Assembly (NCBI RefSeq): GCF_002954765.1
Contig: NZ_MTPW01000001.1
Location: 1,129,501-1,193,500, forward strand
DNA: 64,000 bases
Reading direction: 5' to 3'
DNA from: Nonlabens arenilitoris
Lineage (GTDB): Bacteria > Bacteroidota > Bacteroidia > Flavobacteriales > Flavobacteriaceae
Shown: piece by piece, positions 1 through 64,000 of the stretch
How the letters are laid out: each line of letters opens with the position of its first letter
Numbering within the stretch: the first letter of the stretch is position 1
Translations under genes and position numbers: made by a program
The notes under the pieces: generated by a model
The model's input: only the letters and a program-made list of their open reading frames with translations
What the model was told of the DNA's origin: nothing
Database searches by the model: none

Positions 1-1912
1 CGGTTACTTTACCTAGATCGTGTAATAACTTTACCCAAAATCTACTGTACAATAAGTGACCAGTCGCGTGCTCGCTACCACCTATATATAAATCTACATT
101 GCCCCAGTATTCTTGTGCTGCTGCAGAAAACATTTCGTCTTCATTATTAGCATCCATATACCTAAACATATACCAAGAGCTTCCTGCCCATCCTGGCATG
201 GTGTTTAATTCTAGCGGATATACACAATCGCGATCATCATCGTTAGAAACAACCTTGTTTTCTTGCGTACACCAACTCCAAGTTGTTGCGCGTCCTAGTG
301 GTGGCGCTCCATCTTCTGTAGGTAGGTATTCGTCTACTTCTGGCAATTCGATAGGCAAGTACTTGCGGTCTATCATTTGCGGCAAGCCGTCTTTATAATA
401 TACAGGAAACGGTTCGCCCCAATAACGCTGTCTAGAAAATACCGCGTCACGTAATCTATAATTGGTTTTTCCTTTTCCTGCGCCTACTTCTTCTAGCTTA
501 GCAATTGCAGCTGCCATCGCTTGCTTATAGCTCATTCCGTTTAAGAAATCACTGTTGCAAAGCGGTGTTTTATCTTTTGCAGCATAAGCTTCTTCACTAA
601 TATCAACACCTTCAAAAATGTTTTTGATAGCAGGCATTCCTTCCTGACCTGCAAAATAGTTTGCAAATGCATAATCACGCTCATCACCACATGGTACGGC
701 CATTACAGCGCCAGTTCCATAACCAGCAAGCACATAATCACCTATCCATACTGGCACAGGCTCACCACTTAATGGATGCGTAGCATATGCTCCTGTAAAT
801 ACACCAGAAATGGTCTTCACATCGGCCATGCGTTCTCTTTCTGATCGTGCTGCTGTTGCTTTTTTATAAGCCTCTACCGCGTCTTTTTGAGCCGCAGTAG
901 TAATTTGATCTACCAGTTCATGCTCTGGTGCTAGTGTCATGAATGTTACTCCATAAATGGTATCTGGACGCGTTGTAAATACATCTATTTTGTGCTCATC
1001 TAGTTGAAACGAAACCATCGCACCTACAGATTTCCCGATCCAATTGCGTTGGATTTCTTTGATCGATTCTGCCCAATCTAAATCATCTAAACCTGTTAAT
1101 AAACGCTCTGCAAATGCACTGATGCGCATCATCCACTGGCGCATTTTCTTACGCACCACAGGATGTCCACCACGTTCTGAAACTCCATTGACTATTTCGT
1201 CATTTGCAAGTACTGTTCCTAGTGCTGGACACCAGTTCACCTCTGTATCTGCAAGGAATGTTAATCTATAATCAAGCAATATTTCTTGTTGCTCTTTTTC
1301 TGTAAACGCGTTCCACTCTGCCGCGGTGAATTGTCTCAAATCTTCGTCTGTGGCAGCGTTGATGTTGCTGTTTCCGCTTTCGCGAAAGCGAGATTCTAAC
1401 AAACTTATAGGTTGCGCTTTATCTGCATCATTATCATACCAGCTATCAAATAGCATGATAAAAATCTCTTGTGTGTACTTATAATAATCTGGCGAAGAAG
1501 TTCTTACCTCACGATCCCAATCAAAGCTAAAACCGATACGGTCCATCTGGTTGCGGTAACCTGCGATTTTATTTCCAGACTTATCAGTTCCACCTTCAAT
1601 ATTTGTTTTAGTAGTCTCTGCAGGATGTTGTCCTGTTTGAATGGCATACTGTTCTGCTGGTAGTCCAAAACTATCATAACCCATAGGGTGCAAGACGTTG
1701 AAACCTTTATGACGTTTGTATCTAGAGACTATATCACTAGCGATATAACCTAATGGATGCCCTACATGCAGCCCAGCACCACTAGGGTATGGAAACATAT
1801 CGAGTGCATAGAATTTAGGTTTATCAGAGTTATTTGTAGCTTTAAAAGTCTTATTAGTAGCCCAATGTTTTTGCCATTTTGCTTCTATAGATTTGTGATC
1901 GTAATGCGTCAT
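1..1912 (-). CDS. leuS: Leucyl-tRNA synthetase (3' end outside window)
   Basis: Class I aminoacyl-tRNA synthetase that charges tRNA-Leu with leucine in the cytoplasm. I translated the minus strand from the ATG at 1912. The N-terminus carries the HIGH-type signature [16 protein letters not shown] near residue 45, followed by [19 protein letters not shown]. The editing (CP1) region is visible ([20 protein letters not shown]), as is [17 protein letters not shown]. About 637 codons are present, so the KMSKS loop and anticodon-binding domain lie beyond base 1. The dispersed palindrome at 1375-1390 falls inside this gene and is read as SRFRESGN, in a stretch that looks like a short tolerated insertion. 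The gene diverges from ftsX, and a TATTTTTG box sits upstream of the start. The identification is secure; only the C-terminal part cannot be checked. Confidence 0.96.
1375..1390. repeat. Dispersed palindrome copy 1 (in leuS)
   Basis: Exact CGCTTTCGCGAAAGCG, inside leuS and read as RFRES on the coding strand. Confidence 0.95.
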
Positions 1913-1932
1913 TTTATAATCTTATGAAAGAG

Positions 1933-1940
1933 CAAAAATA
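1933..1940 (-). promoter_or_regulatory. Candidate -7 box for leuS
   Basis: The minus strand reads TATTTTTG, which matches the Bacteroidota -7 consensus TAnnTTTG and ends 20 nt before the leuS ATG. No clear -33 TTG is seen at ideal spacing, so this is a half-promoter call. Confidence 0.45.
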
Positions 1941-2002
1941 GGGTGTTTACAACAATGCCGAAACTTATAGCGTTGTAATCGTCAGTAGCTCATTTACTTT
2001 AT

Positions 2003-2010
2003 TATTTTTG
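2003..2010 (+). promoter_or_regulatory. Candidate -7 box for ftsX operon
   Basis: TATTTTTG matches TAnnTTTG and ends 28 nt before the ftsX ATG. It lies in the 126-bp gap shared with divergent leuS. A TTG at 1973-1975 is too far upstream for the usual 19-nt spacing. Confidence 0.45.
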
Positions 2011-2038
2011 TGACACGATAAATTCTGTTATTAACTGC

Positions 2039-2917
2039 ATGGCATCACACGAGAGATATCAAAAAAGACGATTATTCAGCTCCTACTTTTGGGTGGTGAT
2101 AAGTGTATTTCTAGTATTGTTTTTACTAGGAATCATGGGCTTTTTCCTTTTAAATAGCCAGCAGATTGCAGACCACTTCCGTGAGCAGGTACCTATGTCT
2201 ATTTACTTCAAGGATACTGCAAAAGAGGTAGAAATGCGACAGTTAGAGAAAACGTTGCAAATGGCAGATTACACTAAAAGTGCCATTTATGTGCCTGCCG
2301 AAGAAGGAGCTAAAAAACTAGTTGAAGATCTGGGAGAAGATTTTATAGCAAACCTTGATGGGTTTAATCCATTACCTAATTCTATAGACGTAAGACTTAA
2401 TGCTAACTTTGTTACCGATGGAGAGATTGAACAAATCGCACAAGATCTAGCAGCCAAAGATTATGTGCAAGAAGTACAGTATGACAAACCTCTAGTTTCT
2501 TTATTGAATGAAAATGTAAAAAGAATCACCTTCTGGATGCTGGTTATCGCAGGTATATTTGTTTTAATATCTTTCTTATTAATTAATAGCTCCATTAGAC
2601 TATCAGTGTATGCAAAAAGGTTTACCATAAAAACCATGCAAATGGTGGGCGCGACCAAAGGTTTTATACGCAAGCCTTTTATATGGACTAGTGTAAAACT
2701 GGGATTAATAGGTGCCGTTCTAGCCTTAATTGCACTAGCTGGTGTAGTATACTGGATGAATGGTTTGATTCCAGAGTTAGAAATATTAAAGAATTATAAG
2801 ATGCTCACCATCCTGTTTATAGGAGTTCTCGTTTTTGGAGTATTAATTAGTTTATTGAGCACGTTTTTTGCGACAACGCGTTACTTAAATTTAAGGACTG
2901 ACGAACTTTATTATTAG
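2039..2917 (+). CDS. ftsX: Cell division ABC transporter permease FtsX
   Basis: Integral inner-membrane partner of FtsE, coupling the divisome to activation of peptidoglycan hydrolases. The 292-residue length is normal for the family. There is one N-terminal TM helix (about residues 20-40), then a periplasmic domain (VPMSIYFKDTAKEVEM onward to about 165) with typical FtsX sequence. Three C-terminal TM helices follow, with the cytoplasmic segment ITIKTMQMVGATKGFIRKPF (FtsX/MacB-type permease fold) between TM2 and TM3. No ftsE lies beside it, which is common in Bacteroidota. It heads a same-strand run with a DUF3098 gene, uppP and truB, giving an envelope-biogenesis context. Confidence 0.93.
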   Translation: MASHERYQKRRLFSSYFWVVISVFLVLFLLGIMGFFLLNSQQIADHFREQVPMSIYFKDTAKEVEMRQLEKTLQMADYTKSAIYVPAEEGAKKLVEDLGEDFIANLDGFNPLPNSIDVRLNANFVTDGEIEQIAQDLAAKDYVQEVQYDKPLVSLLNENVKRITFWMLVIAGIFVLISFLLINSSIRLSVYAKRFTIKTMQMVGATKGFIRKPFIWTSVKLGLIGAVLALIALAGVVYWMNGLIPELEILKNYKMLTILFIGVLVFGVLISLLSTFFATTRYLNLRTDELYY

Positions 2918-2999
2918 TAAAGCTATAGCTTTTAAAATCAGTTATCAGTTTTACCACAATAAGTCTAGCGAGATATATAGATTATAGAAAAAATTAAAA

Positions 3000-3305
3000 A
3001 TGAAACAAGGAAGAATCAAAGAATCGCAACAAAGCGCTCCTATAAAAGAGACAGCACCTGTTGTTGAAGAAAATATAAAACCACGTTTTGAATTTATCTT
3101 TAAAAAGAAAAATTATTTGTGGATGATTATAGGTCTAATAGTTATTGTTACTGGATTTGCCTTAATGGCTGGTGGTGGTAGTGATAATCCAGAGGTATTT
3201 AATGAAGCTATTTTTTCCTGGCGCAGGATAAGACTCGCTCCTACATTGGTACTTATAGGATTCGGTATAGAGATGTATGCTATACTATTAAATCCAGATA
3301 AATAA
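3000..3305 (+). CDS. DUF3098 membrane protein
   Basis: A 101-residue protein with a charged N-terminal tail of about 40 residues and two TM helices (about 40-59 and 78-97) separated by a short loop containing GGGSDNPEVFNEAIFSWRR. This matches the DUF3098 family, which in Bacteroidota sits between ftsX and uppP. Its function is unknown. Its stop codon overlaps the uppP start by one base (TAATG), so translational coupling is likely. The conserved placement suggests a role with the division or lipid-carrier machinery, but that is inference. Confidence 0.8.
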   Translation: MKQGRIKESQQSAPIKETAPVVEENIKPRFEFIFKKKNYLWMIIGLIVIVTGFALMAGGGSDNPEVFNEAIFSWRRIRLAPTLVLIGFGIEMYAILLNPDK

Positions 3306-4099
3306 TGGAGTGGTTAGACGCATTAATTCTAGGTGTTATACAAGGGCTTACAGAATTTTTACCCGTTTCATCTAGCGGTCATTTAGAATTAGGTAAAGCA
3401 ATACTAGGAGATAATTCTGTTCCTGAAGAAAGCTTATTGTTTACTGTGGTATTACATTTTGCAACCGCATTGAGTACTATTATCGTTTTCAGAAAAGATA
3501 TTTTTAATCTACTAGCCGGAATATTTACTGGTAAAAGCGAAGATCTGATTTTTGCTGGTAAAATCATTTTATCTATGATTCCAGCGGTAATCGTAGGGCT
3601 GTTTTTTGAAGAACAACTAGAGGCCTTATTTAATGGTAATATAGTATTAGTAGGCTGTATGCTTATTGTAACAGGTTTATTACTATTTCTAGCCGGTAGA
3701 GCCAAAAATACTGGTAAAAATATAGGCTGGAAAGACGCATTACTTATTGGTGTTTCTCAGGCAATCGCTATGTTGCCTGGTATATCACGTAGTGGTGCTA
3801 CTATTTCAACTAGTGTGCTATTAGGTAACGATCGTACTAAGGCAGCACGCTTCTCTTTTCTAATGGTTGTGCCATTGATCTTTGGTAAAATTGCTAAAGA
3901 CATTATGAGTGGTGACATATCGATGGAAAGCAGCACTAGTATGCCTTTACTTATAGGATTTATAGCGGCATTTGTAACTGGATTAATAGCTTGTACATGG
4001 ATGATTTCTTTGGTGCGTAAAGCAAAGCTTCACTATTTTTCTTATTACTGTTTTGCCGTAGGTCTAGTAGCCATCGCAGCTGGATTTTTTAACGGTTAA
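3305..4099 (+). CDS. uppP: Undecaprenyl-diphosphatase (BacA type)
   Basis: Removes a phosphate from undecaprenyl pyrophosphate, recycling the lipid carrier used for peptidoglycan and surface glycans. The 264 residues match the family. The two signature regions are GVIQGLTEFLPVSSSGHLE near residue 10 and LPGISRSGATIS near residue 158, which together form the active site. Several hydrophobic helices make it a polytopic inner-membrane enzyme. It starts on the last base of the upstream stop and is followed 6 nt later by truB. Confidence 0.96.
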   Translation: MEWLDALILGVIQGLTEFLPVSSSGHLELGKAILGDNSVPEESLLFTVVLHFATALSTIIVFRKDIFNLLAGIFTGKSEDLIFAGKIILSMIPAVIVGLFFEEQLEALFNGNIVLVGCMLIVTGLLLFLAGRAKNTGKNIGWKDALLIGVSQAIAMLPGISRSGATISTSVLLGNDRTKAARFSFLMVVPLIFGKIAKDIMSGDISMESSTSMPLLIGFIAAFVTGLIACTWMISLVRKAKLHYFSYYCFAVGLVAIAAGFFNG

Positions 4100-4105
4100 A
4101 TTATT

Positions 4106-4822
4106 ATGGATCCTAATCAAAAACCCGTTACTAATCCTTATCAACTAGGTCAGGTGCTTTTAATAGATAAACCACTAGGCTGGTCATCCTTTCAAGTAGT
4201 TAATAAAATACGATGGCTTATAAAGCAAGAGTACGGACTTAAAAAGATAAAAGTAGGTCATGCCGGTACTCTAGATCCTCTAGCCAGCGGTTTGCTAATT
4301 ATATGTACAGGTAAAGAGACTAAGAATATCCATGTATATCAAGCACAAGAAAAAGAATACACAGGCACCATTACCCTAGGAGCTACAACTCCTAGCTATG
4401 ATCTAGAAACTGAAATAGACAATCGTTTCCCGTTAAATGATATTACAGAAGAGTTACTCCTAAAAACTACCGTACAATTTACTGGCGATATCATGCAAAA
4501 ACCACCTATTTATTCAGCGATTAAAAAGGATGGTAAAAGACTATATGAACTAGCACGTGCAGGTGAAACTACTGAAATAAAGGAGCGTCAGGTGAATGTT
4601 CAAGCCTTTGAATTAACTCAAATAAAACTTCCTAAAGTTGATTTTAGAATTGCATGTAGTAAAGGAACTTACATAAGATCCATGGCGCATGATTATGGTA
4701 AAGCCTTAAATAACGGCGGTCATTTAAGCGCATTAAGACGCACGGCGATAGGAAATTATCGCGTCGAGAACGCTATAAACCTTGAAGAGTTTGAGGCAGA
4801 TTTTAAAAATATAGGATCTTAA
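4106..4822 (+). CDS. truB: tRNA pseudouridine-55 synthase
   Basis: Converts U55 of the tRNA T-loop to pseudouridine. The catalytic motif is GHAGTLDPLASGLLI near residue 50, with the nucleophilic Asp in TLD. Other TruB blocks are IDKPLGWSSFQVVNKIR near the N-terminus, PPIYSAIKKDGKRLYELAR in the middle and CSKGTYIRSMAHDYG near 190. At 238 residues it lacks the extended PUA tail of some homologues, which is usual in Bacteroidota. It is the last gene of the ftsX-DUF3098-uppP-truB run. Its final 4 nt overlap the end of the convergent lipoprotein gene, and no terminator hairpin is visible between them. Confidence 0.96.
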   Translation: MDPNQKPVTNPYQLGQVLLIDKPLGWSSFQVVNKIRWLIKQEYGLKKIKVGHAGTLDPLASGLLIICTGKETKNIHVYQAQEKEYTGTITLGATTPSYDLETEIDNRFPLNDITEELLLKTTVQFTGDIMQKPPIYSAIKKDGKRLYELARAGETTEIKERQVNVQAFELTQIKLPKVDFRIACSKGTYIRSMAHDYGKALNNGGHLSALRRTAIGNYRVENAINLEEFEADFKNIGS

Positions 4823-5292
4823 AATACTTTTACTGGTACCTCTAGACTATCTATAATAGGCACTTCAAAATTAATCATACCTTTTCCTGCATGTATACTA
4901 CCATTGTATTTAATATCGACTTTTTGCTTGACTAAAATTTGTAAAGTAGCATCCAATAATCCGCGACCTTTTTCGCCATAGAAATCCTTAGGCGACATGG
5001 TAGCCTTTAATGGTAGTATAAACTCGTCACTTGCAGGCATCTCAACATCTAAATCCTGATTAATCTCTGCCGTTTTACGACCATTTACATAGACATCAAA
5101 TTTTGCTTTGGTCAAGTCTAGCCCTACAGAATTAGGGTTAAAAAGCACACAATCACCACTCAGCTGCACATCATCTGATGTAGCATTGTTGATTTTTACA
5201 TTTTTTATTTCCATAAAAACGACCTCTTCATAAGCATCTTGACACGACGTCATTGCAATAAGCATAGAACATAAGAGTAGTAAAGCACGCAT
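4819..5292 (-). CDS. LEA14-like (WHy-type) lipoprotein
   Basis: A 157-residue predicted lipoprotein. The N-terminus MRALLLLCSMLIAMTSC has a lipobox ending in Cys at residue 17, followed by QD, so it should be anchored in the envelope. The rest is a single beta-rich domain with NVKINNATSDDVQLSGDCVLFNPNSVGLDLTKAKFDVYVNGRK, the pattern of LEA type 2/WHy folds, where a conserved NP precedes a strand carrying the V-NG turn. Such proteins are common in Bacteroidota and lack a fixed function. It converges on truB. A TATCTTTA element lies in its upstream region (about 5309-5316 on the minus strand), near palindrome copy 2. Confidence 0.7.
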   Translation of the reverse strand: MRALLLLCSMLIAMTSCQDAYEEVVFMEIKNVKINNATSDDVQLSGDCVLFNPNSVGLDLTKAKFDVYVNGRKTAEINQDLDVEMPASDEFILPLKATMSPKDFYGEKGRGLLDATLQILVKQKVDIKYNGSIHAGKGMINFEVPIIDSLEVPVKVF

Positions 5293-5327
5293 AGTATTGA
5301 ATTTGAGGTAAAGATAGTAGTAGTTAT

Positions 5328-5342
5328 GCTTTCGCGAAAGCG
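5328..5342. repeat. Dispersed palindrome copy 2 (intergenic)
   Basis: GCTTTCGCGAAAGCG within TATGCTTTCGCGAAAGCGTA. It lies between the divergent lipoprotein and LamG genes. One base of the 16-mer is substituted at the left edge. Confidence 0.93.
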
Positions 5343-5401
5343 TATTGAAACAACATATTTTTTGCTAACTTTCTAACTTGTAAAAACTTAACCCAACCAT
5401 T

Positions 5402-6601
5402 ATGAAAAAACTATTACTCTTAACCATTTTATTAATAGGGTCAACAACCCTATTTGCTCAAAATCAAAACGGTCTCAACTTTGATAGTAATGATGATTAT
5501 GTCCAAACATCATTCACAGGCGTTACTGGTACCACAAATAGAACTTTTGAAGCCTGGATATACCTAAGCCCAAGTGCACCTAACACTAATCTGGCAATTC
5601 TTGATTACGGCCTCAATGCTGTAGGTTCTAGAAATACTTTTATGGTCAATGCAAATAGAGGATTGTCATTTATCTCTGGCGGAACTAATGCTAACATATC
5701 TTCCACAGCTGGTATTATACCTGCAGGACAATGGACACAAGTGGCTTTTGTGCTAAGTAATGGCACAGGATTCTTTTTTGTTAATGGTAATCAAGTAGGT
5801 ACAGGAAATTTAAGCACGGTAAACACACCTACTACAGGTACTGACTTAAGAATAGGCAGAAGAGTTGCTGGTGGTGCAAATTTAACTTTTGCAGGTGTTA
5901 TCGATGAAGTAAGAATATGGAACGTAGCACTTTCTCAAAACGATATCATCACCGGCGGCGGCAGTGAGATTTGTCCATCAAGCAATGGCTTAATAGCTTA
6001 TTATCAATTTAATGAAGGAATGGCTAGCGCAGCAAATAATGGTGTCAATGTATTGCCAGATTTAGTATCTGGAAATAATGGAACTTTAAATAATTTTAGT
6101 CTTAGCGGTGGCAGTTCTAATTGGACTCCTGGTGCGCCTGTAACTAGACTTATTGATACTGATATCTCACAAAATGCCGGTGTACTAACGGCAGCACAAG
6201 CTGGCGCTAGCTATCAATGGATTGATTGCGGTACAAATATGGCTATAAATGGAGCAACTGCTATGACTTATACGCCTACATCAATAGGTGATTATGCTGT
6301 AGATATTACAAACCTAGGTTGTACGCAACGGTCAGATTGTATAAATGTAAGCACTCTAGGACTATCAAAAGCTAGTTTAAATGATGTATCAATATTTAAA
6401 AACCCATCTAGCTATTTACAATTTGAAGCTAATGCTATCCAAAACGCACAGCTTGTTATCTATAACCTTTCAGGAAAAGAAATCATTAAAACAACCTTAA
6501 ACAACACTGAAGTTATAAAACCAGATATAGCACCAGGCTTATACATGGTAACACTTTCTCAAAATGGCACAAGTAAATCTTTTAAATGGATCAAGGAATA
6601 A
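5402..6601 (+). CDS. Secreted LamG-like protein with T9SS sorting tail
   Basis: A 399-residue secreted protein. A signal peptide (MKKLLLLTILLIGSTTLFAQ) is followed by a concanavalin/LamG-type jellyroll domain of about residues 22-225: NGLNFDSNDDYVQTS, FEAWIYLSP, WTQVAFVLSNGTGFFFVNG, and GVIDEVRIWNVALSQ near the end. A short Ig-like segment follows (YQWIDCGTNMAINGATAMTYTPTSIGDYAVDITN). The C-terminal 75 residues (VSIFKNPSSYLQFEANA, LVIYNLSGKEI, APGLYMVTLSQNG, SKSFKWIKE) are a type A sorting domain for the type IX secretion system, so it is probably exported to the cell surface or medium. It may bind glycans, but no catalytic module is visible. It is monocistronic and ends at a strong hairpin terminator. 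Confidence 0.85.
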   Translation: MKKLLLLTILLIGSTTLFAQNQNGLNFDSNDDYVQTSFTGVTGTTNRTFEAWIYLSPSAPNTNLAILDYGLNAVGSRNTFMVNANRGLSFISGGTNANISSTAGIIPAGQWTQVAFVLSNGTGFFFVNGNQVGTGNLSTVNTPTTGTDLRIGRRVAGGANLTFAGVIDEVRIWNVALSQNDIITGGGSEICPSSNGLIAYYQFNEGMASAANNGVNVLPDLVSGNNGTLNNFSLSGGSSNWTPGAPVTRLIDTDISQNAGVLTAAQAGASYQWIDCGTNMAINGATAMTYTPTSIGDYAVDITNLGCTQRSDCINVSTLGLSKASLNDVSIFKNPSSYLQFEANAIQNAQLVIYNLSGKEIIKTTLNNTEVIKPDIAPGLYMVTLSQNGTSKSFKWIKE

Positions 6602-6619
6602 ACCACGGAATTATTACTC

Positions 6620-6658
6620 AATTAAAAAAGCCAAGTTTATAACTTGGCTTTTTTAATT
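6620..6658. terminator. Bidirectional hairpin terminator
   Basis: An 18-bp perfect stem with loop TAT. The core AGCCAAGTT/AACTTGGCT is flanked by an A-run and a T-run. It lies between the convergent LamG gene and XRE regulator gene and can serve both strands. Confidence 0.92.
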
Positions 6659-6663
6659 GAACC

Positions 6664-7419
6664 CTAAATTGAATTTCTCAACTCCTTCATTTGTGCTTCT
6701 AGGAATGCAAGTTTATCTTCCATACTATCTGAAAAATCTGGAATACGACGAAAAAACACATAACGTACACGCCATAATTCTTTAAGATCGTTTACAGTAA
6801 TGGTCTGATCGTCTATATTTTTATGGTCAGCTCTTAGTACAAGGCCATCTGCAGTGACGTATAACCTTCTTAAAATAAGCTCCTTCTCTGTAACCGCTAG
6901 AACTATAGTGCCATTATTAAGTTTTTTCACCACTTTATGAGGTACCTTTTCACCTACTACAACATCTTTGGGATATAAACCTTTATCGTGGCTAGTCATT
7001 TCTAAATTAGTAACCGTATAAGCTCTAAAGTCTTTCTCAGTATTGATTGGTAAGGTCAGACGAGGCATATCATCTATAAAAGATTGATTATCGTAATATT
7101 CAAGATAATCATCAGCTAACTTTTCAGTGATACATGGCACTTGAGCAAATTGCTCTCGCTCTAATTCTTCTGGCGTTAAGGTTAAGCGATCATTAAATTT
7201 TAACAACTGATTTACGGTCAATTCAGCTGTGAGGATATCATCTATCGATATGCTAAAATAATTAGCAATTTTAATTATAGTTTCTATTTTAGGTTCGCTA
7301 CGACCTTCTTCATAGGCACCTAAAGTACCTCTCTTTAAGTCAAATAGGTCCGCAAATGCCTGCTGACTTAAACTTTTAATTCCACGTATCTTTTTGATGT
7401 TTTTACCGAAAAATGACAT
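6664..7419 (-). CDS. XRE-family regulator with S24/LexA-like C-terminal domain
   Basis: A 251-residue regulator. Residues 5-65 form a Cro/C1-type helix-turn-helix (IKKIRGIKSLSQQAFADLFDLKRGTLGAYEEGRSEPKIETIIKIANYFSISIDDIL). The C-terminal half (about 115-220) resembles the LexA/CI S24 beta domain (AYTVTNLEMTSHDKGLYPKDVVVGE...GTIVLAV...LILRRLYV). The usual GDSM serine motif is replaced by MTSHDKG, so self-cleavage is doubtful and the domain may only sense or dimerise. The gene is divergent from the PspA-flotillin operon. Long inverted repeats in the shared gap suggest it controls itself and that operon; this is inference. No phage genes are nearby, so it is unlikely to be a prophage repressor. 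Confidence 0.82.
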   Translation of the reverse strand: MSFFGKNIKKIRGIKSLSQQAFADLFDLKRGTLGAYEEGRSEPKIETIIKIANYFSISIDDILTAELTVNQLLKFNDRLTLTPEELEREQFAQVPCITEKLADDYLEYYDNQSFIDDMPRLTLPINTEKDFRAYTVTNLEMTSHDKGLYPKDVVVGEKVPHKVVKKLNNGTIVLAVTEKELILRRLYVTADGLVLRADHKNIDDQTITVNDLKELWRVRYVFFRRIPDFSDSMEDKLAFLEAQMKELRNSI

Positions 7420-7488
7420 TATTTTGCTAATTTTATTTGCAATTTAAAATATTTGTGTATCTTTACACTAACAATATTAGCAAAATAA
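7419..7488. promoter_or_regulatory. Inverted-repeat operator candidate
   Basis: Perfect 13-bp arms TTATTTTGCTAAT (7419-7431) and ATTAGCAAAATAA (7476-7488) are separated by 44 bp. The left arm abuts the XRE start codon. The spacer holds the plus-strand promoter candidate, so a dimeric repressor on both arms could silence the operon and autoregulate. Binding by this XRE protein is inferred from position only. Confidence 0.55.
7436..7465 (+). promoter_or_regulatory. Promoter candidate for psp-like operon
   Basis: TTTG at 7436-7439, an 18-nt spacer, then TATCTTTA at 7458-7465, one mismatch from TAnnTTTG. It would give a leader of roughly 265 nt before the YbjN-like gene and is bracketed by the inverted repeat arms. 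Confidence 0.5.
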
Positions 7489-7659
7489 GATTTATTAAGC
7501 TAATATTTTGAGTAATACTTTAGTAATCTAACCAGTTACCATATAGTTTACTCAAATTTTGAGCATTATAAAACAATAGGCCGTTGTCTTATAACGCATC
7601 AAGATCATTTAAACCTAATAACTTTAAAAACTTCAATTATGATACTCTTAATGATTTAC

Positions 7660-7681
7660 ATCGCAGAAATTGCTCTGCGAT
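7660..7681. repeat. Leader hairpin upstream of psp-like operon
   Basis: Perfect 8-bp stem ATCGCAGA/TCTGCGAT with loop AATTGC, located 57 nt before the first gene. It is one of several different hairpins that occupy the gaps of this operon. Confidence 0.6.
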
Positions 7682-7737
7682 ATTTAGTGGGATAAGAAGT
7701 TCCTTTTTCGTAATATTAAACCTACCAATAAAAACCT

Positions 7738-8133
7738 ATGAATAATTACTTCAGCACTATTAAAGAATACCTATTACAGCTAGATTTTGACATCATTAGA
7801 GAAAATCCGCAAGACGGAATCCTAGTGATTGAAAAAGAAAGCGCTGGTGTTAAAAATATGATTTTAGGAATAGCACCACCCATTTTAATCATGGAGCAAT
7901 ACATTTTTAAAATCAATAACAAGAATGAAGAAGTTTTCAAAAGTCTTTTACAAAAAAACCGCGATATCATTCACGGCGCATTTGTGCTAGACGAAAGTGG
8001 ATCTAAAGTCATCTTTAGAGATACCCTACAAATAGAAAACCTAGACCTTAACGAGTTAGAAGGTACTCTTAACTCATTAAGTTTATTAATGAGTGAGTAC
8101 TCTGACCAAATTATCAAATTTTCAAAATACTAG
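7738..8133 (+). CDS. YbjN / CesT-Tir chaperone-fold small protein
   Basis: A 131-residue cytosolic protein with no signal peptide or TM segment. The alternating helix/strand pattern (IKEYLLQLDFDIIRENPQDGILVIEKESAGVKNMILGIAPPILIMEQYIF, then LDLNELEGTLNSLSLLMSEYSDQIIKF) fits the YbjN/CesT-like fold often annotated as molecular chaperone Tir. Proteins of this fold are known neighbours of PspA in membrane-stress operons. It is the first gene of the run and is followed 59 nt later by pspA. The exact partner and role are unknown, and the family call rests on pattern and context. Confidence 0.65.
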   Translation: MNNYFSTIKEYLLQLDFDIIRENPQDGILVIEKESAGVKNMILGIAPPILIMEQYIFKINNKNEEVFKSLLQKNRDIIHGAFVLDESGSKVIFRDTLQIENLDLNELEGTLNSLSLLMSEYSDQIIKFSKY

Positions 8134-8177
8134 ATGCATACAATGCATCTAAAAGTAACGGCGGATTGCATCTGCCA
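8131..8177. repeat. Tandem hairpins with AACGGCGGA motif
   Basis: Hairpin 1 is TAGATGCAT-aca-ATGCATCTA (8131-8151), a perfect 9-bp stem. Hairpin 2 starts in AACGGCGGAT (8158-8167) and pairs GGCGGAT with ATCTGCC around loop TGC (8161-8177, one G-T pair). AACGGCGGA recurs at 9266 and 13159 in other gaps of the same operon, which suggests REP-like copies related to the RAYT at 13207. Confidence 0.6.
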
Positions 8178-8192
8178 TAAAAAACTAATATC

Positions 8193-8906
8193 ATGAACAT
8201 ATTTAAAAGAATTTTCAAAATAGGAGAAGCACAAGCTAACAAAGCAGTTGACAACCTAGAAGATCCTATCACCATGACCGAGCAAGGTATACGTGACATG
8301 AAAGCAGACCTTAATAAAAGCGTAGAAGCTATGGCGCAAGTAAAAGCACTAGCCATACGTTCTAAAAATGAGCGAGATGAACACGAATCCAAAGCTAAAG
8401 ACTATGAATCCAAAGCTATGCTGATTCTCAAAAAAGCACATTCTGGCGACATGGCAGTAGAAGAAGCAGATCGTCTAGCAAAAGAAGCACTAGCTAAAAA
8501 AGAAGAAGCACAACAACACGCAAATCGCGCCGCTGCAGACACAGAAAAGTTTGAAAAAAATGTTTCTCAATTAAAAGATACCATTGAGACCATCAAAGGA
8601 AATATCACTAACTGGGAAAATGAACTTAAAACATTGAAAGCTCGCGTAAAAGTGAGTGATGCGACTAAAAACGTCAACAAACAAATGGCAGAATTAGACA
8701 GCGCAGGAACAGTAAGCATGCTGGAGCGTATGAAAGAAAAAGTCGCTCAAGAAGAAGCTCTTGCCGAAGCTTATGGAGACCTAGCAAACACCAGTAAATC
8801 GGTAGACGATGAAATTGATGCCGCAGCAGATATGTCTGAGTCTAAACTTGACGATGACCTAGCAAAGCTTAAAGAGCAGCTAGGTATAAAAAAAGATGAG
8901 GCATAA
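8193..8906 (+). CDS. pspA: PspA/IM30 family protein
   Basis: A 237-residue ESCRT-III-like protein expected to polymerise on the inner leaflet of the cytoplasmic membrane and protect it under stress. It begins MNIFKRIFKIGEAQANKAVDNLEDPITM, the amphipathic helix typical of PspA/Vipp1. Long charged coiled coils of the alpha1-3 hairpin follow (about residues 30-200: EQGIRDMKADLNKSVEAMAQVKALAIRS..., then NVSQLKDTIETIKGNITNWENELKTLKARVKVSDATKNVNKQM). The C-terminus DDDLAKLKEQLGIKKDEA is acidic. Flotillin, zinc-ribbon and YbjN-like neighbours reinforce the call. There is no PspF-type activator nearby; the divergent XRE gene is the only visible regulator. Confidence 0.92.
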   Translation: MNIFKRIFKIGEAQANKAVDNLEDPITMTEQGIRDMKADLNKSVEAMAQVKALAIRSKNERDEHESKAKDYESKAMLILKKAHSGDMAVEEADRLAKEALAKKEEAQQHANRAAADTEKFEKNVSQLKDTIETIKGNITNWENELKTLKARVKVSDATKNVNKQMAELDSAGTVSMLERMKEKVAQEEALAEAYGDLANTSKSVDDEIDAAADMSESKLDDDLAKLKEQLGIKKDEA

Positions 8907-8930
8907 ATTCTTTAATCATTAACAGTGTCA

Positions 8931-8949
8931 GTCTGAGCCTGTCGAAGAC
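8931..8949. repeat. Dispersed repeat GTCTGAGC copy A
   Basis: GTCTGAGCCTGTCGAAGAC in the gap between pspA and the zinc-ribbon gene. Copies occur at 10818-10836 and, in reverse orientation, at 17097-17115. Confidence 0.75.
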
Positions 8950-8978
8950 GTTTTAAAAACCAATAACTTATTCAAAAA

Positions 8979-9188
8979 ATGAGCACCATCAACTTTAAAT
9001 GTGTCAAATGCGGTCATCACGATTACGAGACTGGAGAAATGCGTGCTACAGGCGGCACGCTTTCAAAAATCTTTGACGTACAGAACAAGAAATTCTCTTA
9101 TGTAGCCTGCACTCGATGTAAATACACTGAGTTTTACAAAGCACGTACTGGCGCACTGAGTAATATCTTTGACTTTTTTACGAGCTAG
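8979..9188 (+). CDS. Small zinc-ribbon protein
   Basis: A 69-residue protein with two CxxC knuckles, CVKC near residue 8 and CTRC near residue 44, forming a zinc ribbon. The segment MRATGGTLSKIFDVQNKKFSYVACTRCKYTEFY matches the COG3478-type family of single-domain Zn ribbons. These are often annotated as nucleic-acid binding, although in this setting they may mediate protein contacts. Zinc ribbons are recurrent companions of PspA and flotillin genes. It is preceded by dispersed repeat copy A and followed by two hairpins. Confidence 0.8.
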   Translation: MSTINFKCVKCGHHDYETGEMRATGGTLSKIFDVQNKKFSYVACTRCKYTEFYKARTGALSNIFDFFTS

Positions 9189-9198
9189 AAGGAGCAAT

Positions 9199-9247
9199 GG
9201 TAAAATCATTTTACCTTTATTTCCTAAGGGCAGAATTAATTCTGCCC
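9199..9247. repeat. Two adjacent intergenic hairpins
   Basis: GGTAAAA-tca-TTTTACC (9199-9215), then the perfect 20-bp palindrome GGGCAGAATTAATTCTGCCC (9228-9247), between the zinc-ribbon and YqiJ-like genes. Neither is followed by a convincing T-run, so I do not call a terminator. Confidence 0.7.
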
Positions 9248-9265
9248 TCAGGAAAAACATCAACA

Positions 9266-9283
9266 ACGGCGGATTCAGTCCTC
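9266..9283. repeat. Decayed REP-like unit
   Basis: AACGGCGGATTCAGTCCTCT. The left half is identical to the units at 8158 and 13159, but the expected TCCGCC right arm is degraded to TCCTCT. Confidence 0.5.
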
Positions 9284-9312
9284 TATTTGTAAACCATTAA
9301 ACACTAACCATC

Positions 9313-10023
9313 TTGGAAAACTATTTCAACATATTATTCTCTGAAGTAAACATCACACTTACCGTATTGTTGATCATTCTCATACTCTACTGGCTTGCCA
9401 CGATGGTTTCGGGAATAGATTTTGACCTAGACGTGGATGTAGACATAGACGTTGACATCGATGCAGACGTTGATCTGGACACTGGTCTAGAAGGTGGTAA
9501 CATGGATTTCCAGGACGTTGCAAATGCTGAGGTGGACCGCGAGCATGTGGTTAATAAACGCACTCGCAAACTTAAATGGTGGCAAATTCTGTTGATTTAT
9601 TTCAACTTTGTTGGACTACCATTCATGTTTACATTTACCTTTTGGATTTTCCTGTGGTGGTTCATTACCGTATTAACAACTTCTATTACGGGCAGCTATG
9701 ATAATTCATTCGGTTTTGTGATCGTTCTCGCAGGAATCATTCCAGCATTGATTTTGACCAAAATTGTAACCACACCATTCAAATCTTTCTTTAAGAATTT
9801 GAATAAAGATGGTGATAAAGCAACTGAATTTATAGGTCGTCAGGCATTGTTGATGTCCACAATTTCCGGAGAAAAACTAGGTAATGCAGAGGTGCTCGCA
9901 GATGGTAATCCTATGAGTATTTATGTTAAATCTATTGATGGGTCAGAGTTACGCTTTCGCGAAAGCGTACTCATCATCAAGCAATCAGATGATAAAAACT
10001 ATTTTTTAGTGAGTAAAGCGTAA
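9313..10023 (+). CDS. YqiJ/NfeD-like membrane protein with OB-fold tail
   Basis: A 236-residue membrane partner of flotillin. TM helix 1 (about 13-33) is followed by an Asp-alternating segment (residues 37-58, DLDVDVDIDVDIDADVDLD), then two TM helices (about 92-122 and 133-152). The C-terminal domain (about 170-236: GRQALLMSTISGEKLGNAEVLADGNPMSIYVKSIDG) fits an NfeD/OB fold. The start is a TTG, chosen because the next ATG would remove TM1. Palindrome copy 3 is read as LRFRESV in the last strand. YqiJ-flotillin pairs are a known arrangement; here pspA and a Zn ribbon precede and an AT-rich gene separates it from flotillin. Confidence 0.78.
   Translation: MENYFNILFSEVNITLTVLLIILILYWLATMVSGIDFDLDVDVDIDVDIDADVDLDTGLEGGNMDFQDVANAEVDREHVVNKRTRKLKWWQILLIYFNFVGLPFMFTFTFWIFLWWFITVLTTSITGSYDNSFGFVIVLAGIIPALILTKIVTTPFKSFFKNLNKDGDKATEFIGRQALLMSTISGEKLGNAEVLADGNPMSIYVKSIDGSELRFRESVLIIKQSDDKNYFLVSKA
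9952..9967. repeat. Dispersed palindrome copy 3 (in YqiJ-like gene)
   Basis: Exact 16-mer within the full 20-bp form TACGCTTTCGCGAAAGCGTA (9950-9969), read as RFRES. Confidence 0.95.
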
Positions 10024-10025
10024 GT

Positions 10026-10811
10026 ATGAAAAAGTTATTTAAAAAGAATAAAACAGCAATACTTATCTCGACAATAGGAATCCTTGTTTTACTTAATATT
10101 ATTAGTTACACTAAACTATGGACTAATTTAGAAACATATTTTGATTCTAAGGTATTCAATGAAATAGCAACTCCGATAGCCACTATAATTGCGGTTATCA
10201 TTTATTATGGTGCATTAAAATCAACTCAAAATCAAAATGCAATAACGAAAAGTAATAATGATAAAAATTATTTTGAAGAGATAATAAAAGAATATCAAGA
10301 TAAAGCAAAGTCAACATCAGTAAAATATCATAATGATTATTCAAATAAATCGATAAATTTTACTGAACTAGTGGAAGAAGTTATTATAAACATTGATACA
10401 ATGATTTATAATGAAGACTATCAATCAGACTTAAAGCTATTATCTAATGGTGAGACACTCACTCATTATAATATGAAACTAAGAAGTTATAAAAAAGAGT
10501 ATTCATTTTTAAGTAAAATATTTACTGGTAAAAGTAGAATGTCTTTTTTTATACAAGATATCATTGAATTACTTAAAGACATTGATAGCTCTAATCTTAC
10601 TAAGGATGACAAAAAAATACTTTCAAAAAAAATTATCAGGATATTTATTGGTGATTATACCAAGTTTTTTGACGAAAAATATTCGATATATCCTAATAAT
10701 ACTTTAATCCCGATTCAAACTGTTGGTAAAAATTTGAGAATCGATTTTGTCCCAATTTATGAAACTCCCTTTTTAAAGAATATCAAAGAAATAAAAGAAT
10801 ATCAGAAATAA
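10026..10811 (+). CDS. Unrecognised two-TM protein, AT-rich accessory gene
   Basis: A 261-residue protein with two N-terminal TM helices (about 11-27 and 45-63) and a long Lys/Asn/Ile-rich cytosolic part predicted to be mostly helical. The TM-TM-cytosolic layout (ATPIATIIAVIIYYGALKSTQNQNA) is vaguely like putative phage abortive-infection membrane proteins, but no motif proves it. It starts 2 nt after the YqiJ-like stop, yet its base composition and codon choice are clearly more AT-rich than both neighbours. Dispersed repeat copy B follows immediately. I read it as an insertion into the YqiJ-flotillin pair. The function is unknown. Confidence 0.6.
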   Translation: MKKLFKKNKTAILISTIGILVLLNIISYTKLWTNLETYFDSKVFNEIATPIATIIAVIIYYGALKSTQNQNAITKSNNDKNYFEEIIKEYQDKAKSTSVKYHNDYSNKSINFTELVEEVIINIDTMIYNEDYQSDLKLLSNGETLTHYNMKLRSYKKEYSFLSKIFTGKSRMSFFIQDIIELLKDIDSSNLTKDDKKILSKKIIRIFIGDYTKFFDEKYSIYPNNTLIPIQTVGKNLRIDFVPIYETPFLKNIKEIKEYQK

Positions 10812-10817
10812 TGATAA

Positions 10818-10836
10818 GTCTGAGCTTGTCGAAGAC
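10818..10836. repeat. Dispersed repeat GTCTGAGC copy B
   Basis: GTCTGAGCTTGTCGAAGAC in the 152-bp gap before flotillin. It differs from copy A by one base. Confidence 0.75.
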
Positions 10837-10963
10837 GATATAATAGTCAAGAAAGATTTTACAGTCGCACTTTGATAAGCCTGTGCTAAATTGACCAAAA
10901 TGCTCACTGTAACAAAAACATTAAAATAAAAACAACTAAACAAACAAAAACCAAACAAAAACT

Positions 10964-13036
10964 ATGGACGGAACATTAGGATTATTTGTAATGGGAATAG
11001 GAGTTTTTCTATTTCTAGTAATTGTTTACTTCGCTATCATTGCGATGTTTTACAAAAAAGTACATCAAGGTCAGGCGCTGGTGCGTACTGGTTTTGGAGG
11101 TACCAAAGTCGCCACAGATAAAGGACTTTACGTAGTACCGGTTTTCCACCGTGTGGAGACGATGGATATTTCGGTTAAGAAAATCCAGATTGAGCGTATG
11201 GGTGTAGAAGGATTGATCTGTAAGGACAACATGAGAGCCGATATTAAAGTAGCCTTTTTTGTACGTGTCAACAATGAGGTAGAATACATCAAAAAAGTGG
11301 CGCAAACCATAGGTGTCCAGCGTGCTTCTCGTATCGAGACATTAGAAGATCTTTTTGAAGCAAAGTTCTCTGAGGCATTGAAAACCGTAGGTAAAAAATT
11401 CCAGTTTATCGACTTGTATGAAGCACGTCGTGAGTTCCGTGATGAGATTGTGGATATTATCGGTACTGATTTGAATGGTTACACACTAGAGGATTGTGCG
11501 ATTGACTTCTTGGAGCAAACTAGTGTTTCTCACTTAAAAGCAGATAATATTCTAGATGCAGAAGGTATCAAAAAGATTACTGATCTAACTGCTGCACAGA
11601 ATATTAAAGCCAACTTGATCAAGCGTGATGAGGAGAAAACCATACGCAAGCAAGATGTTGAGGCTCGTGAAGCAATTCTAGAACTAGACAAGCAACTCGC
11701 CGAAAAAGAAGAACAACAAAAACGTGAGATTGCAAACATCAAATCTCGTGAAGAAGCAGAAACTCTTAAAGTAGCCGAAGAAGAACGCCTGAAATCAGAA
11801 ACAGCTCGTATCGCTACTGAAGAAAAAGTAAAAGTTGCCGAAGAAAATATGCAACGTCAGATCATCGTTGCAGAGAAAAACAAGCAACGTACCAATGCTG
11901 TTGAAACAGAACGTGTGGAAAAAGACCGCATGTTAGAACTTACTGAAAGAGAAAGAGTAGTAACTCTAGCTCAAATCGAGAAAGAAAAAGTAGTAGAAGT
12001 AGAGAAAAAGAATATTCAGGACGTGATTAGAGATCGCGTGGTGCTGGAAAAAGGTGTGGTAGAAGAGCAGGAAAACATGAAAGATATTGAAGCTTTCAAA
12101 ACTGCAGACCGTGCTAAGCAAGTAGCCATCACAAATGCTGAGGCAAAAGCACAAGACGAATTGATACGCATCACTAAAGCTGCTGAAGCTTCTAAACAAG
12201 CATCTATTCAAAAAGCTGAAGAGATTAACATCGAGGCTCTTGCTCATAAAGAAGCAAGTGAGAAGGAAGCAGAAGCACGTAAGATTCTTGCTGAAGCACA
12301 AGCTAAAGAAGAAGCAACTGTAGGACTTTCTGAGGCACAAGTAATGCATGCAAAAGCTGAGGCTAGCGAGCGTCAAGGAATTGTAGATGCACTCATCATC
12401 CAGAAAAAGGCAGAGGCTGAAGCAAGCGGTATCGCTGCAAAAGCAGAGGCAAAACGCAAAGACGGACTTGCTGAGGCTGAAGTGATCAAAGAAAAAGCCC
12501 TTGCAGATGCTGCAGGAATTGAAGAGAAAGCTGAGGCGATGAAGAAACTTGATGGTGTAGGTAAAGAACATGAAGAGTTCAAACTACGTCTTGATAAGGA
12601 ACTTCAGGTAGATCTAGCACAAATCAACATCCAGAAAGATATTGCAGATGCGCAAGCACAAGTGATAGGAGATGCATTGAAAGCGGCTAAGATTGACATC
12701 GTTGGTGGTGAGACCATGTTCTTTGAACAAATCATCGGTCAGATCACAAAGGCTAAAGGTTATGACAGACTGGTGAATCACTCTGAAACGGTAACTGAAG
12801 TAAAGGATGCCATTCTAGGAAGTGATGATGTAAAAGGAAATCTGCTGGATAAAGTAAAAGACTTTGCAGACAAGTACAACATCAGCTCTGAGGACATCAA
12901 GAACTTGACTATCGCAAATCTGTTGAGCAATCTACAGAACAAGTCTAACGATGGTGACGAGCAAAACATGTTGAGCAACCTGATGAATTTGGCTAAAGGA
13001 ATGGGATTATCTAACAAGAAGTTAGGGAATATTTAA
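10964..13036 (+). CDS. Flotillin (YqiK-type, SPFH/Band 7)
   Basis: A 690-residue membrane scaffold protein. One N-terminal TM helix (about 8-30) is followed by the SPFH/Band 7 domain (about 30-215: QGQALVRTGFGGTKVATDKGLYVVPVFHRVETMDISVKK, then DNMRADIKVAFFVRV). A very long Glu/Lys/Ala-rich coiled coil spans about 220-560 and includes repeated EA/KAEAEA runs typical of flotillins. The C-terminal segment (about 575-690: IGDALKAAKIDIVGGETMFFEQIIGQ) is the usual flotillin tail. It should form oligomeric microdomains and act with the YqiJ-like protein. A long antisense ORF in the coiled coil is a composition artefact. Confidence 0.92.
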   Translation: MDGTLGLFVMGIGVFLFLVIVYFAIIAMFYKKVHQGQALVRTGFGGTKVATDKGLYVVPVFHRVETMDISVKKIQIERMGVEGLICKDNMRADIKVAFFVRVNNEVEYIKKVAQTIGVQRASRIETLEDLFEAKFSEALKTVGKKFQFIDLYEARREFRDEIVDIIGTDLNGYTLEDCAIDFLEQTSVSHLKADNILDAEGIKKITDLTAAQNIKANLIKRDEEKTIRKQDVEAREAILELDKQLAEKEEQQKREIANIKSREEAETLKVAEEERLKSETARIATEEKVKVAEENMQRQIIVAEKNKQRTNAVETERVEKDRMLELTERERVVTLAQIEKEKVVEVEKKNIQDVIRDRVVLEKGVVEEQENMKDIEAFKTADRAKQVAITNAEAKAQDELIRITKAAEASKQASIQKAEEINIEALAHKEASEKEAEARKILAEAQAKEEATVGLSEAQVMHAKAEASERQGIVDALIIQKKAEAEASGIAAKAEAKRKDGLAEAEVIKEKALADAAGIEEKAEAMKKLDGVGKEHEEFKLRLDKELQVDLAQINIQKDIADAQAQVIGDALKAAKIDIVGGETMFFEQIIGQITKAKGYDRLVNHSETVTEVKDAILGSDDVKGNLLDKVKDFADKYNISSEDIKNLTIANLLSNLQNKSNDGDEQNMLSNLMNLAKGMGLSNKKLGNI

Positions 13037-13055
13037 GAATGCTTATAAGGGCGCT

Positions 13056-13085
13056 ACCTGATTCTTTCTCTAGAAAGAATCAGGT
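13056..13085. repeat. 13-bp-stem hairpin in RAYT upstream region
   Basis: ACCTGATTCTTTC-TCTA-GAAAGAATCAGGT, directly after flotillin. There is no trailing T-run. It is followed by GGGCTATCCGCTATATC and, 40 bp on, GGATGCCGCTACTATCCC, an imperfect inverted arrangement often seen beside transposases in Bacteroidota (recollection, not verified). Confidence 0.6.
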
Positions 13086-13158
13086 CGGGCTATCCGCTAT
13101 ATCTTTTTAGGCTACCGCCGTAAAAAGGATGCCGCTACTATCCCTAGCGCAGGACACA

Positions 13159-13179
13159 ACGGCGGAACGCATTCCGCCC
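13159..13179. repeat. REP-like hairpin upstream of RAYT
   Basis: AACGGCGGAACGCATTCCGCC. GGCGGAA and TTCCGCC pair around the CGCA loop. It is the intact member of the AACGGCGGA set and lies 28 nt before the transposase start. Confidence 0.7.
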
Positions 13180-13206
13180 ACGCTAGCACCAAACACCAAC
13201 TCACTA

Positions 13207-13833
13207 ATGAATCTTCACAACCGGAAATCTCTTAGACTCAAAGGCTACGACTACACATCAGTCGGTAGATACTTTGTGACTATAGTAACTAGAAATAGGT
13301 TGCATTTGTTCGGTAAGGTCGTAGATGGAGAAATGGTTTTAAATGAGTTTGGCAAAATAGCAGAGCGTGAATGGATCAATACGTTGAGGCTAAGGAATAA
13401 TGTTTCATTAGGAGCATTTATGATTATGCCAGATCATATTCATTTGGTCATAAACATTGAAGTGGCGACTCCTCAAACAGAGTATTCTAGTGAAGAGTTA
13501 GAACGTCGTGCTGGAGCGGTCGGAGGTAAAGATATATGTAAAGAAGGATCATTAGGAAGTTTAGTCAGAGGTTACAAAGCTGCGATAACAAATCAGGTCA
13601 AACAACTGATTTACGCATATCAGGAAGGGAAATCTACTATAACAGAAACAGCTTTGAATGAAATAAGACCTTTGATAAGAAGAGTCGATCTAAAGAAAAC
13701 CATCTGGGTACGCAACTACCACGAAATAATCATCAGAGATCAACGAGCCTACCTGAACATAAGCAGGTACATCAATAACAATCCCAAAAAATGGGATGAG
13801 GATCTCAAGAAAAAACTAGGACTACATGAGTGA
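13207..13833 (+). CDS. REP-associated tyrosine transposase (RAYT, IS200-like Y1 family)
   Basis: A 208-residue HUH endonuclease of the domesticated IS200/IS605-like group that processes REP hairpins. The His pair is in IMPDHIHLVI (H77, H79) and the likely catalytic Tyr is Y171 in WVRNYHEIIIRDQRAY, followed by RYINNNPKKW. I start at the ATG at 13207 (MNLHNRKSLRLKGYDYTSVGRYFVTI), because the upstream in-frame codons run through the REP hairpin. Hairpins with a CGCA loop lie on both sides (13159-13179 and 13844-13863). The stop overlaps the start of the AAA+ gene by 8 nt. It interrupts an otherwise conserved-looking flotillin-ATPase pair. A single copy without terminal IS structure argues for a RAYT, not an active IS. 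Confidence 0.88.
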   Translation: MNLHNRKSLRLKGYDYTSVGRYFVTIVTRNRLHLFGKVVDGEMVLNEFGKIAEREWINTLRLRNNVSLGAFMIMPDHIHLVINIEVATPQTEYSSEELERRAGAVGGKDICKEGSLGSLVRGYKAAITNQVKQLIYAYQEGKSTITETALNEIRPLIRRVDLKKTIWVRNYHEIIIRDQRAYLNISRYINNNPKKWDEDLKKKLGLHE

Positions 13834-16800
13834 CACAAACCAAGGGCGCGACGCATCGCGCCCAGACAGCCAATCGTCGCGCCCCATCGTCGAGAACGCT
13901 AAGCGTCTCGACTCAGGAACTTACGAGATCATCCAGAGCCGTTTGCTCAAGCAAAAAAATGACTTGCAGCAACGCCTGAATACTCTTAATGAAGAACGTA
14001 AAAAGGTCTTCGGTTCGCTGGAAACACGACTGATTGCAAACGACCGTGTGAATACAGAAAACAACTGTATCGCCCGTGATATCGTGACCATAGGCAAGTA
14101 CAGCATTTTTGGTTATAACGTACACTTTGGACTGCGCACAGAGATCAAACTGAGTGATGTTTTTAGTGTCTATGAATTTGATCGTGATGGTGTGGATGGT
14201 GATGCGTTACGCTTTCGCGAAAGCGGAACAAAACTTCAAATCATTGAGGATCCTATCTTTCAAACAGATTTTGAAAATCTTTATAAGTACTACCGCAACA
14301 CGATATTTTCCAAGTTTGCCATCATGGGCAATTACTTGCATATGGTGTTTCAGCTGAGTGATTCTGTGACTGATATCAAGACCTTTAAATGGCTGATTAC
14401 TGATAATGGACTGCAATATGTAGATAACCGTAGTGAGCACGAATTTCGTTTTCCGGCTCAGTATGGTTTTCAGTGGAAGGAAGCTGGACGTGATGACCAG
14501 CGCAATGGTGTACATGCTCACGTGTCTATTTTGGACAAAGTTTTTGTAGAAACCATAGGTGGCGATTTAACCATTAAGGTTGAGGATAATACCGACGATG
14601 GTCAAGGAATTTATAGTGAAGACGTAGAATACCGCGATCAGACGCTGGACGATGGTCAGTACCGCTATGCCGATTTAGGCAATCTGATTGTTCTGGAAAT
14701 CAAACCTTTTCAAGAAGAACCTCGCTATTTTGTCTACAACCATAAGATCAAAGAGGTAGAAAAAATAGACAGTATTGCACAGGCTGCAGTGCTATTACCA
14801 GATGAGCAAGGAATTATTTTCCCGAGTGGTTATTACCTGCAAACAGGTGAGTACAATGTGTTCCCGAGCAGTGCTGGAAAATTGAAATTCCAGCAAAAGA
14901 TTGCCTCGCCTAATGGTGAAGATCACTTGTACGTATTTTATAATCCAGCAGAAGGATTGTATGTACTTATGTCCTATAACGTGATTGATCAAGAGGTAAA
15001 AACACCTATCGTGTGTAATGGATTTACGATTCTGGAACAAGGAGAATTGTGTTATTTCCGTACCGAAGATGAGCAGACCAAACATCACATGATGCAAATA
15101 TGGCAAACACCGTATTTAAAAGGCAATATCATACCGTCTGAGCATCAAGATACAATGCTCTATAAAATCGGTAACAAAGACATTGTAAAGGCGATGGCCG
15201 AAGCAAATGAACTGTTGACGCTTCTTAATAAAGAAGATAGTTATGGCGGTTTATATGACGATATCGCACGCGCATCTAAAGATATTCTCGATGCTTATTA
15301 CTGGTTGCCTGAAAAGGAAACCCAACAAATCAATTTGCCATTATTAGAAATTAATAAAGCATCTAACGCTGCGATTGATGAGTTTGAGAAGGTCAAACAA
15401 ATGCGCAAACAAGCAGCAACAGAGACTAAAGAGATCTCTAAAAAAGCCGATGCACTTTTCAGCAAAATAAAAAGTACGTCTTTCAAGTCCATTAATGATT
15501 TTGTAGAGCTTTTGACCCAACTGCGCAGTTTGCGTGGTGAGGCGATAGGCCTTTATGAAATACGTTATGTTGATACAGATTTCATTAAAGGAATTGAGGA
15601 ACAAATCGTTGAGCAAAACGAGGTGATCTCACGTCGTGCGGTTACCTTTTTACTAGATGATAAAGCACTAGCTCCATACCACGATGCTGTTGCTGAAAAG
15701 CAAAAAGCATTAGACGACACTAAGAAAGTCATCGAGATTAAAAATCTAGAAAAAGAGGTGAATCAAATCGCTGAAGATCTGGAGTTATTAATCGACATTG
15801 TTTCTAATCTAGAGATTGAAGACACTTCGCATTCTACTAAGATAATTGAGAATATCTCTTTGATTTTTGCGACTATCAACCAGGTAAAAGCAGCGATTAA
15901 GAACAAAGTAAAAACCGTAGGTAAAAAAGAAGCGCAAGCTGATTTTGCTGCACAGTTAAAGTTGATCGATCAGAGTATCATCAATTACCTAGACATTGCC
16001 AACACTCCAGAAAAGTGTGATGAATTCCTTACTAAAGTTTCTATTCAGCTAGAAGAGCTGGAAGGGAAATTTGCCGATTATGAGGAATACATCACTGAGA
16101 TTATTGAAAAGCGTGAAGAGGTGTATGCCGCTTTTGATAATCGTAAGAGCAGTCTGGTAGAAGCACGCAATAAAAAAGCTATTGCCTTTCAAAACGCTGC
16201 AAATCGCATCATAAAAGGTGTGCAAAAACGTTCACAATCGCTGGATAGCATCACAGAAATCAATGGCTATTTTGCTAGTGATTTAATGATCAATAAAGTG
16301 CGCGATATCGTAGCACAATTAAAAGAACTGGACGACGCTGGTAAGGCAGAAGCTATTGAAACTGCCTTAAAAGTAGCTCGTGAAGATGCATTGAGAAAGC
16401 TCAAGGATAAGAACGAGCTTTATGAAGATGGCGATAATATCATTAAGCTGGGGAAACACAAATTTGGCGTTAATAAACAACAGCTGGATTTGACCATTGT
16501 TTATAAGGAAAACGCTTTATTCTATCACCTAACAGGAACCGATTTCTATCAGGAATTAAAGAACGAGGTGCTCACCCAATCCATGGATATCTGGAATCAG
16601 GATTTGGTTTCAGAAAATGCGCAGGTATATCGATCTGCTTATCTCGCCTACTCCATTTTTAAGAACGGAGATCAGGACTCGTTGAGAACCATGAGTGAGG
16701 CAGATTTGCTGGCTCATGTGCAGGAAATCGCTAGTGGTAACTATTCTGGTGGTTACGTAAAAGGTGTTCATGATCACGATGCGGCTCAAATTCTAAGCGT

Positions 16801-18862
16801 TTTATTACATAAAGATCACGATTTAGGACTGCTGACTTACGCTCCAAATATCCGAGCGCAAGCGCAATTTTTTTGGAATGGTCTAGACAAGAAGAAACGC
16901 GATAACCTCAATCGTACCTTAAAAAGTGCTGGCGAGGTGCTGTCTGTTTTTCCAGATAGTAAAGAGTATGATTTCATTATTGAGGAACTGGCTGATGCCA
17001 TATATCAGCAGAATGTCACGCTGAGCACCTCGTCACGCTCGGCACAAGCTCTGTCGAAGCGCGATATTAATAGCTCTGAGGCTGTTTCAAGCACCGACTT
17101 CGACAAGCTCAGTCTGACAGACGGAAACGAGCATCTCGTAGCTAGTTATTTATTTAATGAACTAAAAGATAACGATCACTTTACGGTAAGCCATAGCGCC
17201 ATTCAATTAAAGGAAGCTTTTGAAAAGAAAATCAAAGCTCAAAATGCCGATTTGAAATTCAAGAAAAGTCTGGAAGCCTGTGATAACGAAAAAGATAAAA
17301 TTGAGCTGGTGAGGCATTGGGTTTCCGCTTTCGCGAAAGCGCACTCAAAACAAGCTTTATTGCGCTACATAGACGAATGCGTAGCAAATATCCTTTATGG
17401 AGAACTGACTGCTGATAAAACCGTTGCTGTATCGCCAGAAGAAATCATTGAAAACTTAAAAGGAGCACATGCCACGATAGAAGAAGGAACATTCCAGTTT
17501 AATTATCATGATTTTACAGCAACACTGGAGCATTTTATGACCATAAAAGTGCCTGCCTATGAAGCTTTTAGAAAAGCAAAACATGAAGTAACAGAAGATC
17601 TAAAAGAAGCCTTGCGACTGGAAGAATTCAAACCACGCGTGTTGAGCTCATTTGTGCGTAATAAATTGATTGACCAAGTATATTTCCCATTAATTGGAGA
17701 CAATCTTGCGAAACAGTTAGGAACCGTAGGTGATACTAAACGTACCGACCGCATGGGATTATTGCTGTTGATCTCGCCACCAGGTTACGGTAAAACGACC
17801 TTAATGGAGTACATGGCAAATCGACTGGGATTGATTTTTATGAAAATTAATGGGCCAGCAATAGGTCATGATATCACATCAGTAGATCCAGAAGCAGCAA
17901 CCAATACAGCTACAAGAGAAGAATTGAAAAAGCTGAATCTTGCCTTTGAAATGGGTGACAACGTGATGTTGTATCTAGATGACATACAACACTGTAATCC
18001 AGAGTTTTTACAAAAATTCATTAGTCTGTCTGATGGAACACGTAAGATTGAAGGTGTTTTTAATGGCAAGCCCAAAACTTATGACCTGCGCAGTAAGAAA
18101 TTTTGCGTGATCATGGCTGGTAATCCATATACTGAAAGCGGAGATAAATTCCAGATTCCAGATATGCTTGCAAACCGTGCCGATATTTATAACCTAGGTG
18201 ACATCATAGGTGATACAGCGCATTTATTTGAATTAAGTCTCGTTGAAAATGCACTGACTAGTAATCCTGTATTGCAACAGTTAAGTAACAAGCATTTTGA
18301 TGATGTTTATGCACTGATTGACCGAGTTCAAAATGGAGCGAGCGATAACGAGCTGAAAGGAAATCATAGCAATCAAGAAATAGCAGATTATGTAGCCGTA
18401 CTTGAAAAAGTGTTGAAAATAAGAGATACGGTTCTCAAAGTCAATGAAACTTATATCGCCAGCGCAGGAATGGAAGATACGTATCGCACAGAGCCTAGTT
18501 TTAAACTACAAGGCTCTTACCGAGATATGAATAAACTAGTCGCAAAGGTTGTCCCTATAATGGATAATAAGGAATTACAAACCTTACTATTATCACATTA
18601 TGAAAGTGAATCACAAACCTTAACCAGTGCCGCTGAAGCCAATCTTTTGAAATATAAAGAACTGGTCAACACCATCACGCCTGAAGAGCAACAACGCTGG
18701 GAAGATATCAAAGGGATTTTTGCCAAAAACAATAAACTCAACGGCCTAGGCGGACAGAATCAAATGTCTCAAGTTTTGAGCCAGATGATGGATTTTACAG
18801 AGAATCTTGAGGGAATTAAAGAGGTTTTGAGGAAGGGATTAAGTAATAATAATACAAACTAA
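13826..18862 (+). CDS. Giant coiled-coil AAA+ ATPase (DUF3686-like, annotated as DNA repair ATPase in relatives)
   Basis: A 1678-residue protein. The N-terminus (1-40) is encoded over REP-like hairpins and looks non-conserved, followed by a short coiled coil (about 45-65). A large beta-rich region follows (about 85-450), then long coiled coils (about 480-870). A helical region leads to the AAA+ module with Walker A SPPGYGKTT (K1323) and Walker B MLYLDDIQH (D1385, D1386). SKKFCVIMAGNPYTESG is a sensor-1-like block. Palindromes at 14210 and 17326 are read as LRFRESG and SAFAKAHS. A Ser-rich linker (about 1070-1100) contains dispersed repeat copy C. Position after PspA and flotillin suggests a membrane-stress remodeller; the DNA-repair label is unproven. 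Confidence 0.82.
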   Translation: MSDTNQGRDASRPDSQSSRPIVENAKRLDSGTYEIIQSRLLKQKNDLQQRLNTLNEERKKVFGSLETRLIANDRVNTENNCIARDIVTIGKYSIFGYNVHFGLRTEIKLSDVFSVYEFDRDGVDGDALRFRESGTKLQIIEDPIFQTDFENLYKYYRNTIFSKFAIMGNYLHMVFQLSDSVTDIKTFKWLITDNGLQYVDNRSEHEFRFPAQYGFQWKEAGRDDQRNGVHAHVSILDKVFVETIGGDLTIKVEDNTDDGQGIYSEDVEYRDQTLDDGQYRYADLGNLIVLEIKPFQEEPRYFVYNHKIKEVEKIDSIAQAAVLLPDEQGIIFPSGYYLQTGEYNVFPSSAGKLKFQQKIASPNGEDHLYVFYNPAEGLYVLMSYNVIDQEVKTPIVCNGFTILEQGELCYFRTEDEQTKHHMMQIWQTPYLKGNIIPSEHQDTMLYKIGNKDIVKAMAEANELLTLLNKEDSYGGLYDDIARASKDILDAYYWLPEKETQQINLPLLEINKASNAAIDEFEKVKQMRKQAATETKEISKKADALFSKIKSTSFKSINDFVELLTQLRSLRGEAIGLYEIRYVDTDFIKGIEEQIVEQNEVISRRAVTFLLDDKALAPYHDAVAEKQKALDDTKKVIEIKNLEKEVNQIAEDLELLIDIVSNLEIEDTSHSTKIIENISLIFATINQVKAAIKNKVKTVGKKEAQADFAAQLKLIDQSIINYLDIANTPEKCDEFLTKVSIQLEELEGKFADYEEYITEIIEKREEVYAAFDNRKSSLVEARNKKAIAFQNAANRIIKGVQKRSQSLDSITEINGYFASDLMINKVRDIVAQLKELDDAGKAEAIETALKVAREDALRKLKDKNELYEDGDNIIKLGKHKFGVNKQQLDLTIVYKENALFYHLTGTDFYQELKNEVLTQSMDIWNQDLVSENAQVYRSAYLAYSIFKNGDQDSLRTMSEADLLAHVQEIASGNYSGGYVKGVHDHDAAQILSVLLHKDHDLGLLTYAPNIRAQAQFFWNGLDKKKRDNLNRTLKSAGEVLSVFPDSKEYDFIIEELADAIYQQNVTLSTSSRSAQALSKRDINSSEAVSSTDFDKLSLTDGNEHLVASYLFNELKDNDHFTVSHSAIQLKEAFEKKIKAQNADLKFKKSLEACDNEKDKIELVRHWVSAFAKAHSKQALLRYIDECVANILYGELTADKTVAVSPEEIIENLKGAHATIEEGTFQFNYHDFTATLEHFMTIKVPAYEAFRKAKHEVTEDLKEALRLEEFKPRVLSSFVRNKLIDQVYFPLIGDNLAKQLGTVGDTKRTDRMGLLLLISPPGYGKTTLMEYMANRLGLIFMKINGPAIGHDITSVDPEAATNTATREELKKLNLAFEMGDNVMLYLDDIQHCNPEFLQKFISLSDGTRKIEGVFNGKPKTYDLRSKKFCVIMAGNPYTESGDKFQIPDMLANRADIYNLGDIIGDTAHLFELSLVENALTSNPVLQQLSNKHFDDVYALIDRVQNGASDNELKGNHSNQEIADYVAVLEKVLKIRDTVLKVNETYIASAGMEDTYRTEPSFKLQGSYRDMNKLVAKVVPIMDNKELQTLLLSHYESESQTLTSAAEANLLKYKELVNTITPEEQQRWEDIKGIFAKNNKLNGLGGQNQMSQVLSQMMDFTENLEGIKEVLRKGLSNNNTN
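13844..13863. repeat. REP-like hairpin downstream of RAYT, inside AAA+ 5' coding region
   Basis: GGGCGCGACGCATCGCGCCC, a perfect 8-bp stem with loop CGCA, the same loop as the upstream REP-like hairpin. It is translated as part of the ATPase N-terminus (GRDASRP). A second hairpin, 13889-13912 (GTCGAG/CTCGAC outer stem, ACGCT/AGCGT inner stem), follows. Confidence 0.65.
14210..14225. repeat. Dispersed palindrome copy 4 (in AAA+ gene)
   Basis: Exact 16-mer, preceded by TA, read as LRFRESG. Confidence 0.95.
17029..17117. repeat. Repeat-derived linker with dispersed repeat copy C
   Basis: Reverse-orientation GACTTCGACAAGCTCAGTC (17096-17114) matches the GTCTGAGCTTGTCGAAGAC family with minor change. 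A weaker copy with GGCACAAGCTCTGTCGAAGC lies at 17041-17060. Both are in frame in the ATPase and encode a Ser-rich linker ending TDFDKLSLTD. Confidence 0.65.
17326..17341. repeat. Dispersed palindrome copy 5 (in AAA+ gene)
   Basis: Exact 16-mer, read in a different frame as AFAKA. Confidence 0.95.
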
Positions 18863-19060
18863 TCTGTAAGAAAAACATAGGCTTAATAAGTTGGCTTTAG
18901 GTTGCAATTAGTAATATTATTGGCTAAAATCTTTTTGTAATATTAACATTTAGCACAAAACTGTTAAAGTACTGGTTTTAAATTGTTAAAGGCAATAAAA
19001 GATGTAGTTTCGGCGTTGTATTTGTTCATATTCTATTGAACTTAAAAAATTAAAAAATAT

Positions 19061-20005
19061 ATGTTATTAAAAGTGTCTGCTTTATTAATTGTGATGTTAA
19101 CTAGTCTAGTTCACGCCACTGACAAACCTTTATTGCTGCTGGAAAATGCAAATCAAGAGGTAAGTGCTTACCAAGACGCTACATTACAATTAAGCTTACA
19201 AGAACAAATATACTCAAACAAGCGATGGCGAAGTTTAATCAAAAACAAACGATTGTCTGTAAGTCTAGTTGATTTATCAAACGATGGTGTTCGATATGCT
19301 AGTATTAATGGTGATAATATGATGTATGCTGCTAGCATGCCTAAAATTGCTGTTTTATATACTGCTATGGATGCTATTGAGAAAGGTGATTTAGAATATA
19401 CTGATGAAGTAAAGACGGATATGTGGTTAATGATTTCTAAGTCCAATAATGCTGCTTCTACTAGAATGATTGATAGAGTAGGTTTTCAACGTATCGAAGA
19501 CGTGATGTGCGATCCAGCAAATCCATTTTATGATCAATACAGTAATGGTGGTCTTTGGGTAGGTAAAAGATATGCCGCACAGGGAAGACGCCATCCAGAA
19601 CCTATCAAAGGTTTAAGTCATGCTGCTACAACTGAAGCTGTTGCTAAATTATACTACCAATTAGCCACTGGCCAATTAATTAACAATGAACGCAGTAGCG
19701 AAATGCTACAATATCTAAAAGACCCGAGTTTACATCATAAGTTTGTAAATACCTTAGATCAAATTGCACCTGAAGCAGATGTTTATAGAAAAAGTGGATC
19801 TTGGAAAAACTGGCATTGCGATAGTGTTATTGTATGGGATGATGAACGCAAGAAGCATTATATTCTTGTCGCTATGGTAGAGTCGCCTGATGGAGAAAAA
19901 ATTATTAGAAATTTAGTACGACCTGCTGAAGCCGCATTAAACAAAACACCTATCTTGCTTCAAGACATCCAATCAGGTGAAACCATTAAACCAGCTCATA
20001 TCTAA
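19061..20005 (+). CDS. Exported serine hydrolase, class A beta-lactamase fold (SH1)
   Basis: A 314-residue protein with an N-terminal signal peptide (MLLKVSALLIVMLTSLVHA). All three catalytic blocks of the beta-lactamase/DD-peptidase fold are present: S92-M-P-K95, S128-N-N130, and K244-S-G before a DSVIVW strand. Length and spacing fit class A-like enzymes, but an Omega-loop E-x-x-L-N motif is not obvious, so beta-lactam hydrolysis is not implied. It overlaps the next gene by 29 nt, so the two are co-transcribed. The 198-bp gap upstream holds no strong promoter match I can defend. A second such hydrolase lies across the convergent junction. The periplasmic substrate is unknown. Confidence 0.85.
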   Translation: MLLKVSALLIVMLTSLVHATDKPLLLLENANQEVSAYQDATLQLSLQEQIYSNKRWRSLIKNKRLSVSLVDLSNDGVRYASINGDNMMYAASMPKIAVLYTAMDAIEKGDLEYTDEVKTDMWLMISKSNNAASTRMIDRVGFQRIEDVMCDPANPFYDQYSNGGLWVGKRYAAQGRRHPEPIKGLSHAATTEAVAKLYYQLATGQLINNERSSEMLQYLKDPSLHHKFVNTLDQIAPEADVYRKSGSWKNWHCDSVIVWDDERKKHYILVAMVESPDGEKIIRNLVRPAEAALNKTPILLQDIQSGETIKPAHI

Positions 20006-22781
20006 TTTATTTGATATAAAGAAAAAGGAACTCTCCATAGCCTTATGGATGCAGTTGTATCTTTTTCTAATCATAGGTGCATTACTAGTAGTTAAACCTA
20101 CTATCAATGCACTTTTTTTATCGACAGCTGGAGCCGACTCCTTATCTATAGCTTTTATTTTAACGGCTATCATTGCCGTCATCATCTCATTTTCTTATCA
20201 CAAGTTGCTCGAGCGATTCAACCTTAGATACATTATAAGATCTACGTTGTGGTTTTTCTCTGCATCATTTTTTGTCATAGGACTTCTGGTTATGTTTGAA
20301 GTTTCTAATCTATTCTTAGCTTATGCATTCTACTTATTTGTAGGTATATATGCATTACTAGTCACTTCTCAATTTTGGGTTTTAGCAAACGTGATTTTTA
20401 ATATTAGAGAAGCTAAAAGATTATTTGGTTTTATTGGAGCTGGTGGAATTGCTGGTGGAATTGCCGGAGGCTATATAACCTCTATTCTAGTACCTTTTAC
20501 AGGTAATGCCGCTTTAATTATTATAGCAAGTTTAATGATTGCTTGTTGCCCTTATATCTATCAAAAGATTAAGTCTCATAGTTATAAAGGTAAAATGAAA
20601 TTGGAGTTCAAAAAAAGAGAAACAGTTTCTAAGGAGCCTTCTATTCAATTAATTTTCAACTCGAGGCATTTATCACATCTCGCAGGTGTCATAGGAATAG
20701 GTGTGCTAGTAGCAAAGCTTGTAGATTATGAGTTCAGTTATCTGGCCAGTCAGCAAATAGAAGATCCTATGGAGCTTGCATCCTTTTTTGGATTTTGGTT
20801 CAGTACATTTAATATCGTTTCATTGATATTGCAATTATTAATCACAAAGCGTTTATTAGAAAACTTTAATATTGAAACCAACCTATTTTTCTTGCCAGCA
20901 GCGGTAATTGCCTGCGCACTATTACTTTTTGTAATGCCAGAATTATGGATTGTAATTCTTTTAAAAGGCTTTGATGGTAGTCTAAAGCAATCTTTACATA
21001 AAAGTGCTCTGGAGTTACTAGCTATACCTATACCTAGTGATATAAAGAATAAAACTAAAACCTTTATAGATGTAGTGGTGGACAGCATTGCTACTGGACT
21101 AGCAGGATTAGTTATCATTTTTGTTGTAAAAGGACTCCATTTATCTAATTATATTATAACAGCATCTATTATTGTTCTTTCCATTATATGGATCTATTTA
21201 ATCTTTAAAGTAAAGGATAGCTACTTAAGCATCTTTAAACAAAGTATCGTTAAAAGAGAAAAATTAAGAAAAGAGAAAAATAATGTAGGTACTCTTATCA
21301 GTAATATGAAAATCATATTTGAAACTGGTGGTACTGAGGATATTCTAGTGATGTTGAATAAACTACAGGAAATTAGTCATACCAGCTTAAAAGAGCCTGT
21401 ATTACAACTGCTTAATCACAAAAACAAGAAAGTCGTTACAGCGGTAATTAATAACTTAGATTATGTTATCCATGAACCTGTAGCACAGGTACAAGATTTT
21501 ATATATACAGATGATAGCGAATTGATTAATGCAGCCATGAATTATCTATTAAGCCATGAACATATTGCCTATCAGTTTTATGAAAATTATCTAGATGATG
21601 AAGATGATAGAATCGCAACAGCCGCACTACTTGCCCTAGCTGCCATTTCTCAAGAAAATCCTTTACTAGCTGAAAAGTATAACCTAAAGTTACGTATAGA
21701 ACTATTTTCTAGTGATATAGGTGACAATAATATGCAAATATCAGAACTTGCCCGTCTTATTGAAACACTGGGATATGCCTCTACAACAAACTACTATTCT
21801 ATAATTGATAATTACTTAGGTCATAACAATAAGGCCTTAAAAATTGCAGCCATTAAAGCTACTGGTCACACCAAAGATGTTTATTTCTTAAACACTCTTC
21901 TTTATGCCTTAATGGATGATGATTTAAGAAAATCAATTGAATCATCCATTTATAAAATGGGTAACAAATCTTTAAAAGTTATAAGCCAGATTTATACTAA
22001 AAAGAAAACCGAGAATGATTTAAGAAAAAAGTTACTCTATGTGCTATATCACATCAGAACTAAAAAATCACATCGTTTACTTATTCAACTAGCACATCAT
22101 AGTGATATATCTGTTAAAAAAACATCTTTTGAACTATTATTTAAATCTAGAAAAAACGGTAAAAAATCTATTCTGAAAAAGAAAGAGTTAATAAAGTTAA
22201 TAGACAAAGAATCTGCTAAGTATAAAGAACTAGTAAGAATTTATTGGTCATTGAAAATAAGTCAACGATCTGATAAAAGAACTAATGGTGTCATCTCTTT
22301 AGTTGAAAAAAATATAATAGAACAATTGGTTTTGAAAGTTGATCAATGCATCTCTGATCAATTGGAAATCATATTTAATTTATTATCTCAACGATACAAT
22401 CCAGAAGATGTCTATGTTGCTTATAAAGGAATGACAAGCAAAGAGACCGTTTCTAGACTACATTCTATGGAGTACCTCAATGGTATATTGAGTAGAGACT
22501 TAAAAAACATGCTATTTCCCCTATTTGAGCTAGAGTCTCACACTTTATCTAGTGAAACTTTTGAATTTCAGGAAAGAATAAAACTATATGATCGCAGTAA
22601 GATGTTAGAAAAGCTTCTTCTTATTCAAGAACAAAAGGTACATTCTATAAGTATTAAGTTCCTTCATTTACAAGGTGAGCATCTAATAAACGGTATATTA
22701 TCACAACTGCCAACACCTCAAGCTCTAGAGATTAAAAAGACATTACTCTCATTAGAGAATAGTCAATCCAAAATTGCATAG
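19977..22781 (+). CDS. Nucleotide-transporter-like (NTT/Tlc) membrane protein fused to HEAT repeats
   Basis: A 934-residue fusion. Residues 1-420 form about 11-12 TM helices, beginning LFDIKKKELSIALWMQLYLFLIIGALLVVKPTINAL. The signature SQFWVLAN...EAKRLFGFIGAGG (about 130-155) resembles the ADP/ATP translocase (NTT) family. Residues 450-920 are helical repeats (LQLLNHKNKKVVTAVINNLDYV; AAIKATGHTKDVYFLNTLLYALMDDD), consistent with HEAT repeats; HEAT-fused NTT relatives are known in free-living bacteria. A GTG start at 19977 is chosen because the conserved N-terminal block precedes the first ATG. Its stop directly abuts the stop of the convergent hydrolase gene. The substrate is not established, and an MFS transporter of other specificity is the alternative. 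Confidence 0.7.
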   Translation: MKPLNQLISNLFDIKKKELSIALWMQLYLFLIIGALLVVKPTINALFLSTAGADSLSIAFILTAIIAVIISFSYHKLLERFNLRYIIRSTLWFFSASFFVIGLLVMFEVSNLFLAYAFYLFVGIYALLVTSQFWVLANVIFNIREAKRLFGFIGAGGIAGGIAGGYITSILVPFTGNAALIIIASLMIACCPYIYQKIKSHSYKGKMKLEFKKRETVSKEPSIQLIFNSRHLSHLAGVIGIGVLVAKLVDYEFSYLASQQIEDPMELASFFGFWFSTFNIVSLILQLLITKRLLENFNIETNLFFLPAAVIACALLLFVMPELWIVILLKGFDGSLKQSLHKSALELLAIPIPSDIKNKTKTFIDVVVDSIATGLAGLVIIFVVKGLHLSNYIITASIIVLSIIWIYLIFKVKDSYLSIFKQSIVKREKLRKEKNNVGTLISNMKIIFETGGTEDILVMLNKLQEISHTSLKEPVLQLLNHKNKKVVTAVINNLDYVIHEPVAQVQDFIYTDDSELINAAMNYLLSHEHIAYQFYENYLDDEDDRIATAALLALAAISQENPLLAEKYNLKLRIELFSSDIGDNNMQISELARLIETLGYASTTNYYSIIDNYLGHNNKALKIAAIKATGHTKDVYFLNTLLYALMDDDLRKSIESSIYKMGNKSLKVISQIYTKKKTENDLRKKLLYVLYHIRTKKSHRLLIQLAHHSDISVKKTSFELLFKSRKNGKKSILKKKELIKLIDKESAKYKELVRIYWSLKISQRSDKRTNGVISLVEKNIIEQLVLKVDQCISDQLEIIFNLLSQRYNPEDVYVAYKGMTSKETVSRLHSMEYLNGILSRDLKNMLFPLFELESHTLSSETFEFQERIKLYDRSKMLEKLLLIQEQKVHSISIKFLHLQGEHLINGILSQLPTPQALEIKKTLLSLENSQSKIA

Positions 22782-24080
22782 TTAATTATTATCTGCATTT
22801 TCAGTGGTGACCTCTTGAGAGTCATTAGTACCAATATTAATAGATCTAATCGTTTTATCGATTGCACTCGCTAAATACATATGATCGCCAGCAGAGTTTT
22901 TACTAAGTATATTACTCATTAAACAAACTACATAATTAGTACCATCTTCATGTTCAACAGTAATGATACTGTTCATATAATTGTACCGGTTCCCCATGTA
23001 CTTACCGCATGGTGTTGACTTAGATTTATCACAGCTATATAAACTACCCGATTTAAAATATACGGCAGCATTATCTAATTGTGGACTATAAGCATATCGT
23101 ATTCTTCTATCGGTCATATAGAGTAGTTTTTTAATCTCTAGGCTACTCATTTCATCAATGACGCAACCTTGTTCTAATTGCACCATAAACTTCATGAGAC
23201 CTTTAGGCGTACCTATACTACCACCTTTACTACCTACATATTGATCAGGACCATTAGTAAAAAAACTACCTAATCGCCACTCATCATGCGTTATACCTAA
23301 ATTTCTTAAAGGTTGATTCACTAAATTAATCGCTATATCTGTAAGTTCAGATTTATCTGCCTTATCAAAATAGGCATCTGCCTCTTCTTGAGTTAAAGTA
23401 AAATATGCATCTCCAAAAACGTGCATTAATAAAGCCTCACGCCAGACGATACTAGCGGCACCATTATTACTAACACTTAACATATGATCTAACCACTCAT
23501 AAAGACTAAACTGATCATTAAATACCACAGTACGCTTAATCAGTTTATCTTTTTCAAGATCTACCACTGGTATGGTATGGTGATCATACAGACCCCAATT
23601 ACCCGATTGTACTATTTTATTTTTCATTAACCGTTGCCTCACAGACCAGTCCTCTGGACACAGATTACGCAATTCATTAAAAAAAGCCGTTGCTACAGCA
23701 ATTTTACCTACACTACCAGGTTGAAAACCAGAATTCTCATTGAGTTGCGCATATTTGGGGTTATTGATATTAGTAATATCCATAACGGCAATACCGTAAC
23801 CTGAACTATTTGGGAAAAGTCTGCGCATTTTTGCTTGAAACTCCTTATCCACCACCATTAAAGAATCTACTGGTTTTGTGTCCTCGCAAAGCCATAAATT
23901 CACCTCATCACTTTTTTTAAAAGAGCCAGGTTTTAAATACCGTTCTACTAGAGTACTATCTATGGTCTTCTCTAATCGTTTAAGACGTTTAATACCAGTG
24001 GATTGATAACCATCTATAGGATATAACATCACCAAGATTAATACTACAGACACTGATATACTATATCTAAAAATATTCAT
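22782..24080 (-). CDS. Exported serine hydrolase, beta-lactamase fold (SH2)
   Basis: A 432-residue protein with an N-terminal hydrophobic segment (about 7-22) acting as signal or anchor. Active-site motifs are S123-V-G-K126, S204-N-N206 and K343-S-G-S, so the fold matches SH1 but with a longer N-terminal part (30-95) and insertions around 150-190. Cys residues near 349-356 (CDKSKSTPCG) could form a disulfide. It begins on the last bases of the dikinase-like gene (TAATG overlap), which implies coupling. Pairing of such a hydrolase with each of the two convergent operons suggests a shared periplasmic job. Antibiotic resistance is possible but not supported by the sequence. Confidence 0.82.
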   Translation of the reverse strand: MNIFRYSISVSVVLILVMLYPIDGYQSTGIKRLKRLEKTIDSTLVERYLKPGSFKKSDEVNLWLCEDTKPVDSLMVVDKEFQAKMRRLFPNSSGYGIAVMDITNINNPKYAQLNENSGFQPGSVGKIAVATAFFNELRNLCPEDWSVRQRLMKNKIVQSGNWGLYDHHTIPVVDLEKDKLIKRTVVFNDQFSLYEWLDHMLSVSNNGAASIVWREALLMHVFGDAYFTLTQEEADAYFDKADKSELTDIAINLVNQPLRNLGITHDEWRLGSFFTNGPDQYVGSKGGSIGTPKGLMKFMVQLEQGCVIDEMSSLEIKKLLYMTDRRIRYAYSPQLDNAAVYFKSGSLYSCDKSKSTPCGKYMGNRYNYMNSIITVEHEDGTNYVVCLMSNILSKNSAGDHMYLASAIDKTIRSINIGTNDSQEVTTENADNN

Positions 24081-26992
24081 TACAATGCTATTTGTTTATT
24101 AATAAGTAACTCAGTATTATAATCTGTTTTCCCATCCATTTTCAATAAATAAGAGTTAGTAATAGCGTTACTGTTTTCTACAAAAGGACGTATTTGAAAT
24201 AGGTATAATTTATTATCCTTAAAGCCTAACTCAATATCCCATGCACCGTCATAAGAACCATCTTTAGAACTAGGCATGGTTTGATGTGCGCTTTTAGCAA
24301 ACTCCTGTATTTCTTTAAGATTATCCTTACTAATAATAGGATGATTAAAATTGACAAATTCCATTCTCGAACCACCTTCAGCCGGTAATTTGCGTTGCAT
24401 ACGTTCTCTAGCCGGTGCTACTAGTTGACTATTGCCTTGACTATCGACTATAAAAGTTTCTGCACTTTGCCCATCTACTGCTCCACCAGCACCACGGCTC
24501 ATTGCGATTGTGATACCGTCGTTATTTTGATGAACAAAATCTTTTGTAATTAATACACCACTATAATCTACATCTACCGTTGGGATGATTAAAATAGATG
24601 GATATACATTTTCTGGGTTTTCAAGATATGCCTGGCGCCATTTAAAACTACGGTCTGTATAAGGACTAGCCCATACATCTCTTATCCCTTTCATTATCTT
24701 TTCTTCGCTCACGACATTAAAAACGGTCAGGTTTAAACCAGCACCGGTAAACTCTTCAAGATCTTCCATATTAGTATCACTCCTTAAAAAAACTGGAACT
24801 TTACCCATATCGTTCCCTAGAATTCCTTTAAAATCCTTTTTTAACTCTTTTACAAATTCTGATCTAATAGGCATCCTAGATATGGCTTCTCTTAAAATAG
24901 CGAGTTGTTCTAATTGATATTTTTCTACATCTGCTGTAGAGGATCCACTATCTTTTAATTGTCTCGCTTTCGCGAAAGCGGACTCTAAAAAGTCCCAGTA
25001 ACTACCATCTGTTTCGGGCATATTTTGAGACATGTGATTTCTAAAAACTCCAAAAGGAATTATAATCCCATTTACAACATGGTCAGGAAACAATTGTTTT
25101 AATTGACCAAGGTTTGCAGCTTTAGGACCACATAAAACACCACTGTCTTCACTATTAACACTGGCCATATCTATAGGTGCAACGATATCTAATTTCAGTT
25201 TTTCTTCAGAGATGCGTATGGTTTTCTTCTCTTTTTGTTGATTTTTATTGAATAATAATTGCTCTTCTTCATTCATCTCATTAGCTGGTTTTATAACCAC
25301 AGCACCGCGATCACTTACGGCATAGAATACTTGTTTACCATTATAATCCTTAAGGTCTGAAAGATTATTTGCACTGATGGCACTATTAGGAATTCCTAAG
25401 TTGCGAGCTAGTAATTGTACATGAGAAACTAGATTACCTTCTGACACTGTAGCAATACCTGCAACTGGTTTTAAATCGCTAGGTGGATGATCAAATACAT
25501 ATATTTTTTTAGGGTCTACCGCCATCCCTTCGGCATTACCTGTAACAACTACTAACTCTCCTTGAGTATATCCAGGATTAAGACCTCTTACAGTACTAGT
25601 ATTACTTAATACTGGAATATATGTTGAGCTACCTAACTGTCTTGAAAGTAAACCAGAAAACTCACCTATTGAAGAACCTAGTGGTAATAATAATGAACTG
25701 CGTATACGGTCATCATAAAACCCATATGATAAAGGTTCAAAACCGGTATACTCTTCTACAACGTCTCCATAAATGCTGTTTACCATACCGGTTCCCCAAG
25801 CTACCTGATTGCGAGCTACATTTATAAAATCCATTAATTGGTTTGCTTTCACTGTTGCATCAGTACTCATTAATAACTGATTCTCAACGGCATCCCATTC
25901 CCATTTTTCTACATAGCCCGAGCTAGCTAATGCCTCACTGAGCGCATGTACTTTATCCATATGTTCTCTTATCGTAGCAGGAATCCACTGTGATGACTTC
26001 TGAAATATCAACTCTTCTAGTCGTAAGCTAAGTTCTAACGCACTAGTACGTCTAGTACCTCTTCTATCTTCTTGAATATTGTAGCGTATATCACACATCA
26101 GTCCTGATGCTGCTGGTATTATTATGGAAGGATCTGTTTCTTGAGCATAGGTCTTAGAGAACCAATCTGTTTGCGTTTTTATGTAACTGTCATTATCCCA
26201 ATCAGAAACCATTTGAGCTAGATCACTAATACTTACCGGTTCAAAAAACTCTTTCATATCTGTTATGAGTTTTTGAAAGTCAGCCAGCGTTTGATCGTTT
26301 AAATTAGACTTGTTAGCATCATACCACTCTTGAACTTGATGAATATCTTTTGACTCTGGATTGCCATGAATTTTAATCCTAATATCCATAAACTTAGGAT
26401 ACCTATCTGCTATCACTTTACTAGTGCTTCTTATTTCTTGAGCAAGATTAGTATCTCCGTCATGTGGGATATCTCTAAGGCTTTCTCTAATTAAAAAAAA
26501 GTCTTGATCTAAAATCTGGTTACTAGAAAGTATGGTGTAATAAAACTTACGTCCCCATTCTTCCTCGTCCTCTATTTGCTTTGCGCCGCGATAATATTTT
26601 GATTTTTCTTGAATCCATCCATTATCCACACTTTCTAGATATCGTTGTAATTGATATTGCTTTACTCTACTATGGTTAAATGGAGCATCCCAAAAATCCC
26701 AAACATCATTAGAGGCTAATATTTCCCCTAGATAAATGTGTCTGCTTTTTGATAGATTTACAACATCTGATTTATAGCTAGCGTGTTGAATTCCTCCACC
26801 TATTGCGTCTGGACATGGATCTTTTGCGTCTCTTATAGATCCATCTTCACAAAACCAATTGATTTCTTTATAAGGGCCACGATCTAGGTTTTTATAATTC
26901 TCAATAAGGTTATTAATCTTCACGTCGTCATATTGTTGACTCCATGAAAATACAGGCAATAATAGGATTAAGTAAAAGTGTTTAAATAACAT
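24080..26992 (-). CDS. Exported PEP-synthase/dikinase-like protein (His swivel then ATP-grasp)
   Basis: A 970-residue protein starting MLFKHFYLILLLPVFSWSQQ, a clear signal peptide. A TTG 18 nt upstream falls in the -7 box and is rejected as a start. Residues about 25-440 are unassigned and helix-rich. A phosphohistidine swivel domain follows (about 465-575: GNLVSHVQLLARNLGIPNS, H524). The C-terminal ATP-grasp is of PPDK/PpsA type (about 620-960): GPKAANLGQLKQL (K624), FLRSDTNMEDLEEFTGAGLN (R737), and the final DIELGFKDNKLYLFQIRPF (R935). No PEP/pyruvate TIM barrel is present. The swivel-before-ATP-grasp order is that of glucan water dikinases, not PEP synthase. Palindrome copy 6 is read as SAFAKAR. 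An ATP-dependent enzyme outside the cytoplasm is odd. Confidence 0.8.
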   Translation of the reverse strand: MLFKHFYLILLLPVFSWSQQYDDVKINNLIENYKNLDRGPYKEINWFCEDGSIRDAKDPCPDAIGGGIQHASYKSDVVNLSKSRHIYLGEILASNDVWDFWDAPFNHSRVKQYQLQRYLESVDNGWIQEKSKYYRGAKQIEDEEEWGRKFYYTILSSNQILDQDFFLIRESLRDIPHDGDTNLAQEIRSTSKVIADRYPKFMDIRIKIHGNPESKDIHQVQEWYDANKSNLNDQTLADFQKLITDMKEFFEPVSISDLAQMVSDWDNDSYIKTQTDWFSKTYAQETDPSIIIPAASGLMCDIRYNIQEDRRGTRRTSALELSLRLEELIFQKSSQWIPATIREHMDKVHALSEALASSGYVEKWEWDAVENQLLMSTDATVKANQLMDFINVARNQVAWGTGMVNSIYGDVVEEYTGFEPLSYGFYDDRIRSSLLLPLGSSIGEFSGLLSRQLGSSTYIPVLSNTSTVRGLNPGYTQGELVVVTGNAEGMAVDPKKIYVFDHPPSDLKPVAGIATVSEGNLVSHVQLLARNLGIPNSAISANNLSDLKDYNGKQVFYAVSDRGAVVIKPANEMNEEEQLLFNKNQQKEKKTIRISEEKLKLDIVAPIDMASVNSEDSGVLCGPKAANLGQLKQLFPDHVVNGIIIPFGVFRNHMSQNMPETDGSYWDFLESAFAKARQLKDSGSSTADVEKYQLEQLAILREAISRMPIRSEFVKELKKDFKGILGNDMGKVPVFLRSDTNMEDLEEFTGAGLNLTVFNVVSEEKIMKGIRDVWASPYTDRSFKWRQAYLENPENVYPSILIIPTVDVDYSGVLITKDFVHQNNDGITIAMSRGAGGAVDGQSAETFIVDSQGNSQLVAPARERMQRKLPAEGGSRMEFVNFNHPIISKDNLKEIQEFAKSAHQTMPSSKDGSYDGAWDIELGFKDNKLYLFQIRPFVENSNAITNSYLLKMDGKTDYNTELLINKQIAL
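24965..24980. repeat. Dispersed palindrome copy 6 (in dikinase-like gene)
   Basis: Exact 16-mer, read as AFAKA on the coding strand. Confidence 0.95.
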
Positions 26993-27007
26993 ATAGCTGG
27001 TTTTACT

Positions 27008-27015
27008 CAAAGGTA
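27008..27015 (-). promoter_or_regulatory. -7 box for dikinase-like operon
   Basis: TACCTTTG on the minus strand matches TAnnTTTG and ends 15 nt before the ATG at 26992. The -33 region is weak. Confidence 0.5.
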
Positions 27016-27073
27016 AACAGCTCAGTTGTTAAAATAATGAGAATTTAGATAGGTTTATAATAAAAATACCGCG

Positions 27074-27679
27074 TTACACAACCACTCTTAACATGTTTAT
27101 TAAGTCGTTTTCAGTGTCTTTCCCTTTATCTTTATTGTACCAAGTTTGTAATTCTTGCTTAAACTCTGGTGACAGTACTCCTTTTGCAGCTTTTTCATTT
27201 GCCACTAATTGAGTTGCTTGAGTAGGTCTAGGACCCCATGTTGTTACTGGCAACCCAGTATTGTTATCGACAAGAATTAGTTTTGCAATCGCACGACCAC
27301 CATTAGTTAAAAACTGATCCATTAAAAGAGGATTCTCATCACGTAAGACAACTTTAAAGTCTATTCCAGCAGCCTGAGCAACTTTATTCATCATAGGCAT
27401 GGTTTGTGCAGCATCTCCACACCAGCTTTCTGTGATTATCAAAAAGATAACGTCTTTATTAAAAGAGTCTAGGAACTCTTTATTTTCTGGTAAGATTTTC
27501 AAGGTCTTATCCAGACGTTTCATTCTTTGATTATTTAATTTAGTATACTCTGCAAGAGCTTCTGTGACTTCATCTCCGCTATTAGTTCCATTGACTGAAT
27601 GTGCATCTACAAATGCTCTATATTGCTGGTAAGATATAGCTTTAGCTACTGCTTCTTTTATTATATGTTGTAATTCCAT
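27074..27679 (-). CDS. Thioredoxin-fold protein with WCGDA motif
   Basis: A 201-residue cytosolic thioredoxin-like protein. The redox site is replaced by ESWCGDAAQTMPMMNKVA (about residues 84-100), with a single Cys instead of CxxC. This is the form seen in a Bacillota/Bacteroidota thioredoxin family of unclear function. The C-terminal half has LRDENPLLMDQFLTNGGRAIAKLILVD and a conserved TTWGPRP. I start at the ATG at 27679 (MELQHIIKE) and reject an upstream in-frame ATG at 27721, because the TACTTTTG promoter box lies between them. The box ends 4 nt before the chosen ATG, predicting a leaderless mRNA. Confidence 0.8.
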   Translation of the reverse strand: MELQHIIKEAVAKAISYQQYRAFVDAHSVNGTNSGDEVTEALAEYTKLNNQRMKRLDKTLKILPENKEFLDSFNKDVIFLIITESWCGDAAQTMPMMNKVAQAAGIDFKVVLRDENPLLMDQFLTNGGRAIAKLILVDNNTGLPVTTWGPRPTQATQLVANEKAAKGVLSPEFKQELQTWYNKDKGKDTENDLINMLRVVV

Positions 27680-27683
27680 AATA

Positions 27684-27691
27684 CAAAAGTA
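27684..27691 (-). promoter_or_regulatory. -7 box 4 nt before thioredoxin-like ATG
   Basis: Minus-strand TACTTTTG followed by TATT and the ATG. A weak TTTA -33 lies 19 nt further upstream. It sets the start codon choice and implies a leaderless transcript. Confidence 0.6.
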
Positions 27692-27748
27692 AGCTAGCTT
27701 AGACCGTCTATAAAATGACAAATGTCACAGGTTATATGATATTATTCC

Positions 27749-28147
27749 CTAATACTTATACCGCCTATTTTCTTTTTTCTCGCTATGCTTTTTCTTATCA
27801 TTCAAGCGTTTGCGCTTTACGGATTTAGGCGTGGTTCTTTTCTTTCTAGGTTTTTGGACAACTAACATCTCATAAAGTAATCCTAGAAAACGTTTAAAAA
27901 CTAACTCTTTATTACTCGATTGACTTCTAGAATTCTGACAGCTCAATTGTAGGATACCATCCTTTGTCAATCGATTTTGTAACTGGTGTAAAATACGTTG
28001 AAGCTCTACATCAGTAAAAGCAAGACTATGGCTAGCATCCCATTCTAATAAAACTTTAGAAGCAACCTTATTAGCATGCTGTCCACCAGGACCACTACTA
28101 GTGACAGCTTTATACTTTACTTCTCTATGTAACTGATCTACATTCAT
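27749..28147 (-). CDS. arfB: Alternative ribosome-rescue factor ArfB (YaeJ)
   Basis: Peptidyl-tRNA hydrolase that frees stalled ribosomes lacking a stop codon in the A site. At 132 residues it has the expected single release-factor catalytic domain. The GGQ motif is in TSSGPGGQHANKVASKV (about 18-33). The C-terminal tail (about 95-132) is strongly basic (PRKKRTTPKSVKRKRLNDKKK), which in ArfB inserts into the empty mRNA channel. The tail separates it from RF1/RF2. It sits directly after the frameshifted DUF4301 gene with no gap. Confidence 0.95.
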   Translation of the reverse strand: MNVDQLHREVKYKAVTSSGPGGQHANKVASKVLLEWDASHSLAFTDVELQRILHQLQNRLTKDGILQLSCQNSRSQSSNKELVFKRFLGLLYEMLVVQKPRKKRTTPKSVKRKRLNDKKKHSEKKENRRYKY

Positions 28148-29700
28148 CTAGTTTTGATGTGCAGGTTTTAATAAATCATTTACCGTTTTAACTGGATTAA
28201 ATGTAATCAATGGAACTTCAACAAAAACACTGTTCCAGTAAGCCATTCCACCATTCCATAATCCTGGTAGTTCTTGAGCTTTAATATTCATGCCTAGTCT
28301 AGATTTATGTGTTATAAAACCAGTCTGCTCATCACAAAAATCTAACAAATTGAATTTCACTCCATTAAAATCTCGTACGGCACAAACTAAGTCTACAGGA
28401 TTGAAATGCGTACTTTTATTTGCTATGGCTACTTGCTGTATATTACTTTTATCTATTTGGGCACCTTCTATAATCTCGATAGAAAGTTCTCCTTTCTGAT
28501 TATAAACCCAAAAAGGTCCACCACCAGGCTCACCTTCATTTCTAACCATTCCGCAAACTCTCAATGGTCGATTAAGTCTATTAAATAAATACTCTAATTG
28601 AAATTCTCTAGCAAATTTTTATAATCTGCTGGTAATACAGTACTCAATCGATCGATTAAAAACTCTTCTATTTCAATTTTAAGAACTTCATCTACTTTAT
28701 TCTCTTGAATAAGTCTTAAATACTTAAAACATTGATCTTGTAGAGTTAATAAAAGACCTGCAAGTGATTTTTTATAATCACCTACCTCTTGTTCTAGTGA
28801 AGATACGGTTACATTATCTATATTTTTTATAAAAACAACATCTGCATCAAGTTCATTGAGATTCATCAGCAATGCTCCATGACCAGATGGTCTGAAAAAT
28901 AGTTCACCAGTCTCAGTTACGATAGGTTGATTATTGTAATCAACAGCAATGGTATCTGTAGAGGACATTTGATGTGAAAATTCAATTTCAAATTCTGTAC
29001 CTGTTTTGTACTCTACAATCTTTTCAATACGCTCAAATTCTGCATTAAAATGATCCTTAAAATCTTGTGCGATTGTAAAATGTAATTTAGCTTGGTTATT
29101 AGTTGCAGCATATATACTGGCTTCAAAAAGATGCTCCTCAAATGCAGTAGCACTATGATCCTTATATCTATGAAACGGTACTAGACCTTTAGGCATGTAC
29201 CCATAATTAAGACCGTCGATCTCAAGCATTTGTCTAACAAAAAGGAGTTTTTTCTCTCGGTCTGCTTTTGCATGCCATTCATCATAAGTCGTTTTTAACG
29301 AGGTCATTACCTCATCATAAAAAGGAAACTTTTCTAATGCAATAAAAAAAGTAAACAGTTCCTGCGCTTTATTTTTATTGATAAAAGAATTTATAGAATC
29401 CTCGCATGGGTCAAAATCCTTTAAAAATTCATGTAAAAATTTAAACATTCTAGTGGCCGCACCACTGGCAGGAACAAATTTGAGAATTTGTAAATCGCTA
29501 ATTTTTTCTTCATATAATTTACGATAACGAGTATGTTCAGAATTTTCAATTCTTACTATACCGTCAGAAACTATTGCTGGACGATCCAGTTTTACCGCAG
29601 GGAAACCTATTTTAAAACGTTCAATTTGTTTTAAAATAGTATCTGTAGTAATGCTTTTACTTTCTAATTGTACTAGTTGCTGTGCAGTAAATTTGATCAT
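28148..29700 (-). pseudogene. DUF4301 gene broken by a 1-nt frameshift
   Basis: Two fragments of one DUF4301 protein. The first (29700 to 28594, 368 residues) holds LKFVPASGAATRMFKFLHEFL and KGLVPFHRYKDHSATAFEEH. The second (about 28620 to 28148) holds NRPLRVCGMVRNEGEPGGGPFWV and LPGLWNGGMAYWNSVFVEVPLITFNPVKTVNDLL. Reading shifts at an A5 run (28616-28620 on the plus strand as T5). Restoring one A gives DYKKFAREFQLEYLFNRLNRPLRVCG, a smooth join. The break is either a real mutation, a homopolymer sequencing error, or less likely a -1 recoding event; AAATTTG overlaps the shift site. The stop of the first fragment comes within 30 nt of the shift. The biochemical role of DUF4301 is unknown. It overlaps the NadR-like gene by 4 nt. 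Confidence 0.85.
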
Positions 29701-30254
29701 ATCAACTCTTCTTCTATCGCCTTTATTGCATTAAAAAATCGCTGGTCATGTAAACCATTTACAATTCTATAAGGCTTATTAAATTTATGCAGTGCCGCTA
29801 GAAAAAGCTCATACATTTCTTCACGACGCTCTGGTCGGTCTCGCAAATCATCTGGAGTCCACGGTATATCAACCTCTAACAGTAAATATAGTTCATAACT
29901 TGATTCTTGCACCGCATTTATAAGTTCTTGTGGCGCCTCGTTAAAATATGCCACGCAATAGACATAAGTTTCTAACACATCAGTATCACAAAAAAGATAT
30001 TCTCCTGCAGTAATCACGGCATTGTTTTCAAGAATGCGCTGGCCTATTGCTATGGGTAAAATATCATTATAACTGCAGATCTCTTTGGTACGGTTAAATT
30101 TATCTTGCAGGTATTCTCTAGCATATTCTTCTATTAGGGCAGTATTGTAATGTTGAGCTAGCTTTCGCGAAAGCGTGCTCTTGCCAGTACTTTCTGGTCC
30201 ATATAAAACTATTCTCTTTCCAGAATAGGCTGCTTGTTGAGGTATTTTTTCCAT
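29697..30254 (-). CDS. NadR-type ribosylnicotinamide kinase-like ATPase
   Basis: A 185-residue P-loop kinase resembling the C-terminal (ribosylnicotinamide kinase) domain of NadR, without the NMN adenylyltransferase or HTH domains. Walker A is GPESTGKSTLSRKLA (about residues 19-33). Other family blocks are ALIEEYAREYL, LFCDTDVLETYVY and WTPDDLRDRPERREEMYELF (lid). It overlaps pnuC by 46 nt, the classic uptake-phosphorylation pairing in which nicotinamide riboside enters through PnuC and is trapped by phosphorylation. Palindrome copy 7 lies exactly under the Walker A Leu-Ser-Arg-Lys residues, without any insertion relative to the normal P-loop helix. Confidence 0.82.
   Translation of the reverse strand: MEKIPQQAAYSGKRIVLYGPESTGKSTLSRKLAQHYNTALIEEYAREYLQDKFNRTKEICSYNDILPIAIGQRILENNAVITAGEYLFCDTDVLETYVYCVAYFNEAPQELINAVQESSYELYLLLEVDIPWTPDDLRDRPERREEMYELFLAALHKFNKPYRIVNGLHDQRFFNAIKAIEEELI
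30161..30175. repeat. Dispersed palindrome copy 7 (in NadR-like Walker A)
   Basis: GCTTTCGCGAAAGCG, 15 of 16 bases of the core, read on the coding strand as TLSRK within the P-loop. Confidence 0.93.
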
Positions 30255-30847
30255 TCTAAATAACCGAAGTAAGCAATAATAGCGAGAAATATATAAAGTA
30301 GCGCACTGAAACTGTATCCTTTATAAAAATATAACGGTATAGAAATAATGTTACCTACCATCAAAACAAGCCAATGTTCTAGCTTACGTCGTGCCATTAA
30401 CCACATACCAGCAAAAAATATACCTGTAGTAAGCATATCGATATAAGACACAATATTTTCTAAGCGGCCGGTCGTATAATACAAAATATAGATCCCTAGT
30501 GCTGTAGATAATAATAGTAAAAAGCCATAGATCCATTCTTTACTTTTTGTAGTAGTTATAGGTGTTTGATGGGTTGCATCTACCTTGCGCGTCCAGATAT
30601 ACCAGCCATAAACACTCATGATAAAATAGTAAGCATTGATTACCATATCGCCCAATAAATTCCACTGAAACAATAAGTAGACAAAAATTAGAGTGCTTAA
30701 AATTCCAAAGGGGAATACCCATATCTTATTTTTAAAAGAGTAAATAACACTAATTACAGATGCCATAATAGCAACTACCTCTAGTATGATATGTGAAATT
30801 TCATAATCCCTATACTGACCAAAAAGAAACTCTACAGCATCACTCAT
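30209..30847 (-). CDS. pnuC: PnuC-family vitamin precursor transporter
   Basis: A 212-residue polytopic inner-membrane protein with about 7 TM helices. It has the PnuC hallmark aromatic segment WNLLGDMVINAYYFIMSVYGWYIWTRK (about 68-94), and FPFGILSTLIFVYLLFQ precedes it. PnuC carriers move nicotinamide riboside; close paralogues (PnuT) move thiamine. The overlapping NadR-like kinase points to nicotinamide riboside. The immediately upstream thiamine-binding-like gene points to thiamine. No TPP riboswitch is recognisable upstream, and no TonB receptor is linked, so nicotinamide riboside is slightly preferred. Confidence 0.83.
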   Translation of the reverse strand: MSDAVEFLFGQYRDYEISHIILEVVAIMASVISVIYSFKNKIWVFPFGILSTLIFVYLLFQWNLLGDMVINAYYFIMSVYGWYIWTRKVDATHQTPITTTKSKEWIYGFLLLLSTALGIYILYYTTGRLENIVSYIDMLTTGIFFAGMWLMARRKLEHWLVLMVGNIISIPLYFYKGYSFSALLYIFLAIIAYFGYLEWKKYLNKQPILERE

Positions 30848-31108
30848 CTAGAAAAACGGTTCATAATCATGACGATCTGTTTTTACTACTTTCATATAGA
30901 ATAAAACAGCTTTAGTTTGTTCCATACTTATAGCCATTTCTCGAGTTAAAAATTCCATCATGGGAATGAACTCTCCATAAACCTGTGTTGCTAGTGGATT
31001 CTCCAATACAGTGAATGGAGACTCGCGTAGCCTTTTAATAAAATCTATAATGTGCTGTTCATAGTCATCCTGTAATGGTGACATGGTAAGTTCAATGGAT
31101 GCTTTCAT
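30848..31108 (-). CDS. YkoF/MTH1187-like thiamine-binding-type protein
   Basis: An 86-residue single-domain protein of alternating strands and helices: IELTMSPLQDDYEQHIIDFIKRLRES, VLENPLATQVYGEFIPMMEFLTREM, then KAVLFYMKVVKTDRHDY. This resembles the small YqgV/MTH1187/YkoF group (PF01910 type) that can bind thiamine or its hydroxymethylpyrimidine moiety. Its stop is adjacent to the pnuC start, so the two are co-translated or nearly so. Its presence makes the transporter substrate ambiguous. The family call comes from pattern only. Confidence 0.55.
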   Translation of the reverse strand: MKASIELTMSPLQDDYEQHIIDFIKRLRESPFTVLENPLATQVYGEFIPMMEFLTREMAISMEQTKAVLFYMKVVKTDRHDYEPFF

Positions 31109-31117
31109 GGTTAGTTT

Positions 31118-31846
31118 TTAATTCCAGGTAGTTTTTTGTTCAATAGCTGTACCGATAACTAGCATATCAGCACCTGCTAGATAACTCGATTCTAATTGTT
31201 GTAAAGATCGCAAGCCGCCACCAACTATTAAAGGAATATCTAATTGATTTTTCACAGATTTTATAATTGCAGGATGTACCGGTGTGATAGCACCACTACC
31301 AGCTTCTAGATAGATCATTTGATTACCCATTAATTGTCCAGCAAATGCTGTATGAACTATAAATTCTGGATTATACTGAGGTAGTGGTAAGGTTTGAGAA
31401 ACACGTTGAACAGCGCTTTCATGACCACCATCTATTAATAGATAGCCTGTTGGTATAATTTCCAGTTCACTTTCTAACAATTGAGCAGCAGCCTGTCGTT
31501 GATGACCTATTAGATAATCGGGATTATTGCCAGAAATTAAATTGAGGAATAAAACACCATCAGCGTTTTCAGTCAGTTGATGGTAAGAACCAGGGAAGAT
31601 AATGATCGGTATCTTTATTATTTCTTTTGCAGCAGTAATCCATTTATCAAGATTTACATCAGTCATCGTACTGCCACCTATAAAAACAACAAAATGATCC
31701 ACATTCACCTCTTTTTGTACTAAAACTCTAAGGTTATTAATGTGATCAAACGTATCTATTAAGTTATTAATGCTAGTTTTTTCTGGGTCAATTAAAAAAG
31801 CCATCGACCGCGATGCTTTATGAATACTTCTTAAAATTTTATGCAT
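31118..31846 (-). CDS. Geranylgeranylglyceryl/heptaprenylglyceryl phosphate synthase (GGGPS)
   Basis: A 242-residue TIM-barrel prenyltransferase that joins a polyprenyl diphosphate to sn-glycerol-1-phosphate. Family blocks are AFLIDPEK near residue 16, FIGGSTMTD near 55, FPGSYHQLTENADGVLFLNLISG near 85, and YLEAGSGA plus PLIVGGGLRS, which bind phosphate, toward the C-terminus. Bacteroidota carry group II GGGPS whose lipid product is not fully defined. It overlaps the phosphopantetheinyl transferase gene by 8 nt. The archaeal-type ether-lipid enzyme is a normal but notable component of this phylum. Confidence 0.9.
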   Translation of the reverse strand: MHKILRSIHKASRSMAFLIDPEKTSINNLIDTFDHINNLRVLVQKEVNVDHFVVFIGGSTMTDVNLDKWITAAKEIIKIPIIIFPGSYHQLTENADGVLFLNLISGNNPDYLIGHQRQAAAQLLESELEIIPTGYLLIDGGHESAVQRVSQTLPLPQYNPEFIVHTAFAGQLMGNQMIYLEAGSGAITPVHPAIIKSVKNQLDIPLIVGGGLRSLQQLESSYLAGADMLVIGTAIEQKTTWN

Positions 31847-32474
31847 TGTAAGCTGGTAGTATATAAGCCATCATAAAGTTTTCTAAGGACTGGAAATATA
31901 CATCAAACTTTAAGTTATCACCTTCATAAACAATTCTAGACATCGTATGTTGTATATCTATTTCAAAAGGCTCTACAAAGCAATGTGCCTTAAACCCAAG
32001 ACCTTTAGTCCCGTAAAGCTTATACATAGATTCTTTGGCACCCCAAATTACCGTCAGGGCTTCTATGGGATTATCAAGCTCTTTTACAAATTGTTCTTCG
32101 TAACCTACAAACTTAGAAGCGATACGTTGAATTTTATCCCTCAGTTTTTCTATATCAATACCTACTGCAGCATCGCTAACGATAATTGCAGTAAATTCAT
32201 AACTATGCGTTATTGATATGTTTTTACCATCATCTAAGTGTGGCTTACCATCTATCGTATAATATAAATTTTGATCAGTATAACCAGCTACTCTCAAGAG
32301 GTGTCTTATACTCAAAAAGCCTCTTCTATGAAGCTCTGAGCTCATGGTAAACAATCTATTTATAGAGTTTTCAGATAAGTCTAGACCAGTACGCAACCAC
32401 GCCTCGGACTCTGTTATTTTCCAGATATATACGTTGGTATTTTCTCTATTTGTTAGGGTTTTGTAAAGAGGCAC
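31839..32474 (-). CDS. 4'-phosphopantetheinyl transferase (Sfp/AcpT superfamily)
   Basis: A 211-residue enzyme that transfers phosphopantetheine from CoA to acyl- or peptidyl-carrier proteins. The magnesium/CoA motif is AAVGIDIEKL (about 107-116), and the second block is VIWGAKESMYKLYGTKGLGF (about 143-163), together typical of the two-domain Sfp family rather than small AcpS. The codon at 32474 is GTG; no earlier or better ATG is seen. It overlaps GGGPS. The divergent gap to ahcY is 114 bp. No polyketide or nonribosomal genes are in the window, so the carrier protein is probably fatty-acid or aryl-polyene type elsewhere. Confidence 0.87.
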   Translation of the reverse strand: MPLYKTLTNRENTNVYIWKITESEAWLRTGLDLSENSINRLFTMSSELHRRGFLSIRHLLRVAGYTDQNLYYTIDGKPHLDDGKNISITHSYEFTAIIVSDAAVGIDIEKLRDKIQRIASKFVGYEEQFVKELDNPIEALTVIWGAKESMYKLYGTKGLGFKAHCFVEPFEIDIQHTMSRIVYEGDNLKFDVYFQSLENFMMAYILPAYNA

Positions 32475-32494
32475 GAGAATCGATTAGTTTTTTG

Positions 32495-32502
32495 TAAATT
32501 TG
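32495..32502 (+). promoter_or_regulatory. -7 box upstream of ahcY
   Basis: TAAATTTG fits TAnnTTTG, 86 nt before the ahcY ATG. There is no good -33 at 19-nt spacing. Confidence 0.4.
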
Positions 32503-32588
32503 CAGCCGCAATTTAAGCAAATAACAGCTTTTAATTTGTTGATTTTTAAACATATCAACGACATAAAGCTAACACATTAAAATTCATT

Positions 32589-33905
32589 ATGAGTACAAAC
32601 ACAATTCCATACGTTCCTTACAAAGTAAAAGATATTACTCTTGCTGAGTACGGAAGATTAGAAATAGAGCTTGCAGAAGCTGAAATGCCAGGTCTTATGG
32701 CATTACGTGAAGAATATAAAGAATCACAACCACTTAAAGGAGCCCGTATTGCTGGATGTCTACACATGACTATTCAGACAGCTGTACTTATTGAGACTTT
32801 AGTAGCACTAGGTGCAGATGTAACATGGTCATCATGTAACATCTTCTCAACCCAAGATCATGCTGCTGCTGCAATTGCTGCTGCTGGAATACCGGTATAT
32901 GCCTGGAAAGGAATGAGTGAAGAAGAATTCAACTGGTGTATTGAACAAACACTATTCTTTGGTGAGGACAGAAAACCATTGAACATGATACTAGATGATG
33001 GTGGTGATTTAACTAATATGGTATTTGATGAGTTCCCAGAACTTGCTGCAGGAATCAATGGATTATCTGAAGAAACTACCACTGGTGTTCATAGATTATA
33101 TGAGCGTATGAAAAACGGTACTTTAGTAATGCCTGCAATCAATGTAAATGACTCTGTAACAAAATCTAAATTTGATAATAAATACGGTTGTCGCGAGAGC
33201 GCTGTAGATGCTGTGCGTCGTGCAACTGACACTATGCTTGCTGGAAAACGTGTAGTTGTTTGTGGATATGGTGACGTAGGTAAAGGTACTGCGGCATCTT
33301 TCCGTGGTGCTGGATCTATCGTAACAGTAACAGAGATTGACCCTATCTGTGCATTACAAGCGGTTATGGATGGCTTTGAAGTAAAGCAACTTGAGAACGT
33401 AGTAGGTAATGCAGACATCGTGATTACAACTACAGGGAATAAAGATATTATACGTGGTGAGCACTTTAAAAGTATGCGTGATAAAGTAATCGTATGTAAT
33501 ATCGGTCACTTTGATAATGAAATAGACGTTGCTTTCTTGAATAAGAATTACGGTGATACTAAGGTTGAAATTAAACCACAAGTTGATAAGTACACAATCG
33601 ATGGTAAAGATATCATCTTACTGGCTGAAGGTCGTCTAGTAAACCTAGGTTGTGCAACTGGTCACCCTAGTTTTGTAATGAGCAATTCCTTTACAAATCA
33701 AACACTTGCCCAAATCGAGTTATGGACAAATGCTGACGCTTACAAGAATGAGGTTTACATGTTACCTAAACATTTAGATGAAAAGGTAGCTGCACTACAC
33801 CTTTCAAGAATGGGTGCAGAGCTTACTGTTCTTAAGAAAGATCAAGCTGACTATATAGGTGTAGAGGTTGAAGGACCTTTCAAGCCAGAATATTATAGAT
33901 ATTAA
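32589..33905 (+). CDS. ahcY: S-adenosylhomocysteinase
   Basis: NAD-dependent hydrolysis of S-adenosylhomocysteine to adenosine and homocysteine, relieving product inhibition of methyltransferases. At 438 residues it is full length. Conserved blocks: [33 protein letters not shown], the catalytic region [22 protein letters not shown]-binding [20 protein letters not shown] (about 219-238), and the C-terminal [12 protein letters not shown]...KPEYYRY that completes the NAD site. It is monocistronic, followed by a weak TTAAGTT/AACTTAA hairpin near 33928-33950. Confidence 0.98.
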
Positions 33906-33983
33906 TATTTCACCTTTTGCTTGGGTATTAAGTTTTATTTTTTAACTTAACACTTTTTGCAAATGGCGCGGATATTGTAACTA

Positions 33984-33999
33984 CGCTTTTGCGAAAGCG
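33984..33999. repeat. Dispersed palindrome copy 8 (intergenic, variant)
   Basis: CGCTTTTGCGAAAGCG (one substitution) within TA...TA flanks, 15 nt before the small gene at 34015. Confidence 0.88.
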
Positions 34000-34014
34000 T
34001 ATTAATAACAATTT

Positions 34015-34230
34015 ATGAAGATTATCGAAGAAGCATTAGCTTTTGAAACTGAAACAATGAGTAACATGTCAACCAGTGATAGAGTCCACGCATCAAGAAG
34101 AGCAAAGGACCTTATCCTAGGTTTAAATGATATTTACAAAGAGAACAAAGACGAAGAGATCATGGATCTTATGAAACGTCTCACTGCTAAGAAGCAGAAA
34201 ATTGAGAAAAGATTGAAAGGTAGACCGTAA
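34015..34230 (+). CDS. Small helical hypothetical protein (71 aa)
   Basis: A 71-residue, highly charged, all-helical protein (MKIIEEALAFETETMSNMSTSDRVHASRRAKDLILGL... then IMDLMKRLTAKKQKIEKRLKGRP). I do not recognise a named family, but comparable small proteins are common beside housekeeping genes in Flavobacteriaceae. No membrane segment. It is followed by a strong hairpin terminator at 34255-34297, which supports it as a real transcription unit. The upstream gap from ahcY carries palindrome copy 8 and no clear promoter. Confidence 0.7.
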   Translation: MKIIEEALAFETETMSNMSTSDRVHASRRAKDLILGLNDIYKENKDEEIMDLMKRLTAKKQKIEKRLKGRP

Positions 34231-34254
34231 GGCCTATTAAACAATAGCTATAGC

Positions 34255-34297
34255 AGCCAGTAAAATATCCTCATCAATGAGAATGTTTTTACTGGCT
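34255..34297 (+). terminator. Terminator after 34015-34230 gene
   Basis: AGCCAGTAAAA (34255-34265) pairs with TTTTACTGGCT (34287-34297), followed by GTTTTTATT. The loop holds a small nested CTCAT/ATGAG stem. Confidence 0.85.
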
Positions 34298-34354
34298 GTT
34301 TTTATTATATACTATACCATTAAACATATCGTTTACTTTTAAACATTACTACTT

Positions 34355-34720
34355 ATGAAAAACTTAAGTATTTATTTTTCACTACTACTCACTAGTATAG
34401 CTGTAAGTTCTTGCTCAACAGACTTCCCTAGACAAGAAGTTAATACTGAAAACTTATCAGGCTTTATTGAAGGTGGTAATGCTGGCGGCATATATGGCGA
34501 TGCTGGCCTTAAAATTACCAATGATTCTATTCAAATGACTGACTGGCCAGTGTCAAGACTTACAACTAGTTTAGATATACTATTAGACACCACATTAATA
34601 GACAAAACTAGTTTTACAGATTTTTACACCATACAAATTGAAAATAAGGGTTCCCTGAAACAGCGTGAATTTATAGACTCATTAGTGATTGTCTTAAGCG
34701 ACAAAGGTTTGATTAAATAA
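34355..34720 (+). CDS. Putative lipoprotein, unknown function
   Basis: A 121-residue protein with signal sequence and lipobox (MKNLSIYFSLLLTSIAVSSC, Cys at 20). The mature part is about 100 residues and includes a Gly-rich stretch (GFIEGGNAGGIYGDAG) and a beta-rich remainder (LKITNDSIQMTDWPVSRL). I do not recognise a family. It stands alone between two terminators, converging on rpmA. Envelope location is inferred from the lipobox; the function is unknown. Confidence 0.65.
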   Translation: MKNLSIYFSLLLTSIAVSSCSTDFPRQEVNTENLSGFIEGGNAGGIYGDAGLKITNDSIQMTDWPVSRLTTSLDILLDTTLIDKTSFTDFYTIQIENKGSLKQREFIDSLVIVLSDKGLIK

Positions 34721-34760
34721 ACCAGAGCTTATAAGCTATAACATATTGTTATAAAACATA

Positions 34761-34795
34761 AAAATCCCAAGTCATATCAAGCGACTTGGGATTTT
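34761..34795. terminator. Bidirectional terminator (lipoprotein / rpmA)
   Basis: AAAATCCCAAGTC and GACTTGGGATTTT form a 13-bp stem with a 9-nt loop, with A and T runs on both sides. It serves the plus-strand lipoprotein gene and the minus-strand rplU-rpmA unit. Confidence 0.92.
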
Positions 34796-34814
34796 TTAAT
34801 GAAAAAATTAGCTT

Positions 34815-35075
34815 TTAAGCTTCTGCCTGTACGATAGAAACGTAAGATCTATTATTTCTTTTTTTAGTAAACTTCACTAGTCCATCTACTTTTGCATGTA
34901 ATGTAAAGTCCTTACCAGCATATACGTTTTCACCTGGATGGTGCTCCATACCGCGCTGACGGATAAGAATATTACCAGCTACTGCTGCTTGTCCTCCAAA
35001 AATCTTAACACCTAAGCGTTTTGAATGAGATTCTCTTCCGTTTTTCGAACTACCTACTCCTTTTTTGTGAGCCAT
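34815..35075 (-). CDS. rpmA: 50S ribosomal protein L27
   Basis: Large-subunit protein whose N-terminus reaches toward the peptidyl-transferase centre. The 86-residue sequence begins [29 protein letters not shown] and continues [33 protein letters not shown], all typical. No Bacillota-style cleavable N-terminal extension is present. It is 49 nt downstream of rplU in the standard rplU-rpmA order and ends at the terminator at 34761-34795. Confidence 0.98.
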
Positions 35076-35124
35076 GGTTATAAATTTTAAGGATATCTGT
35101 AAATGATATCGTGTTCTACTTTAA

Positions 35125-35799
35125 TTAACTAGGCATTACTCCGCCGTTAGCTTCGTCTTGCCATTTTTTTAATTCGTCCCATTTACCATCTGCAGCCATT
35201 TGAGCTTGCATAGGCCATGAATCTGTAATGTGATTACCACGTACATCAGCGATGATTTCAGAAATCTTTGCCGCGTCAGTTTTTGCAAGTTCTGCAAACG
35301 TCGTGATACCAGCCTCATTAAGAGTACTTGCAATCTTAGGTCCGATTCCTTCTACCTTCTTTAAATCGTCAGCTTTAGAAGTTTCCTTCTTTGCTGCTTT
35401 AGGAGCTGCTGGAGCTGCTTCTTTTGCAGGAGCTGCCTTCTTTGCTGGTGCTTTCTTCTCTGCTTTAGCAGTAGATTTCTTACCACCCGTAGCAGAGATG
35501 CTAGAGATTTGAATCTGTGTTAATGATTGACGGTGACCGTTTTTCTTACGGTATCCCTTTCTACGTTTTTTCTTAAAAACGATTACTTTGTCACCTTTAA
35601 GGTGTCCCAGAACTTTTGCTTCAGCAAATGCTCCTTCTATAGCTGGGGCGCCGAGAGTGATGTCGTTGTCATTGCCTAAAAGAAGAACTTTGTCGATAGA
35701 AACTGTCGCTCCTTCGTCTTCTTGTAAACGATGTACAAACAACTTCTGATCTTTCTCGATCTTGAATTGTTGCCCTGCTATCTCTACGATTGCGTACAT
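35125..35799 (-). CDS. rplU: 50S ribosomal protein L21 with C-terminal HhH extension
   Basis: At 224 residues it is about twice the usual L21 length. Residues 1-102 are canonical L21 (MYAIVEIAGQQFKIEKDQKLFVHRL, then GYRKKNGHRQSLTQIQISSI). Then comes an Ala/Lys/Pro-rich linker (about 104-140) and a C-terminal helix-hairpin-helix module (LKKVEGIGPKIASTLNEAGITTFAELAKTD, about 145-175) with an acidic tail. Such extensions are frequent in Flavobacteriia; their role is not known to me. A textbook Bacteroidota promoter precedes the gene. The extension could contact rRNA or recruit another factor, which is inference. Confidence 0.95.
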   Translation of the reverse strand: MYAIVEIAGQQFKIEKDQKLFVHRLQEDEGATVSIDKVLLLGNDNDITLGAPAIEGAFAEAKVLGHLKGDKVIVFKKKRRKGYRKKNGHRQSLTQIQISSISATGGKKSTAKAEKKAPAKKAAPAKEAAPAAPKAAKKETSKADDLKKVEGIGPKIASTLNEAGITTFAELAKTDAAKISEIIADVRGNHITDSWPMQAQMAADGKWDELKKWQDEANGGVMPS

Positions 35800-35831
35800 A
35801 ATTGTAATTTAACTTTGTTAAAAAATGGACG

Positions 35832-35862
35832 CAAATATACTGCTATTCTGGTAATTAGCAAA
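35832..35862 (-). promoter_or_regulatory. Promoter of rplU-rpmA
   Basis: On the minus strand: TTTG (35862-35859), exactly 19 nt, then TATATTTG (35839-35832). This is a full consensus match, with the -7 box ending 32 nt before the ATG. Palindrome copy 9 lies just upstream. Confidence 0.82.
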
Positions 35863-35875
35863 CTTTTTTAAAATT

Positions 35876-35891
35876 CGCTTTCGCGAAAGCG
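35876..35891. repeat. Dispersed palindrome copy 9 (intergenic)
   Basis: Exact 16-mer between the divergently placed rplU promoter and the end of the DUF4199 gene. Confidence 0.95.
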
Positions 35892-35911
35892 TAAAATTTA
35901 CACTTTTAACC

Positions 35912-36394
35912 TTAAGAATTCTGATTAAGAGGCTTTTGTGAATTTCTGACACCTCTAGTATTCCAAGACTGTTTAAAGATAGGAATAATTAATAATGAAC
36001 TCACTATCGCAGTAGAAACACCTGATAAGAAAATGAATAAAAGCAATCCTACTTCATCAGTCCCAGAAGCTAATGGAATGGAGGCGCTCATTTCTTTTAC
36101 TAAATTAGGGTTTACCTCAAATAAATAAATGGCCATAAAAACAGTGAAAACCACTGAAATTAAGAATCCACAGGCGAGTCCAGATAGAAATCCATCCATG
36201 TATTTGAAATCTTGGGGTTGTGCTTTATAAACACTTCGTATTATAAGATATAACCCTATAGCCATAATAGGCGCATTAAGAAAGCTTAAATAAACTTTAT
36301 CTGCCACTCCAATGGAAGCTATAATTAAAAAATAAGCTATTAATAGAGCTATTATGCTCATGGATATTTTAAGTGTGTTTTTTGAAAATAACAT
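35912..36394 (-). CDS. DUF4199-like membrane protein
   Basis: A 160-residue protein with four TM helices (about 9-30, 38-53, 68-92 and 110-135). The layout and segments such as PQDFKYMDGFLSGLACGFLISVVFTVFMAIYLFEVNP resemble the DUF4199 family common in Bacteroidota. Function is unknown. It is monocistronic on the minus strand, diverging from the M16 protease genes. The assignment rests on topology and general similarity. Confidence 0.6.
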   Translation of the reverse strand: MLFSKNTLKISMSIIALLIAYFLIIASIGVADKVYLSFLNAPIMAIGLYLIIRSVYKAQPQDFKYMDGFLSGLACGFLISVVFTVFMAIYLFEVNPNLVKEMSASIPLASGTDEVGLLLFIFLSGVSTAIVSSLLIIPIFKQSWNTRGVRNSQKPLNQNS

Positions 36395-36573
36395 ATTGTT
36401 GATTTTTGATTGATTTTAAATTACATCAATATGAGCGATATCCTAGTCTATTTGACCTTTCTTTAACTCCTAAATAGGTAGTTAACAGCTATTTTTGAGA
36501 ATTCTATAAGAAAGCTGTAACGTTTCATATAGAAAAAACACTAACTAAAAGTAACAATCGTAAAAATCACAAA

Positions 36574-38295
36574 ATGAAAAAAATTGTTTTAAGTCTTGCA
36601 GCAGCTTTTATTGCTGTGTCGGGATTTGCACAAGAAGTGGAGTACGTTGAGTATGATCTACCTAACGGATTGCATGTAATCTTGCATCAAGAAAATAGTG
36701 CGCCAGTTGTAACAACTGGAGTTATGTATCAAGTAGGTGCAAAAGATGAAGATCCAGGTAGAACAGGATTTGCTCACTTTTTTGAACACCTTTTATTTGA
36801 AGGAACAGAGAACATTGAGCGCGGTAAGTGGTTTGACATTGTAAGCGCAAACGGTGGAAGCAATAATGCTAACACGACACAAGATCGTACCTATTATTAT
36901 GAGACGTTTCCATCTAACAATCTAGAAATGGGATTATGGATGGAAAGTGAGCGTATGCTACATCCCAAAATTGAACAAATAGGTGTAGACACTCAAAACG
37001 AGGTCGTAAAAGAAGAAAAGCGCCAGCGTATTGATAACGCACCTTATGGAGCAATTCTTTATAGAACTGGTATTGATAAGCACCTTTTCAAATCACATCC
37101 TTATGGACAAAGTGTAATAGGTTCTATGGAAGACCTAAATGCTGCAAAGCTTTCAGAATTTCAAGAATTTAACGATAAATACTATAATCCTAATAATGCA
37201 ACTTTAGTAGTTGCTGGTGACATTAATATAGAGAAGACTAAGAAGATGATTGAAGATTACTTCGGTCCTATTCCTAACAAAGCTCCTCGTAATGTGCGTA
37301 AGACAATCGTTGAAGCACCGATAACTGAAACTCGTTATGCAACCGAGTATGATGCAAATATCCAGATTCCTGTAAAAATCTTCTCCTATATTACTCCTAA
37401 ATCTGTAGACCGTGATGCATACGTACTTGACTACATTTCTTCTGTTTTAACTGGTGGAGCAAGTTCTAGAATGCAAAAGAGAATGGTAGAAGAAGAGCAA
37501 ATAGCTTTACAAGTATTAGCATTTGCACAGTCTAACCAAGATTATGGTACTTATACAATGGGTGCTCTTTCTAAAGGCGATGTGTCTTTAGAAAAACTAG
37601 CCGAAGTAATGGATGAAGAAATTGTAAAACTTCAGACAGAATTAATTTCTGAAAGGGAATATCAAAAACTTCAAAATCAATTTGAAACTAGATTTGTAAG
37701 CTCAAATTCTAGAGTAGAAGGAATCGCGGCATCTCTTGCTACATATAATATGCTTAAAGGTGATACTGGTTTAATCAACAAAGAATTAGATATTTATAGA
37801 AGCATTACTCGTGAAGACATTAAGCGAGTTGCAAATAAGTATTTAAAACCTAATCAACGGTTAGAGTTAGACTACCTAGCAGGTAGCGCACCAACTGAAG
37901 AAGAAATGGCTGCCGCTGCAAATGAGGTTAAGATTGTAGATAACAAACTACAAATCAACAAAATATATTTTGATAATGACAAAGCTACAATCACAGATAG
38001 CGCTTCTAAAGAGTTAGATCGTATCGTTAATATGATGATGAAAAATTCATCAATGGAAATCCTAGCAGAAACATATACGGACACCAAAGGTAGCGATAGT
38101 TACAATAAAACATTATCTCAAAAAAGAGCAGATGCCGTTAAAGGTTATTTAATATCTAAAGGTATTGCTGCCAGTAGAGTAAAAGCTGTAGGGCGTGGAG
38201 AAGATAATCCAGTGGTAGATTGTGAAAGCAAGACATGTACTGATGAAGAATATGAGCAATCTAGAAGAACTGAATTTACCATTACTAAAAAATAA
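36574..38295 (+). CDS. M16 zinc protease fused to an OmpA-like domain
   Basis: A 573-residue exported protein with a signal peptide (MKKIVLSLAAAFIAVSGFAQ). An M16 (pitrilysin/MPP-type) peptidase region spans about 25-450, with the zinc motif HFFEH (H68, E71, H72) and the downstream Glu in NEVVKEEKRQ. The remaining about 105 residues (from about 465) are an OmpA-like peptidoglycan-binding domain (INKIYFDNDKATITDSASKELDRIV, then LSQKRADAVKGYLISKGI and SRRTEFTITKK). The M16 part is active-subunit type and pairs with the inactive-type partner encoded 7 nt downstream. The OmpA tail should tether the protease to the cell wall. I know M16 pairs well, but this fusion is unusual. Confidence 0.88.
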   Translation: MKKIVLSLAAAFIAVSGFAQEVEYVEYDLPNGLHVILHQENSAPVVTTGVMYQVGAKDEDPGRTGFAHFFEHLLFEGTENIERGKWFDIVSANGGSNNANTTQDRTYYYETFPSNNLEMGLWMESERMLHPKIEQIGVDTQNEVVKEEKRQRIDNAPYGAILYRTGIDKHLFKSHPYGQSVIGSMEDLNAAKLSEFQEFNDKYYNPNNATLVVAGDINIEKTKKMIEDYFGPIPNKAPRNVRKTIVEAPITETRYATEYDANIQIPVKIFSYITPKSVDRDAYVLDYISSVLTGGASSRMQKRMVEEEQIALQVLAFAQSNQDYGTYTMGALSKGDVSLEKLAEVMDEEIVKLQTELISEREYQKLQNQFETRFVSSNSRVEGIAASLATYNMLKGDTGLINKELDIYRSITREDIKRVANKYLKPNQRLELDYLAGSAPTEEEMAAAANEVKIVDNKLQINKIYFDNDKATITDSASKELDRIVNMMMKNSSMEILAETYTDTKGSDSYNKTLSQKRADAVKGYLISKGIAASRVKAVGRGEDNPVVDCESKTCTDEEYEQSRRTEFTITKK

Positions 38296-38302
38296 TATAA
38301 CA

Positions 38303-40365
38303 ATGAAAAAGCAATTTATATTTTTAATGGTATTACTCCTTACAGGAGCAGGTGCCATTGCACAAATAGACCGATCTCAAATGCCTACTTCTGGTCCAAC
38401 TCCAGAAATAAATCTAGGTAAGCCGTATACCTTTGAACTTAAAAATGGTTTAAAAGTACTTGTAGTTACTGATAATAAGCTACCTACATTTAACATGAGT
38501 CTAGACCTTAACAATCCACCTGTTTTTGAAGGAGATAAAGCTGGTGTACAGTCATTAACAGGCTCTATAATGGGTAAAGGTTCAACTGAAACTTCTAAAG
38601 AAAAATTTAATGAACAAGTAGACTTTCTCGGTGCTTTTGTAAGTGTTAGTACTAGTGGTGGTTTTGCTTCTAGTTTATCAAAATATAAGAATGATGTATT
38701 TAGTTTATTTGCAGAGGCTGCTTTTAAACCTAACTTCACTCAAGAAGAACTAGATTTTGAAAAATCTCAGTTATTAGAAGGATTAAAATCAGGAGAAAAT
38801 AGCGCTGCTGCAATTGCAGGTAAAGTGCGCAGTGCATTAGTCTATGGAAAAGATCATCCAGCTGGTGAATTTGCTACTGAAGAAACTGTAAACAATGTTA
38901 CTCTAGAAGATGTTAAAAAATTCTATGCAGATTATTTCAAGCCTTCAAACGGATATCTTATCATCACGGGTGATATTGAAAACAAAGAAGCTAAAAATTA
39001 GTGAAAAAGTATTTTGGTAAATGGGAAAAAGGTACTGCTCCAGAACCTACTTTACCTACTTTATCAGATGTTGATGAAACACAAATCAACTTGATCGACG
39101 TACCTAATGCGGTTCAAACAGAACTTGCTGTAATGAGTCTTTCAGACTTAAAAATGAATGATCCAGATTATTATGCAGTTTTAGTGACTAATTATGTGTT
39201 TGGTGGATCATTTGGATCATATTTGAATATCAATCTACGTGAAAAACATGGTTACACTTACGGTGCTCGCTCTAGCATAGGTGCTGGTAGAAATTACAAA
39301 AGTACTTTTAGAGCAACTGCCAAAGTGCGTAATGAAGTTACTGACAGCGCCGTTGTTGAAACTTTCAAAGAATTAAATAGAATACGTGATGAATATGTAG
39401 AAGATGAGATGCTTGCAAATGCAAAGGCAAAATTCTTAGGTAATTTTATCATGCAGTCTGAAGACAAATCAGTAGTTGCAGATCGTGCTATCAATATTCA
39501 AAAAAATGGATTAGATAAAGACTTCTATAAGAACTTTATAGCTAATATCAATAAAGTAACTAAAGAAGATGTGAAGCGTGTGGCAAACAAGTATCTAAGC
39601 CCAGATAAAATACGTATCGTTTTAGTAGGTAAAGCAGGAGACATTCTTGAACCACTTGAAAAAATGACTCTTAATGGACAGCCAGTACCTATCAAATTTT
39701 ATGATAAAAACGCAAACGAGACTGAGCGCCCATCTACTATTGAAATTCCAGCAGGTTTAACAGCTCAAACTGTTTTAGACAACTACATTAAAGCTATAGG
39801 TGGTAAAGATGCTGTAATGAAAATTAATGACATCTCTCAATTCTCTGCTTTTACATCTCCTATGGGAGAAGTAATCATGGATACTAAAAGCCAAAAAGGT
39901 GATAACTGGGTAATGGTTATGAAAATGGGTGGACGTGAGTTAAACAAGCAAGTTTATAAAGATGGAAAAGGTACCATAAGTGGTATGGGACAAACTCAAG
40001 AACTTTCTGGAGATATGCTAGAGGTCGTGAAGACAGAAGCAATGTTTTTCCCAGAATTGTACCATGCAGATATGGCCACATTAGATGGTGCAGAAAGACT
40101 AGGTGATCACAACGTTTTTGTTATCAAATGGAATGATCTTAAAAAATCTTTTTATGACACAGAATCTGGACTTCTAGTAGGAACTGAAACGACTAGTATG
40201 ACACCGCAAGGCGAGGCAAAAGTTGTAACTCAATTCTCTGACTTTAAAGAGTATGCAGGTGTAAAATTCCCTACATCAATGGTTATTCCTATGATGGGAC
40301 GTGAACTTACATTTGAATTAAAAGACCTTAAAGTAAATCCAGGATTAAAAGATTCTGATTTCTAG
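38303..40365 (+). pseudogene. M16 partner subunit with LolA-like tail, frameshifted
   Basis: One gene read in two frames. The first part (38303-39001) has a signal peptide (MKKQFIFLMVLLLTGAGAIAQ) and an M16 N-terminal half in which the HxxEH site is replaced (VQSLTGSIMG), so it is an inactive-type subunit. The second (39001-40365) continues with VKKYFGKWEKG, the substrate-binding REKHGYTYGARS block, and a beta-rich C-terminal domain (about the last 210 residues, GGKDAVMKINDISQ...) like lipoprotein-carrier folds. The shift is at an A5 run (38993-38997); one extra A would give AKKLVKKYFGKW. A downstream GTG at 39001 could restart translation. Mutation, sequencing error and recoding are all open. 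Confidence 0.83.
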
Positions 40366-40382
40366 AAAGATTATTGTTACTA

Positions 40383-40398
40383 CGCTTTCGCGAAAGCG
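40383..40398. repeat. Dispersed palindrome copy 10 (intergenic)
   Basis: Exact 16-mer after the M16 operon, 18 nt past the stop. Confidence 0.95.
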
Positions 40399-40420
40399 TG
40401 TAAAACATAAATTTTATTAT

Positions 40421-40452
40421 AAAAACCAGTAACTATTTAGTTGCTGGTTTTT
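40421..40452. terminator. Bidirectional terminator overlapping the EamA stop codon
   Basis: AAAAACCAGTAAC pairs with GTTGCTGGTTTTT (one G-T pair) around loop TATTTA, flanked by T8. The TAG stop of the minus-strand EamA gene lies in the stem-loop. Confidence 0.85.
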
Positions 40453-41344
40453 TTTTGTCTCTTGTAACCAGTACCACAGCAAATATGATGACCATAGTTG
40501 CAAGAACTTGCCAGATACTAAAGGTCTCTCCATCCAGCATTCCCCATGTTAAACCTACCACAGGCATAAGATAAGTGACAGAACTCGCAAATACGGGAGA
40601 AGTAATCTGAACAAGCTTGTTGAACATGATTTTTGCCGCGACAGTTCCAAAAATACACAGCACTATGATGTAGCCTAGACTTTTAAGTACTGGCTCACTA
40701 GTAAACTCTAGTGAAGCACCATCAGCACTAAAGAAAACAATAATTGCCAGAGGTAGGATGAATATAAAATTACCTGTTGCAATAGCGAGCGGTTTAATGT
40801 TTTGTAAATACCTTTTAATAATATTTACATTACTCGCATAGCATGTACAGGCAATAAATACTAATCCCGCAAAAAGGTAGTTCTGTTCTGGATTGTTTTT
40901 CATACCAGAGAATACTAGAGCAATCGCTCCAGCTAGCCCAATGATAACGCCTAATAATTGTGTGCGAGAAAAAGCAATACCAAATATGACTGCACCCATT
41001 ATAAGTGTAATTAATGGTACTGTAGAGTTAAGAATGGCACTTATGGCGCTATCTATTTCTGTCTGTGCATATGCAAATAAAAATGCAGGGAAAAATGTAC
41101 CTAATAATCCCGAAACAAATAACCATTTCCAGTCTTTGCGATCTGTGGCTGCAAATGATTTCCAACCTATAACTATTAAAATACATCCAGAGATAATCGT
41201 CCTACCAGCACCTAGTTGTAGTGGTTGCAATACAAGATTACCTGAACCGTCATCTCCTAATGCTTTTTTTATAAGTATAAATGATGTTCCCCAAATTAAA
41301 CTAAGAATAATGAGGTAAATGTATTTGAGCTTTGAATTATCCAT
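40433..41344 (-). CDS. EamA/DMT-family transporter
   Basis: A 303-residue inner-membrane protein with about 10 TM helices in two EamA repeats. The first repeat starts YIYLIILSLIWGTSFILIKKAL and the second around residue 155, with KPLAIATGNFIFILPLAIIVFF. Members export amino acids or other small metabolites; the substrate cannot be read from sequence. It is monocistronic. Its 3' end is shared with the terminator at 40421-40452. The minus-strand sequence upstream of the start has a near -7 element (TGACCTTTG). Confidence 0.88.
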   Translation of the reverse strand: MDNSKLKYIYLIILSLIWGTSFILIKKALGDDGSGNLVLQPLQLGAGRTIISGCILIVIGWKSFAATDRKDWKWLFVSGLLGTFFPAFLFAYAQTEIDSAISAILNSTVPLITLIMGAVIFGIAFSRTQLLGVIIGLAGAIALVFSGMKNNPEQNYLFAGLVFIACTCYASNVNIIKRYLQNIKPLAIATGNFIFILPLAIIVFFSADGASLEFTSEPVLKSLGYIIVLCIFGTVAAKIMFNKLVQITSPVFASSVTYLMPVVGLTWGMLDGETFSIWQVLATMVIIFAVVLVTRDKKKPATK

Positions 41345-41429
41345 GAGATTGCAGAAAGCTCAAAGGTCATTCTTTTTAATAAACTAAATGATAGTTATTT
41401 CTTAAATGGAATACAATTATATGTTTATA

Positions 41430-41996
41430 CTATTTCCAATCCATGGACTCCATCATCTTGCGCATATCGAGTTTGATATAATTTACAGCTGGATATATAG
41501 AATCGTAATTAGGTGCACGGTCAAAATAAAGCGATGCCGTTATAAAGTTTTGAACACTGTCTGTTAAATAGAATTGAACGTTTGATGCTGCATTACCTTC
41601 AATAGCATACATCATCCCATACACAGATTTATCAGGATTGATATATACTTTATCATCAATAACATCTGCCATACGATTATGAGAAAAGGATAGTTTCTGA
41701 CCATCTATTAATAGTTCTCTTATATTGTCTTTTACTGGGGCATAATCCATATATATGGTAGCATCCATAAACGGGTATTCTATCTTCATGGAGCAGTCAT
41801 TCTTTGATAGTACTCTCGCAAAAGAATTTACCTTAAAAGTAAAAGGGCAATCAGCCTTATTAAGTTGTTGATATTCTGGTGACGGATATTGAAGAGCTAG
41901 TTTTGCCTCTGGTTTAGGCTGTAGTTCATCTTTACCACAACTGGCTAATAAGACAACAGTAATTAGAATTAAAAGTAATTTTAAGGCTTGGTACAT
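41430..41996 (-). CDS. gldD: Gliding motility lipoprotein GldD
   Basis: A 188-residue lipoprotein (MYQALKLLLILITVVLLASC, lipobox Cys at 20) required in relatives for gliding and type IX secretion. Recognisable GldD features are PKPEAKLALQYPSPEYQ near residue 28, CPFTFKVN near 51 and ATIYMDYAPVKDNIRELLIDGQKLSFSHNRMAD near 80-110. It overlaps gldE by 16 nt, the standard gldE-gldD order. Together with the T9SS sorting tail at 5402-6601 it argues that this organism has the gliding/T9SS apparatus. Confidence 0.92.
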   Translation of the reverse strand: MYQALKLLLILITVVLLASCGKDELQPKPEAKLALQYPSPEYQQLNKADCPFTFKVNSFARVLSKNDCSMKIEYPFMDATIYMDYAPVKDNIRELLIDGQKLSFSHNRMADVIDDKVYINPDKSVYGMMYAIEGNAASNVQFYLTDSVQNFITASLYFDRAPNYDSIYPAVNYIKLDMRKMMESMDWK

Positions 41997-43285
41997 TTTA
42001 CTTGTTTAATGCGTTTTTTATCCATGGACTCTACCACAAACGTAAATCCTTCAAAAGTTATTTTATCTAATTTACGAGGAAAGTAACCTGTTTGCTCGAG
42101 TAAAAATCCAGCAACAGTTTCTGATTCTCCTTTTGCATTATCAAATAGCTCTTGTTGAGACTCTTCTAATTCTATAATACGATAAAAATCTTTTAAAGGT
42201 GTTTTACCTTCAAAAACAAAATTTTTATCATCAAGTTTTGAGTAGACTAGATTTTCATCATCAAACTCATCACTTATATCTCCTACAATCTCCTCAATTA
42301 TGTCCTCGAGTGATATTAAACCACTAGTGCCACCATATTCATCTACTACAATAGCAAGATGCTTCTTTTGCTCTTGAAATTCCTGAAGTAAGTCATCTAG
42401 TTTTTTATTCTCTGGCACAAAGTAAACCTCGCGCAATAGTTTAGTCCATTCAAAGTTTTTACGGTCTATATAAGGTAATAAATCTTTTACATAAAGTACA
42501 CCTGTAATTTGATCAATACTTTCTTTAAAAACGGGTATTCTAGAATAACCATTAGATATAACCTCTGTAATAATATCTTTAAACGGCATGCTCTCATCCA
42601 GTGCAAAAACATCTGTTCTATTGCGCATTACTGTTTTAGTATCGGTGTTACCAAAGCTTACAATACCTTGCAGTAATTGTTGTTCTTCATCTGTAGTGTC
42701 GTGATGATCTGTTAACTCTAATGCTTGAGAGAGTTGAGAAACCGTTATACTAGATTTCTTATTCCCTAACCGTTCATGAATTTGAATAGTTACATATCGC
42801 ATAGGTAAACTCAAAAAGCTGAATAACTTATCTAATATGTTGAGTGGTATTGCCATAAAGTTTGCAAACTTCATTGCATTGCGATTTGCATATACCTTAG
42901 GTAAAATCTCACCAAAGAGCAATATTAAAAAGGTGGCTATAACAACCTCTAGTACAAACCTTAACCACTCTGTTCCTATTGAGGCAAACCAACTATCTGA
43001 AAGAATACTAAAAATAAGAACTGTAGTAATATTGATGGCATTATTTGCTATTAATATGGTCGCCAGCAGTTTTTTAGGTCTAGCAAGCAGCTTTGCGACT
43101 AGTTCACGTCTTGGAAAATCAGGACGTTCCTCTTCAAGGTCTGTCGTCTCTAGAGAGAAAAGAGCAACCTCGGCACCACTTACCATGGCGCTCAAAATTA
43201 ATAGTATAATAAAAACTAAAAAATACACTAGTTCACTAGAACCAGAAATTATAGCAACTAATAAATGTGCTGAATCGGGATCCAC
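41981..43285 (-). CDS. gldE: GldE, CNNM/CBS transporter-associated protein
   Basis: A 434-residue protein. The N-terminal CNNM (DUF21) membrane domain (about 15-190) has VSGAEVALFSLETTDLEEE and LLFGEILPKVYANRNAMKFA. A CBS pair follows (about 205-330: MRNRTDVFALDESMPFKDIITEVISNGYSRIPVFKESIDQITGVLYVKDLLPY and LAIVVDEYGGTSGLISLEDIIEEIVGDISDE). The C-terminal CorC/HlyC domain follows to the end. CorC/CNNM relatives transport magnesium or other cations; GldE supports gliding together with GldD. It lies 9 nt after ssb. Confidence 0.94.
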   Translation of the reverse strand: MDPDSAHLLVAIISGSSELVYFLVFIILLILSAMVSGAEVALFSLETTDLEEERPDFPRRELVAKLLARPKKLLATILIANNAINITTVLIFSILSDSWFASIGTEWLRFVLEVVIATFLILLFGEILPKVYANRNAMKFANFMAIPLNILDKLFSFLSLPMRYVTIQIHERLGNKKSSITVSQLSQALELTDHHDTTDEEQQLLQGIVSFGNTDTKTVMRNRTDVFALDESMPFKDIITEVISNGYSRIPVFKESIDQITGVLYVKDLLPYIDRKNFEWTKLLREVYFVPENKKLDDLLQEFQEQKKHLAIVVDEYGGTSGLISLEDIIEEIVGDISDEFDDENLVYSKLDDKNFVFEGKTPLKDFYRIIELEESQQELFDNAKGESETVAGFLLEQTGYFPRKLDKITFEGFTFVVESMDKKRIKQVKCTKP

Positions 43286-43294
43286 TAGCTAAAA

Positions 43295-43789
43295 TTAAAA
43301 TGGTAAATCATCATCTTCTTCATCACTAACCGCAGGAGCAGGAGCTGCTTGATAATTTGGGTTAGGTTGTTGCTGTGGTTGCACTGGCCTACTGGCTTGT
43401 TGCGGCTGTGCCGCTCTATGCTGTTGTGATTGACCTGGTGCTCCATTTTCACCTTTAGGTGTTAGAAATGTAAATTCTTGCACTTGGATTTCAGTCGTAT
43501 AACGCTGCTGTCCATCTTCACCAGTCCACTGTCGATTTTTAATACGACCTTCAATATAAACTTTATCGCCTTTCTTCAGGTACTTCTCACAAACTTCGGC
43601 AGCTTTGTTACGTACCACGCAATTGTGCCATTCTGTGTTAGAAACACGCTCACCGGTAGTTCTATTAACGTACTCTTCATTAGTAGCTAGCGGGAAACGA
43701 CCTATACAATTCCCACCTTCAAAATACTTCATTTTCACTTCATCACCGGTGTGTCCTATAAGAATCACTTTGTTTACTGTTCCTGCCAT
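43295..43789 (-). CDS. ssb: Single-stranded DNA-binding protein
   Basis: A 164-residue OB-fold protein. Typical SSB blocks are MAGTVNKVILIGHTGDEVKMKYF, WHNCVVRNKAAEVCEKYLKKGDKVYIEGRIKNRQW (about 53-88) and TTEIQVQEFTFL. A Gln/Pro/Ala-rich linker (about 115-155) leads to the acidic interaction tip DEEDDDLPF at the C-terminus. Location between mutY and gldE is the classical Flavobacterium arrangement. Confidence 0.97.
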   Translation of the reverse strand: MAGTVNKVILIGHTGDEVKMKYFEGGNCIGRFPLATNEEYVNRTTGERVSNTEWHNCVVRNKAAEVCEKYLKKGDKVYIEGRIKNRQWTGEDGQQRYTTEIQVQEFTFLTPKGENGAPGQSQQHRAAQPQQASRPVQPQQQPNPNYQAAPAPAVSDEEDDDLPF

Positions 43790-43834
43790 TTTATACTTTT
43801 TTGATTAATATCAAGCGTGTAAAGATAATTAATC

Positions 43835-44881
43835 TTAAAGATAAGAATTCCAGAACGAACTCATAAAACGATGCATTAAAATATGTAGTGGTTTTTGAAA
43901 TGCTTGTTGAATAGTAATACCTTCTTCTATTTCTTGATCTATTTCAACAATCCAGAAATAAGCATGTATCTTACGATGCGATAGCTTGTGGATAATGGGA
44001 TCTTGATTATATACGCTTTCGCGAAAGCGGAATCCCGACCACCATTCCTGTTCTTGTAGTTTATCTCTAAATTCTACTGACAATAGAGCTCCATCGCTTT
44101 CTATAAAGGGAAACTCAAACAGGCCTGCCCAGATACCAGATTGTGGTCGTTCTTGTAGCAAGGTTTTATCTTGAGGTGTTTGCAACACAATGTAATGGTG
44201 ATGTAAATTTTTAGCTTTAGTTTTTTTGATTTTTACGGGCAACTCCTCTATACGCTGGTCCTTATAAGCCATACAATCATCTTTAAAGGGACATACCGTG
44301 CAATCAGGATTTCTAGGCACACACTGCATTGCTCCAAACTCCATAATCGCCTGATTATAAACATGCGGCTGGTTATGATCCATTAACCGGATTGCCAAAT
44401 TTTTAAACTCTTTAACACCTGCAGTCACATTAATAGCCGTACTAATACCATATATTCTAGACAATACTCTATAAACATTACCATCCACTACAGGTACTGC
44501 CTCATGGAATGCAAAACTGGCGATAGCAGCAGCGGTATAATCGCCTACACCTTTTAATTTCAATAAATCTTTATAAGAATCAGGAAAAATACCACCCATT
44601 TCTACGACTTGTTGAGCGGCCGCGTGCAAATTTCTGGCTCTAGAATAATAGCCTAAACCTTGCCATAACTTAAGCACATCCTCTTGTGGCGCTGCGGCCA
44701 GATCTCTTACAGTCGGGTAAGTTTCTACAAACCTATTATAATATGGTAGGCCTTGATTTACACGAGTTTGCTGTAAAATTACCTCGCTGAGCCATATACG
44801 ATAAGGGTCTTGAGTGGAACGCCACGGCAAGTCTCTTTTATGTATATCATACCATTTTATAAGTTGTTGTTGAAAACTCAT
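43835..44881 (-). CDS. mutY: Adenine DNA glycosylase MutY
   Basis: Removes adenine mispaired with 8-oxoguanine. Of 348 residues, the HhH motif LLKLKGVGDYTAAAIASFAF (about 106-125) precedes the catalytic Asp in VPVVDGNVYRVLSRIYG. The iron-sulfur ligands are C-x6-C-x2-C-x5-C (CVPRNPDCTVCPFKDDC, about 193-209). The C-terminal NUDIX-like 8-oxoG recognition domain (about 225-348) is present. Palindrome copy 11 is read as FRFRESVYN inside this last domain. It is the first gene of the mutY-ssb-gldE-gldD run and diverges from the HU gene. Confidence 0.96.
   Translation of the reverse strand: MSFQQQLIKWYDIHKRDLPWRSTQDPYRIWLSEVILQQTRVNQGLPYYNRFVETYPTVRDLAAAPQEDVLKLWQGLGYYSRARNLHAAAQQVVEMGGIFPDSYKDLLKLKGVGDYTAAAIASFAFHEAVPVVDGNVYRVLSRIYGISTAINVTAGVKEFKNLAIRLMDHNQPHVYNQAIMEFGAMQCVPRNPDCTVCPFKDDCMAYKDQRIEELPVKIKKTKAKNLHHHYIVLQTPQDKTLLQERPQSGIWAGLFEFPFIESDGALLSVEFRDKLQEQEWWSGFRFRESVYNQDPIIHKLSHRKIHAYFWIVEIDQEIEEGITIQQAFQKPLHILMHRFMSSFWNSYL
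44014..44029. repeat. Dispersed palindrome copy 11 (in mutY)
   Basis: Exact 16-mer, read as RFRES in the NUDIX-like domain. Confidence 0.95.
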
Positions 44882-44940
44882 TGCTTATCTATTTAAGAGA
44901 GCGCAAGATATATCTTCTTAAATTTTAATCAATTAGAGAA

Positions 44941-44968
44941 TTGTATTTGTATTATTACCGTATATTTG
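44941..44968 (+). promoter_or_regulatory. Promoter of HU gene
   Basis: TTG (44941-44943), a 17-nt spacer, then TATATTTG (44961-44968), 44 nt before the ATG. Good consensus match with slightly short spacing. Confidence 0.7.
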
Positions 44969-45012
44969 CGCCCTGTTTAACAAACCCTATTAATTAATTA
45001 TTCAATTTAAAC

Positions 45013-45303
45013 ATGACTAAAGCAGATATCGTATCTAAAATTTCAGATAAGTTGGGAATGGAAAAGACTGATGTACAGGCAGCTGTAGAATCTTTCATGA
45101 ATGAAGTAAAAGGTTCCTTAGAATCTGGAGAGAATGTATATCTACGTGGTTTCGGAAGCTTTATCGTTAAGACAAGAGCTGAGAAAACTGGACGTAATAT
45201 TTCCAAGAATACAACGATTAAAATACCAGCTCACAATATACCAGCATTTAAACCTGCTAAAGTATTTGTAGAAGGTGTGAAAACAAGAGTAAAAGTTAAG
45301 TAA
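45013..45303 (+). CDS. HU/IHF-family DNA-binding protein
   Basis: A 96-residue nucleoid protein. It has MTKADIVSKISDKLGMEKTDVQAAVESFMNEVKGSL (dimerisation helices), then FGSFIVKTRAEKTGRNISKNTTIKIPAHNIPAFKPAKVF, the DNA-binding arm with the conserved Pro in IPA. It corresponds to the HU (hup) type rather than IHF; subunit type cannot be fixed from sequence. A good promoter precedes it. The 30-residue gene follows 13 nt later, so the two share a transcript ending at the hairpin at 45400-45430. Confidence 0.95.
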   Translation: MTKADIVSKISDKLGMEKTDVQAAVESFMNEVKGSLESGENVYLRGFGSFIVKTRAEKTGRNISKNTTIKIPAHNIPAFKPAKVFVEGVKTRVKVK

Positions 45304-45316
45304 AAATATAAGAGAT

Positions 45317-45409
45317 ATGCCAAGCGGTAAAAAAAGAAAGAGACATAAGGTAGCAACCCACAAACGTAAAAAGCGTCGTCGCGCTAACCGTCACAAGAAG
45401 AAAAAGTAG
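45317..45409 (+). CDS. 30-residue basic protein, AURKAIP1/COX24 (mS38-like) type
   Basis: A tiny ORF: MPSGKKRKRHKVATHKRKKR followed by RRANRHKKKK. Over half of the residues are Lys, Arg or His. This matches the small conserved Bacteroidota proteins annotated with an AURKAIP1/COX24 (mitochondrial mS38-like) domain, so a ribosome-associated role is likely. It lies 13 nt after the HU stop, and its stop codon sits within the terminator hairpin. It is easily missed because of its length. Family assignment is from recognition, not a search. Confidence 0.82.
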   Translation: MPSGKKRKRHKVATHKRKKRRRANRHKKKK

Positions 45410-45430
45410 TATTTCACTACTTTTTCTTTT
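45400..45430 (+). terminator. Terminator overlapping the 30-aa gene stop
   Basis: GAAAAAGTAGT (45400-45410) pairs with ACTACTTTTTC (45416-45426) around loop ATTTC, followed by TTTT. The TAG stop is inside the 5' arm. Confidence 0.85.
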
Positions 45431-45585
45431 TATATCAAAGTCTGGTACAGTTGTCACCTTTTAAGTTGCACGCTTTTTAAAAAAGTCGTGGTGGTACCTT
45501 GTATCTATTAAGGAGCTACTTACCATTTGATATAATTACAACCTCAAGTTCATTGACATAGAGTTATAGGGATATGACTCGTAGA

Positions 45586-45608
45586 GTTATAGATATGATA
45601 TCTATAAC
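45586..45608. promoter_or_regulatory. Palindrome in rng leader region
   Basis: GTTATAGATAT-G-ATATCTATAAC, 11-bp perfect arms. A related direct half (GAGTTATAGGGATATGA) lies just upstream at 45571-45587. It is 62 nt before the chosen rng start. It could be an operator or an mRNA hairpin; no evidence decides. Confidence 0.5.
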
Positions 45609-45669
45609 AATATTTAAAGTATAACTGTTTTATAATCACTAATTGATTATGAAACTAACAATTGGAATC

Positions 45670-47208
45670 ATGGATAAAGAAATTATTATCCGTTCCGGTT
45701 CTACTAAGGTCGACTATGCCCTAACTAAAAATGGGAGACTAGTCGAGTTACACCAAGATGAAGATGAAAATAAATTTGCGGTAAGCGATATATTTATTGC
45801 AAAATCACGCAAGGTCTTATCTGGTCTTAACGCCTCATTTGTAAATGTAGGCTATGAAAAAGATGGTTTTTTACACTATCATGATCTAGGACCACAATAC
45901 CTTACCCAATTTAAATTCACTAAGCAAATTCTGAGCGGTAGACGCAAGAATTATGCACTTAAAGATATTAAACTAGAAAAGGAATTAGAAAAATCTGGTA
46001 GCATTACAGATGTAGTCGCTCCTAACCAACCTATTCTAGTACAAGTAGTTAAAGAACCTATCTCCACAAAAGGACCTAGATTAAGCGCAGAGCTTTCTAT
46101 ACCTGGAAGATATGTGGTTCTTGTTCCTTTCTCAGATCGTATTTCTATTTCACAGAAAATAGAAGATCGTGAAGAAAAGAGCCGACTTAAAAGACTTGTT
46201 AAAAGTATTAAGCCTGCTGGCTTCGGCGTTATTGTACGTACCGTTGCAAAAGGCAAACTAGTAGCAGAACTGGATCAGGACTTACAGAACCTTATCACAA
46301 AATGGGAAAACATGTGTGCAAAATTGCACAAAGCAAATTTTCCTTCTAAAGTAATGACTGAGGTCAGTCGTACTAATTCAATTATGAGAGATGTTTTTAA
46401 TGACACCTACACGTCTATTGTTGTAGACGATGAAGAAGTATGTTCTGAAATCAAAGATTACCTTAAAACTATTGCTCCTCACAAGGAGTCCATTGTTAAA
46501 TATCACAATCCTCGTACACCTGTTTTTGAAAAATATGGTATTGAGAGACAAATTAAAACGTCCTTTGGCCGTACGGTTTCAATGAGTAAAGGTGCTTACC
46601 TTGTCATAGAACATACTGAAGCCATGCACGTTATTGATGTTAACTCTGGAAATAGATCTAACAAAGCAAATAGTCAAGAAGACACCGCACTAGAAACTAA
46701 TCTTATCGCCGCTAGTGAAATAGCGCGACAATTAAGATTAAGAGACATGGGTGGTATAATAGTCGTTGACTTTATAGACATGCGCCAGGCAGAACATAGA
46801 AAAAAACTCTATGAACACATGCGAGATGAAATGTCTGAAGATCGTGCTAAACACAAAATACTTCCTCCTAGTAAATTTGGATTAATTCAAATTACTAGAC
46901 AGCGTGTAAGGCAAGAAATGAATATCAAGACTCGAGAAGAGAATCCTGATGGCAATGGAAATGAAATTCAAGCTCCTATTCTTATTATCGATAAGATTAA
47001 GGAAGAGTTAGAAAAACATTTAAAAAATGGGCATAAAAAGATAACGCTTAATGCGCATCCTTTTGTAGCAGCATTTATCACTAAAGGCTATCCTTCCATA
47101 CGTTCTAAGTGGTTTATGAATCACAAAAAATGGATCAAAGTATCGCCTAGAGATGCTTACACTTATCTAGAATACAATTTTACAGATAAGGATGGAAAAG
47201 TGCTCTAA
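45670..47208 (+). CDS. rng: RNase E/G-family ribonuclease
   Basis: A 513-residue endoribonuclease for rRNA maturation and mRNA decay. The N-terminus MDKEIIIRSGSTKVDYAL is the family start; in-frame TTG/ATG codons at 45643 and 45649 are rejected on homology grounds. The S1 domain lies near residues 35-120 (VSDIFIAKSRKVLSGLNASFVNVG). The Mg-binding catalytic region is MHVIDVNSGN...GGIIVVDFIDMRQAEHRKKLYEHM (about 315-390). The Zn-link CPxC found in E. coli RNase E/G is absent: the position reads NIKTREENPDGNGNEIQAPI. This is consistent with what I recall of Bacteroidota enzymes. It follows the HU/30-aa unit on the same strand and ends at a terminator. Confidence 0.92.
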   Translation: MDKEIIIRSGSTKVDYALTKNGRLVELHQDEDENKFAVSDIFIAKSRKVLSGLNASFVNVGYEKDGFLHYHDLGPQYLTQFKFTKQILSGRRKNYALKDIKLEKELEKSGSITDVVAPNQPILVQVVKEPISTKGPRLSAELSIPGRYVVLVPFSDRISISQKIEDREEKSRLKRLVKSIKPAGFGVIVRTVAKGKLVAELDQDLQNLITKWENMCAKLHKANFPSKVMTEVSRTNSIMRDVFNDTYTSIVVDDEEVCSEIKDYLKTIAPHKESIVKYHNPRTPVFEKYGIERQIKTSFGRTVSMSKGAYLVIEHTEAMHVIDVNSGNRSNKANSQEDTALETNLIAASEIARQLRLRDMGGIIVVDFIDMRQAEHRKKLYEHMRDEMSEDRAKHKILPPSKFGLIQITRQRVRQEMNIKTREENPDGNGNEIQAPILIIDKIKEELEKHLKNGHKKITLNAHPFVAAFITKGYPSIRSKWFMNHKKWIKVSPRDAYTYLEYNFTDKDGKVL

Positions 47209-47215
47209 ACCTTTT

Positions 47216-47251
47216 AAAACGCCTATAGACGCAAGTTTATAGGCGTTTTTT
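47216..47251 (+). terminator. rng terminator
   Basis: AAAACGCCTATA (47216-47227) pairs with TATAGGCGTTTT (47238-47249) around a 10-nt loop, followed by T-rich sequence. Confidence 0.9.
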
Positions 47252-47268
47252 TGTGGTTAATTTTAAAA

Positions 47269-47298
47269 TTGGGACTATCTACTTAACTACTATATTTG
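47269..47298 (+). promoter_or_regulatory. recX promoter, leaderless spacing
   Basis: TTG (47269-47271), exactly 19 nt, then TATATTTG (47291-47298). Only 4 nt (CTCT) separate the box from the recX ATG, so the transcript should begin at or very near the start codon. Confidence 0.8.
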
Positions 47299-47302
47299 CT
47301 CT

Positions 47303-47776
47303 ATGCAACAAGAATCCTTCACCGTTGAACAAGCTACTCGAGCGATAGAGCGTTATTGTGTTTATCAAGAACGCTGTCATAAAGAAGTTGAAGATAAGCT
47401 GCGTAAAATGGGAATGATTCAACTAGCCATCGATGAAATCATCCCACATCTGATTGAGCACAAATTCTTAAATGAAACTCGCTTTTCACAAAGCTTTGCT
47501 AGAGGGAAATTTCGTAACAAACATTGGGGACGTAACAGAATTGTGCGCGAACTTAAATTACGTAAAATAGCAGAACGTAATATTAAAATAGCATTACAAG
47601 AAATTGATCCTGAAGAATATGAAGTTTCTTTTGATACGCTTTCGCGAAAGCGTTATGAACAACTCCACAATGAAAAGGACAAATATCGCAAACGTAAGAA
47701 ACTAGCCGATTATTTACTTTACAGAGGTTGGGAAGGAGATTTAGTCTACGACAAGGTAAAACAGCTTATCCCTTAA
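47303..47776 (+). CDS. recX: Regulatory protein RecX
   Basis: Modulates RecA filaments. The 157-residue all-helical protein has three-helix RecX repeats: AIERYCVYQERCHKEVEDKLRKMG, then IDEIIPHLIEHKFLNETRFSQSFARGKFRNKHWGRNRIVRELKLRKI (the most conserved block), then LADYLLYRGWEGDLVYDKVKQL. Palindrome copy 12 is read as DTLSRKRYEQL in the last third. Its last 11 nt overlap the end of the convergent JmjC-like gene. Transcription should be leaderless from the promoter at 47269-47298. Confidence 0.9.
   Translation: MQQESFTVEQATRAIERYCVYQERCHKEVEDKLRKMGMIQLAIDEIIPHLIEHKFLNETRFSQSFARGKFRNKHWGRNRIVRELKLRKIAERNIKIALQEIDPEEYEVSFDTLSRKRYEQLHNEKDKYRKRKKLADYLLYRGWEGDLVYDKVKQLIP
47637..47652. repeat. Dispersed palindrome copy 12 (in recX)
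   Basis: Exact 16-mer, read as TLSRKR. Confidence 0.95.
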
Positions 47777-48641
47777 TGCCTAGCTTTTTATGTGTACGTA
47801 TGACAGCTTGCTGATTTTTATAATCAATCCAGTCTTGACCTTTTTTACGACGCATGTAGTTATCATAATACCTCATAAATCCTAAATTATATAATGCTTT
47901 ACCTAGGTTTTTTAACTTACGTGGATAACTGCGCAAACTTATAGAAAAACCTGGCGTGAGATAATGCATAAAATGCCAGTAACCTTCTGGCATATAAAGC
48001 ATTTCACCATGGTTTAATTCACATACATAACCTTGCGCTTGTTTCAAGGCAGGCCACTTTTCAAAATCTGGACTAGTAAAATCAATATCTTCTCGTGCTA
48101 TTAATGAATGTGGCACCCGATAAAGAAACTTACTTTGATCTGGCGGAAAAATGATACAGCGCTTTTTACCATGAAAGTGAAAATGCAATATGTTAGTAAA
48201 ATCAATATCATAATGCATAAAGACTCTAGAATCTGTACCGCCAAAAAACATCATGGGCAATCCTTTAATCAGTCGCATTCCTAGTTTAGGGAACTTAAAA
48301 TCACCTTGAAGGACAGGAACTTCGCTTAAAATATTGTACAAAAAAATCCTGAAATTAGTAGGCTTGCTTTTCAGCAGGTCCACATAATCTGCCATTTTCA
48401 TTTCTGCATGAGCCTGATTAAAACCTTCATCATGCTTTACCGGTCTGTCATCATACAGCGGCACTGTTTTATCTCCTGCAACTTCCTTTATATATTCTAG
48501 ATTCCATTTATGATAAGCCTTCCAGTCTTCAGTTAATTTTTCTATGACAACAGGACGCTGTGGCTTGAGATGATTTCTTACAAAATCTTCTTTACTCATA
48601 GTCCTTACTCGAGGTATGTCTTTTAAATTCAATTGCTGCAT
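47766..48641 (-). CDS. Cupin-8/JmjC-like oxygenase
   Basis: A 291-residue Fe(II)/2-oxoglutarate-dependent oxygenase of the JmjC/cupin_8 group. The metal ligands appear as H-x-D in SRVFMHYDIDFTNILHFHF (about 143-160) and a distal His in LYMPEGYWHFMHYL (about 218-231). KRCIIFPPDQSKFLYRVPH and the N-terminal RPVVIEKLTEDWKAY are also typical. Substrates in this family include ribosomal and other proteins; which one applies here is unknown. It converges with recX and lies 64 nt downstream of bioB on the same strand, so it may be the last gene of the biotin transcript. Confidence 0.85.
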   Translation of the reverse strand: MQQLNLKDIPRVRTMSKEDFVRNHLKPQRPVVIEKLTEDWKAYHKWNLEYIKEVAGDKTVPLYDDRPVKHDEGFNQAHAEMKMADYVDLLKSKPTNFRIFLYNILSEVPVLQGDFKFPKLGMRLIKGLPMMFFGGTDSRVFMHYDIDFTNILHFHFHGKKRCIIFPPDQSKFLYRVPHSLIAREDIDFTSPDFEKWPALKQAQGYVCELNHGEMLYMPEGYWHFMHYLTPGFSISLRSYPRKLKNLGKALYNLGFMRYYDNYMRRKKGQDWIDYKNQQAVIRTHKKLGIKG

Positions 48642-48705
48642 AGAAGATATAACGTAAAATTAATCTATCCAGTTTATAGAAATAGCTTTTAAAGTAACGA
48701 TAAGT

Positions 48706-49794
48706 TTAACCTTTTGCAGTCTTTGCCGCCAGCTTTGCCTCTTCATTACGATCGATTTTATGACCTGGACGCGTCCATTTAGGCTTTTCGCCCAGTGCTT
48801 TATATTCTGAATACTGTGCTTCAACAGTTTCTGGTTGAGCCTTTTTAACAAAAGGCTTCATAGGTTCAAGACCTAGAAGTTTAAACATCTCCATATCCTC
48901 ATTCACATCAGGATTAGGCGTTGTTAATAATTTGTCACCGGCAAATATGGAGTTAGCTCCTGCAAAGAAACACATTGCCTGTCCTTCTCTAGTCATTTGA
49001 GTACGACCAGCGCTTAAACGCACTTGGGTTTGTGGCATTACAATACGGGTTGTTGCTACCATACGCACCATATCCCATATAGAAACTGGTTTTTGTTCTT
49101 CAAGCGGCGTTCCTTCAACTGCTACTAATGCGTTGATAGGAGTACTCTCTGGTTGTGGACTCAAACTAGCTAGCGCTACTAACATACCTGCGCGATCTTC
49201 AGCACTTTCTCCCATTCCTATAATTCCACCACTACAAACTGTCACGTTAGTTTTACGTACGTTATCGATAGTATCTAGACGATCTTGATAACCGCGTGTA
49301 GAGATCACTTCTTTATAATACTCTTCACTACTATCTAAGTTGTGATTATATGCATACAATCCAGCCTCAGCAAGTCTGTGAGCTTGATTTTCTGTAATCA
49401 TTCCTAGTGTACAGCAAACCTCCATGTCTAGTTTGTTAATTGTACGTACCATTTCTAACACCTGGTCAAATTCTGGTCCATCCTTTACATTTCTCCATGC
49501 TGCTCCCATACATACACGAGAGCTACCACTAGATTTTGCACGCAAAGCTTGTGCTTTTACCTGCTGTACAGACATTAAATCATTTCCTTCTATATCAGTA
49601 TGATAACGTGCCGCTTGAGGACAGTATCCACAGTCCTCTGGACATCCACCTGTTTTTATAGACAGTAAAGTAGAAACTTGTACTTGATTAGGGTTGTGTG
49701 ATTCTCTATGTATTGTTGCAGCCTCATATAAAAGGTGCATTAATGGCTTATTGTATATTTCTAAAACTTCTTCTTTAGTCCAGTCGTGTCTCAT
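48706..49794 (-). CDS. bioB: Biotin synthase
   Basis: Radical-SAM enzyme inserting sulfur into dethiobiotin. The 362-residue protein carries the [4Fe-4S] CxxxCxxC motif in TGGCPEDCGYCPQAARY (about 51-67). Further blocks are CMGAAWRNVKDGPEFDQVLEMV, CCTLGMITENQAHRLAEAGLYAYNHNLD and GGIIGMGESAEDRAGML, followed by RLSAGRTQM, which contains the Arg ligand to the [2Fe-2S] cluster. The C-terminal tail (about 325-362) is longer than in E. coli. It is the last bio gene in transcription order, after the ketosynthase gene. Confidence 0.97.
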   Translation of the reverse strand: MRHDWTKEEVLEIYNKPLMHLLYEAATIHRESHNPNQVQVSTLLSIKTGGCPEDCGYCPQAARYHTDIEGNDLMSVQQVKAQALRAKSSGSSRVCMGAAWRNVKDGPEFDQVLEMVRTINKLDMEVCCTLGMITENQAHRLAEAGLYAYNHNLDSSEEYYKEVISTRGYQDRLDTIDNVRKTNVTVCSGGIIGMGESAEDRAGMLVALASLSPQPESTPINALVAVEGTPLEEQKPVSIWDMVRMVATTRIVMPQTQVRLSAGRTQMTREGQAMCFFAGANSIFAGDKLLTTPNPDVNEDMEMFKLLGLEPMKPFVKKAQPETVEAQYSEYKALGEKPKWTRPGHKIDRNEEAKLAAKTAKG

Positions 49795-49859
49795 AATCGT
49801 TCTATATGCAGCGTAAAAATAGAAAAGTCAATCTTACTTACCTACCCGTTGCCTTTTAT

Positions 49860-50996
49860 TTATATATGTTTTTCTAACAATAGACTCACGGCATTACCGC
49901 CAAAACCTGTTGCGTTAATCAAAATCTTTTGTGGATTCACCTTTTTGCCTCTGGGATTAGTAAAGGTAGATTCTAGGTACGGAATAGCAAATAAAGTAGA
50001 TTTTTCAAACATTTCTAACGCCATAGCTATACTTAACGCACTACTAGCACCTAATGAATGCCCTACTTGCCATTTATTATTACATAATGTTGGGTAATTA
50101 TCCCCAAAAACATGACGTATCGCAGCAAATTCTGCCATATCGCCCTTTATTGTGCCAGGAGAATGAGTTATAATCGCATCTACTTCTTCTAATGATCTAT
50201 CGCCCAGTGCTCTTTTCATAGATTCTTGTAAACACCTACCATCCATAGATACCGATGTTGCACTACTTAACACTTCTATCGCTGCACCATGACCTATTAT
50301 TTTTGCTCTCGTATTCTCAGTAGCTTTTTTAGAAAGTAAATAGCAAGCCGCTGCCTCACCTAACACCATCGTATTGCTTGTTTTATTTAAATTTAAAGCC
50401 TTGCAAGAATACATTTCATAATCTGTTGCATAAATACGTAAGGCTTTCATTTGAGCAATTGTAAAAGGTGTTAAAGGCGCCTCTGCTCCACCTACTATAA
50501 ATTGATCCACCATTTCACTTTCTAACCATGCAATAGCGTTTAAAACAGCGTGTGAAGCTGTGGCGCATGTGATGGAGTGAGAAAATGCAGTAGCGTCTAC
50601 TCCTAAGTCCTGCGCTATCCAAGTAGATATGTTACCTAATGTGGTTAATGGAGAAGATTGTGTGGTAGTGAGTCCGCTTTCGCGAAAGCGTGCATAACTC
50701 TCTTCCCAGACACCAGTCGCGCCTCTAGAAGAACCTATATTAATTCCTGTCTTGCCTAAAGGAACACTAATTTCTCTAGCGGCTAAAATGGCCAATAAAA
50801 CAGATCGATCTAATTGACCATACCATTTAGACTCTGCCTGAAGTTTTTTTATTCTGACATCATGTAAATCGCTAATGGGCGCAACAAGATCATTATCAGA
50901 AAGTAAAATAGCAGAAGAATCACTATTAAAACCAGCGTGTGATAATGGTGATACTACACCAGACTCATTAATATAAATTGGGTTTTTCAATCTCAT
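49860..50996 (-). CDS. Beta-ketoacyl synthase in the biotin operon
   Basis: A 378-residue thiolase-fold condensing enzyme of KAS I/II type. The active-site Cys is in HSITCATASHAVLNA, and the two His are in IITHSPGTIKGD and VGHSLGASSAL. The operon position between bioA and bioB, together with the lack of visible bioC, bioH, bioG or bioW, makes it a candidate for supplying the pimeloyl chain, perhaps by elongation on a carrier protein. That role is inference. Palindrome copy 13 is read as YARFRESGLTT near residue 100. No acyl-carrier protein gene is adjacent. Confidence 0.83.
   Translation of the reverse strand: MRLKNPIYINESGVVSPLSHAGFNSDSSAILLSDNDLVAPISDLHDVRIKKLQAESKWYGQLDRSVLLAILAAREISVPLGKTGINIGSSRGATGVWEESYARFRESGLTTTQSSPLTTLGNISTWIAQDLGVDATAFSHSITCATASHAVLNAIAWLESEMVDQFIVGGAEAPLTPFTIAQMKALRIYATDYEMYSCKALNLNKTSNTMVLGEAAACYLLSKKATENTRAKIIGHGAAIEVLSSATSVSMDGRCLQESMKRALGDRSLEEVDAIITHSPGTIKGDMAEFAAIRHVFGDNYPTLCNNKWQVGHSLGASSALSIAMALEMFEKSTLFAIPYLESTFTNPRGKKVNPQKILINATGFGGNAVSLLLEKHI
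50675..50690. repeat. Dispersed palindrome copy 13 (in ketosynthase)
   Basis: Exact 16-mer, read as ARFRESG. Confidence 0.95.
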
Positions 50997-51056
50997 TTTA
51001 TTCTATTACAAAAATGCCCATACTTAAGCTTAAAACCGAGTAAAACGCTAGAAAAC

Positions 51057-52346
51057 TTAGGCTTTTTTTGAAGTAATTTCATCTAGAAAAAACAGAATTG
51101 CTTTGTAAAGCAATTCTAGTTCCTGCGGTGTGGTTGTAAATGGTGGCACAATGTAGACCGTTTTACCTAACGGTCTTAAGAAGATACCTCGATCCATAAA
51201 CCATTGAAATATTTCATTACGCTTATTCCCATAACGTTCCATTTCTATAGCAAGATCTATGGCTAGAATCACACCACATGAACGTACTGAATCAACTGCG
51301 TTATGTGATTGATAAACTTTAATATGTTTTTTATGTGATTGTGTGATGAACTGAATGTTCTCTTGAATAGCGTCAGATGTTAATAGGTCTATACTCGCAG
51401 CAGCAACCGCACAACCTAATGGGTTTCCTGAATAGGTATGCCCATGAAAAAAGCCATGTGCTAGTTTATCGTCATAAAAAGCATCATAGACCGCTAGAGT
51501 ACAAGTGGTTATCGCCATAGGCATAATGCCACCAGTAAGCGCTTTTGAAAGACACATAATATCTGGCTTATTAATCATCGCTTCACTTGCAAAATTGTAT
51601 CCTGTTTTGCCAAAACCGGTCATCACTTCATCTGCTATCGTAAGGACACCTTTTTCCTTAAAGCTATTTAATACTGGACATAAGTGAACTGGCTGGTGCA
51701 TTTTCATAGCGGCAGCACCTTGCACCAAAGGCTCATATATAAAAGAAGCTACCTGATATTGAGCTGTCAAATCTTCAATAAGATCAAGAACTGCATTTTG
51801 ATTATTTTCATTAGGAACGGGAATACGTTTAACGTCTATAAAGAAATCTTCAAAAGGTCCATTATAAACAGATAATCCACTAGCGCTCATAGCCCCAAAA
51901 GTGTCACCGTGAAAACCATTTTCTAATGCAATGACTACATTACGTTTTTCTCCACGGTTGAAATGATATTGAAAAGCCATTTTTAAAGCAATTTCTACAC
52001 TAGTAGATCCATTCTCTGAAAAGAATAGTTTTTGCTGGTTATCAGGCAAGATACCAATCAGTTTCTTTGATAATCGCGCAGCAGGCTCGTGAGTCATACC
52101 TGCAAAAACAACATGATGTAATTCATCAACTTGATTTTTGAGAGCGTGTGTCAATACAGGATTAGTATGACCATAGCTGCAGGTATACCAACTAGATATA
52201 GCATCAAAATATGGCTTATCTGCCATATCATATAGATAATTTCCTTGCGCCTTTTTTATAGCTAATGGACTATTTGCCGTTTTATGCTGCGTTAAAGGAT
52301 GCCATATGTATTGGGCATCTAGATTTTGAAGCTCTTTTAATGTCAT
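51057..52346 (-). CDS. bioA: Adenosylmethionine-8-amino-7-oxononanoate aminotransferase
   Basis: PLP enzyme converting 8-amino-7-oxononanoate to 7,8-diaminononanoate with SAM as amino donor. At 429 residues it is full length. The PLP Lys is in MCLSKALTGGIMPMAIT (about 266-282). The SAM/substrate entrance segment YIWHPLTQHKTANSPLAI is at the N-terminus, followed by SSWYTCSYGHTNP and FSENGSTSVEIALKMAFQY. It overlaps bioD by 4 nt, so translation is coupled. Confidence 0.97.
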   Translation of the reverse strand: MTLKELQNLDAQYIWHPLTQHKTANSPLAIKKAQGNYLYDMADKPYFDAISSWYTCSYGHTNPVLTHALKNQVDELHHVVFAGMTHEPAARLSKKLIGILPDNQQKLFFSENGSTSVEIALKMAFQYHFNRGEKRNVVIALENGFHGDTFGAMSASGLSVYNGPFEDFFIDVKRIPVPNENNQNAVLDLIEDLTAQYQVASFIYEPLVQGAAAMKMHQPVHLCPVLNSFKEKGVLTIADEVMTGFGKTGYNFASEAMINKPDIMCLSKALTGGIMPMAITTCTLAVYDAFYDDKLAHGFFHGHTYSGNPLGCAVAAASIDLLTSDAIQENIQFITQSHKKHIKVYQSHNAVDSVRSCGVILAIDLAIEMERYGNKRNEIFQWFMDRGIFLRPLGKTVYIVPPFTTTPQELELLYKAILFFLDEITSKKA

Positions 52347-52963
52347 AGTGCTAATAGCTTTTCTCTCATCATACCAGCAATAACCACTACACTATCGACA
52401 TTTAATGAATCTATATAAGATAAATGAGCGATAGTAGGAACGCCAGTCATTTTTTCAATCACCTCAATAGTTCCTGATAACTCTACCTGATTATAAATTA
52501 TACCAGCACATGATAGACCTCTAGATTTTAAAACCTCTATACTTAACAACGTGTGGTTAATACTACCTAAATAGCCGGAACTAACTAGAATTACCTTATC
52601 CGTTGGCTGAATTAAATCTATAATCGTGTGTTTATCATTTAAAGGAACTAACAGTCCGCCAGCGCCTTCTATAACCAGATTGTTTTCAGTTTGCGGTCTT
52701 TTAATCTCTTCTAATTCTATCGTAATCCCATCAATGGCTGCAGCTTCATGTGGACTCATAGGTGTTTCTAAAAAATAACGCTCTTTATGAAACACAGTAT
52801 CATTATTTGAGATCAATCGCTGCACTTCCATACGGTCAGAATGCTCTATTCCACCACTTTGTATAGGTTTCCAGTAGTCTGCTTTTAACGCTTGAGTAAC
52901 TGCGGCTGCCACCAGCGTTTTACCTACATCAGTACTTATTCCTGTTATAAAATAACTATTCAT
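52343..52963 (-). CDS. bioD: Dethiobiotin synthetase
   Basis: ATP-dependent carboxylation and ring closure of diaminononanoate. The 206-residue P-loop protein starts MNSYFITGISTDVGKTLVAAAVTQAL, with P-loop GISTDVGKT. Further blocks are YWKPIQSGGIEHSDRMEV and VIEGAGGLLVPLNDKHTIIDLI. I start at the ATG at 52963; an upstream TTG is not needed. It overlaps the DUF2007-type gene by 8 nt. Confidence 0.95.
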   Translation of the reverse strand: MNSYFITGISTDVGKTLVAAAVTQALKADYWKPIQSGGIEHSDRMEVQRLISNNDTVFHKERYFLETPMSPHEAAAIDGITIELEEIKRPQTENNLVIEGAGGLLVPLNDKHTIIDLIQPTDKVILVSSGYLGSINHTLLSIEVLKSRGLSCAGIIYNQVELSGTIEVIEKMTGVPTIAHLSYIDSLNVDSVVVIAGMMREKLLAL

Positions 52964-53369
52964 TGAGATCAAATTTATGAGAGCAATTCATACACTTATA
53001 ATGCTTTTCGCTTGAGAAAGGAAAAATGCTTAAGAATGCTGCTTTCAATCGTTCTGCAAAGGTAGTTGCTGTCATCACATCACCTTGTTCCCTTACGGTT
53101 CTTTTTTTACATTTAGGACATATTACTAGATGTGTAATGCGTTGTGTAATTTCAGGATTTGATTTCTCAATAAGCCCTATGGCTTTAATATAATCTTCTT
53201 TATAAACATCCATTTTTACACCACCTATCGCATTAGTCGCAAACGGATCTGTAGCAATGGTAAACTCATCTCTTAAAAAAACAGAGACGTTCTCGCTTTC
53301 TAGTTTAGATTTAATGACTGCAGCCTCAGCAGGATAAGCAAATACAGCTATTGTTCTAAATTTGCTCAT
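52956..53369 (-). CDS. DUF2007-type protein with C-terminal zinc knuckle
   Basis: A 137-residue protein. The N-terminal two-thirds (FRTIAVFAYPAEAAVIKSKLESENVSVFLRDE...GGVKMDVYKEDYIKAIGLIE) fits the DUF2007/PII-like signal fold. The C-terminal part has four cysteines in two CxxC pairs (ICPKCKKR, then KCMNCSHKF), which should bind zinc. The gene sits inside the biotin operon, overlapping bioF by 4 nt and bioD by 8 nt. Its role there is unknown; it may be a hitchhiker or an unrecognised biotin-pathway regulator. Confidence 0.7.
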   Translation of the reverse strand: MSKFRTIAVFAYPAEAAVIKSKLESENVSVFLRDEFTIATDPFATNAIGGVKMDVYKEDYIKAIGLIEKSNPEITQRITHLVICPKCKKRTVREQGDVMTATTFAERLKAAFLSIFPFSSEKHYKCMNCSHKFDLNE

Positions 53370-54490
53370 TTCTTTTTCAGAGATTTTGCTATGGTTTGAA
53401 GAACAAATTCACAGTCATCAATAGTGTTATAACTATGTAGACATAACCTTAATCGCTCTTGACCTTCTGGTACAGTAGGTGATAAAATGGCTCTTACATC
53501 ATATCCTTTGTGTTGCAATTGACCAGCCATTTTTCTTACATTCTTGTTCCCTGGTATAATACATACTTGTATGGCGGTCTCGCTTTCGCGAAAGCGTAAT
53601 CGCAATCCATTTTGCACCACTAGTTTATTGAATACTTGTATTAAAATTTGTAATTTATTAATATGATCATGCTGGTTCTCTAAATGTTCATAACCAGCAT
53701 TAATAGCCCTGAGAGCATGTGGTGCCAATGCTGTTGTATAAATGAATGGGCGACAAAAGTTGATTAAGTATTGTACTAAATCATTACTACCTAAAATGGA
53801 AGCACCATGACAACCTAGCGCCTTACCATATGTCACAACCCTAGCAAACACTTGATTTTCTAATCCTAAATACTGTACGAGACCTTCACCATTATGACCT
53901 ACAACACCTAAAGCATGTGCCTCATCAACAATAAGATAAGCATTATTCATTCTAGCGGTAAGCTGAGTTAATTCTACTAGTGGTGCTTGATCACCATCCA
54001 TTGAAAAAACAGATTCAGTAATTACATAAACCTCTTGTTGTTCACCTTTGCCGAATTTATCTAGTAATATTTTTAAATGATCAATATCATTATGTCGAAA
54101 TTTAAGGGAACGTGCCATCGAGAGCTGGATACCATCCCTAATACTAGCATGCACTAACTCATCATATAAAATTAAATCGCCACGCTGCGCAACACTACTT
54201 ATCAAACCTAGATTTGCATCATAACCAGAATTAAAAATGAGCGCATTTTCTGATTTATGAAAACGTGCAACACGCTTTTCTAATGTATCAAATGCTTTAC
54301 TATGTCCAGATAACAATCTAGAACCTGTGGCACCATGTGGCAAGGTAGATTCTTGAACTATAGGAATTTTTGAAAAACCCAAGTAATCATTAGATGCAAA
54401 ATCTATAAGATTGTTGTGCGATTTAAGTCTGCGCATATTTCCTGAGAAGTGGCGCATACCTAGTTTGCGTATGAGTTTATCTGGTAGCAT
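53366..54490 (-). CDS. bioF: 8-amino-7-oxononanoate synthase
   Basis: PLP-dependent condensation of pimeloyl-ACP or pimeloyl-CoA with L-alanine. Of 374 residues, the PLP Lys lies in VVTYGKALGCHGASILGS (about 217-234). Other blocks are IDFASNDYLGFSK, LIFNSGYDANLGLISSV and AYLIVDEAHALGVVGHNGEG. Palindrome copy 14 is read as LRLRFRESETAIQ near residue 300. It is the first gene of the bio transcript. A TACTTTTG box ends 4 nt before the ATG, predicting a leaderless mRNA. Confidence 0.95.
   Translation of the reverse strand: MLPDKLIRKLGMRHFSGNMRRLKSHNNLIDFASNDYLGFSKIPIVQESTLPHGATGSRLLSGHSKAFDTLEKRVARFHKSENALIFNSGYDANLGLISSVAQRGDLILYDELVHASIRDGIQLSMARSLKFRHNDIDHLKILLDKFGKGEQQEVYVITESVFSMDGDQAPLVELTQLTARMNNAYLIVDEAHALGVVGHNGEGLVQYLGLENQVFARVVTYGKALGCHGASILGSNDLVQYLINFCRPFIYTTALAPHALRAINAGYEHLENQHDHINKLQILIQVFNKLVVQNGLRLRFRESETAIQVCIIPGNKNVRKMAGQLQHKGYDVRAILSPTVPEGQERLRLCLHSYNTIDDCEFVLQTIAKSLKKK
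53581..53596. repeat. Dispersed palindrome copy 14 (in bioF)
   Basis: Exact 16-mer, read as RFRES. Confidence 0.95.
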
Positions 54491-54494
54491 ATGG

Positions 54495-54502
54495 CAAAAG
54501 TA
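54495..54502 (-). promoter_or_regulatory. -7 box of the biotin operon, 4 nt before the bioF ATG
   Basis: Minus-strand TACTTTTG followed by CCAT and the ATG. The -33 region at 19-nt spacing is weak. I saw no BirA-type operator palindrome. The gap up to 54704 holds nothing else I recognise. Confidence 0.6.
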
Positions 54503-54704
54503 AGGAGTAATCTGTTATCGAATCATAGTTATTGTGGAATATGAACCATAGACAGTCCATCTTTTTTCTAGGCATTACTTAGCTGCACTAGTCTAGCTAT
54601 TCAATGCTATACACTACAACCTATTGATAATCTTGAGTACAGAGCTAATTGATTTTGTGTCCTTTAAAAAAATCTTATATTAGCATCACATTAATAACAA
54701 CACG

Positions 54705-55130
54705 ATGAAAAAAGCAATATTTATAGTGGCATTATGTTTAGGAACTCTAGCAAGTGCACAAACATTGAGCATGGATCTTACAAAAGCTCTTAAGAACGAC
54801 GATACAGCCGCGATTAGTAATTTAGTTACAGACAGTAATAAAGACACTTGTTTTGAAGTAGGTAAGTCGACTTCTTCTCTTGCTCAATTAGCTGTTCAAA
54901 TGGACAGTGCAGATATTCTAGAGTTTTTAATTAATGAAAAGAACATCAACGTTAATAGCACTTGTAGCAATATGACACTATTAATGACAGCTGCTCAAAT
55001 GGGACGTCCTCATTTAGTATCCATATTATTACAAGCCGGTGCAGATAAATCAATCAAATTAGAAGGAAAGACAGCACTGGATTATGCTACAGGAAACAAT
55101 GCGGCAGCTATTCAAAAGCTTTTGAAATAA
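54705..55130 (+). CDS. Exported ankyrin-repeat protein
   Basis: A 141-residue protein with signal peptide (MKKAIFIVALCLGTLASAQ) and about three ankyrin-type units: DTCFEVGKSTSSLAQLAVQMDSADILEFLINEKNINVN, MTLLMTAAQMGRPHLVSILLQAGADKSI and GKTALDYATGNNAAAIQKLLK. It should be periplasmic and act by protein binding; the partner is unknown. It stands alone, with a perfect-palindrome terminator right after it. Confidence 0.82.
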   Translation: MKKAIFIVALCLGTLASAQTLSMDLTKALKNDDTAAISNLVTDSNKDTCFEVGKSTSSLAQLAVQMDSADILEFLINEKNINVNSTCSNMTLLMTAAQMGRPHLVSILLQAGADKSIKLEGKTALDYATGNNAAAIQKLLK

Positions 55131-55149
55131 GATTTCAAACAAAATTGGC

Positions 55150-55195
55150 ATATTAAAAAAGCCTCGATTCTTAAGAATCGAGGCTTTTTTAATAT
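55150..55195. terminator. 46-bp perfect palindromic terminator
   Basis: Symmetric about 55172/55173, with the core AAGCCTCGATTC/GAATCGAGGCTT between A6 and T6 runs. Bidirectional: it ends the ankyrin gene and the minus-strand atpD-atpC unit. Confidence 0.93.
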
Positions 55196-55211
55196 CTTAT
55201 AAAGTAAAGTA

Positions 55212-55487
55212 TTAGTCAGCTAATACGATTGCTTTATTATCTTTCATTTCTATAACTCCACCAGTGATGTGAAAATTAGTAGTTCCATCTTCTTTGGTAA
55301 ATAAAGATGCAACTGTCTCATCTAATTCTACTTTGCCAAAAATCTTTACAGCTCCTTTTACTAACAATGAAACAACAGGTGCGTGATTATCCAGCATTTG
55401 GAATTGTCCACTTATACCAGGAACCGATACAGATTCTACAGTACCGCTAAAAAGAGTTTGCTCTGGTGTTACTATTTCTAAAATCAT
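55212..55487 (-). CDS. atpC: ATP synthase F1 epsilon subunit (N-terminal domain only)
   Basis: The 91-residue beta-sandwich domain of epsilon, starting MILEIVTPEQTLFSGTVESVSVPGISGQFQMLDNHAPVVSLL. The C-terminal regulatory helices of E. coli epsilon (about 50 residues) are absent, as usual in Bacteroidota. It follows atpD with a hairpin-bearing gap. The other ATP synthase genes are not in this window, so the operon is split. Confidence 0.95.
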   Translation of the reverse strand: MILEIVTPEQTLFSGTVESVSVPGISGQFQMLDNHAPVVSLLVKGAVKIFGKVELDETVASLFTKEDGTTNFHITGGVIEMKDNKAIVLAD

Positions 55488-55514
55488 CTTTGTTTACTTT
55501 TCAATTACAATAAA

Positions 55515-55547
55515 ACAGTCGTGATGATTAAAAATTATCACGACTGT
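55515..55547. promoter_or_regulatory. Hairpin between atpD and atpC
   Basis: ACAGTCGTGAT and ATCACGACTGT (11 bp) with an 11-nt loop. On the minus strand it is followed by TTTTATTG, so it may partly terminate or stabilise the atpD mRNA ahead of atpC. Confidence 0.6.
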
Positions 55548-55558
55548 CATTGTTTGAT

Positions 55559-57082
<1,524 letters not shown>

Positions 57083-57127
57083 TTAAACTTAAAAAGATAC
57101 GGCTACAAAAGCCTTTTTTCAGTGGCG

Positions 57128-57135
57128 CAAAGATA
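57128..57135 (-). promoter_or_regulatory. -7 box of atpD-atpC
   Basis: Minus-strand TATCTTTG, a full match to TAnnTTTG, 57 nt before the atpD ATG. No good -33 at 19-nt spacing. Confidence 0.5.
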
Positions 57136-57223
57136 CTGCTTTCCTAATTATATAGACATCAGATTTTTTAATTTTTTTATAAGCTTAGAATCCCATCAAA
57201 TAATAATAGAAATTGTTGAGTCT

Positions 57224-57239
57224 CGCTTTCGCGGAAGCG
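57224..57239. repeat. Dispersed palindrome copy 15 (intergenic, variant)
   Basis: CGCTTTCGCGGAAGCG, one substitution, between glmS and atpD. Confidence 0.88.
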
Positions 57240-57240
57240 T

Positions 57241-57269
57241 AATAAAAAACCACCTAATTTCTTAGGTGG
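57241..57269 (-). terminator. glmS terminator
   Basis: On the minus strand CCACCTAA-GAAA-TTAGGTGG followed by TTTTTTATT, 30 nt past the glmS stop. Confidence 0.88.
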
Positions 57270-57298
57270 CTGCACTAATAATTATATCTAATCAATTG

Positions 57299-59146
57299 CT
57301 ACTCAACGGTAACAGATTTTGCTAAATTACGTGGTTGATCAACGTTTTTACCTAGCATTACTGCTATATGATATGACAATAGTTGTAATGGGATGGTTGT
57401 TAATAAAGGTGTCATGAACTCAATAGTGTCTGGAACTTCTATAACATGATCTGCAAGATCACGTACATCCACATCACCTTCTGTAACGATACCTATTATC
57501 TTACCACTACGCGATTTAATTTCTTGAATATTGCTCACTACTTTTTCATAATGACCTTTACGAGTCGCTATTACAACAACAGGCATTTGCTCATCAATTA
57601 ATGCAATGGGACCATGCTTCATCTCTGCAGCAGGATAACCTTCTGCATGAATATAGCTGATTTCTTTAAGCTTAAGAGCTCCTTCTAAAGCTACTGGGAA
57701 GTTAAATCCACGCCCTAAATATAAACAGTTAGGTGCATCTTTATAGATAGCCGCGATTTTCTCAATATGGTCGTTAGAATTGAGAGCTTTCTCTACTTTA
57801 TCAGGTATAGTATCTAATTCCTGTAAATATCTATGGAAGTCACTAGTTGAGATTTTCCCTTTTCTTTTTGCTAATTGCAATGCAATTAGAGTCAATACAG
57901 TAATTTGTGTTGTAAAAGCTTTAGTAGATGCAACACCAATCTCTGGTCCTGCATGAGTATAAGCTCCCGCATGCGCTTCTCGAGAAATAGAACTACCTAC
58001 AACATTACATACTCCAAAAACAAAAGCTCCTTTATCTTTGGCCATTTTTATAGCAGCCATAGTATCTGCTGTTTCCCCACTTTGAGAAATAGCTATCAAT
58101 ATATCATCTTTATCGATAACAGGATTTCTATATCTAAACTCTGAAGCATATTCTACCTCTACCGGTATTCTTGCTAAGTCTTCAAAGATATACTCTGCCA
58201 CAAGACCTGCGTGCCAAGACGTACCACATGCTACAATTAAAATACGTCTAGCATTTAAAAATTTATCTATGTGATCATCAATACCAGCCATTTTAATCAG
58301 ACCTTGATCGACTAACATTCTACCTCTAAAAGTATCTCTAATAGCTTGAGGTTGCTCATAAATCTCTTTAAGCATAAAGTGATCGTAACCACCTTTCTCA
58401 ATTTGTTCAAGATTCATTTGTAATTCTTGAATGTACGGATCTACTAATGAGTCATCATGTATTTTACGAATCTTCATATCCTTATGCGTACGTACAACGG
58501 CCATTTCACCATCTTCTAAATAGATTGCCTCTTTTGTAAATTCTATAAATGGAGACGCATCACTAGCAATAAAAAATTCATTTTCTCCAACTCCTATTGC
58601 AAGAGGAGAACCCAAACGAGCTACTACAATTTCATTAGGTTTATTACGGTCAAAAACTGCAATCGCATAAGCTCCTATAGTTTGATTTAAAGCTATTTGC
58701 ACAGCTTTACCCAATTTAACCTTTTCTTTATTTTTTACGTCTTCTATTAAATTCACTAATACCTCAGTATCTGTATCAGATTTAAAGGTGAAACCTCTAT
58801 TCATCAACTCTGTTTTGAGAGGTTGATAATTTTCTATAATCCCGTTATGAATAATAACAAGGTCTCCACTATTAGAAAAATGAGGATGGGAATTCACATC
58901 GTTAGGCACTCCGTGAGTTGCCCAACGCGTGTGCCCTATAGCAATTGTCCCTTCAGTTGAGATTTCAGATTCTAATTTTGCCTCAAGGTCAGCAACTTTA
59001 CCTTTAGTTTTCGAAAACTTAAGGTCAGTACCATCATATATAGCAATACCAGCACTATCATAACCTCTATATTCCAGTCTTTTTAGACCATTTAAAACGA
59101 TAGGATAAGCGTCACGATGTCCTATGTAACCTACAATTCCACACAT
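57299..59146 (-). CDS. glmS: Glutamine-fructose-6-phosphate aminotransferase (isomerising)
   Basis: Makes glucosamine-6-phosphate, the first step to UDP-GlcNAc for cell wall and LPS. Of 615 residues, the N-terminal glutaminase starts MCGIVGYIGHRDAYPIVLNGL with Cys2 as nucleophile; TRWATHGVPNDVNSHPH follows. Two SIS domains come next (about 290-425 and 460-600), with CGTSWHAGLVAEYIFEDLAR and GEGTADT-like SGETADTMAAIKMAK, ending DQPRNLAKSVTVE. It is 10 nt after the DUF4270 gene and co-transcribed with it and the GT5 gene. No glmS ribozyme is expected or seen. Confidence 0.98.
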   Translation of the reverse strand: MCGIVGYIGHRDAYPIVLNGLKRLEYRGYDSAGIAIYDGTDLKFSKTKGKVADLEAKLESEISTEGTIAIGHTRWATHGVPNDVNSHPHFSNSGDLVIIHNGIIENYQPLKTELMNRGFTFKSDTDTEVLVNLIEDVKNKEKVKLGKAVQIALNQTIGAYAIAVFDRNKPNEIVVARLGSPLAIGVGENEFFIASDASPFIEFTKEAIYLEDGEMAVVRTHKDMKIRKIHDDSLVDPYIQELQMNLEQIEKGGYDHFMLKEIYEQPQAIRDTFRGRMLVDQGLIKMAGIDDHIDKFLNARRILIVACGTSWHAGLVAEYIFEDLARIPVEVEYASEFRYRNPVIDKDDILIAISQSGETADTMAAIKMAKDKGAFVFGVCNVVGSSISREAHAGAYTHAGPEIGVASTKAFTTQITVLTLIALQLAKRKGKISTSDFHRYLQELDTIPDKVEKALNSNDHIEKIAAIYKDAPNCLYLGRGFNFPVALEGALKLKEISYIHAEGYPAAEMKHGPIALIDEQMPVVVIATRKGHYEKVVSNIQEIKSRSGKIIGIVTEGDVDVRDLADHVIEVPDTIEFMTPLLTTIPLQLLSYHIAVMLGKNVDQPRNLAKSVTVE

Positions 59147-59156
59147 AATTTTTTAA

Positions 59157-60758
59157 TTAATTGGTTGTTTCTGAATAGTATATCTCAAGCTTTAAACGCT
59201 TATCTGCATCACTAGAAAGATTACCATGCAGAATTGTTCCTTCATGAGATATAGCAGATCCAGTAAGAATTTCATCTACTATATTAGGGTTTTTAACCTT
59301 GCTTGTTGATATAGAATTAACATTACGAGTAACTGCAACAGCTAATCTAACATTTTCTATATCACCATTTAGAACAGAAGTGATATGATCTGTCAACCTT
59401 ACACGATACTTAACACCTTGGGAAGACCCGTCATCAATATCTAGTCGCTCCAAAACACCTAGATGACCGCTTTTATCAGCAGCTTGATCAAAGATATAAT
59501 CTACAAGCACTGCATTATCATCATAATTATAAATAATAATTCTTTCAGGCTCAGTCGATCCGGCATTAACAGCCGATTGATCTACGTAAAAAGTAAGTGA
59601 AGCATCGTTAATAATCCATTGATTTGCTATGATTTCAGTTAATGCATCAGCTTCACCATTCATATCCAAATCAGGTCCGAAAAGATCAATTAGTACTAAA
59701 GACCCAGATCCTCCTTTTAAATATAATCTTTCTTCACCCAAAGAGCTATCATCTGCTCCTTGAATTATAGTAGTCAATGCGGTATCCCTCAAACTGTTAT
59801 CAAATAAACTAACATTATTACCTCCAAAACTCAATGTGAATTCGGTATCTATAATATTAACCTCATCTGTATCCCCATCATTATCTAAGTCACTTACATC
59901 CTGCACATTTATTTTCAAATAAAAATCAACAGTCGCATTCTCTATATCAATTAAACTTAAATGACCTTGTCCAGTTATACTAGAAACTTTAAAATAAAGG
60001 CCTCGAAAATAATTCCTAAAGTTATTATTACTTGACAAACCAGTTGTGCCAGCCGCATCAATGATTACATTTTGCCAGTAAGTTCTATCTAATTGAACTC
60101 TTAGTCTAGGTGATAAACGCTCAATCTCACTTTCCTCTCCATCTTCATCAACTGACTGAATAATAACCTCTCTAGAATCTGGATAAAATGAATGATCAAG
60201 GATTAACGCACCCTTTTGGGCATCTATAACTTGTCCTAAGTCGGAGTAGTAAACAGCCTGACTCGTTACATCATTGATATCAAAATCATTAAGTAGAAAA
60301 TTATTTCTATAAATCTGCAAAGTAATTGCTTCAGTCCCATATAATGAATCAACCTCATAGGTAGTAGCCTCGCCGTCAAAATCAGTCGCGGTTGAAAAAT
60401 AAGGGAGATTAATAACCACACTATCTAAAACTGGATCAATACCAAAGCTTGGATTAGAAGTTGGTAAATCCAACTGACTTACGAAACTATAATCAGTTCT
60501 ACCATAAACAGGATCAGTATAAGAACCTAAAGGCATTGAACCAAAATTATTAGTTTGTACAGGACCTAATACTTCATTAAAGGCCACTACATCAAAATCT
60601 TGCTTTTTTATTCGATCATTTAATTGATCTGCTCCTAGGATATCACTCCCAATGGTATTCAACTCATTATCACAAGCAGCTAAACCCAAAATTACACCTG
60701 CAATAACTGAAGCATTTAAAGCGAACCGCTTCATCTTACTCATCATTTTCTTTTTCAT
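59157..60758 (-). CDS. DUF4270 lipoprotein
   Basis: A 533-residue lipoprotein (VIAGVILGLAACDNELNTIG, lipobox Cys near residue 29). DUF4270 hallmarks are the early IGSDILGADQLNDRIKKQDFDVVAFNE and SMPLGSYTDPVYGRTDYSFVSQLDLP. The rest is beta-rich. The function is unknown; these surface or periplasmic lipoproteins are widespread in Bacteroidota and often sit next to glmS and a GT5 gene, as here. Its 5' end overlaps the GT5 gene by 23 nt, implying coupling. Confidence 0.87.
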   Translation of the reverse strand: MKKKMMSKMKRFALNASVIAGVILGLAACDNELNTIGSDILGADQLNDRIKKQDFDVVAFNEVLGPVQTNNFGSMPLGSYTDPVYGRTDYSFVSQLDLPTSNPSFGIDPVLDSVVINLPYFSTATDFDGEATTYEVDSLYGTEAITLQIYRNNFLLNDFDINDVTSQAVYYSDLGQVIDAQKGALILDHSFYPDSREVIIQSVDEDGEESEIERLSPRLRVQLDRTYWQNVIIDAAGTTGLSSNNNFRNYFRGLYFKVSSITGQGHLSLIDIENATVDFYLKINVQDVSDLDNDGDTDEVNIIDTEFTLSFGGNNVSLFDNSLRDTALTTIIQGADDSSLGEERLYLKGGSGSLVLIDLFGPDLDMNGEADALTEIIANQWIINDASLTFYVDQSAVNAGSTEPERIIIYNYDDNAVLVDYIFDQAADKSGHLGVLERLDIDDGSSQGVKYRVRLTDHITSVLNGDIENVRLAVAVTRNVNSISTSKVKNPNIVDEILTGSAISHEGTILHGNLSSDADKRLKLEIYYSETTN

Positions 60759-61563
60759 TTAAAATATCGTTAAGATAGAATCCTTCATAAGCATCTGCAA
60801 ATTCTTCATGAGAGTGATATTCGAGTACTGGCTTCTCTACAGAATCTATGTATGCATTCAATTCCTCATCTAAATCTTCACTAGCTTTAATAACACCATC
60901 ACTAAACCTAACAGCATTCTTCATTAAATTAACATATGAAGGCTCTTCAAATTCAGTTACAGCATCATCATCTAACGCATCAAACCTGAGTTTATCTATC
61001 ATTTCAGTATCTAACGTTCCATCAAAGGATTGATTATATACTGAGGTAACTATTTTACTATCTTCAAATAATGGGTCATTACCATAATAGTTTTTGATAT
61101 ATAATGGTAGTAGCCCAGCAAGCCATCCATGAACATGAATAATATCTGGAGCCCAATTTAACTTCTTAACGGTTTCAATAACACCTTTAGCAAAAAATAT
61201 AGCTCGCTCATCATTATCATCAAAAAGGTTACCTTCTTCATCTGTCAGTGTCGCCTTACGTTTAAAGTAATCTTCATTATCTATGAAGTATACTTGCATT
61301 CTTTCTTTTGGAATAGAAGCTACCTTAATAATCAATGGCATATCTAAATCATTAATAATTAGATTCATACCACTTAACCGGATCACTTCATGTAATTGAT
61401 GTCTACGCTCATTAATATTTCCAAAACGTGGCGTAAATATTCTGATCTGACCTCCACGATCATTCACCATTTTAGGACTAAAATAGGACATCGAGGATGC
61501 TTCAGTTTCTGGTAAATAAGGGATAACTTCTGAGGATACGTACAGGACTCTTTTTTCCTTCAT
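60736..61563 (-). CDS. Glycogen/starch synthase N-terminal (GT5) domain protein
   Basis: A 275-residue protein matching the GT5 (ADP-glucose glycogen synthase) N-terminal domain: VLYVSSEVIPYLPETEASSMSYFSPKMVNDRGGQIRIFTPRFGNINERRHQLHEVIRLSG, then DIIHVHGWLAGLLPLYIKNYY. The second Rossmann domain with the donor-binding region is absent, so it is about half of a full synthase. This short form recurs in Flavobacteriia. It may need a partner or be non-catalytic, which cannot be decided here. Shared operon with DUF4270 and glmS. Divergent from panC, with a -7 box (TATTTTTG) at 61600-61607. Confidence 0.82.
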   Translation of the reverse strand: MKEKRVLYVSSEVIPYLPETEASSMSYFSPKMVNDRGGQIRIFTPRFGNINERRHQLHEVIRLSGMNLIINDLDMPLIIKVASIPKERMQVYFIDNEDYFKRKATLTDEEGNLFDDNDERAIFFAKGVIETVKKLNWAPDIIHVHGWLAGLLPLYIKNYYGNDPLFEDSKIVTSVYNQSFDGTLDTEMIDKLRFDALDDDAVTEFEEPSYVNLMKNAVRFSDGVIKASEDLDEELNAYIDSVEKPVLEYHSHEEFADAYEGFYLNDILNEKENDE

Positions 61564-61599
61564 AAATTGTTTTATTGATGCCTAACTTTTAGCAAGTTG

Positions 61600-61607
61600 C
61601 AAAAATA
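61600..61607 (-). promoter_or_regulatory. -7 box of GT5-DUF4270-glmS
   Basis: Minus-strand TATTTTTG, 36 nt before the GT5 ATG. The -33 is weak. Confidence 0.5.
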
Positions 61608-61616
61608 CACAATTTC

Positions 61617-61646
61617 TTGCACTTTCATGGTTTAACCTTATGTTTG
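61617..61646 (+). promoter_or_regulatory. panC promoter
   Basis: TTG (61617-61619), exactly 19 nt, then TATGTTTG (61639-61646), 25 nt before the panC ATG. Full consensus match. Confidence 0.8.
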
Positions 61647-61671
61647 TAGCATTGTCCAAACCTTTACACCT

Positions 61672-62523
61672 ATGGTATTTCAAACCCATATAAAATTAAC
61701 AGCACAGATTGAGAGTCTTAAAAATAAGAATCTTAAAATAGGTTTTGTCCCTACTATGGGAGCTCTTCATGCTGGGCATATTTCATTGATGCAAGAAGCG
61801 ATGAAATCTAACGATATTTTGGTCGTGTCTATTTTTGTAAACCCTACCCAATTTGATAACGCCAGTGATTTAAGCAAATACCCTAGAACACTTAAAAATG
61901 ACACAAATCTCATTTATAATCATTTTGGGGAATCTAATGTACTTATCTACACACCTAATGTTGAAGATATATACGGAGACCGTGCGGTCGCAAAATCTTA
62001 TCAATATGACGGATTAGAACTGGTTATGGAAGGAGCAAATAGACCAGGTCACTTTGATGGAGTGGGAACTATTTTAGAATTCTTATTTCAAAAAGTACAA
62101 CCAGATTATGCATATTTTGGTGAGAAAGACTTTCAGCAACTACAAATTGTTAAAAAATTAGTAGAGAAACTACACCTACCCGTTAAAATCATAGGGTGCC
62201 CAATAAAGAGAGAAGCACATGGACTAGCCATGAGTTCTCGCAATGAAAGGTTAAGTCCACAAGCCAGAGAAGAAGCTGTTTTCATTATTCAATCTCTAGA
62301 AAAAGCCAAAGCTTATTTTAAAAACCACAGTATTAATGACACTGTTGCTATGGTACAAAAGTTGTATGCTAAAAATAAAAATCTAGAATTAGAATATTTC
62401 ACTATCGCAAGTGAAGAAACCTTAATTCCTGTAAAACGCAAATACAATAAACACACCTATAGAGCTTTTATAGTTGCGCATTTAGAAGGTGTAAGACTAA
62501 TTGATAATATGCGTTTATCATAA
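61672..62523 (+). CDS. panC: Pantoate-beta-alanine ligase
   Basis: ATP-dependent joining of pantoate and beta-alanine to pantothenate. The 283-residue protein has the HxGH-type nucleotidyl motif in [18 protein letters not shown] (about 26-43). [40 protein letters not shown] and the KMSKS-like [11 protein letters not shown] are present. It is followed 40 nt later by panD, which makes its beta-alanine substrate, so the pair forms a pathway unit. Confidence 0.97.
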
Positions 62524-62551
62524 TAATGATTTTTTAAATAATTACAAATCG

Positions 62552-62559
62552 TATCTTTG
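62552..62559 (+). promoter_or_regulatory. -7 box 4 nt before panD ATG
   Basis: TATCTTTG followed by CAAC and the ATG at 62564, predicting a leaderless transcript. The -33 is weak. It also argues for this ATG over the upstream in-frame ATG. Confidence 0.6.
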
Positions 62560-62563
62560 CAAC

Positions 62564-62914
62564 ATGTTAATTACAGTAGTAAAATCTAAAATTCACCGAG
62601 TTAAAGTAACCGGTGCGGACCTAAATTATATAGGCAGTATCACCATTGATGAAGATCTTATGGATGGTGCAAATATTGTTGAAGGTGAAAAAGTTCAAAT
62701 CGTTAATAATAATAACGGTAACCGTTTAGAGACCTATGCCATTCCTGGACCGAGAGGTAGCGGAGAAATCACTCTTAATGGAGCAGCAGCAAGAAAAGTT
62801 TCTCCTGGTGATGTTCTTATCCTTATCTGTTATGCTCAAATGACGATGGAAGAAGCTCGTGCTTTTAAACCAACACTACTTTTCCCTAATGAAGAGGATA
62901 ACACCTTATCATAA
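62564..62914 (+). CDS. panD: Aspartate 1-decarboxylase
   Basis: Pyruvoyl enzyme converting aspartate to beta-alanine. The 116-residue protein starts [37 protein letters not shown]. The self-cleavage site is the Gly-Ser in NYIGSITID (about residues 21-29), whose Ser becomes the pyruvoyl group. [24 protein letters not shown] follows. An earlier in-frame ATG at 62501 would add 21 residues of panC-overlapping sequence and is rejected. Confidence 0.96.
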
Positions 62915-62920
62915 ATCAGC

Positions 62921-63904
62921 TTGAAAAAAGCATCCCTCAAAACATTAAAAATATTACTACCGCTCGCGTTAGGAATATTTTTAATTTACATCTCTTACAC
63001 ACAATTTACTGAAAATCAAATCAATGAGATAAAATCTTATTTGATTGATGCAAACTACAGCTGGATTGTTCTAGGAGTTATACTAGCATTTTTAAGTCAT
63101 CTTTCTAGAGCATGGCGATGGAACTATATGCTTAAAGCAATAGGACATCAACCAGCTTTTCTTACTAATGTCATGGCTATTGGCACAGGCTATGCTATGA
63201 ATTTAATAATACCTCGCAGTGGTGAAGTCGCTCGTGCTGTTGTTGTAAATCGAGTAAATAACGTACCAGTAGATAAAGCTATAGGTACCATAATAGCAGA
63301 GCGTGTTCTCGATTTTATTATTCTTTTAATCATCACAGCTACCGCATTGTTAGTGTCAGGCACTGTTATTATTGACTTCTTTAAAGAACGTTTAAACACC
63401 GCTTTCGCGAAAGCGGGTTCTTCAACAATTCTTATCTATGGAATAATTGCTTTAATCTTTACCATCATTGTAGTTGTATTATTTAGATACATAAAACCAT
63501 TTCAAAAACTAAAAAACTTTATCAGCGGTCTTAAAGATGGATTTAATACAATATGGACCATGCAGCAAAAATGGCTTTACCTGGCTCACACATTATTTAT
63601 ATGGACCATGTATTTATTAATGTTTTACGTTAGCATCTTTGCGCTTCCAGACACGGCTTCTATTCCAGTAAGTGGTATTTTAAGTGCATTTGTAGCAGGC
63701 AGTTTTGCTGTTGCCTTTACAAACGGTGGTTTTGGCGCTTATCCCTACTTTATAGCACAAGTCCTTCTGCTCTTTGGAGTAGCAGAAACCTTAGGAACGT
63801 CACTAGGCTGGATCCTGTGGACCTCACAAACAGCACTAGTTCTTATTTATGGCCTCGTTTCATTTGTAATGCTTTCTATAAAAAATAGTGTTTCGGCTAA
63901 ATAA
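62921..63904 (+). CDS. Flippase-like (LPG synthase TM / UPF0104) membrane protein
   Basis: A 327-residue inner-membrane protein with 7-8 TM helices. LSRAWRWNYMLKAIG near residue 60, MNLIIPRSGEVARAVVVNRVNNVP near 95 and AFTNGGFGAYPYF near 270 are typical of the lysylphosphatidylglycerol synthetase TM region/UPF0104 group. No aminoacyl-transferase domain is attached, so it may act as a lipid flippase. It starts at a TTG 6 nt after panD, the only suitable codon before TM1. Palindrome copy 16 is read as TAFAKAGSS. Transcribed with panC-panD. Confidence 0.85.
   Translation: MKKASLKTLKILLPLALGIFLIYISYTQFTENQINEIKSYLIDANYSWIVLGVILAFLSHLSRAWRWNYMLKAIGHQPAFLTNVMAIGTGYAMNLIIPRSGEVARAVVVNRVNNVPVDKAIGTIIAERVLDFIILLIITATALLVSGTVIIDFFKERLNTAFAKAGSSTILIYGIIALIFTIIVVVLFRYIKPFQKLKNFISGLKDGFNTIWTMQQKWLYLAHTLFIWTMYLLMFYVSIFALPDTASIPVSGILSAFVAGSFAVAFTNGGFGAYPYFIAQVLLLFGVAETLGTSLGWILWTSQTALVLIYGLVSFVMLSIKNSVSAK
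63400..63415. repeat. Dispersed palindrome copy 16 (in flippase-like gene)
   Basis: Exact 16-mer, read as AFAKA. Confidence 0.95.
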
Positions 63905-63934
63905 TTGTAAATTCCGTTCCAAAATTTTCTTACA

Positions 63935-64000
63935 ATGAAACATTTTATAGCTTTCATCATATTGCTATTTACCTGCAATACTCTATTCTCACAAGCTTTT
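63935..64000 (+). CDS. Exported protein, truncated by window end
   Basis: An ATG 30 nt after the flippase stop opens a frame that runs off the window: 22 codons reading MKHFIAFIILLFTCNTLFSQ, then AF. This is a convincing signal peptide with an SQA cleavage region. Only the leader is visible, so the mature function cannot be read. Confidence 0.6.
   Translation, partial: MKHFIAFIILLFTCNTLFSQAF

Follow-up and report, generated by a model that had tools for sequence, protein, structure and literature searches.

A conserved pair of convergent operons in Flavobacteriaceae that points to an undescribed cell-envelope system

Organization of the locus

Four genes lie together, in two convergent operons, within the window (the whole stretch of 64,000 nucleotides of Nonlabens arenilitoris DNA that was analysed). 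One operon encodes SH1, a probably exported serine hydrolase, and a carrier that joins a nucleotide-transporter-like (NTT-like) domain to HEAT repeats; the other encodes DIK, a dikinase-like protein, and SH2, a second hydrolase (Table 1). According to the open reading frame list, the genes overlap within each operon, SH1 and the carrier by 29 bases and SH2 and DIK by one base. The TAG codon of the plus-strand operon ends at 22781 and the stop codon of the minus-strand operon occupies 22782-22784, so that the two operons abut with zero gap, in agreement with the arrangement described in an earlier note on this DNA.

Table 1. Positions of the four genes and of the domains of their products.
Feature	Positions	Strand	Description
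SH1	19061-20005	+	Probably exported SxxK serine hydrolase, class A/PBP fold (PF13354)
Carrier	19977-22781	+	NTT-like/HEAT protein; GTG start
Carrier, NTT-like membrane domain	19977..21251	+	About 12 TM helices
Carrier, C-terminal HEAT-repeat domain	21285..22781	+	Predicted cytoplasmic
SH2	22782-24080	-	Probably exported SxxK serine hydrolase (PF13354)
DIK	24080-27010 from TTG, or 24080-26992 from ATG	-	Probably exported PPDK/PEPS-like dikinase, 970 aa from ATG
DIK, residues 20-460	25613..26935	-	Mostly helical; presumed acceptor-binding domain
DIK, residues 465-572	25277..25600	-	Phosphohistidine swivel domain, His524
DIK, residues 602-942	24167..25189	-	ATP-grasp domain

Features of the proteins

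The Pfam matches of DIK at E up to 1 are confined to PPDK_N (E 9e-26, residues 627-949) and the PEP-utilizers. Its phosphohistidine swivel matches PF00391 below threshold (E 0.078) and is supported by profile alignment to PEPS and by the structure model. The ATP-grasp residues are Lys624, Arg737, Thr756, Glu921, Gln933 and Arg935, and the catalytic residues are kept in 99-100 of 100 alignment rows. The N-terminal domain, for which Pfam gives no match, contains the conserved pair Cys48 and Cys60 and is densely populated by invariant polar positions, the pattern that a substrate site would show. A signal-like sequence at about residues 1-20 is also conserved. The signal peptide, swivel and ATP-grasp domain by which the protein had been described are recovered, the first as a signal-like N-terminus. 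A hydropathy test was passed by 78 of 79 DIK N-termini and also by 225 of 510 other open reading frames of the loci; a hydrophobic N-terminus is by itself weak evidence that DIK is exported.

SH1 and SH2, which likewise have signal-like N-termini, match PF13354 with E values of 3.1e-21 and 1.2e-6, respectively. The SxxK, SxN and KSG motifs that had been noticed in both (S92xxK95, S128NN130 and K244SG246 in SH1; S123VGK126, S204NN206 and K343SG345 in SH2) are conserved across both families. SH1 has, in addition, a conserved GGLWVGK block, and in its alignment (A4) none of the Glu positions between SxN and KSG is invariant or close to it. Mature SH2 apparently begins at a conserved YPIDGY and carries the paired Cys350 and Cys358. 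The nearest solved chain to SH1 is Tll2115, a weak match (E 3.6e-4) in which no single stretch is significant; SH2 has no match among the sequences of solved structures in the PDB. Tll2115 corresponds to the cyanobacterial PBP-A, a DD-peptidase (cf. PMC11189452).

Both its sequence and its fold place the carrier among the NTTs. It matches PF03219 (TLC; 1.8e-11, 44 bits against a cut-off of 21) and HEAT_2 in Pfam, the HEAT repeats following the NTT domain at the C-terminus, as in NTT-HEAT fusions. Against PDB sequences, with E up to 0.1, the membrane domain retrieves NTTs only (3.4e-12 and 2.9e-9), and NTT structures rank above other MFS folds; the clustering with MFS families that do not carry nucleotides, which would have refuted the earlier interpretation, is not seen. 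Of the proposed NTT-like signature, QFW...EAKR occurs in the carrier and is conserved among its close family members. Both ends of the NTT-like domain are predicted to be cytoplasmic. In AtNTT1, mutants indicate that K155, E245 and K527 are needed in nucleotide handling (PMC3306366). The corresponding positions in the carrier family are uncharged, predominantly L/I/F, A/G/S, and T, the last in all 86 of 86 rows; around the K155 column the alignment is weak (-1.0 bits). All three are likewise uncharged in the other NTT-HEAT proteins compared, except for one Arg. Because these AtNTT1 residues fall on uncharged positions in the family, transport or export of nucleotides by the carrier is put forward here as a hypothesis.

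Distribution and gene order

DIK, the carrier and SH2 each match the same 48 of 249 Flavobacteriaceae genomes, a set that spans 45 of the 235 genera of the family, and 29 of the 30 genomes matched by SH1 (among 159) fall inside it. DIK adjoins SH2 in every one of the loci from the best 80 of 362 named relatives, and all four genes share the convergent layout in 65. The missing genes of the remaining 15 genomes are present, further away, and SH1 adjoins the carrier in 14 of the 15 in which the carrier is apart from DIK-SH2. Other gene families each recur in 13 of the 80 loci at most, and none with a catabolic role recurs near them. The neighbour DUF3686, which served as a control, is unlinked to the four genes. 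The genes are jointly absent from three near-complete congeners (G006, G009 and G010).

Outside the family, DIK was found in six genomes of five families, and all four genes in three. Two deep relatives (G478 and G493) have DIK, SH2 and SH1 together, with no carrier of the present type beside them; in a third genome (G474), an SH gene was not seen within the two stretches examined. In a sample of the phylum, 11 of 22 genomes positive for the carrier profile have no DIK; these exceptions tell against the single-module explanation favoured below. The four genes are a real unit, with a joint presence beyond chance, and their co-occurrence reaches beyond this lineage; restriction to it would have refuted the earlier interpretation.

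Possible functions

No published account of this gene set was found among the matches listed, in a literature without most subscription papers and without bioRxiv preprints, and the set points to an undescribed cell-envelope system. We favour a scheme in which DIK, acting outside the cytoplasm, transfers phosphate to an envelope substrate on which the PBP-like hydrolases also act. We give a probability of about 40% to a single envelope module in which an exported dikinase phosphorylates an acceptor, the hydrolases share that acceptor and the carrier provides the connection with the cytoplasm. Actual export, the reaction and the acceptor, and the cargo and direction of the carrier, we infer as follows. 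DIK would move the beta-phosphate of ATP (or another nucleoside triphosphate) onto His524, which would swing it to an acceptor in the N-terminal domain, with release of AMP and Pi. SH1 and SH2 would act outside the cytoplasm as acyl-enzymes with a PBP/class A fold and either process this acceptor or attach it. The acceptor would most likely be peptidoglycan or a different polymer of the envelope; a cell-wall or glycan substrate for the hydrolases, as suggested earlier, is something that we can only infer. The carrier would connect the module to the cytoplasm, where its HEAT domain would lie and perhaps serve as a gate; the simplest role of the carrier would be nucleotide exchange, ATP moving out and AMP/ADP or a phosphorylated product moving in.

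The periplasm is not expected to contain free ATP, which tells against this module; the earlier note had proposed that the carrier supplies nucleotide to a periplasmic dikinase. The NTT-type carrier and the co-occurrence of the genes in that interpretation stand, and the conserved signal-like N-terminus and Cys pair of DIK give no sign of the cytoplasmic location that would have refuted it; the nucleotide feed is unsupported at the residue level, given the uncharged equivalents of K155, E245 and K527, and G478 and G493 have no adjacent carrier of the present type. The specific version seems to us rather unlikely: free-living bacteria of this phylum would carry out covalent chemistry driven by ATP or another NTP outside the cytoplasm, with an NTT-HEAT exchanger feeding nucleotide to the periplasm, the exported phosphohistidine dikinase phosphorylating a polymer of the envelope, and the two PBP-like acyl-enzymes working on that polymer as well. 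Were it true, NTT-HEAT proteins more generally would serve envelope enzymes.

The same substitutions in an MFS/NTT fold are compatible with capture and import, which we consider unlikely but deserving of attention: the hydrolases would free a fragment, DIK would phosphorylate it outside and the carrier would import the product, perhaps against a nucleotide. The fragment would come from the envelope or the environment, and the carrier would be an importer, not a fuel line. The pairing of SH1 with displaced carriers fits such a scheme, as do NTT relatives with other cargo, such as an S-adenosylmethionine carrier (in the reference list of PMC5381601); however, DIK would still require nucleotide outside the cytoplasm, and the lack of a recurrent catabolic family near the loci speaks against the scheme. 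It is distinctly unlikely that the locus serves peptidoglycan editing, with SH1 and SH2 as DD-peptidases and DIK, instead of being a bulk modifier, sensing or regulating through its phosphohistidine with nucleotides encountered outside the cell. The weak similarity of SH1 to Tll2115 would accord with this, but the substrate-site-like N-terminal domain of DIK and the lack of a sequence match for SH2 among solved structures argue against it.

An island for the inactivation of an antibiotic or metabolite, with DIK resembling rifampin phosphotransferase (RPH) and the hydrolases resembling beta-lactamases, is very improbable: the domain order of DIK is unlike that of RPH, SH1 has no conserved Glu166-like residue and plasmid records contain no match to DIK at 1e-20. 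Already disfavoured, and scarcely credible, is that the genes are chance or lineage-only neighbours with no common function. The opposite orientation of the operons would allow this, and vertical inheritance could explain many copies, the genome counts being uncorrected by a species tree; yet the presence sets of DIK, the carrier and SH2 are identical, the three congeners lack the genes jointly, all four are retained even where the halves are separated and the DUF3686 control is unlinked. If, as the favoured phosphotransfer scheme would have it, DIK acts where its N-terminus should direct it, high-energy phosphotransfer would take place in a compartment usually considered ATP-free.

Comparison with known systems

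DIK shares the ATP-grasp domain, the phosphohistidine swivel and conserved catalytic residues with pyruvate phosphate dikinase and PEP synthase, from which it differs in that the swivel precedes the ATP-grasp domain, the N-terminus is signal-like and the PEP/pyruvate C-terminal domain has no match. Glucan water dikinase has a swivel followed by a C-terminal ATP-binding domain, converts ATP to AMP and has a glycan acceptor. DIK shares this order, but has no carbohydrate-binding domain match in Pfam and is bacterial and apparently exported. RPH has the order ATP-grasp, drug domain and C-terminal His (PMC4844700), whereas in DIK, which is probably exported, the ATP-grasp domain comes last; DIK scores 52.6 bits with the rifampin phosphotransferase model NF041857 of NCBIfam, for which the cut-off is 999.

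The motifs of SH1 and SH2 are those of the PBP-A/class A beta-lactamase fold, with weak similarity only. SH1 differs from class A beta-lactamases in having no Glu166-type deacylation residue, and reaches 15.7 bits with the NCBIfam class A model (cut-off 200). None of the four proteins matched a PADLOC model of known anti-phage defence (0 families each, E up to 0.01). NTT-HEAT proteins are widespread, occur in free-living bacteria and were without a known function in the 2017 survey of Major et al. (PMC5381601). They have the same domain order as the carrier, NTT and then C-terminal HEAT; the neighbour named for them there is a cNBD, in contrast to the fixed dikinase and hydrolase partners described here. 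Because one branch has such fixed partners, the role of an NTT-HEAT protein becomes directly testable.

The four genes and their joint presence in the family

SH1 and SH2 (predicted exported serine hydrolases of the PBP/class A type), the carrier (an NTT-like membrane domain with C-terminal HEAT repeats) and DIK (a PPDK/PEPS-like dikinase with a signal-like N-terminus) are considered, with a probability of about nine in ten, to form a module of the cell envelope that is conserved as a set of four genes and of which no earlier description came up in the paper searches; this view is drawn from genome counts. The names of near-identical proteins point to Nonlabens as the genus of the 3.3-Mb host genome. 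All four ORFs lie where an earlier note on this stretch had placed them, and the convergent operons that it described do abut, with their stops meeting at 22781/22782. For none of the four proteins is there an NCBIfam model above cut-off or a PADLOC model.

Genes of the module in the window
Gene	Positions	Strand	Pfam assignment of the ORF
SH1	19061-20005	+	PF13354
Carrier	19977-22781	+	PF03219 + HEAT
SH2	22782-24080	-	PF13354
DIK	24080-26992, from ATG	-	PPDK_N

Amongst 249 sampled genomes of Flavobacteriaceae, DIK, the carrier and SH2 (cut-offs 1e-60, 1e-30 and 1e-40, respectively) each match in 48, belonging to 45 of the 235 genera, and the three sets are identical. The chance that two random sets of 48 in 249 would agree is approximately 10^-52, a figure whose true weight is lowered by relatedness. 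DUF3686, an upstream neighbour that served as a control, occurs in 21 of the 249 and shares six genomes with DIK, against 4.0 expected. SH1 matches at 1e-40 in 30 of 159 genomes searched, and 29 of these also have DIK; the exception, G205, in which the other three genes are absent, is a 90% complete draft with 146 bases between the end of SH1 and that of the contig (G205:C123, L234). G007, possibly not one of the 159, has DIK and is not among the 30, and its SH1 was found in a search of 59 relatives. The starts of DIK and the carrier are at most 15 kb apart in 44 of the 48 genomes; the assemblies of G175 and G253 are broken there, and in G167 and G203 the genes are apart.

In the search of 59 relatives, all four proteins match one common set of 20 genomes, namely 18 of the 23 congeners plus two from elsewhere in the family; for DIK, this count leaves out ten further genomes with short, weak matches, mostly to larger dikinase-like frames. 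All four genes are absent by this search from the near-complete congeners G006, G009 and G010, and from G013 and G021, whose genomes are 77-78% complete. A match in G010 (G010:C1:899960-900025; 22 residues, 64% identical to DIK 47-68, E 2.5e-4) sits in a 74-aa open frame and is possibly what is left of a copy since lost. In G001, G017, G019, G020 and other relatives, some module genes are interrupted by stops or split between frames, through decay or sequence error.

Upstream in the window, 8193-18862 (+) is a membrane-stress-like locus with PspA/IM30 (PF04012), a Band_7/SPFH protein, a membrane protein that has no family assignment, a Y1_Tnp-like ORF (13129-13833) and a 1678-aa DUF3686 AAA protein, the last independent of the four genes. 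A Laminin_G_3 protein at 5402-6601 (+) has a match to a secretion sorting tail below cut-off.

Gene order

One genome per species was scanned for DIK, giving 362 relatives, of which the best 80 were kept, so that the sample leans to close relatives. SH2 follows DIK within about 1.6 kb in all of these 80 loci, and the convergent layout with all four genes is found in 65. The other 15 comprise 12 with DIK and SH2 alone, two without SH1 and one without the carrier within the locus; the carrier is present in the genome in all 15, and at least L136 and L144 have it at the locus edge, about 7-8 kb away from SH2. SH1 adjoins the carrier in 14 of these exceptions and SH2 in the fifteenth. The DIK-SH2 and carrier-SH1 halves are thus separable, with no gene lost in the 80. 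Among the 1281 ORFs of these loci, some of which end at contig ends, the next commonest family after the four occurs in 13 loci.

Occurrence beyond the family

A phylum sample of 296 genomes (cut-offs 1e-40 for DIK, 1e-20 for the carrier profile) gave DIK in 11 genomes and the carrier profile in 22, those 11 included. Six of the 11 belong to five other families. G520, G366 and G364 have all four genes, in G364 spread over two contigs; G493 and G478 have DIK, SH2 and SH1 together with no window-type carrier alongside, their carrier matches being elsewhere in the genome and of other types; and in G474 DIK and the carrier are in separate stretches, in which no SH gene was seen.

Eleven genomes match the carrier profile without DIK, four of them (G383, G447, G543, G579) from the genus of G520. 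The NTT-HEAT gene of G543 is adjoined by an Omp85 barrel and a metallophosphoesterase (Pfam), plus a protein of ~560 aa that has no assignment. ORFs in the other three genomes resemble these neighbours, in part or whole, by their first residues. L224-L228 represent this other setting of NTT-HEAT genes, without DIK: L227 has the Omp85-like barrel, the ~560-aa protein and the metallophosphoesterase adjoining, and the others have similar-looking ORFs. An NTT-HEAT gene comparable to these is found in G493 (L221), on a different contig from DIK. DIK and the two hydrolases may thus be the older core, a dedicated carrier being typical, not universal. With the G478 protein as query, the DIK relatives listed belong, by their names, to drafts of Rhodothermales, Calditrichaceae, SAR324 and Gemmatimonadota.

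The hydrolases

SxxK, SxN and KSG are kept in both hydrolases. The sequence nearest to SH1 amongst solved structures is Tll2115 (E 3.6e-4, no single stretch being significant), the PBP-A of a cyanobacterium and a DD-peptidase; for SH2 there is no match among solved-structure sequences. In SH1, no Glu is conserved in the stretch from SxN to KSG. A cysteine pair in SH2 is complete in 84 of 100 rows and reduced to a single Cys in none. Directly after its hydrophobic stretch SH2 has a conserved YPIDGY; in SH2 and its relatives YPIDGYxxTGIxRL is nearly invariant there, and is presumed to be the mature N-terminus and a candidate contact for DIK.

The carrier

Between the two largest carrier clusters of 64 four-gene loci, mean identity is 0.43 for the carrier, as against 0.65 for DIK, 0.72 for SH2 and 0.67 for SH1; similarly, Arenibacter groups of eight and two loci are 0.44 identical in the carrier and 0.72-0.76 in the other three. 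Judged from these sequences, one NTT-HEAT protein seems to have been replaced by a diverged one at the same place, and such an apparent swap suggests that the position requires a carrier of this type.

The carrier is an NTT by profile and by fold ranking. Its model has about 12 helices and the HEAT domain (pTM 0.50, the membrane domain partly below pLDDT 50), and the latter is predicted from positive loops to lie inside. One reading, held tentatively and at somewhat less than even odds, is that DIK would carry out extracytoplasmic phosphotransfer, that both hydrolases would act on its substrate, and that the carrier would exchange nucleotide. According to PMC3306366, mutants of AtNTT1 at K155, E245 and K527 are impaired, to differing extents, in nucleotide binding or exchange. 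A single numbering offset fits the three positions alike, and over 86 rows the corresponding columns of the carrier family are mostly L/I/F, A/G/S and T. A nucleotide cargo is thereby put in question, and with it the nucleotide feed that the earlier note had proposed; these substitutions are the main result against that mechanism, which is also the one that we prefer. Amongst 15 NTT sequences compared, the other NTT-HEAT proteins are also without the three residues, one having Arg at the E245 position, and a stand-alone NTT of G493 has Asp at the E245 position and Lys at that of K527.
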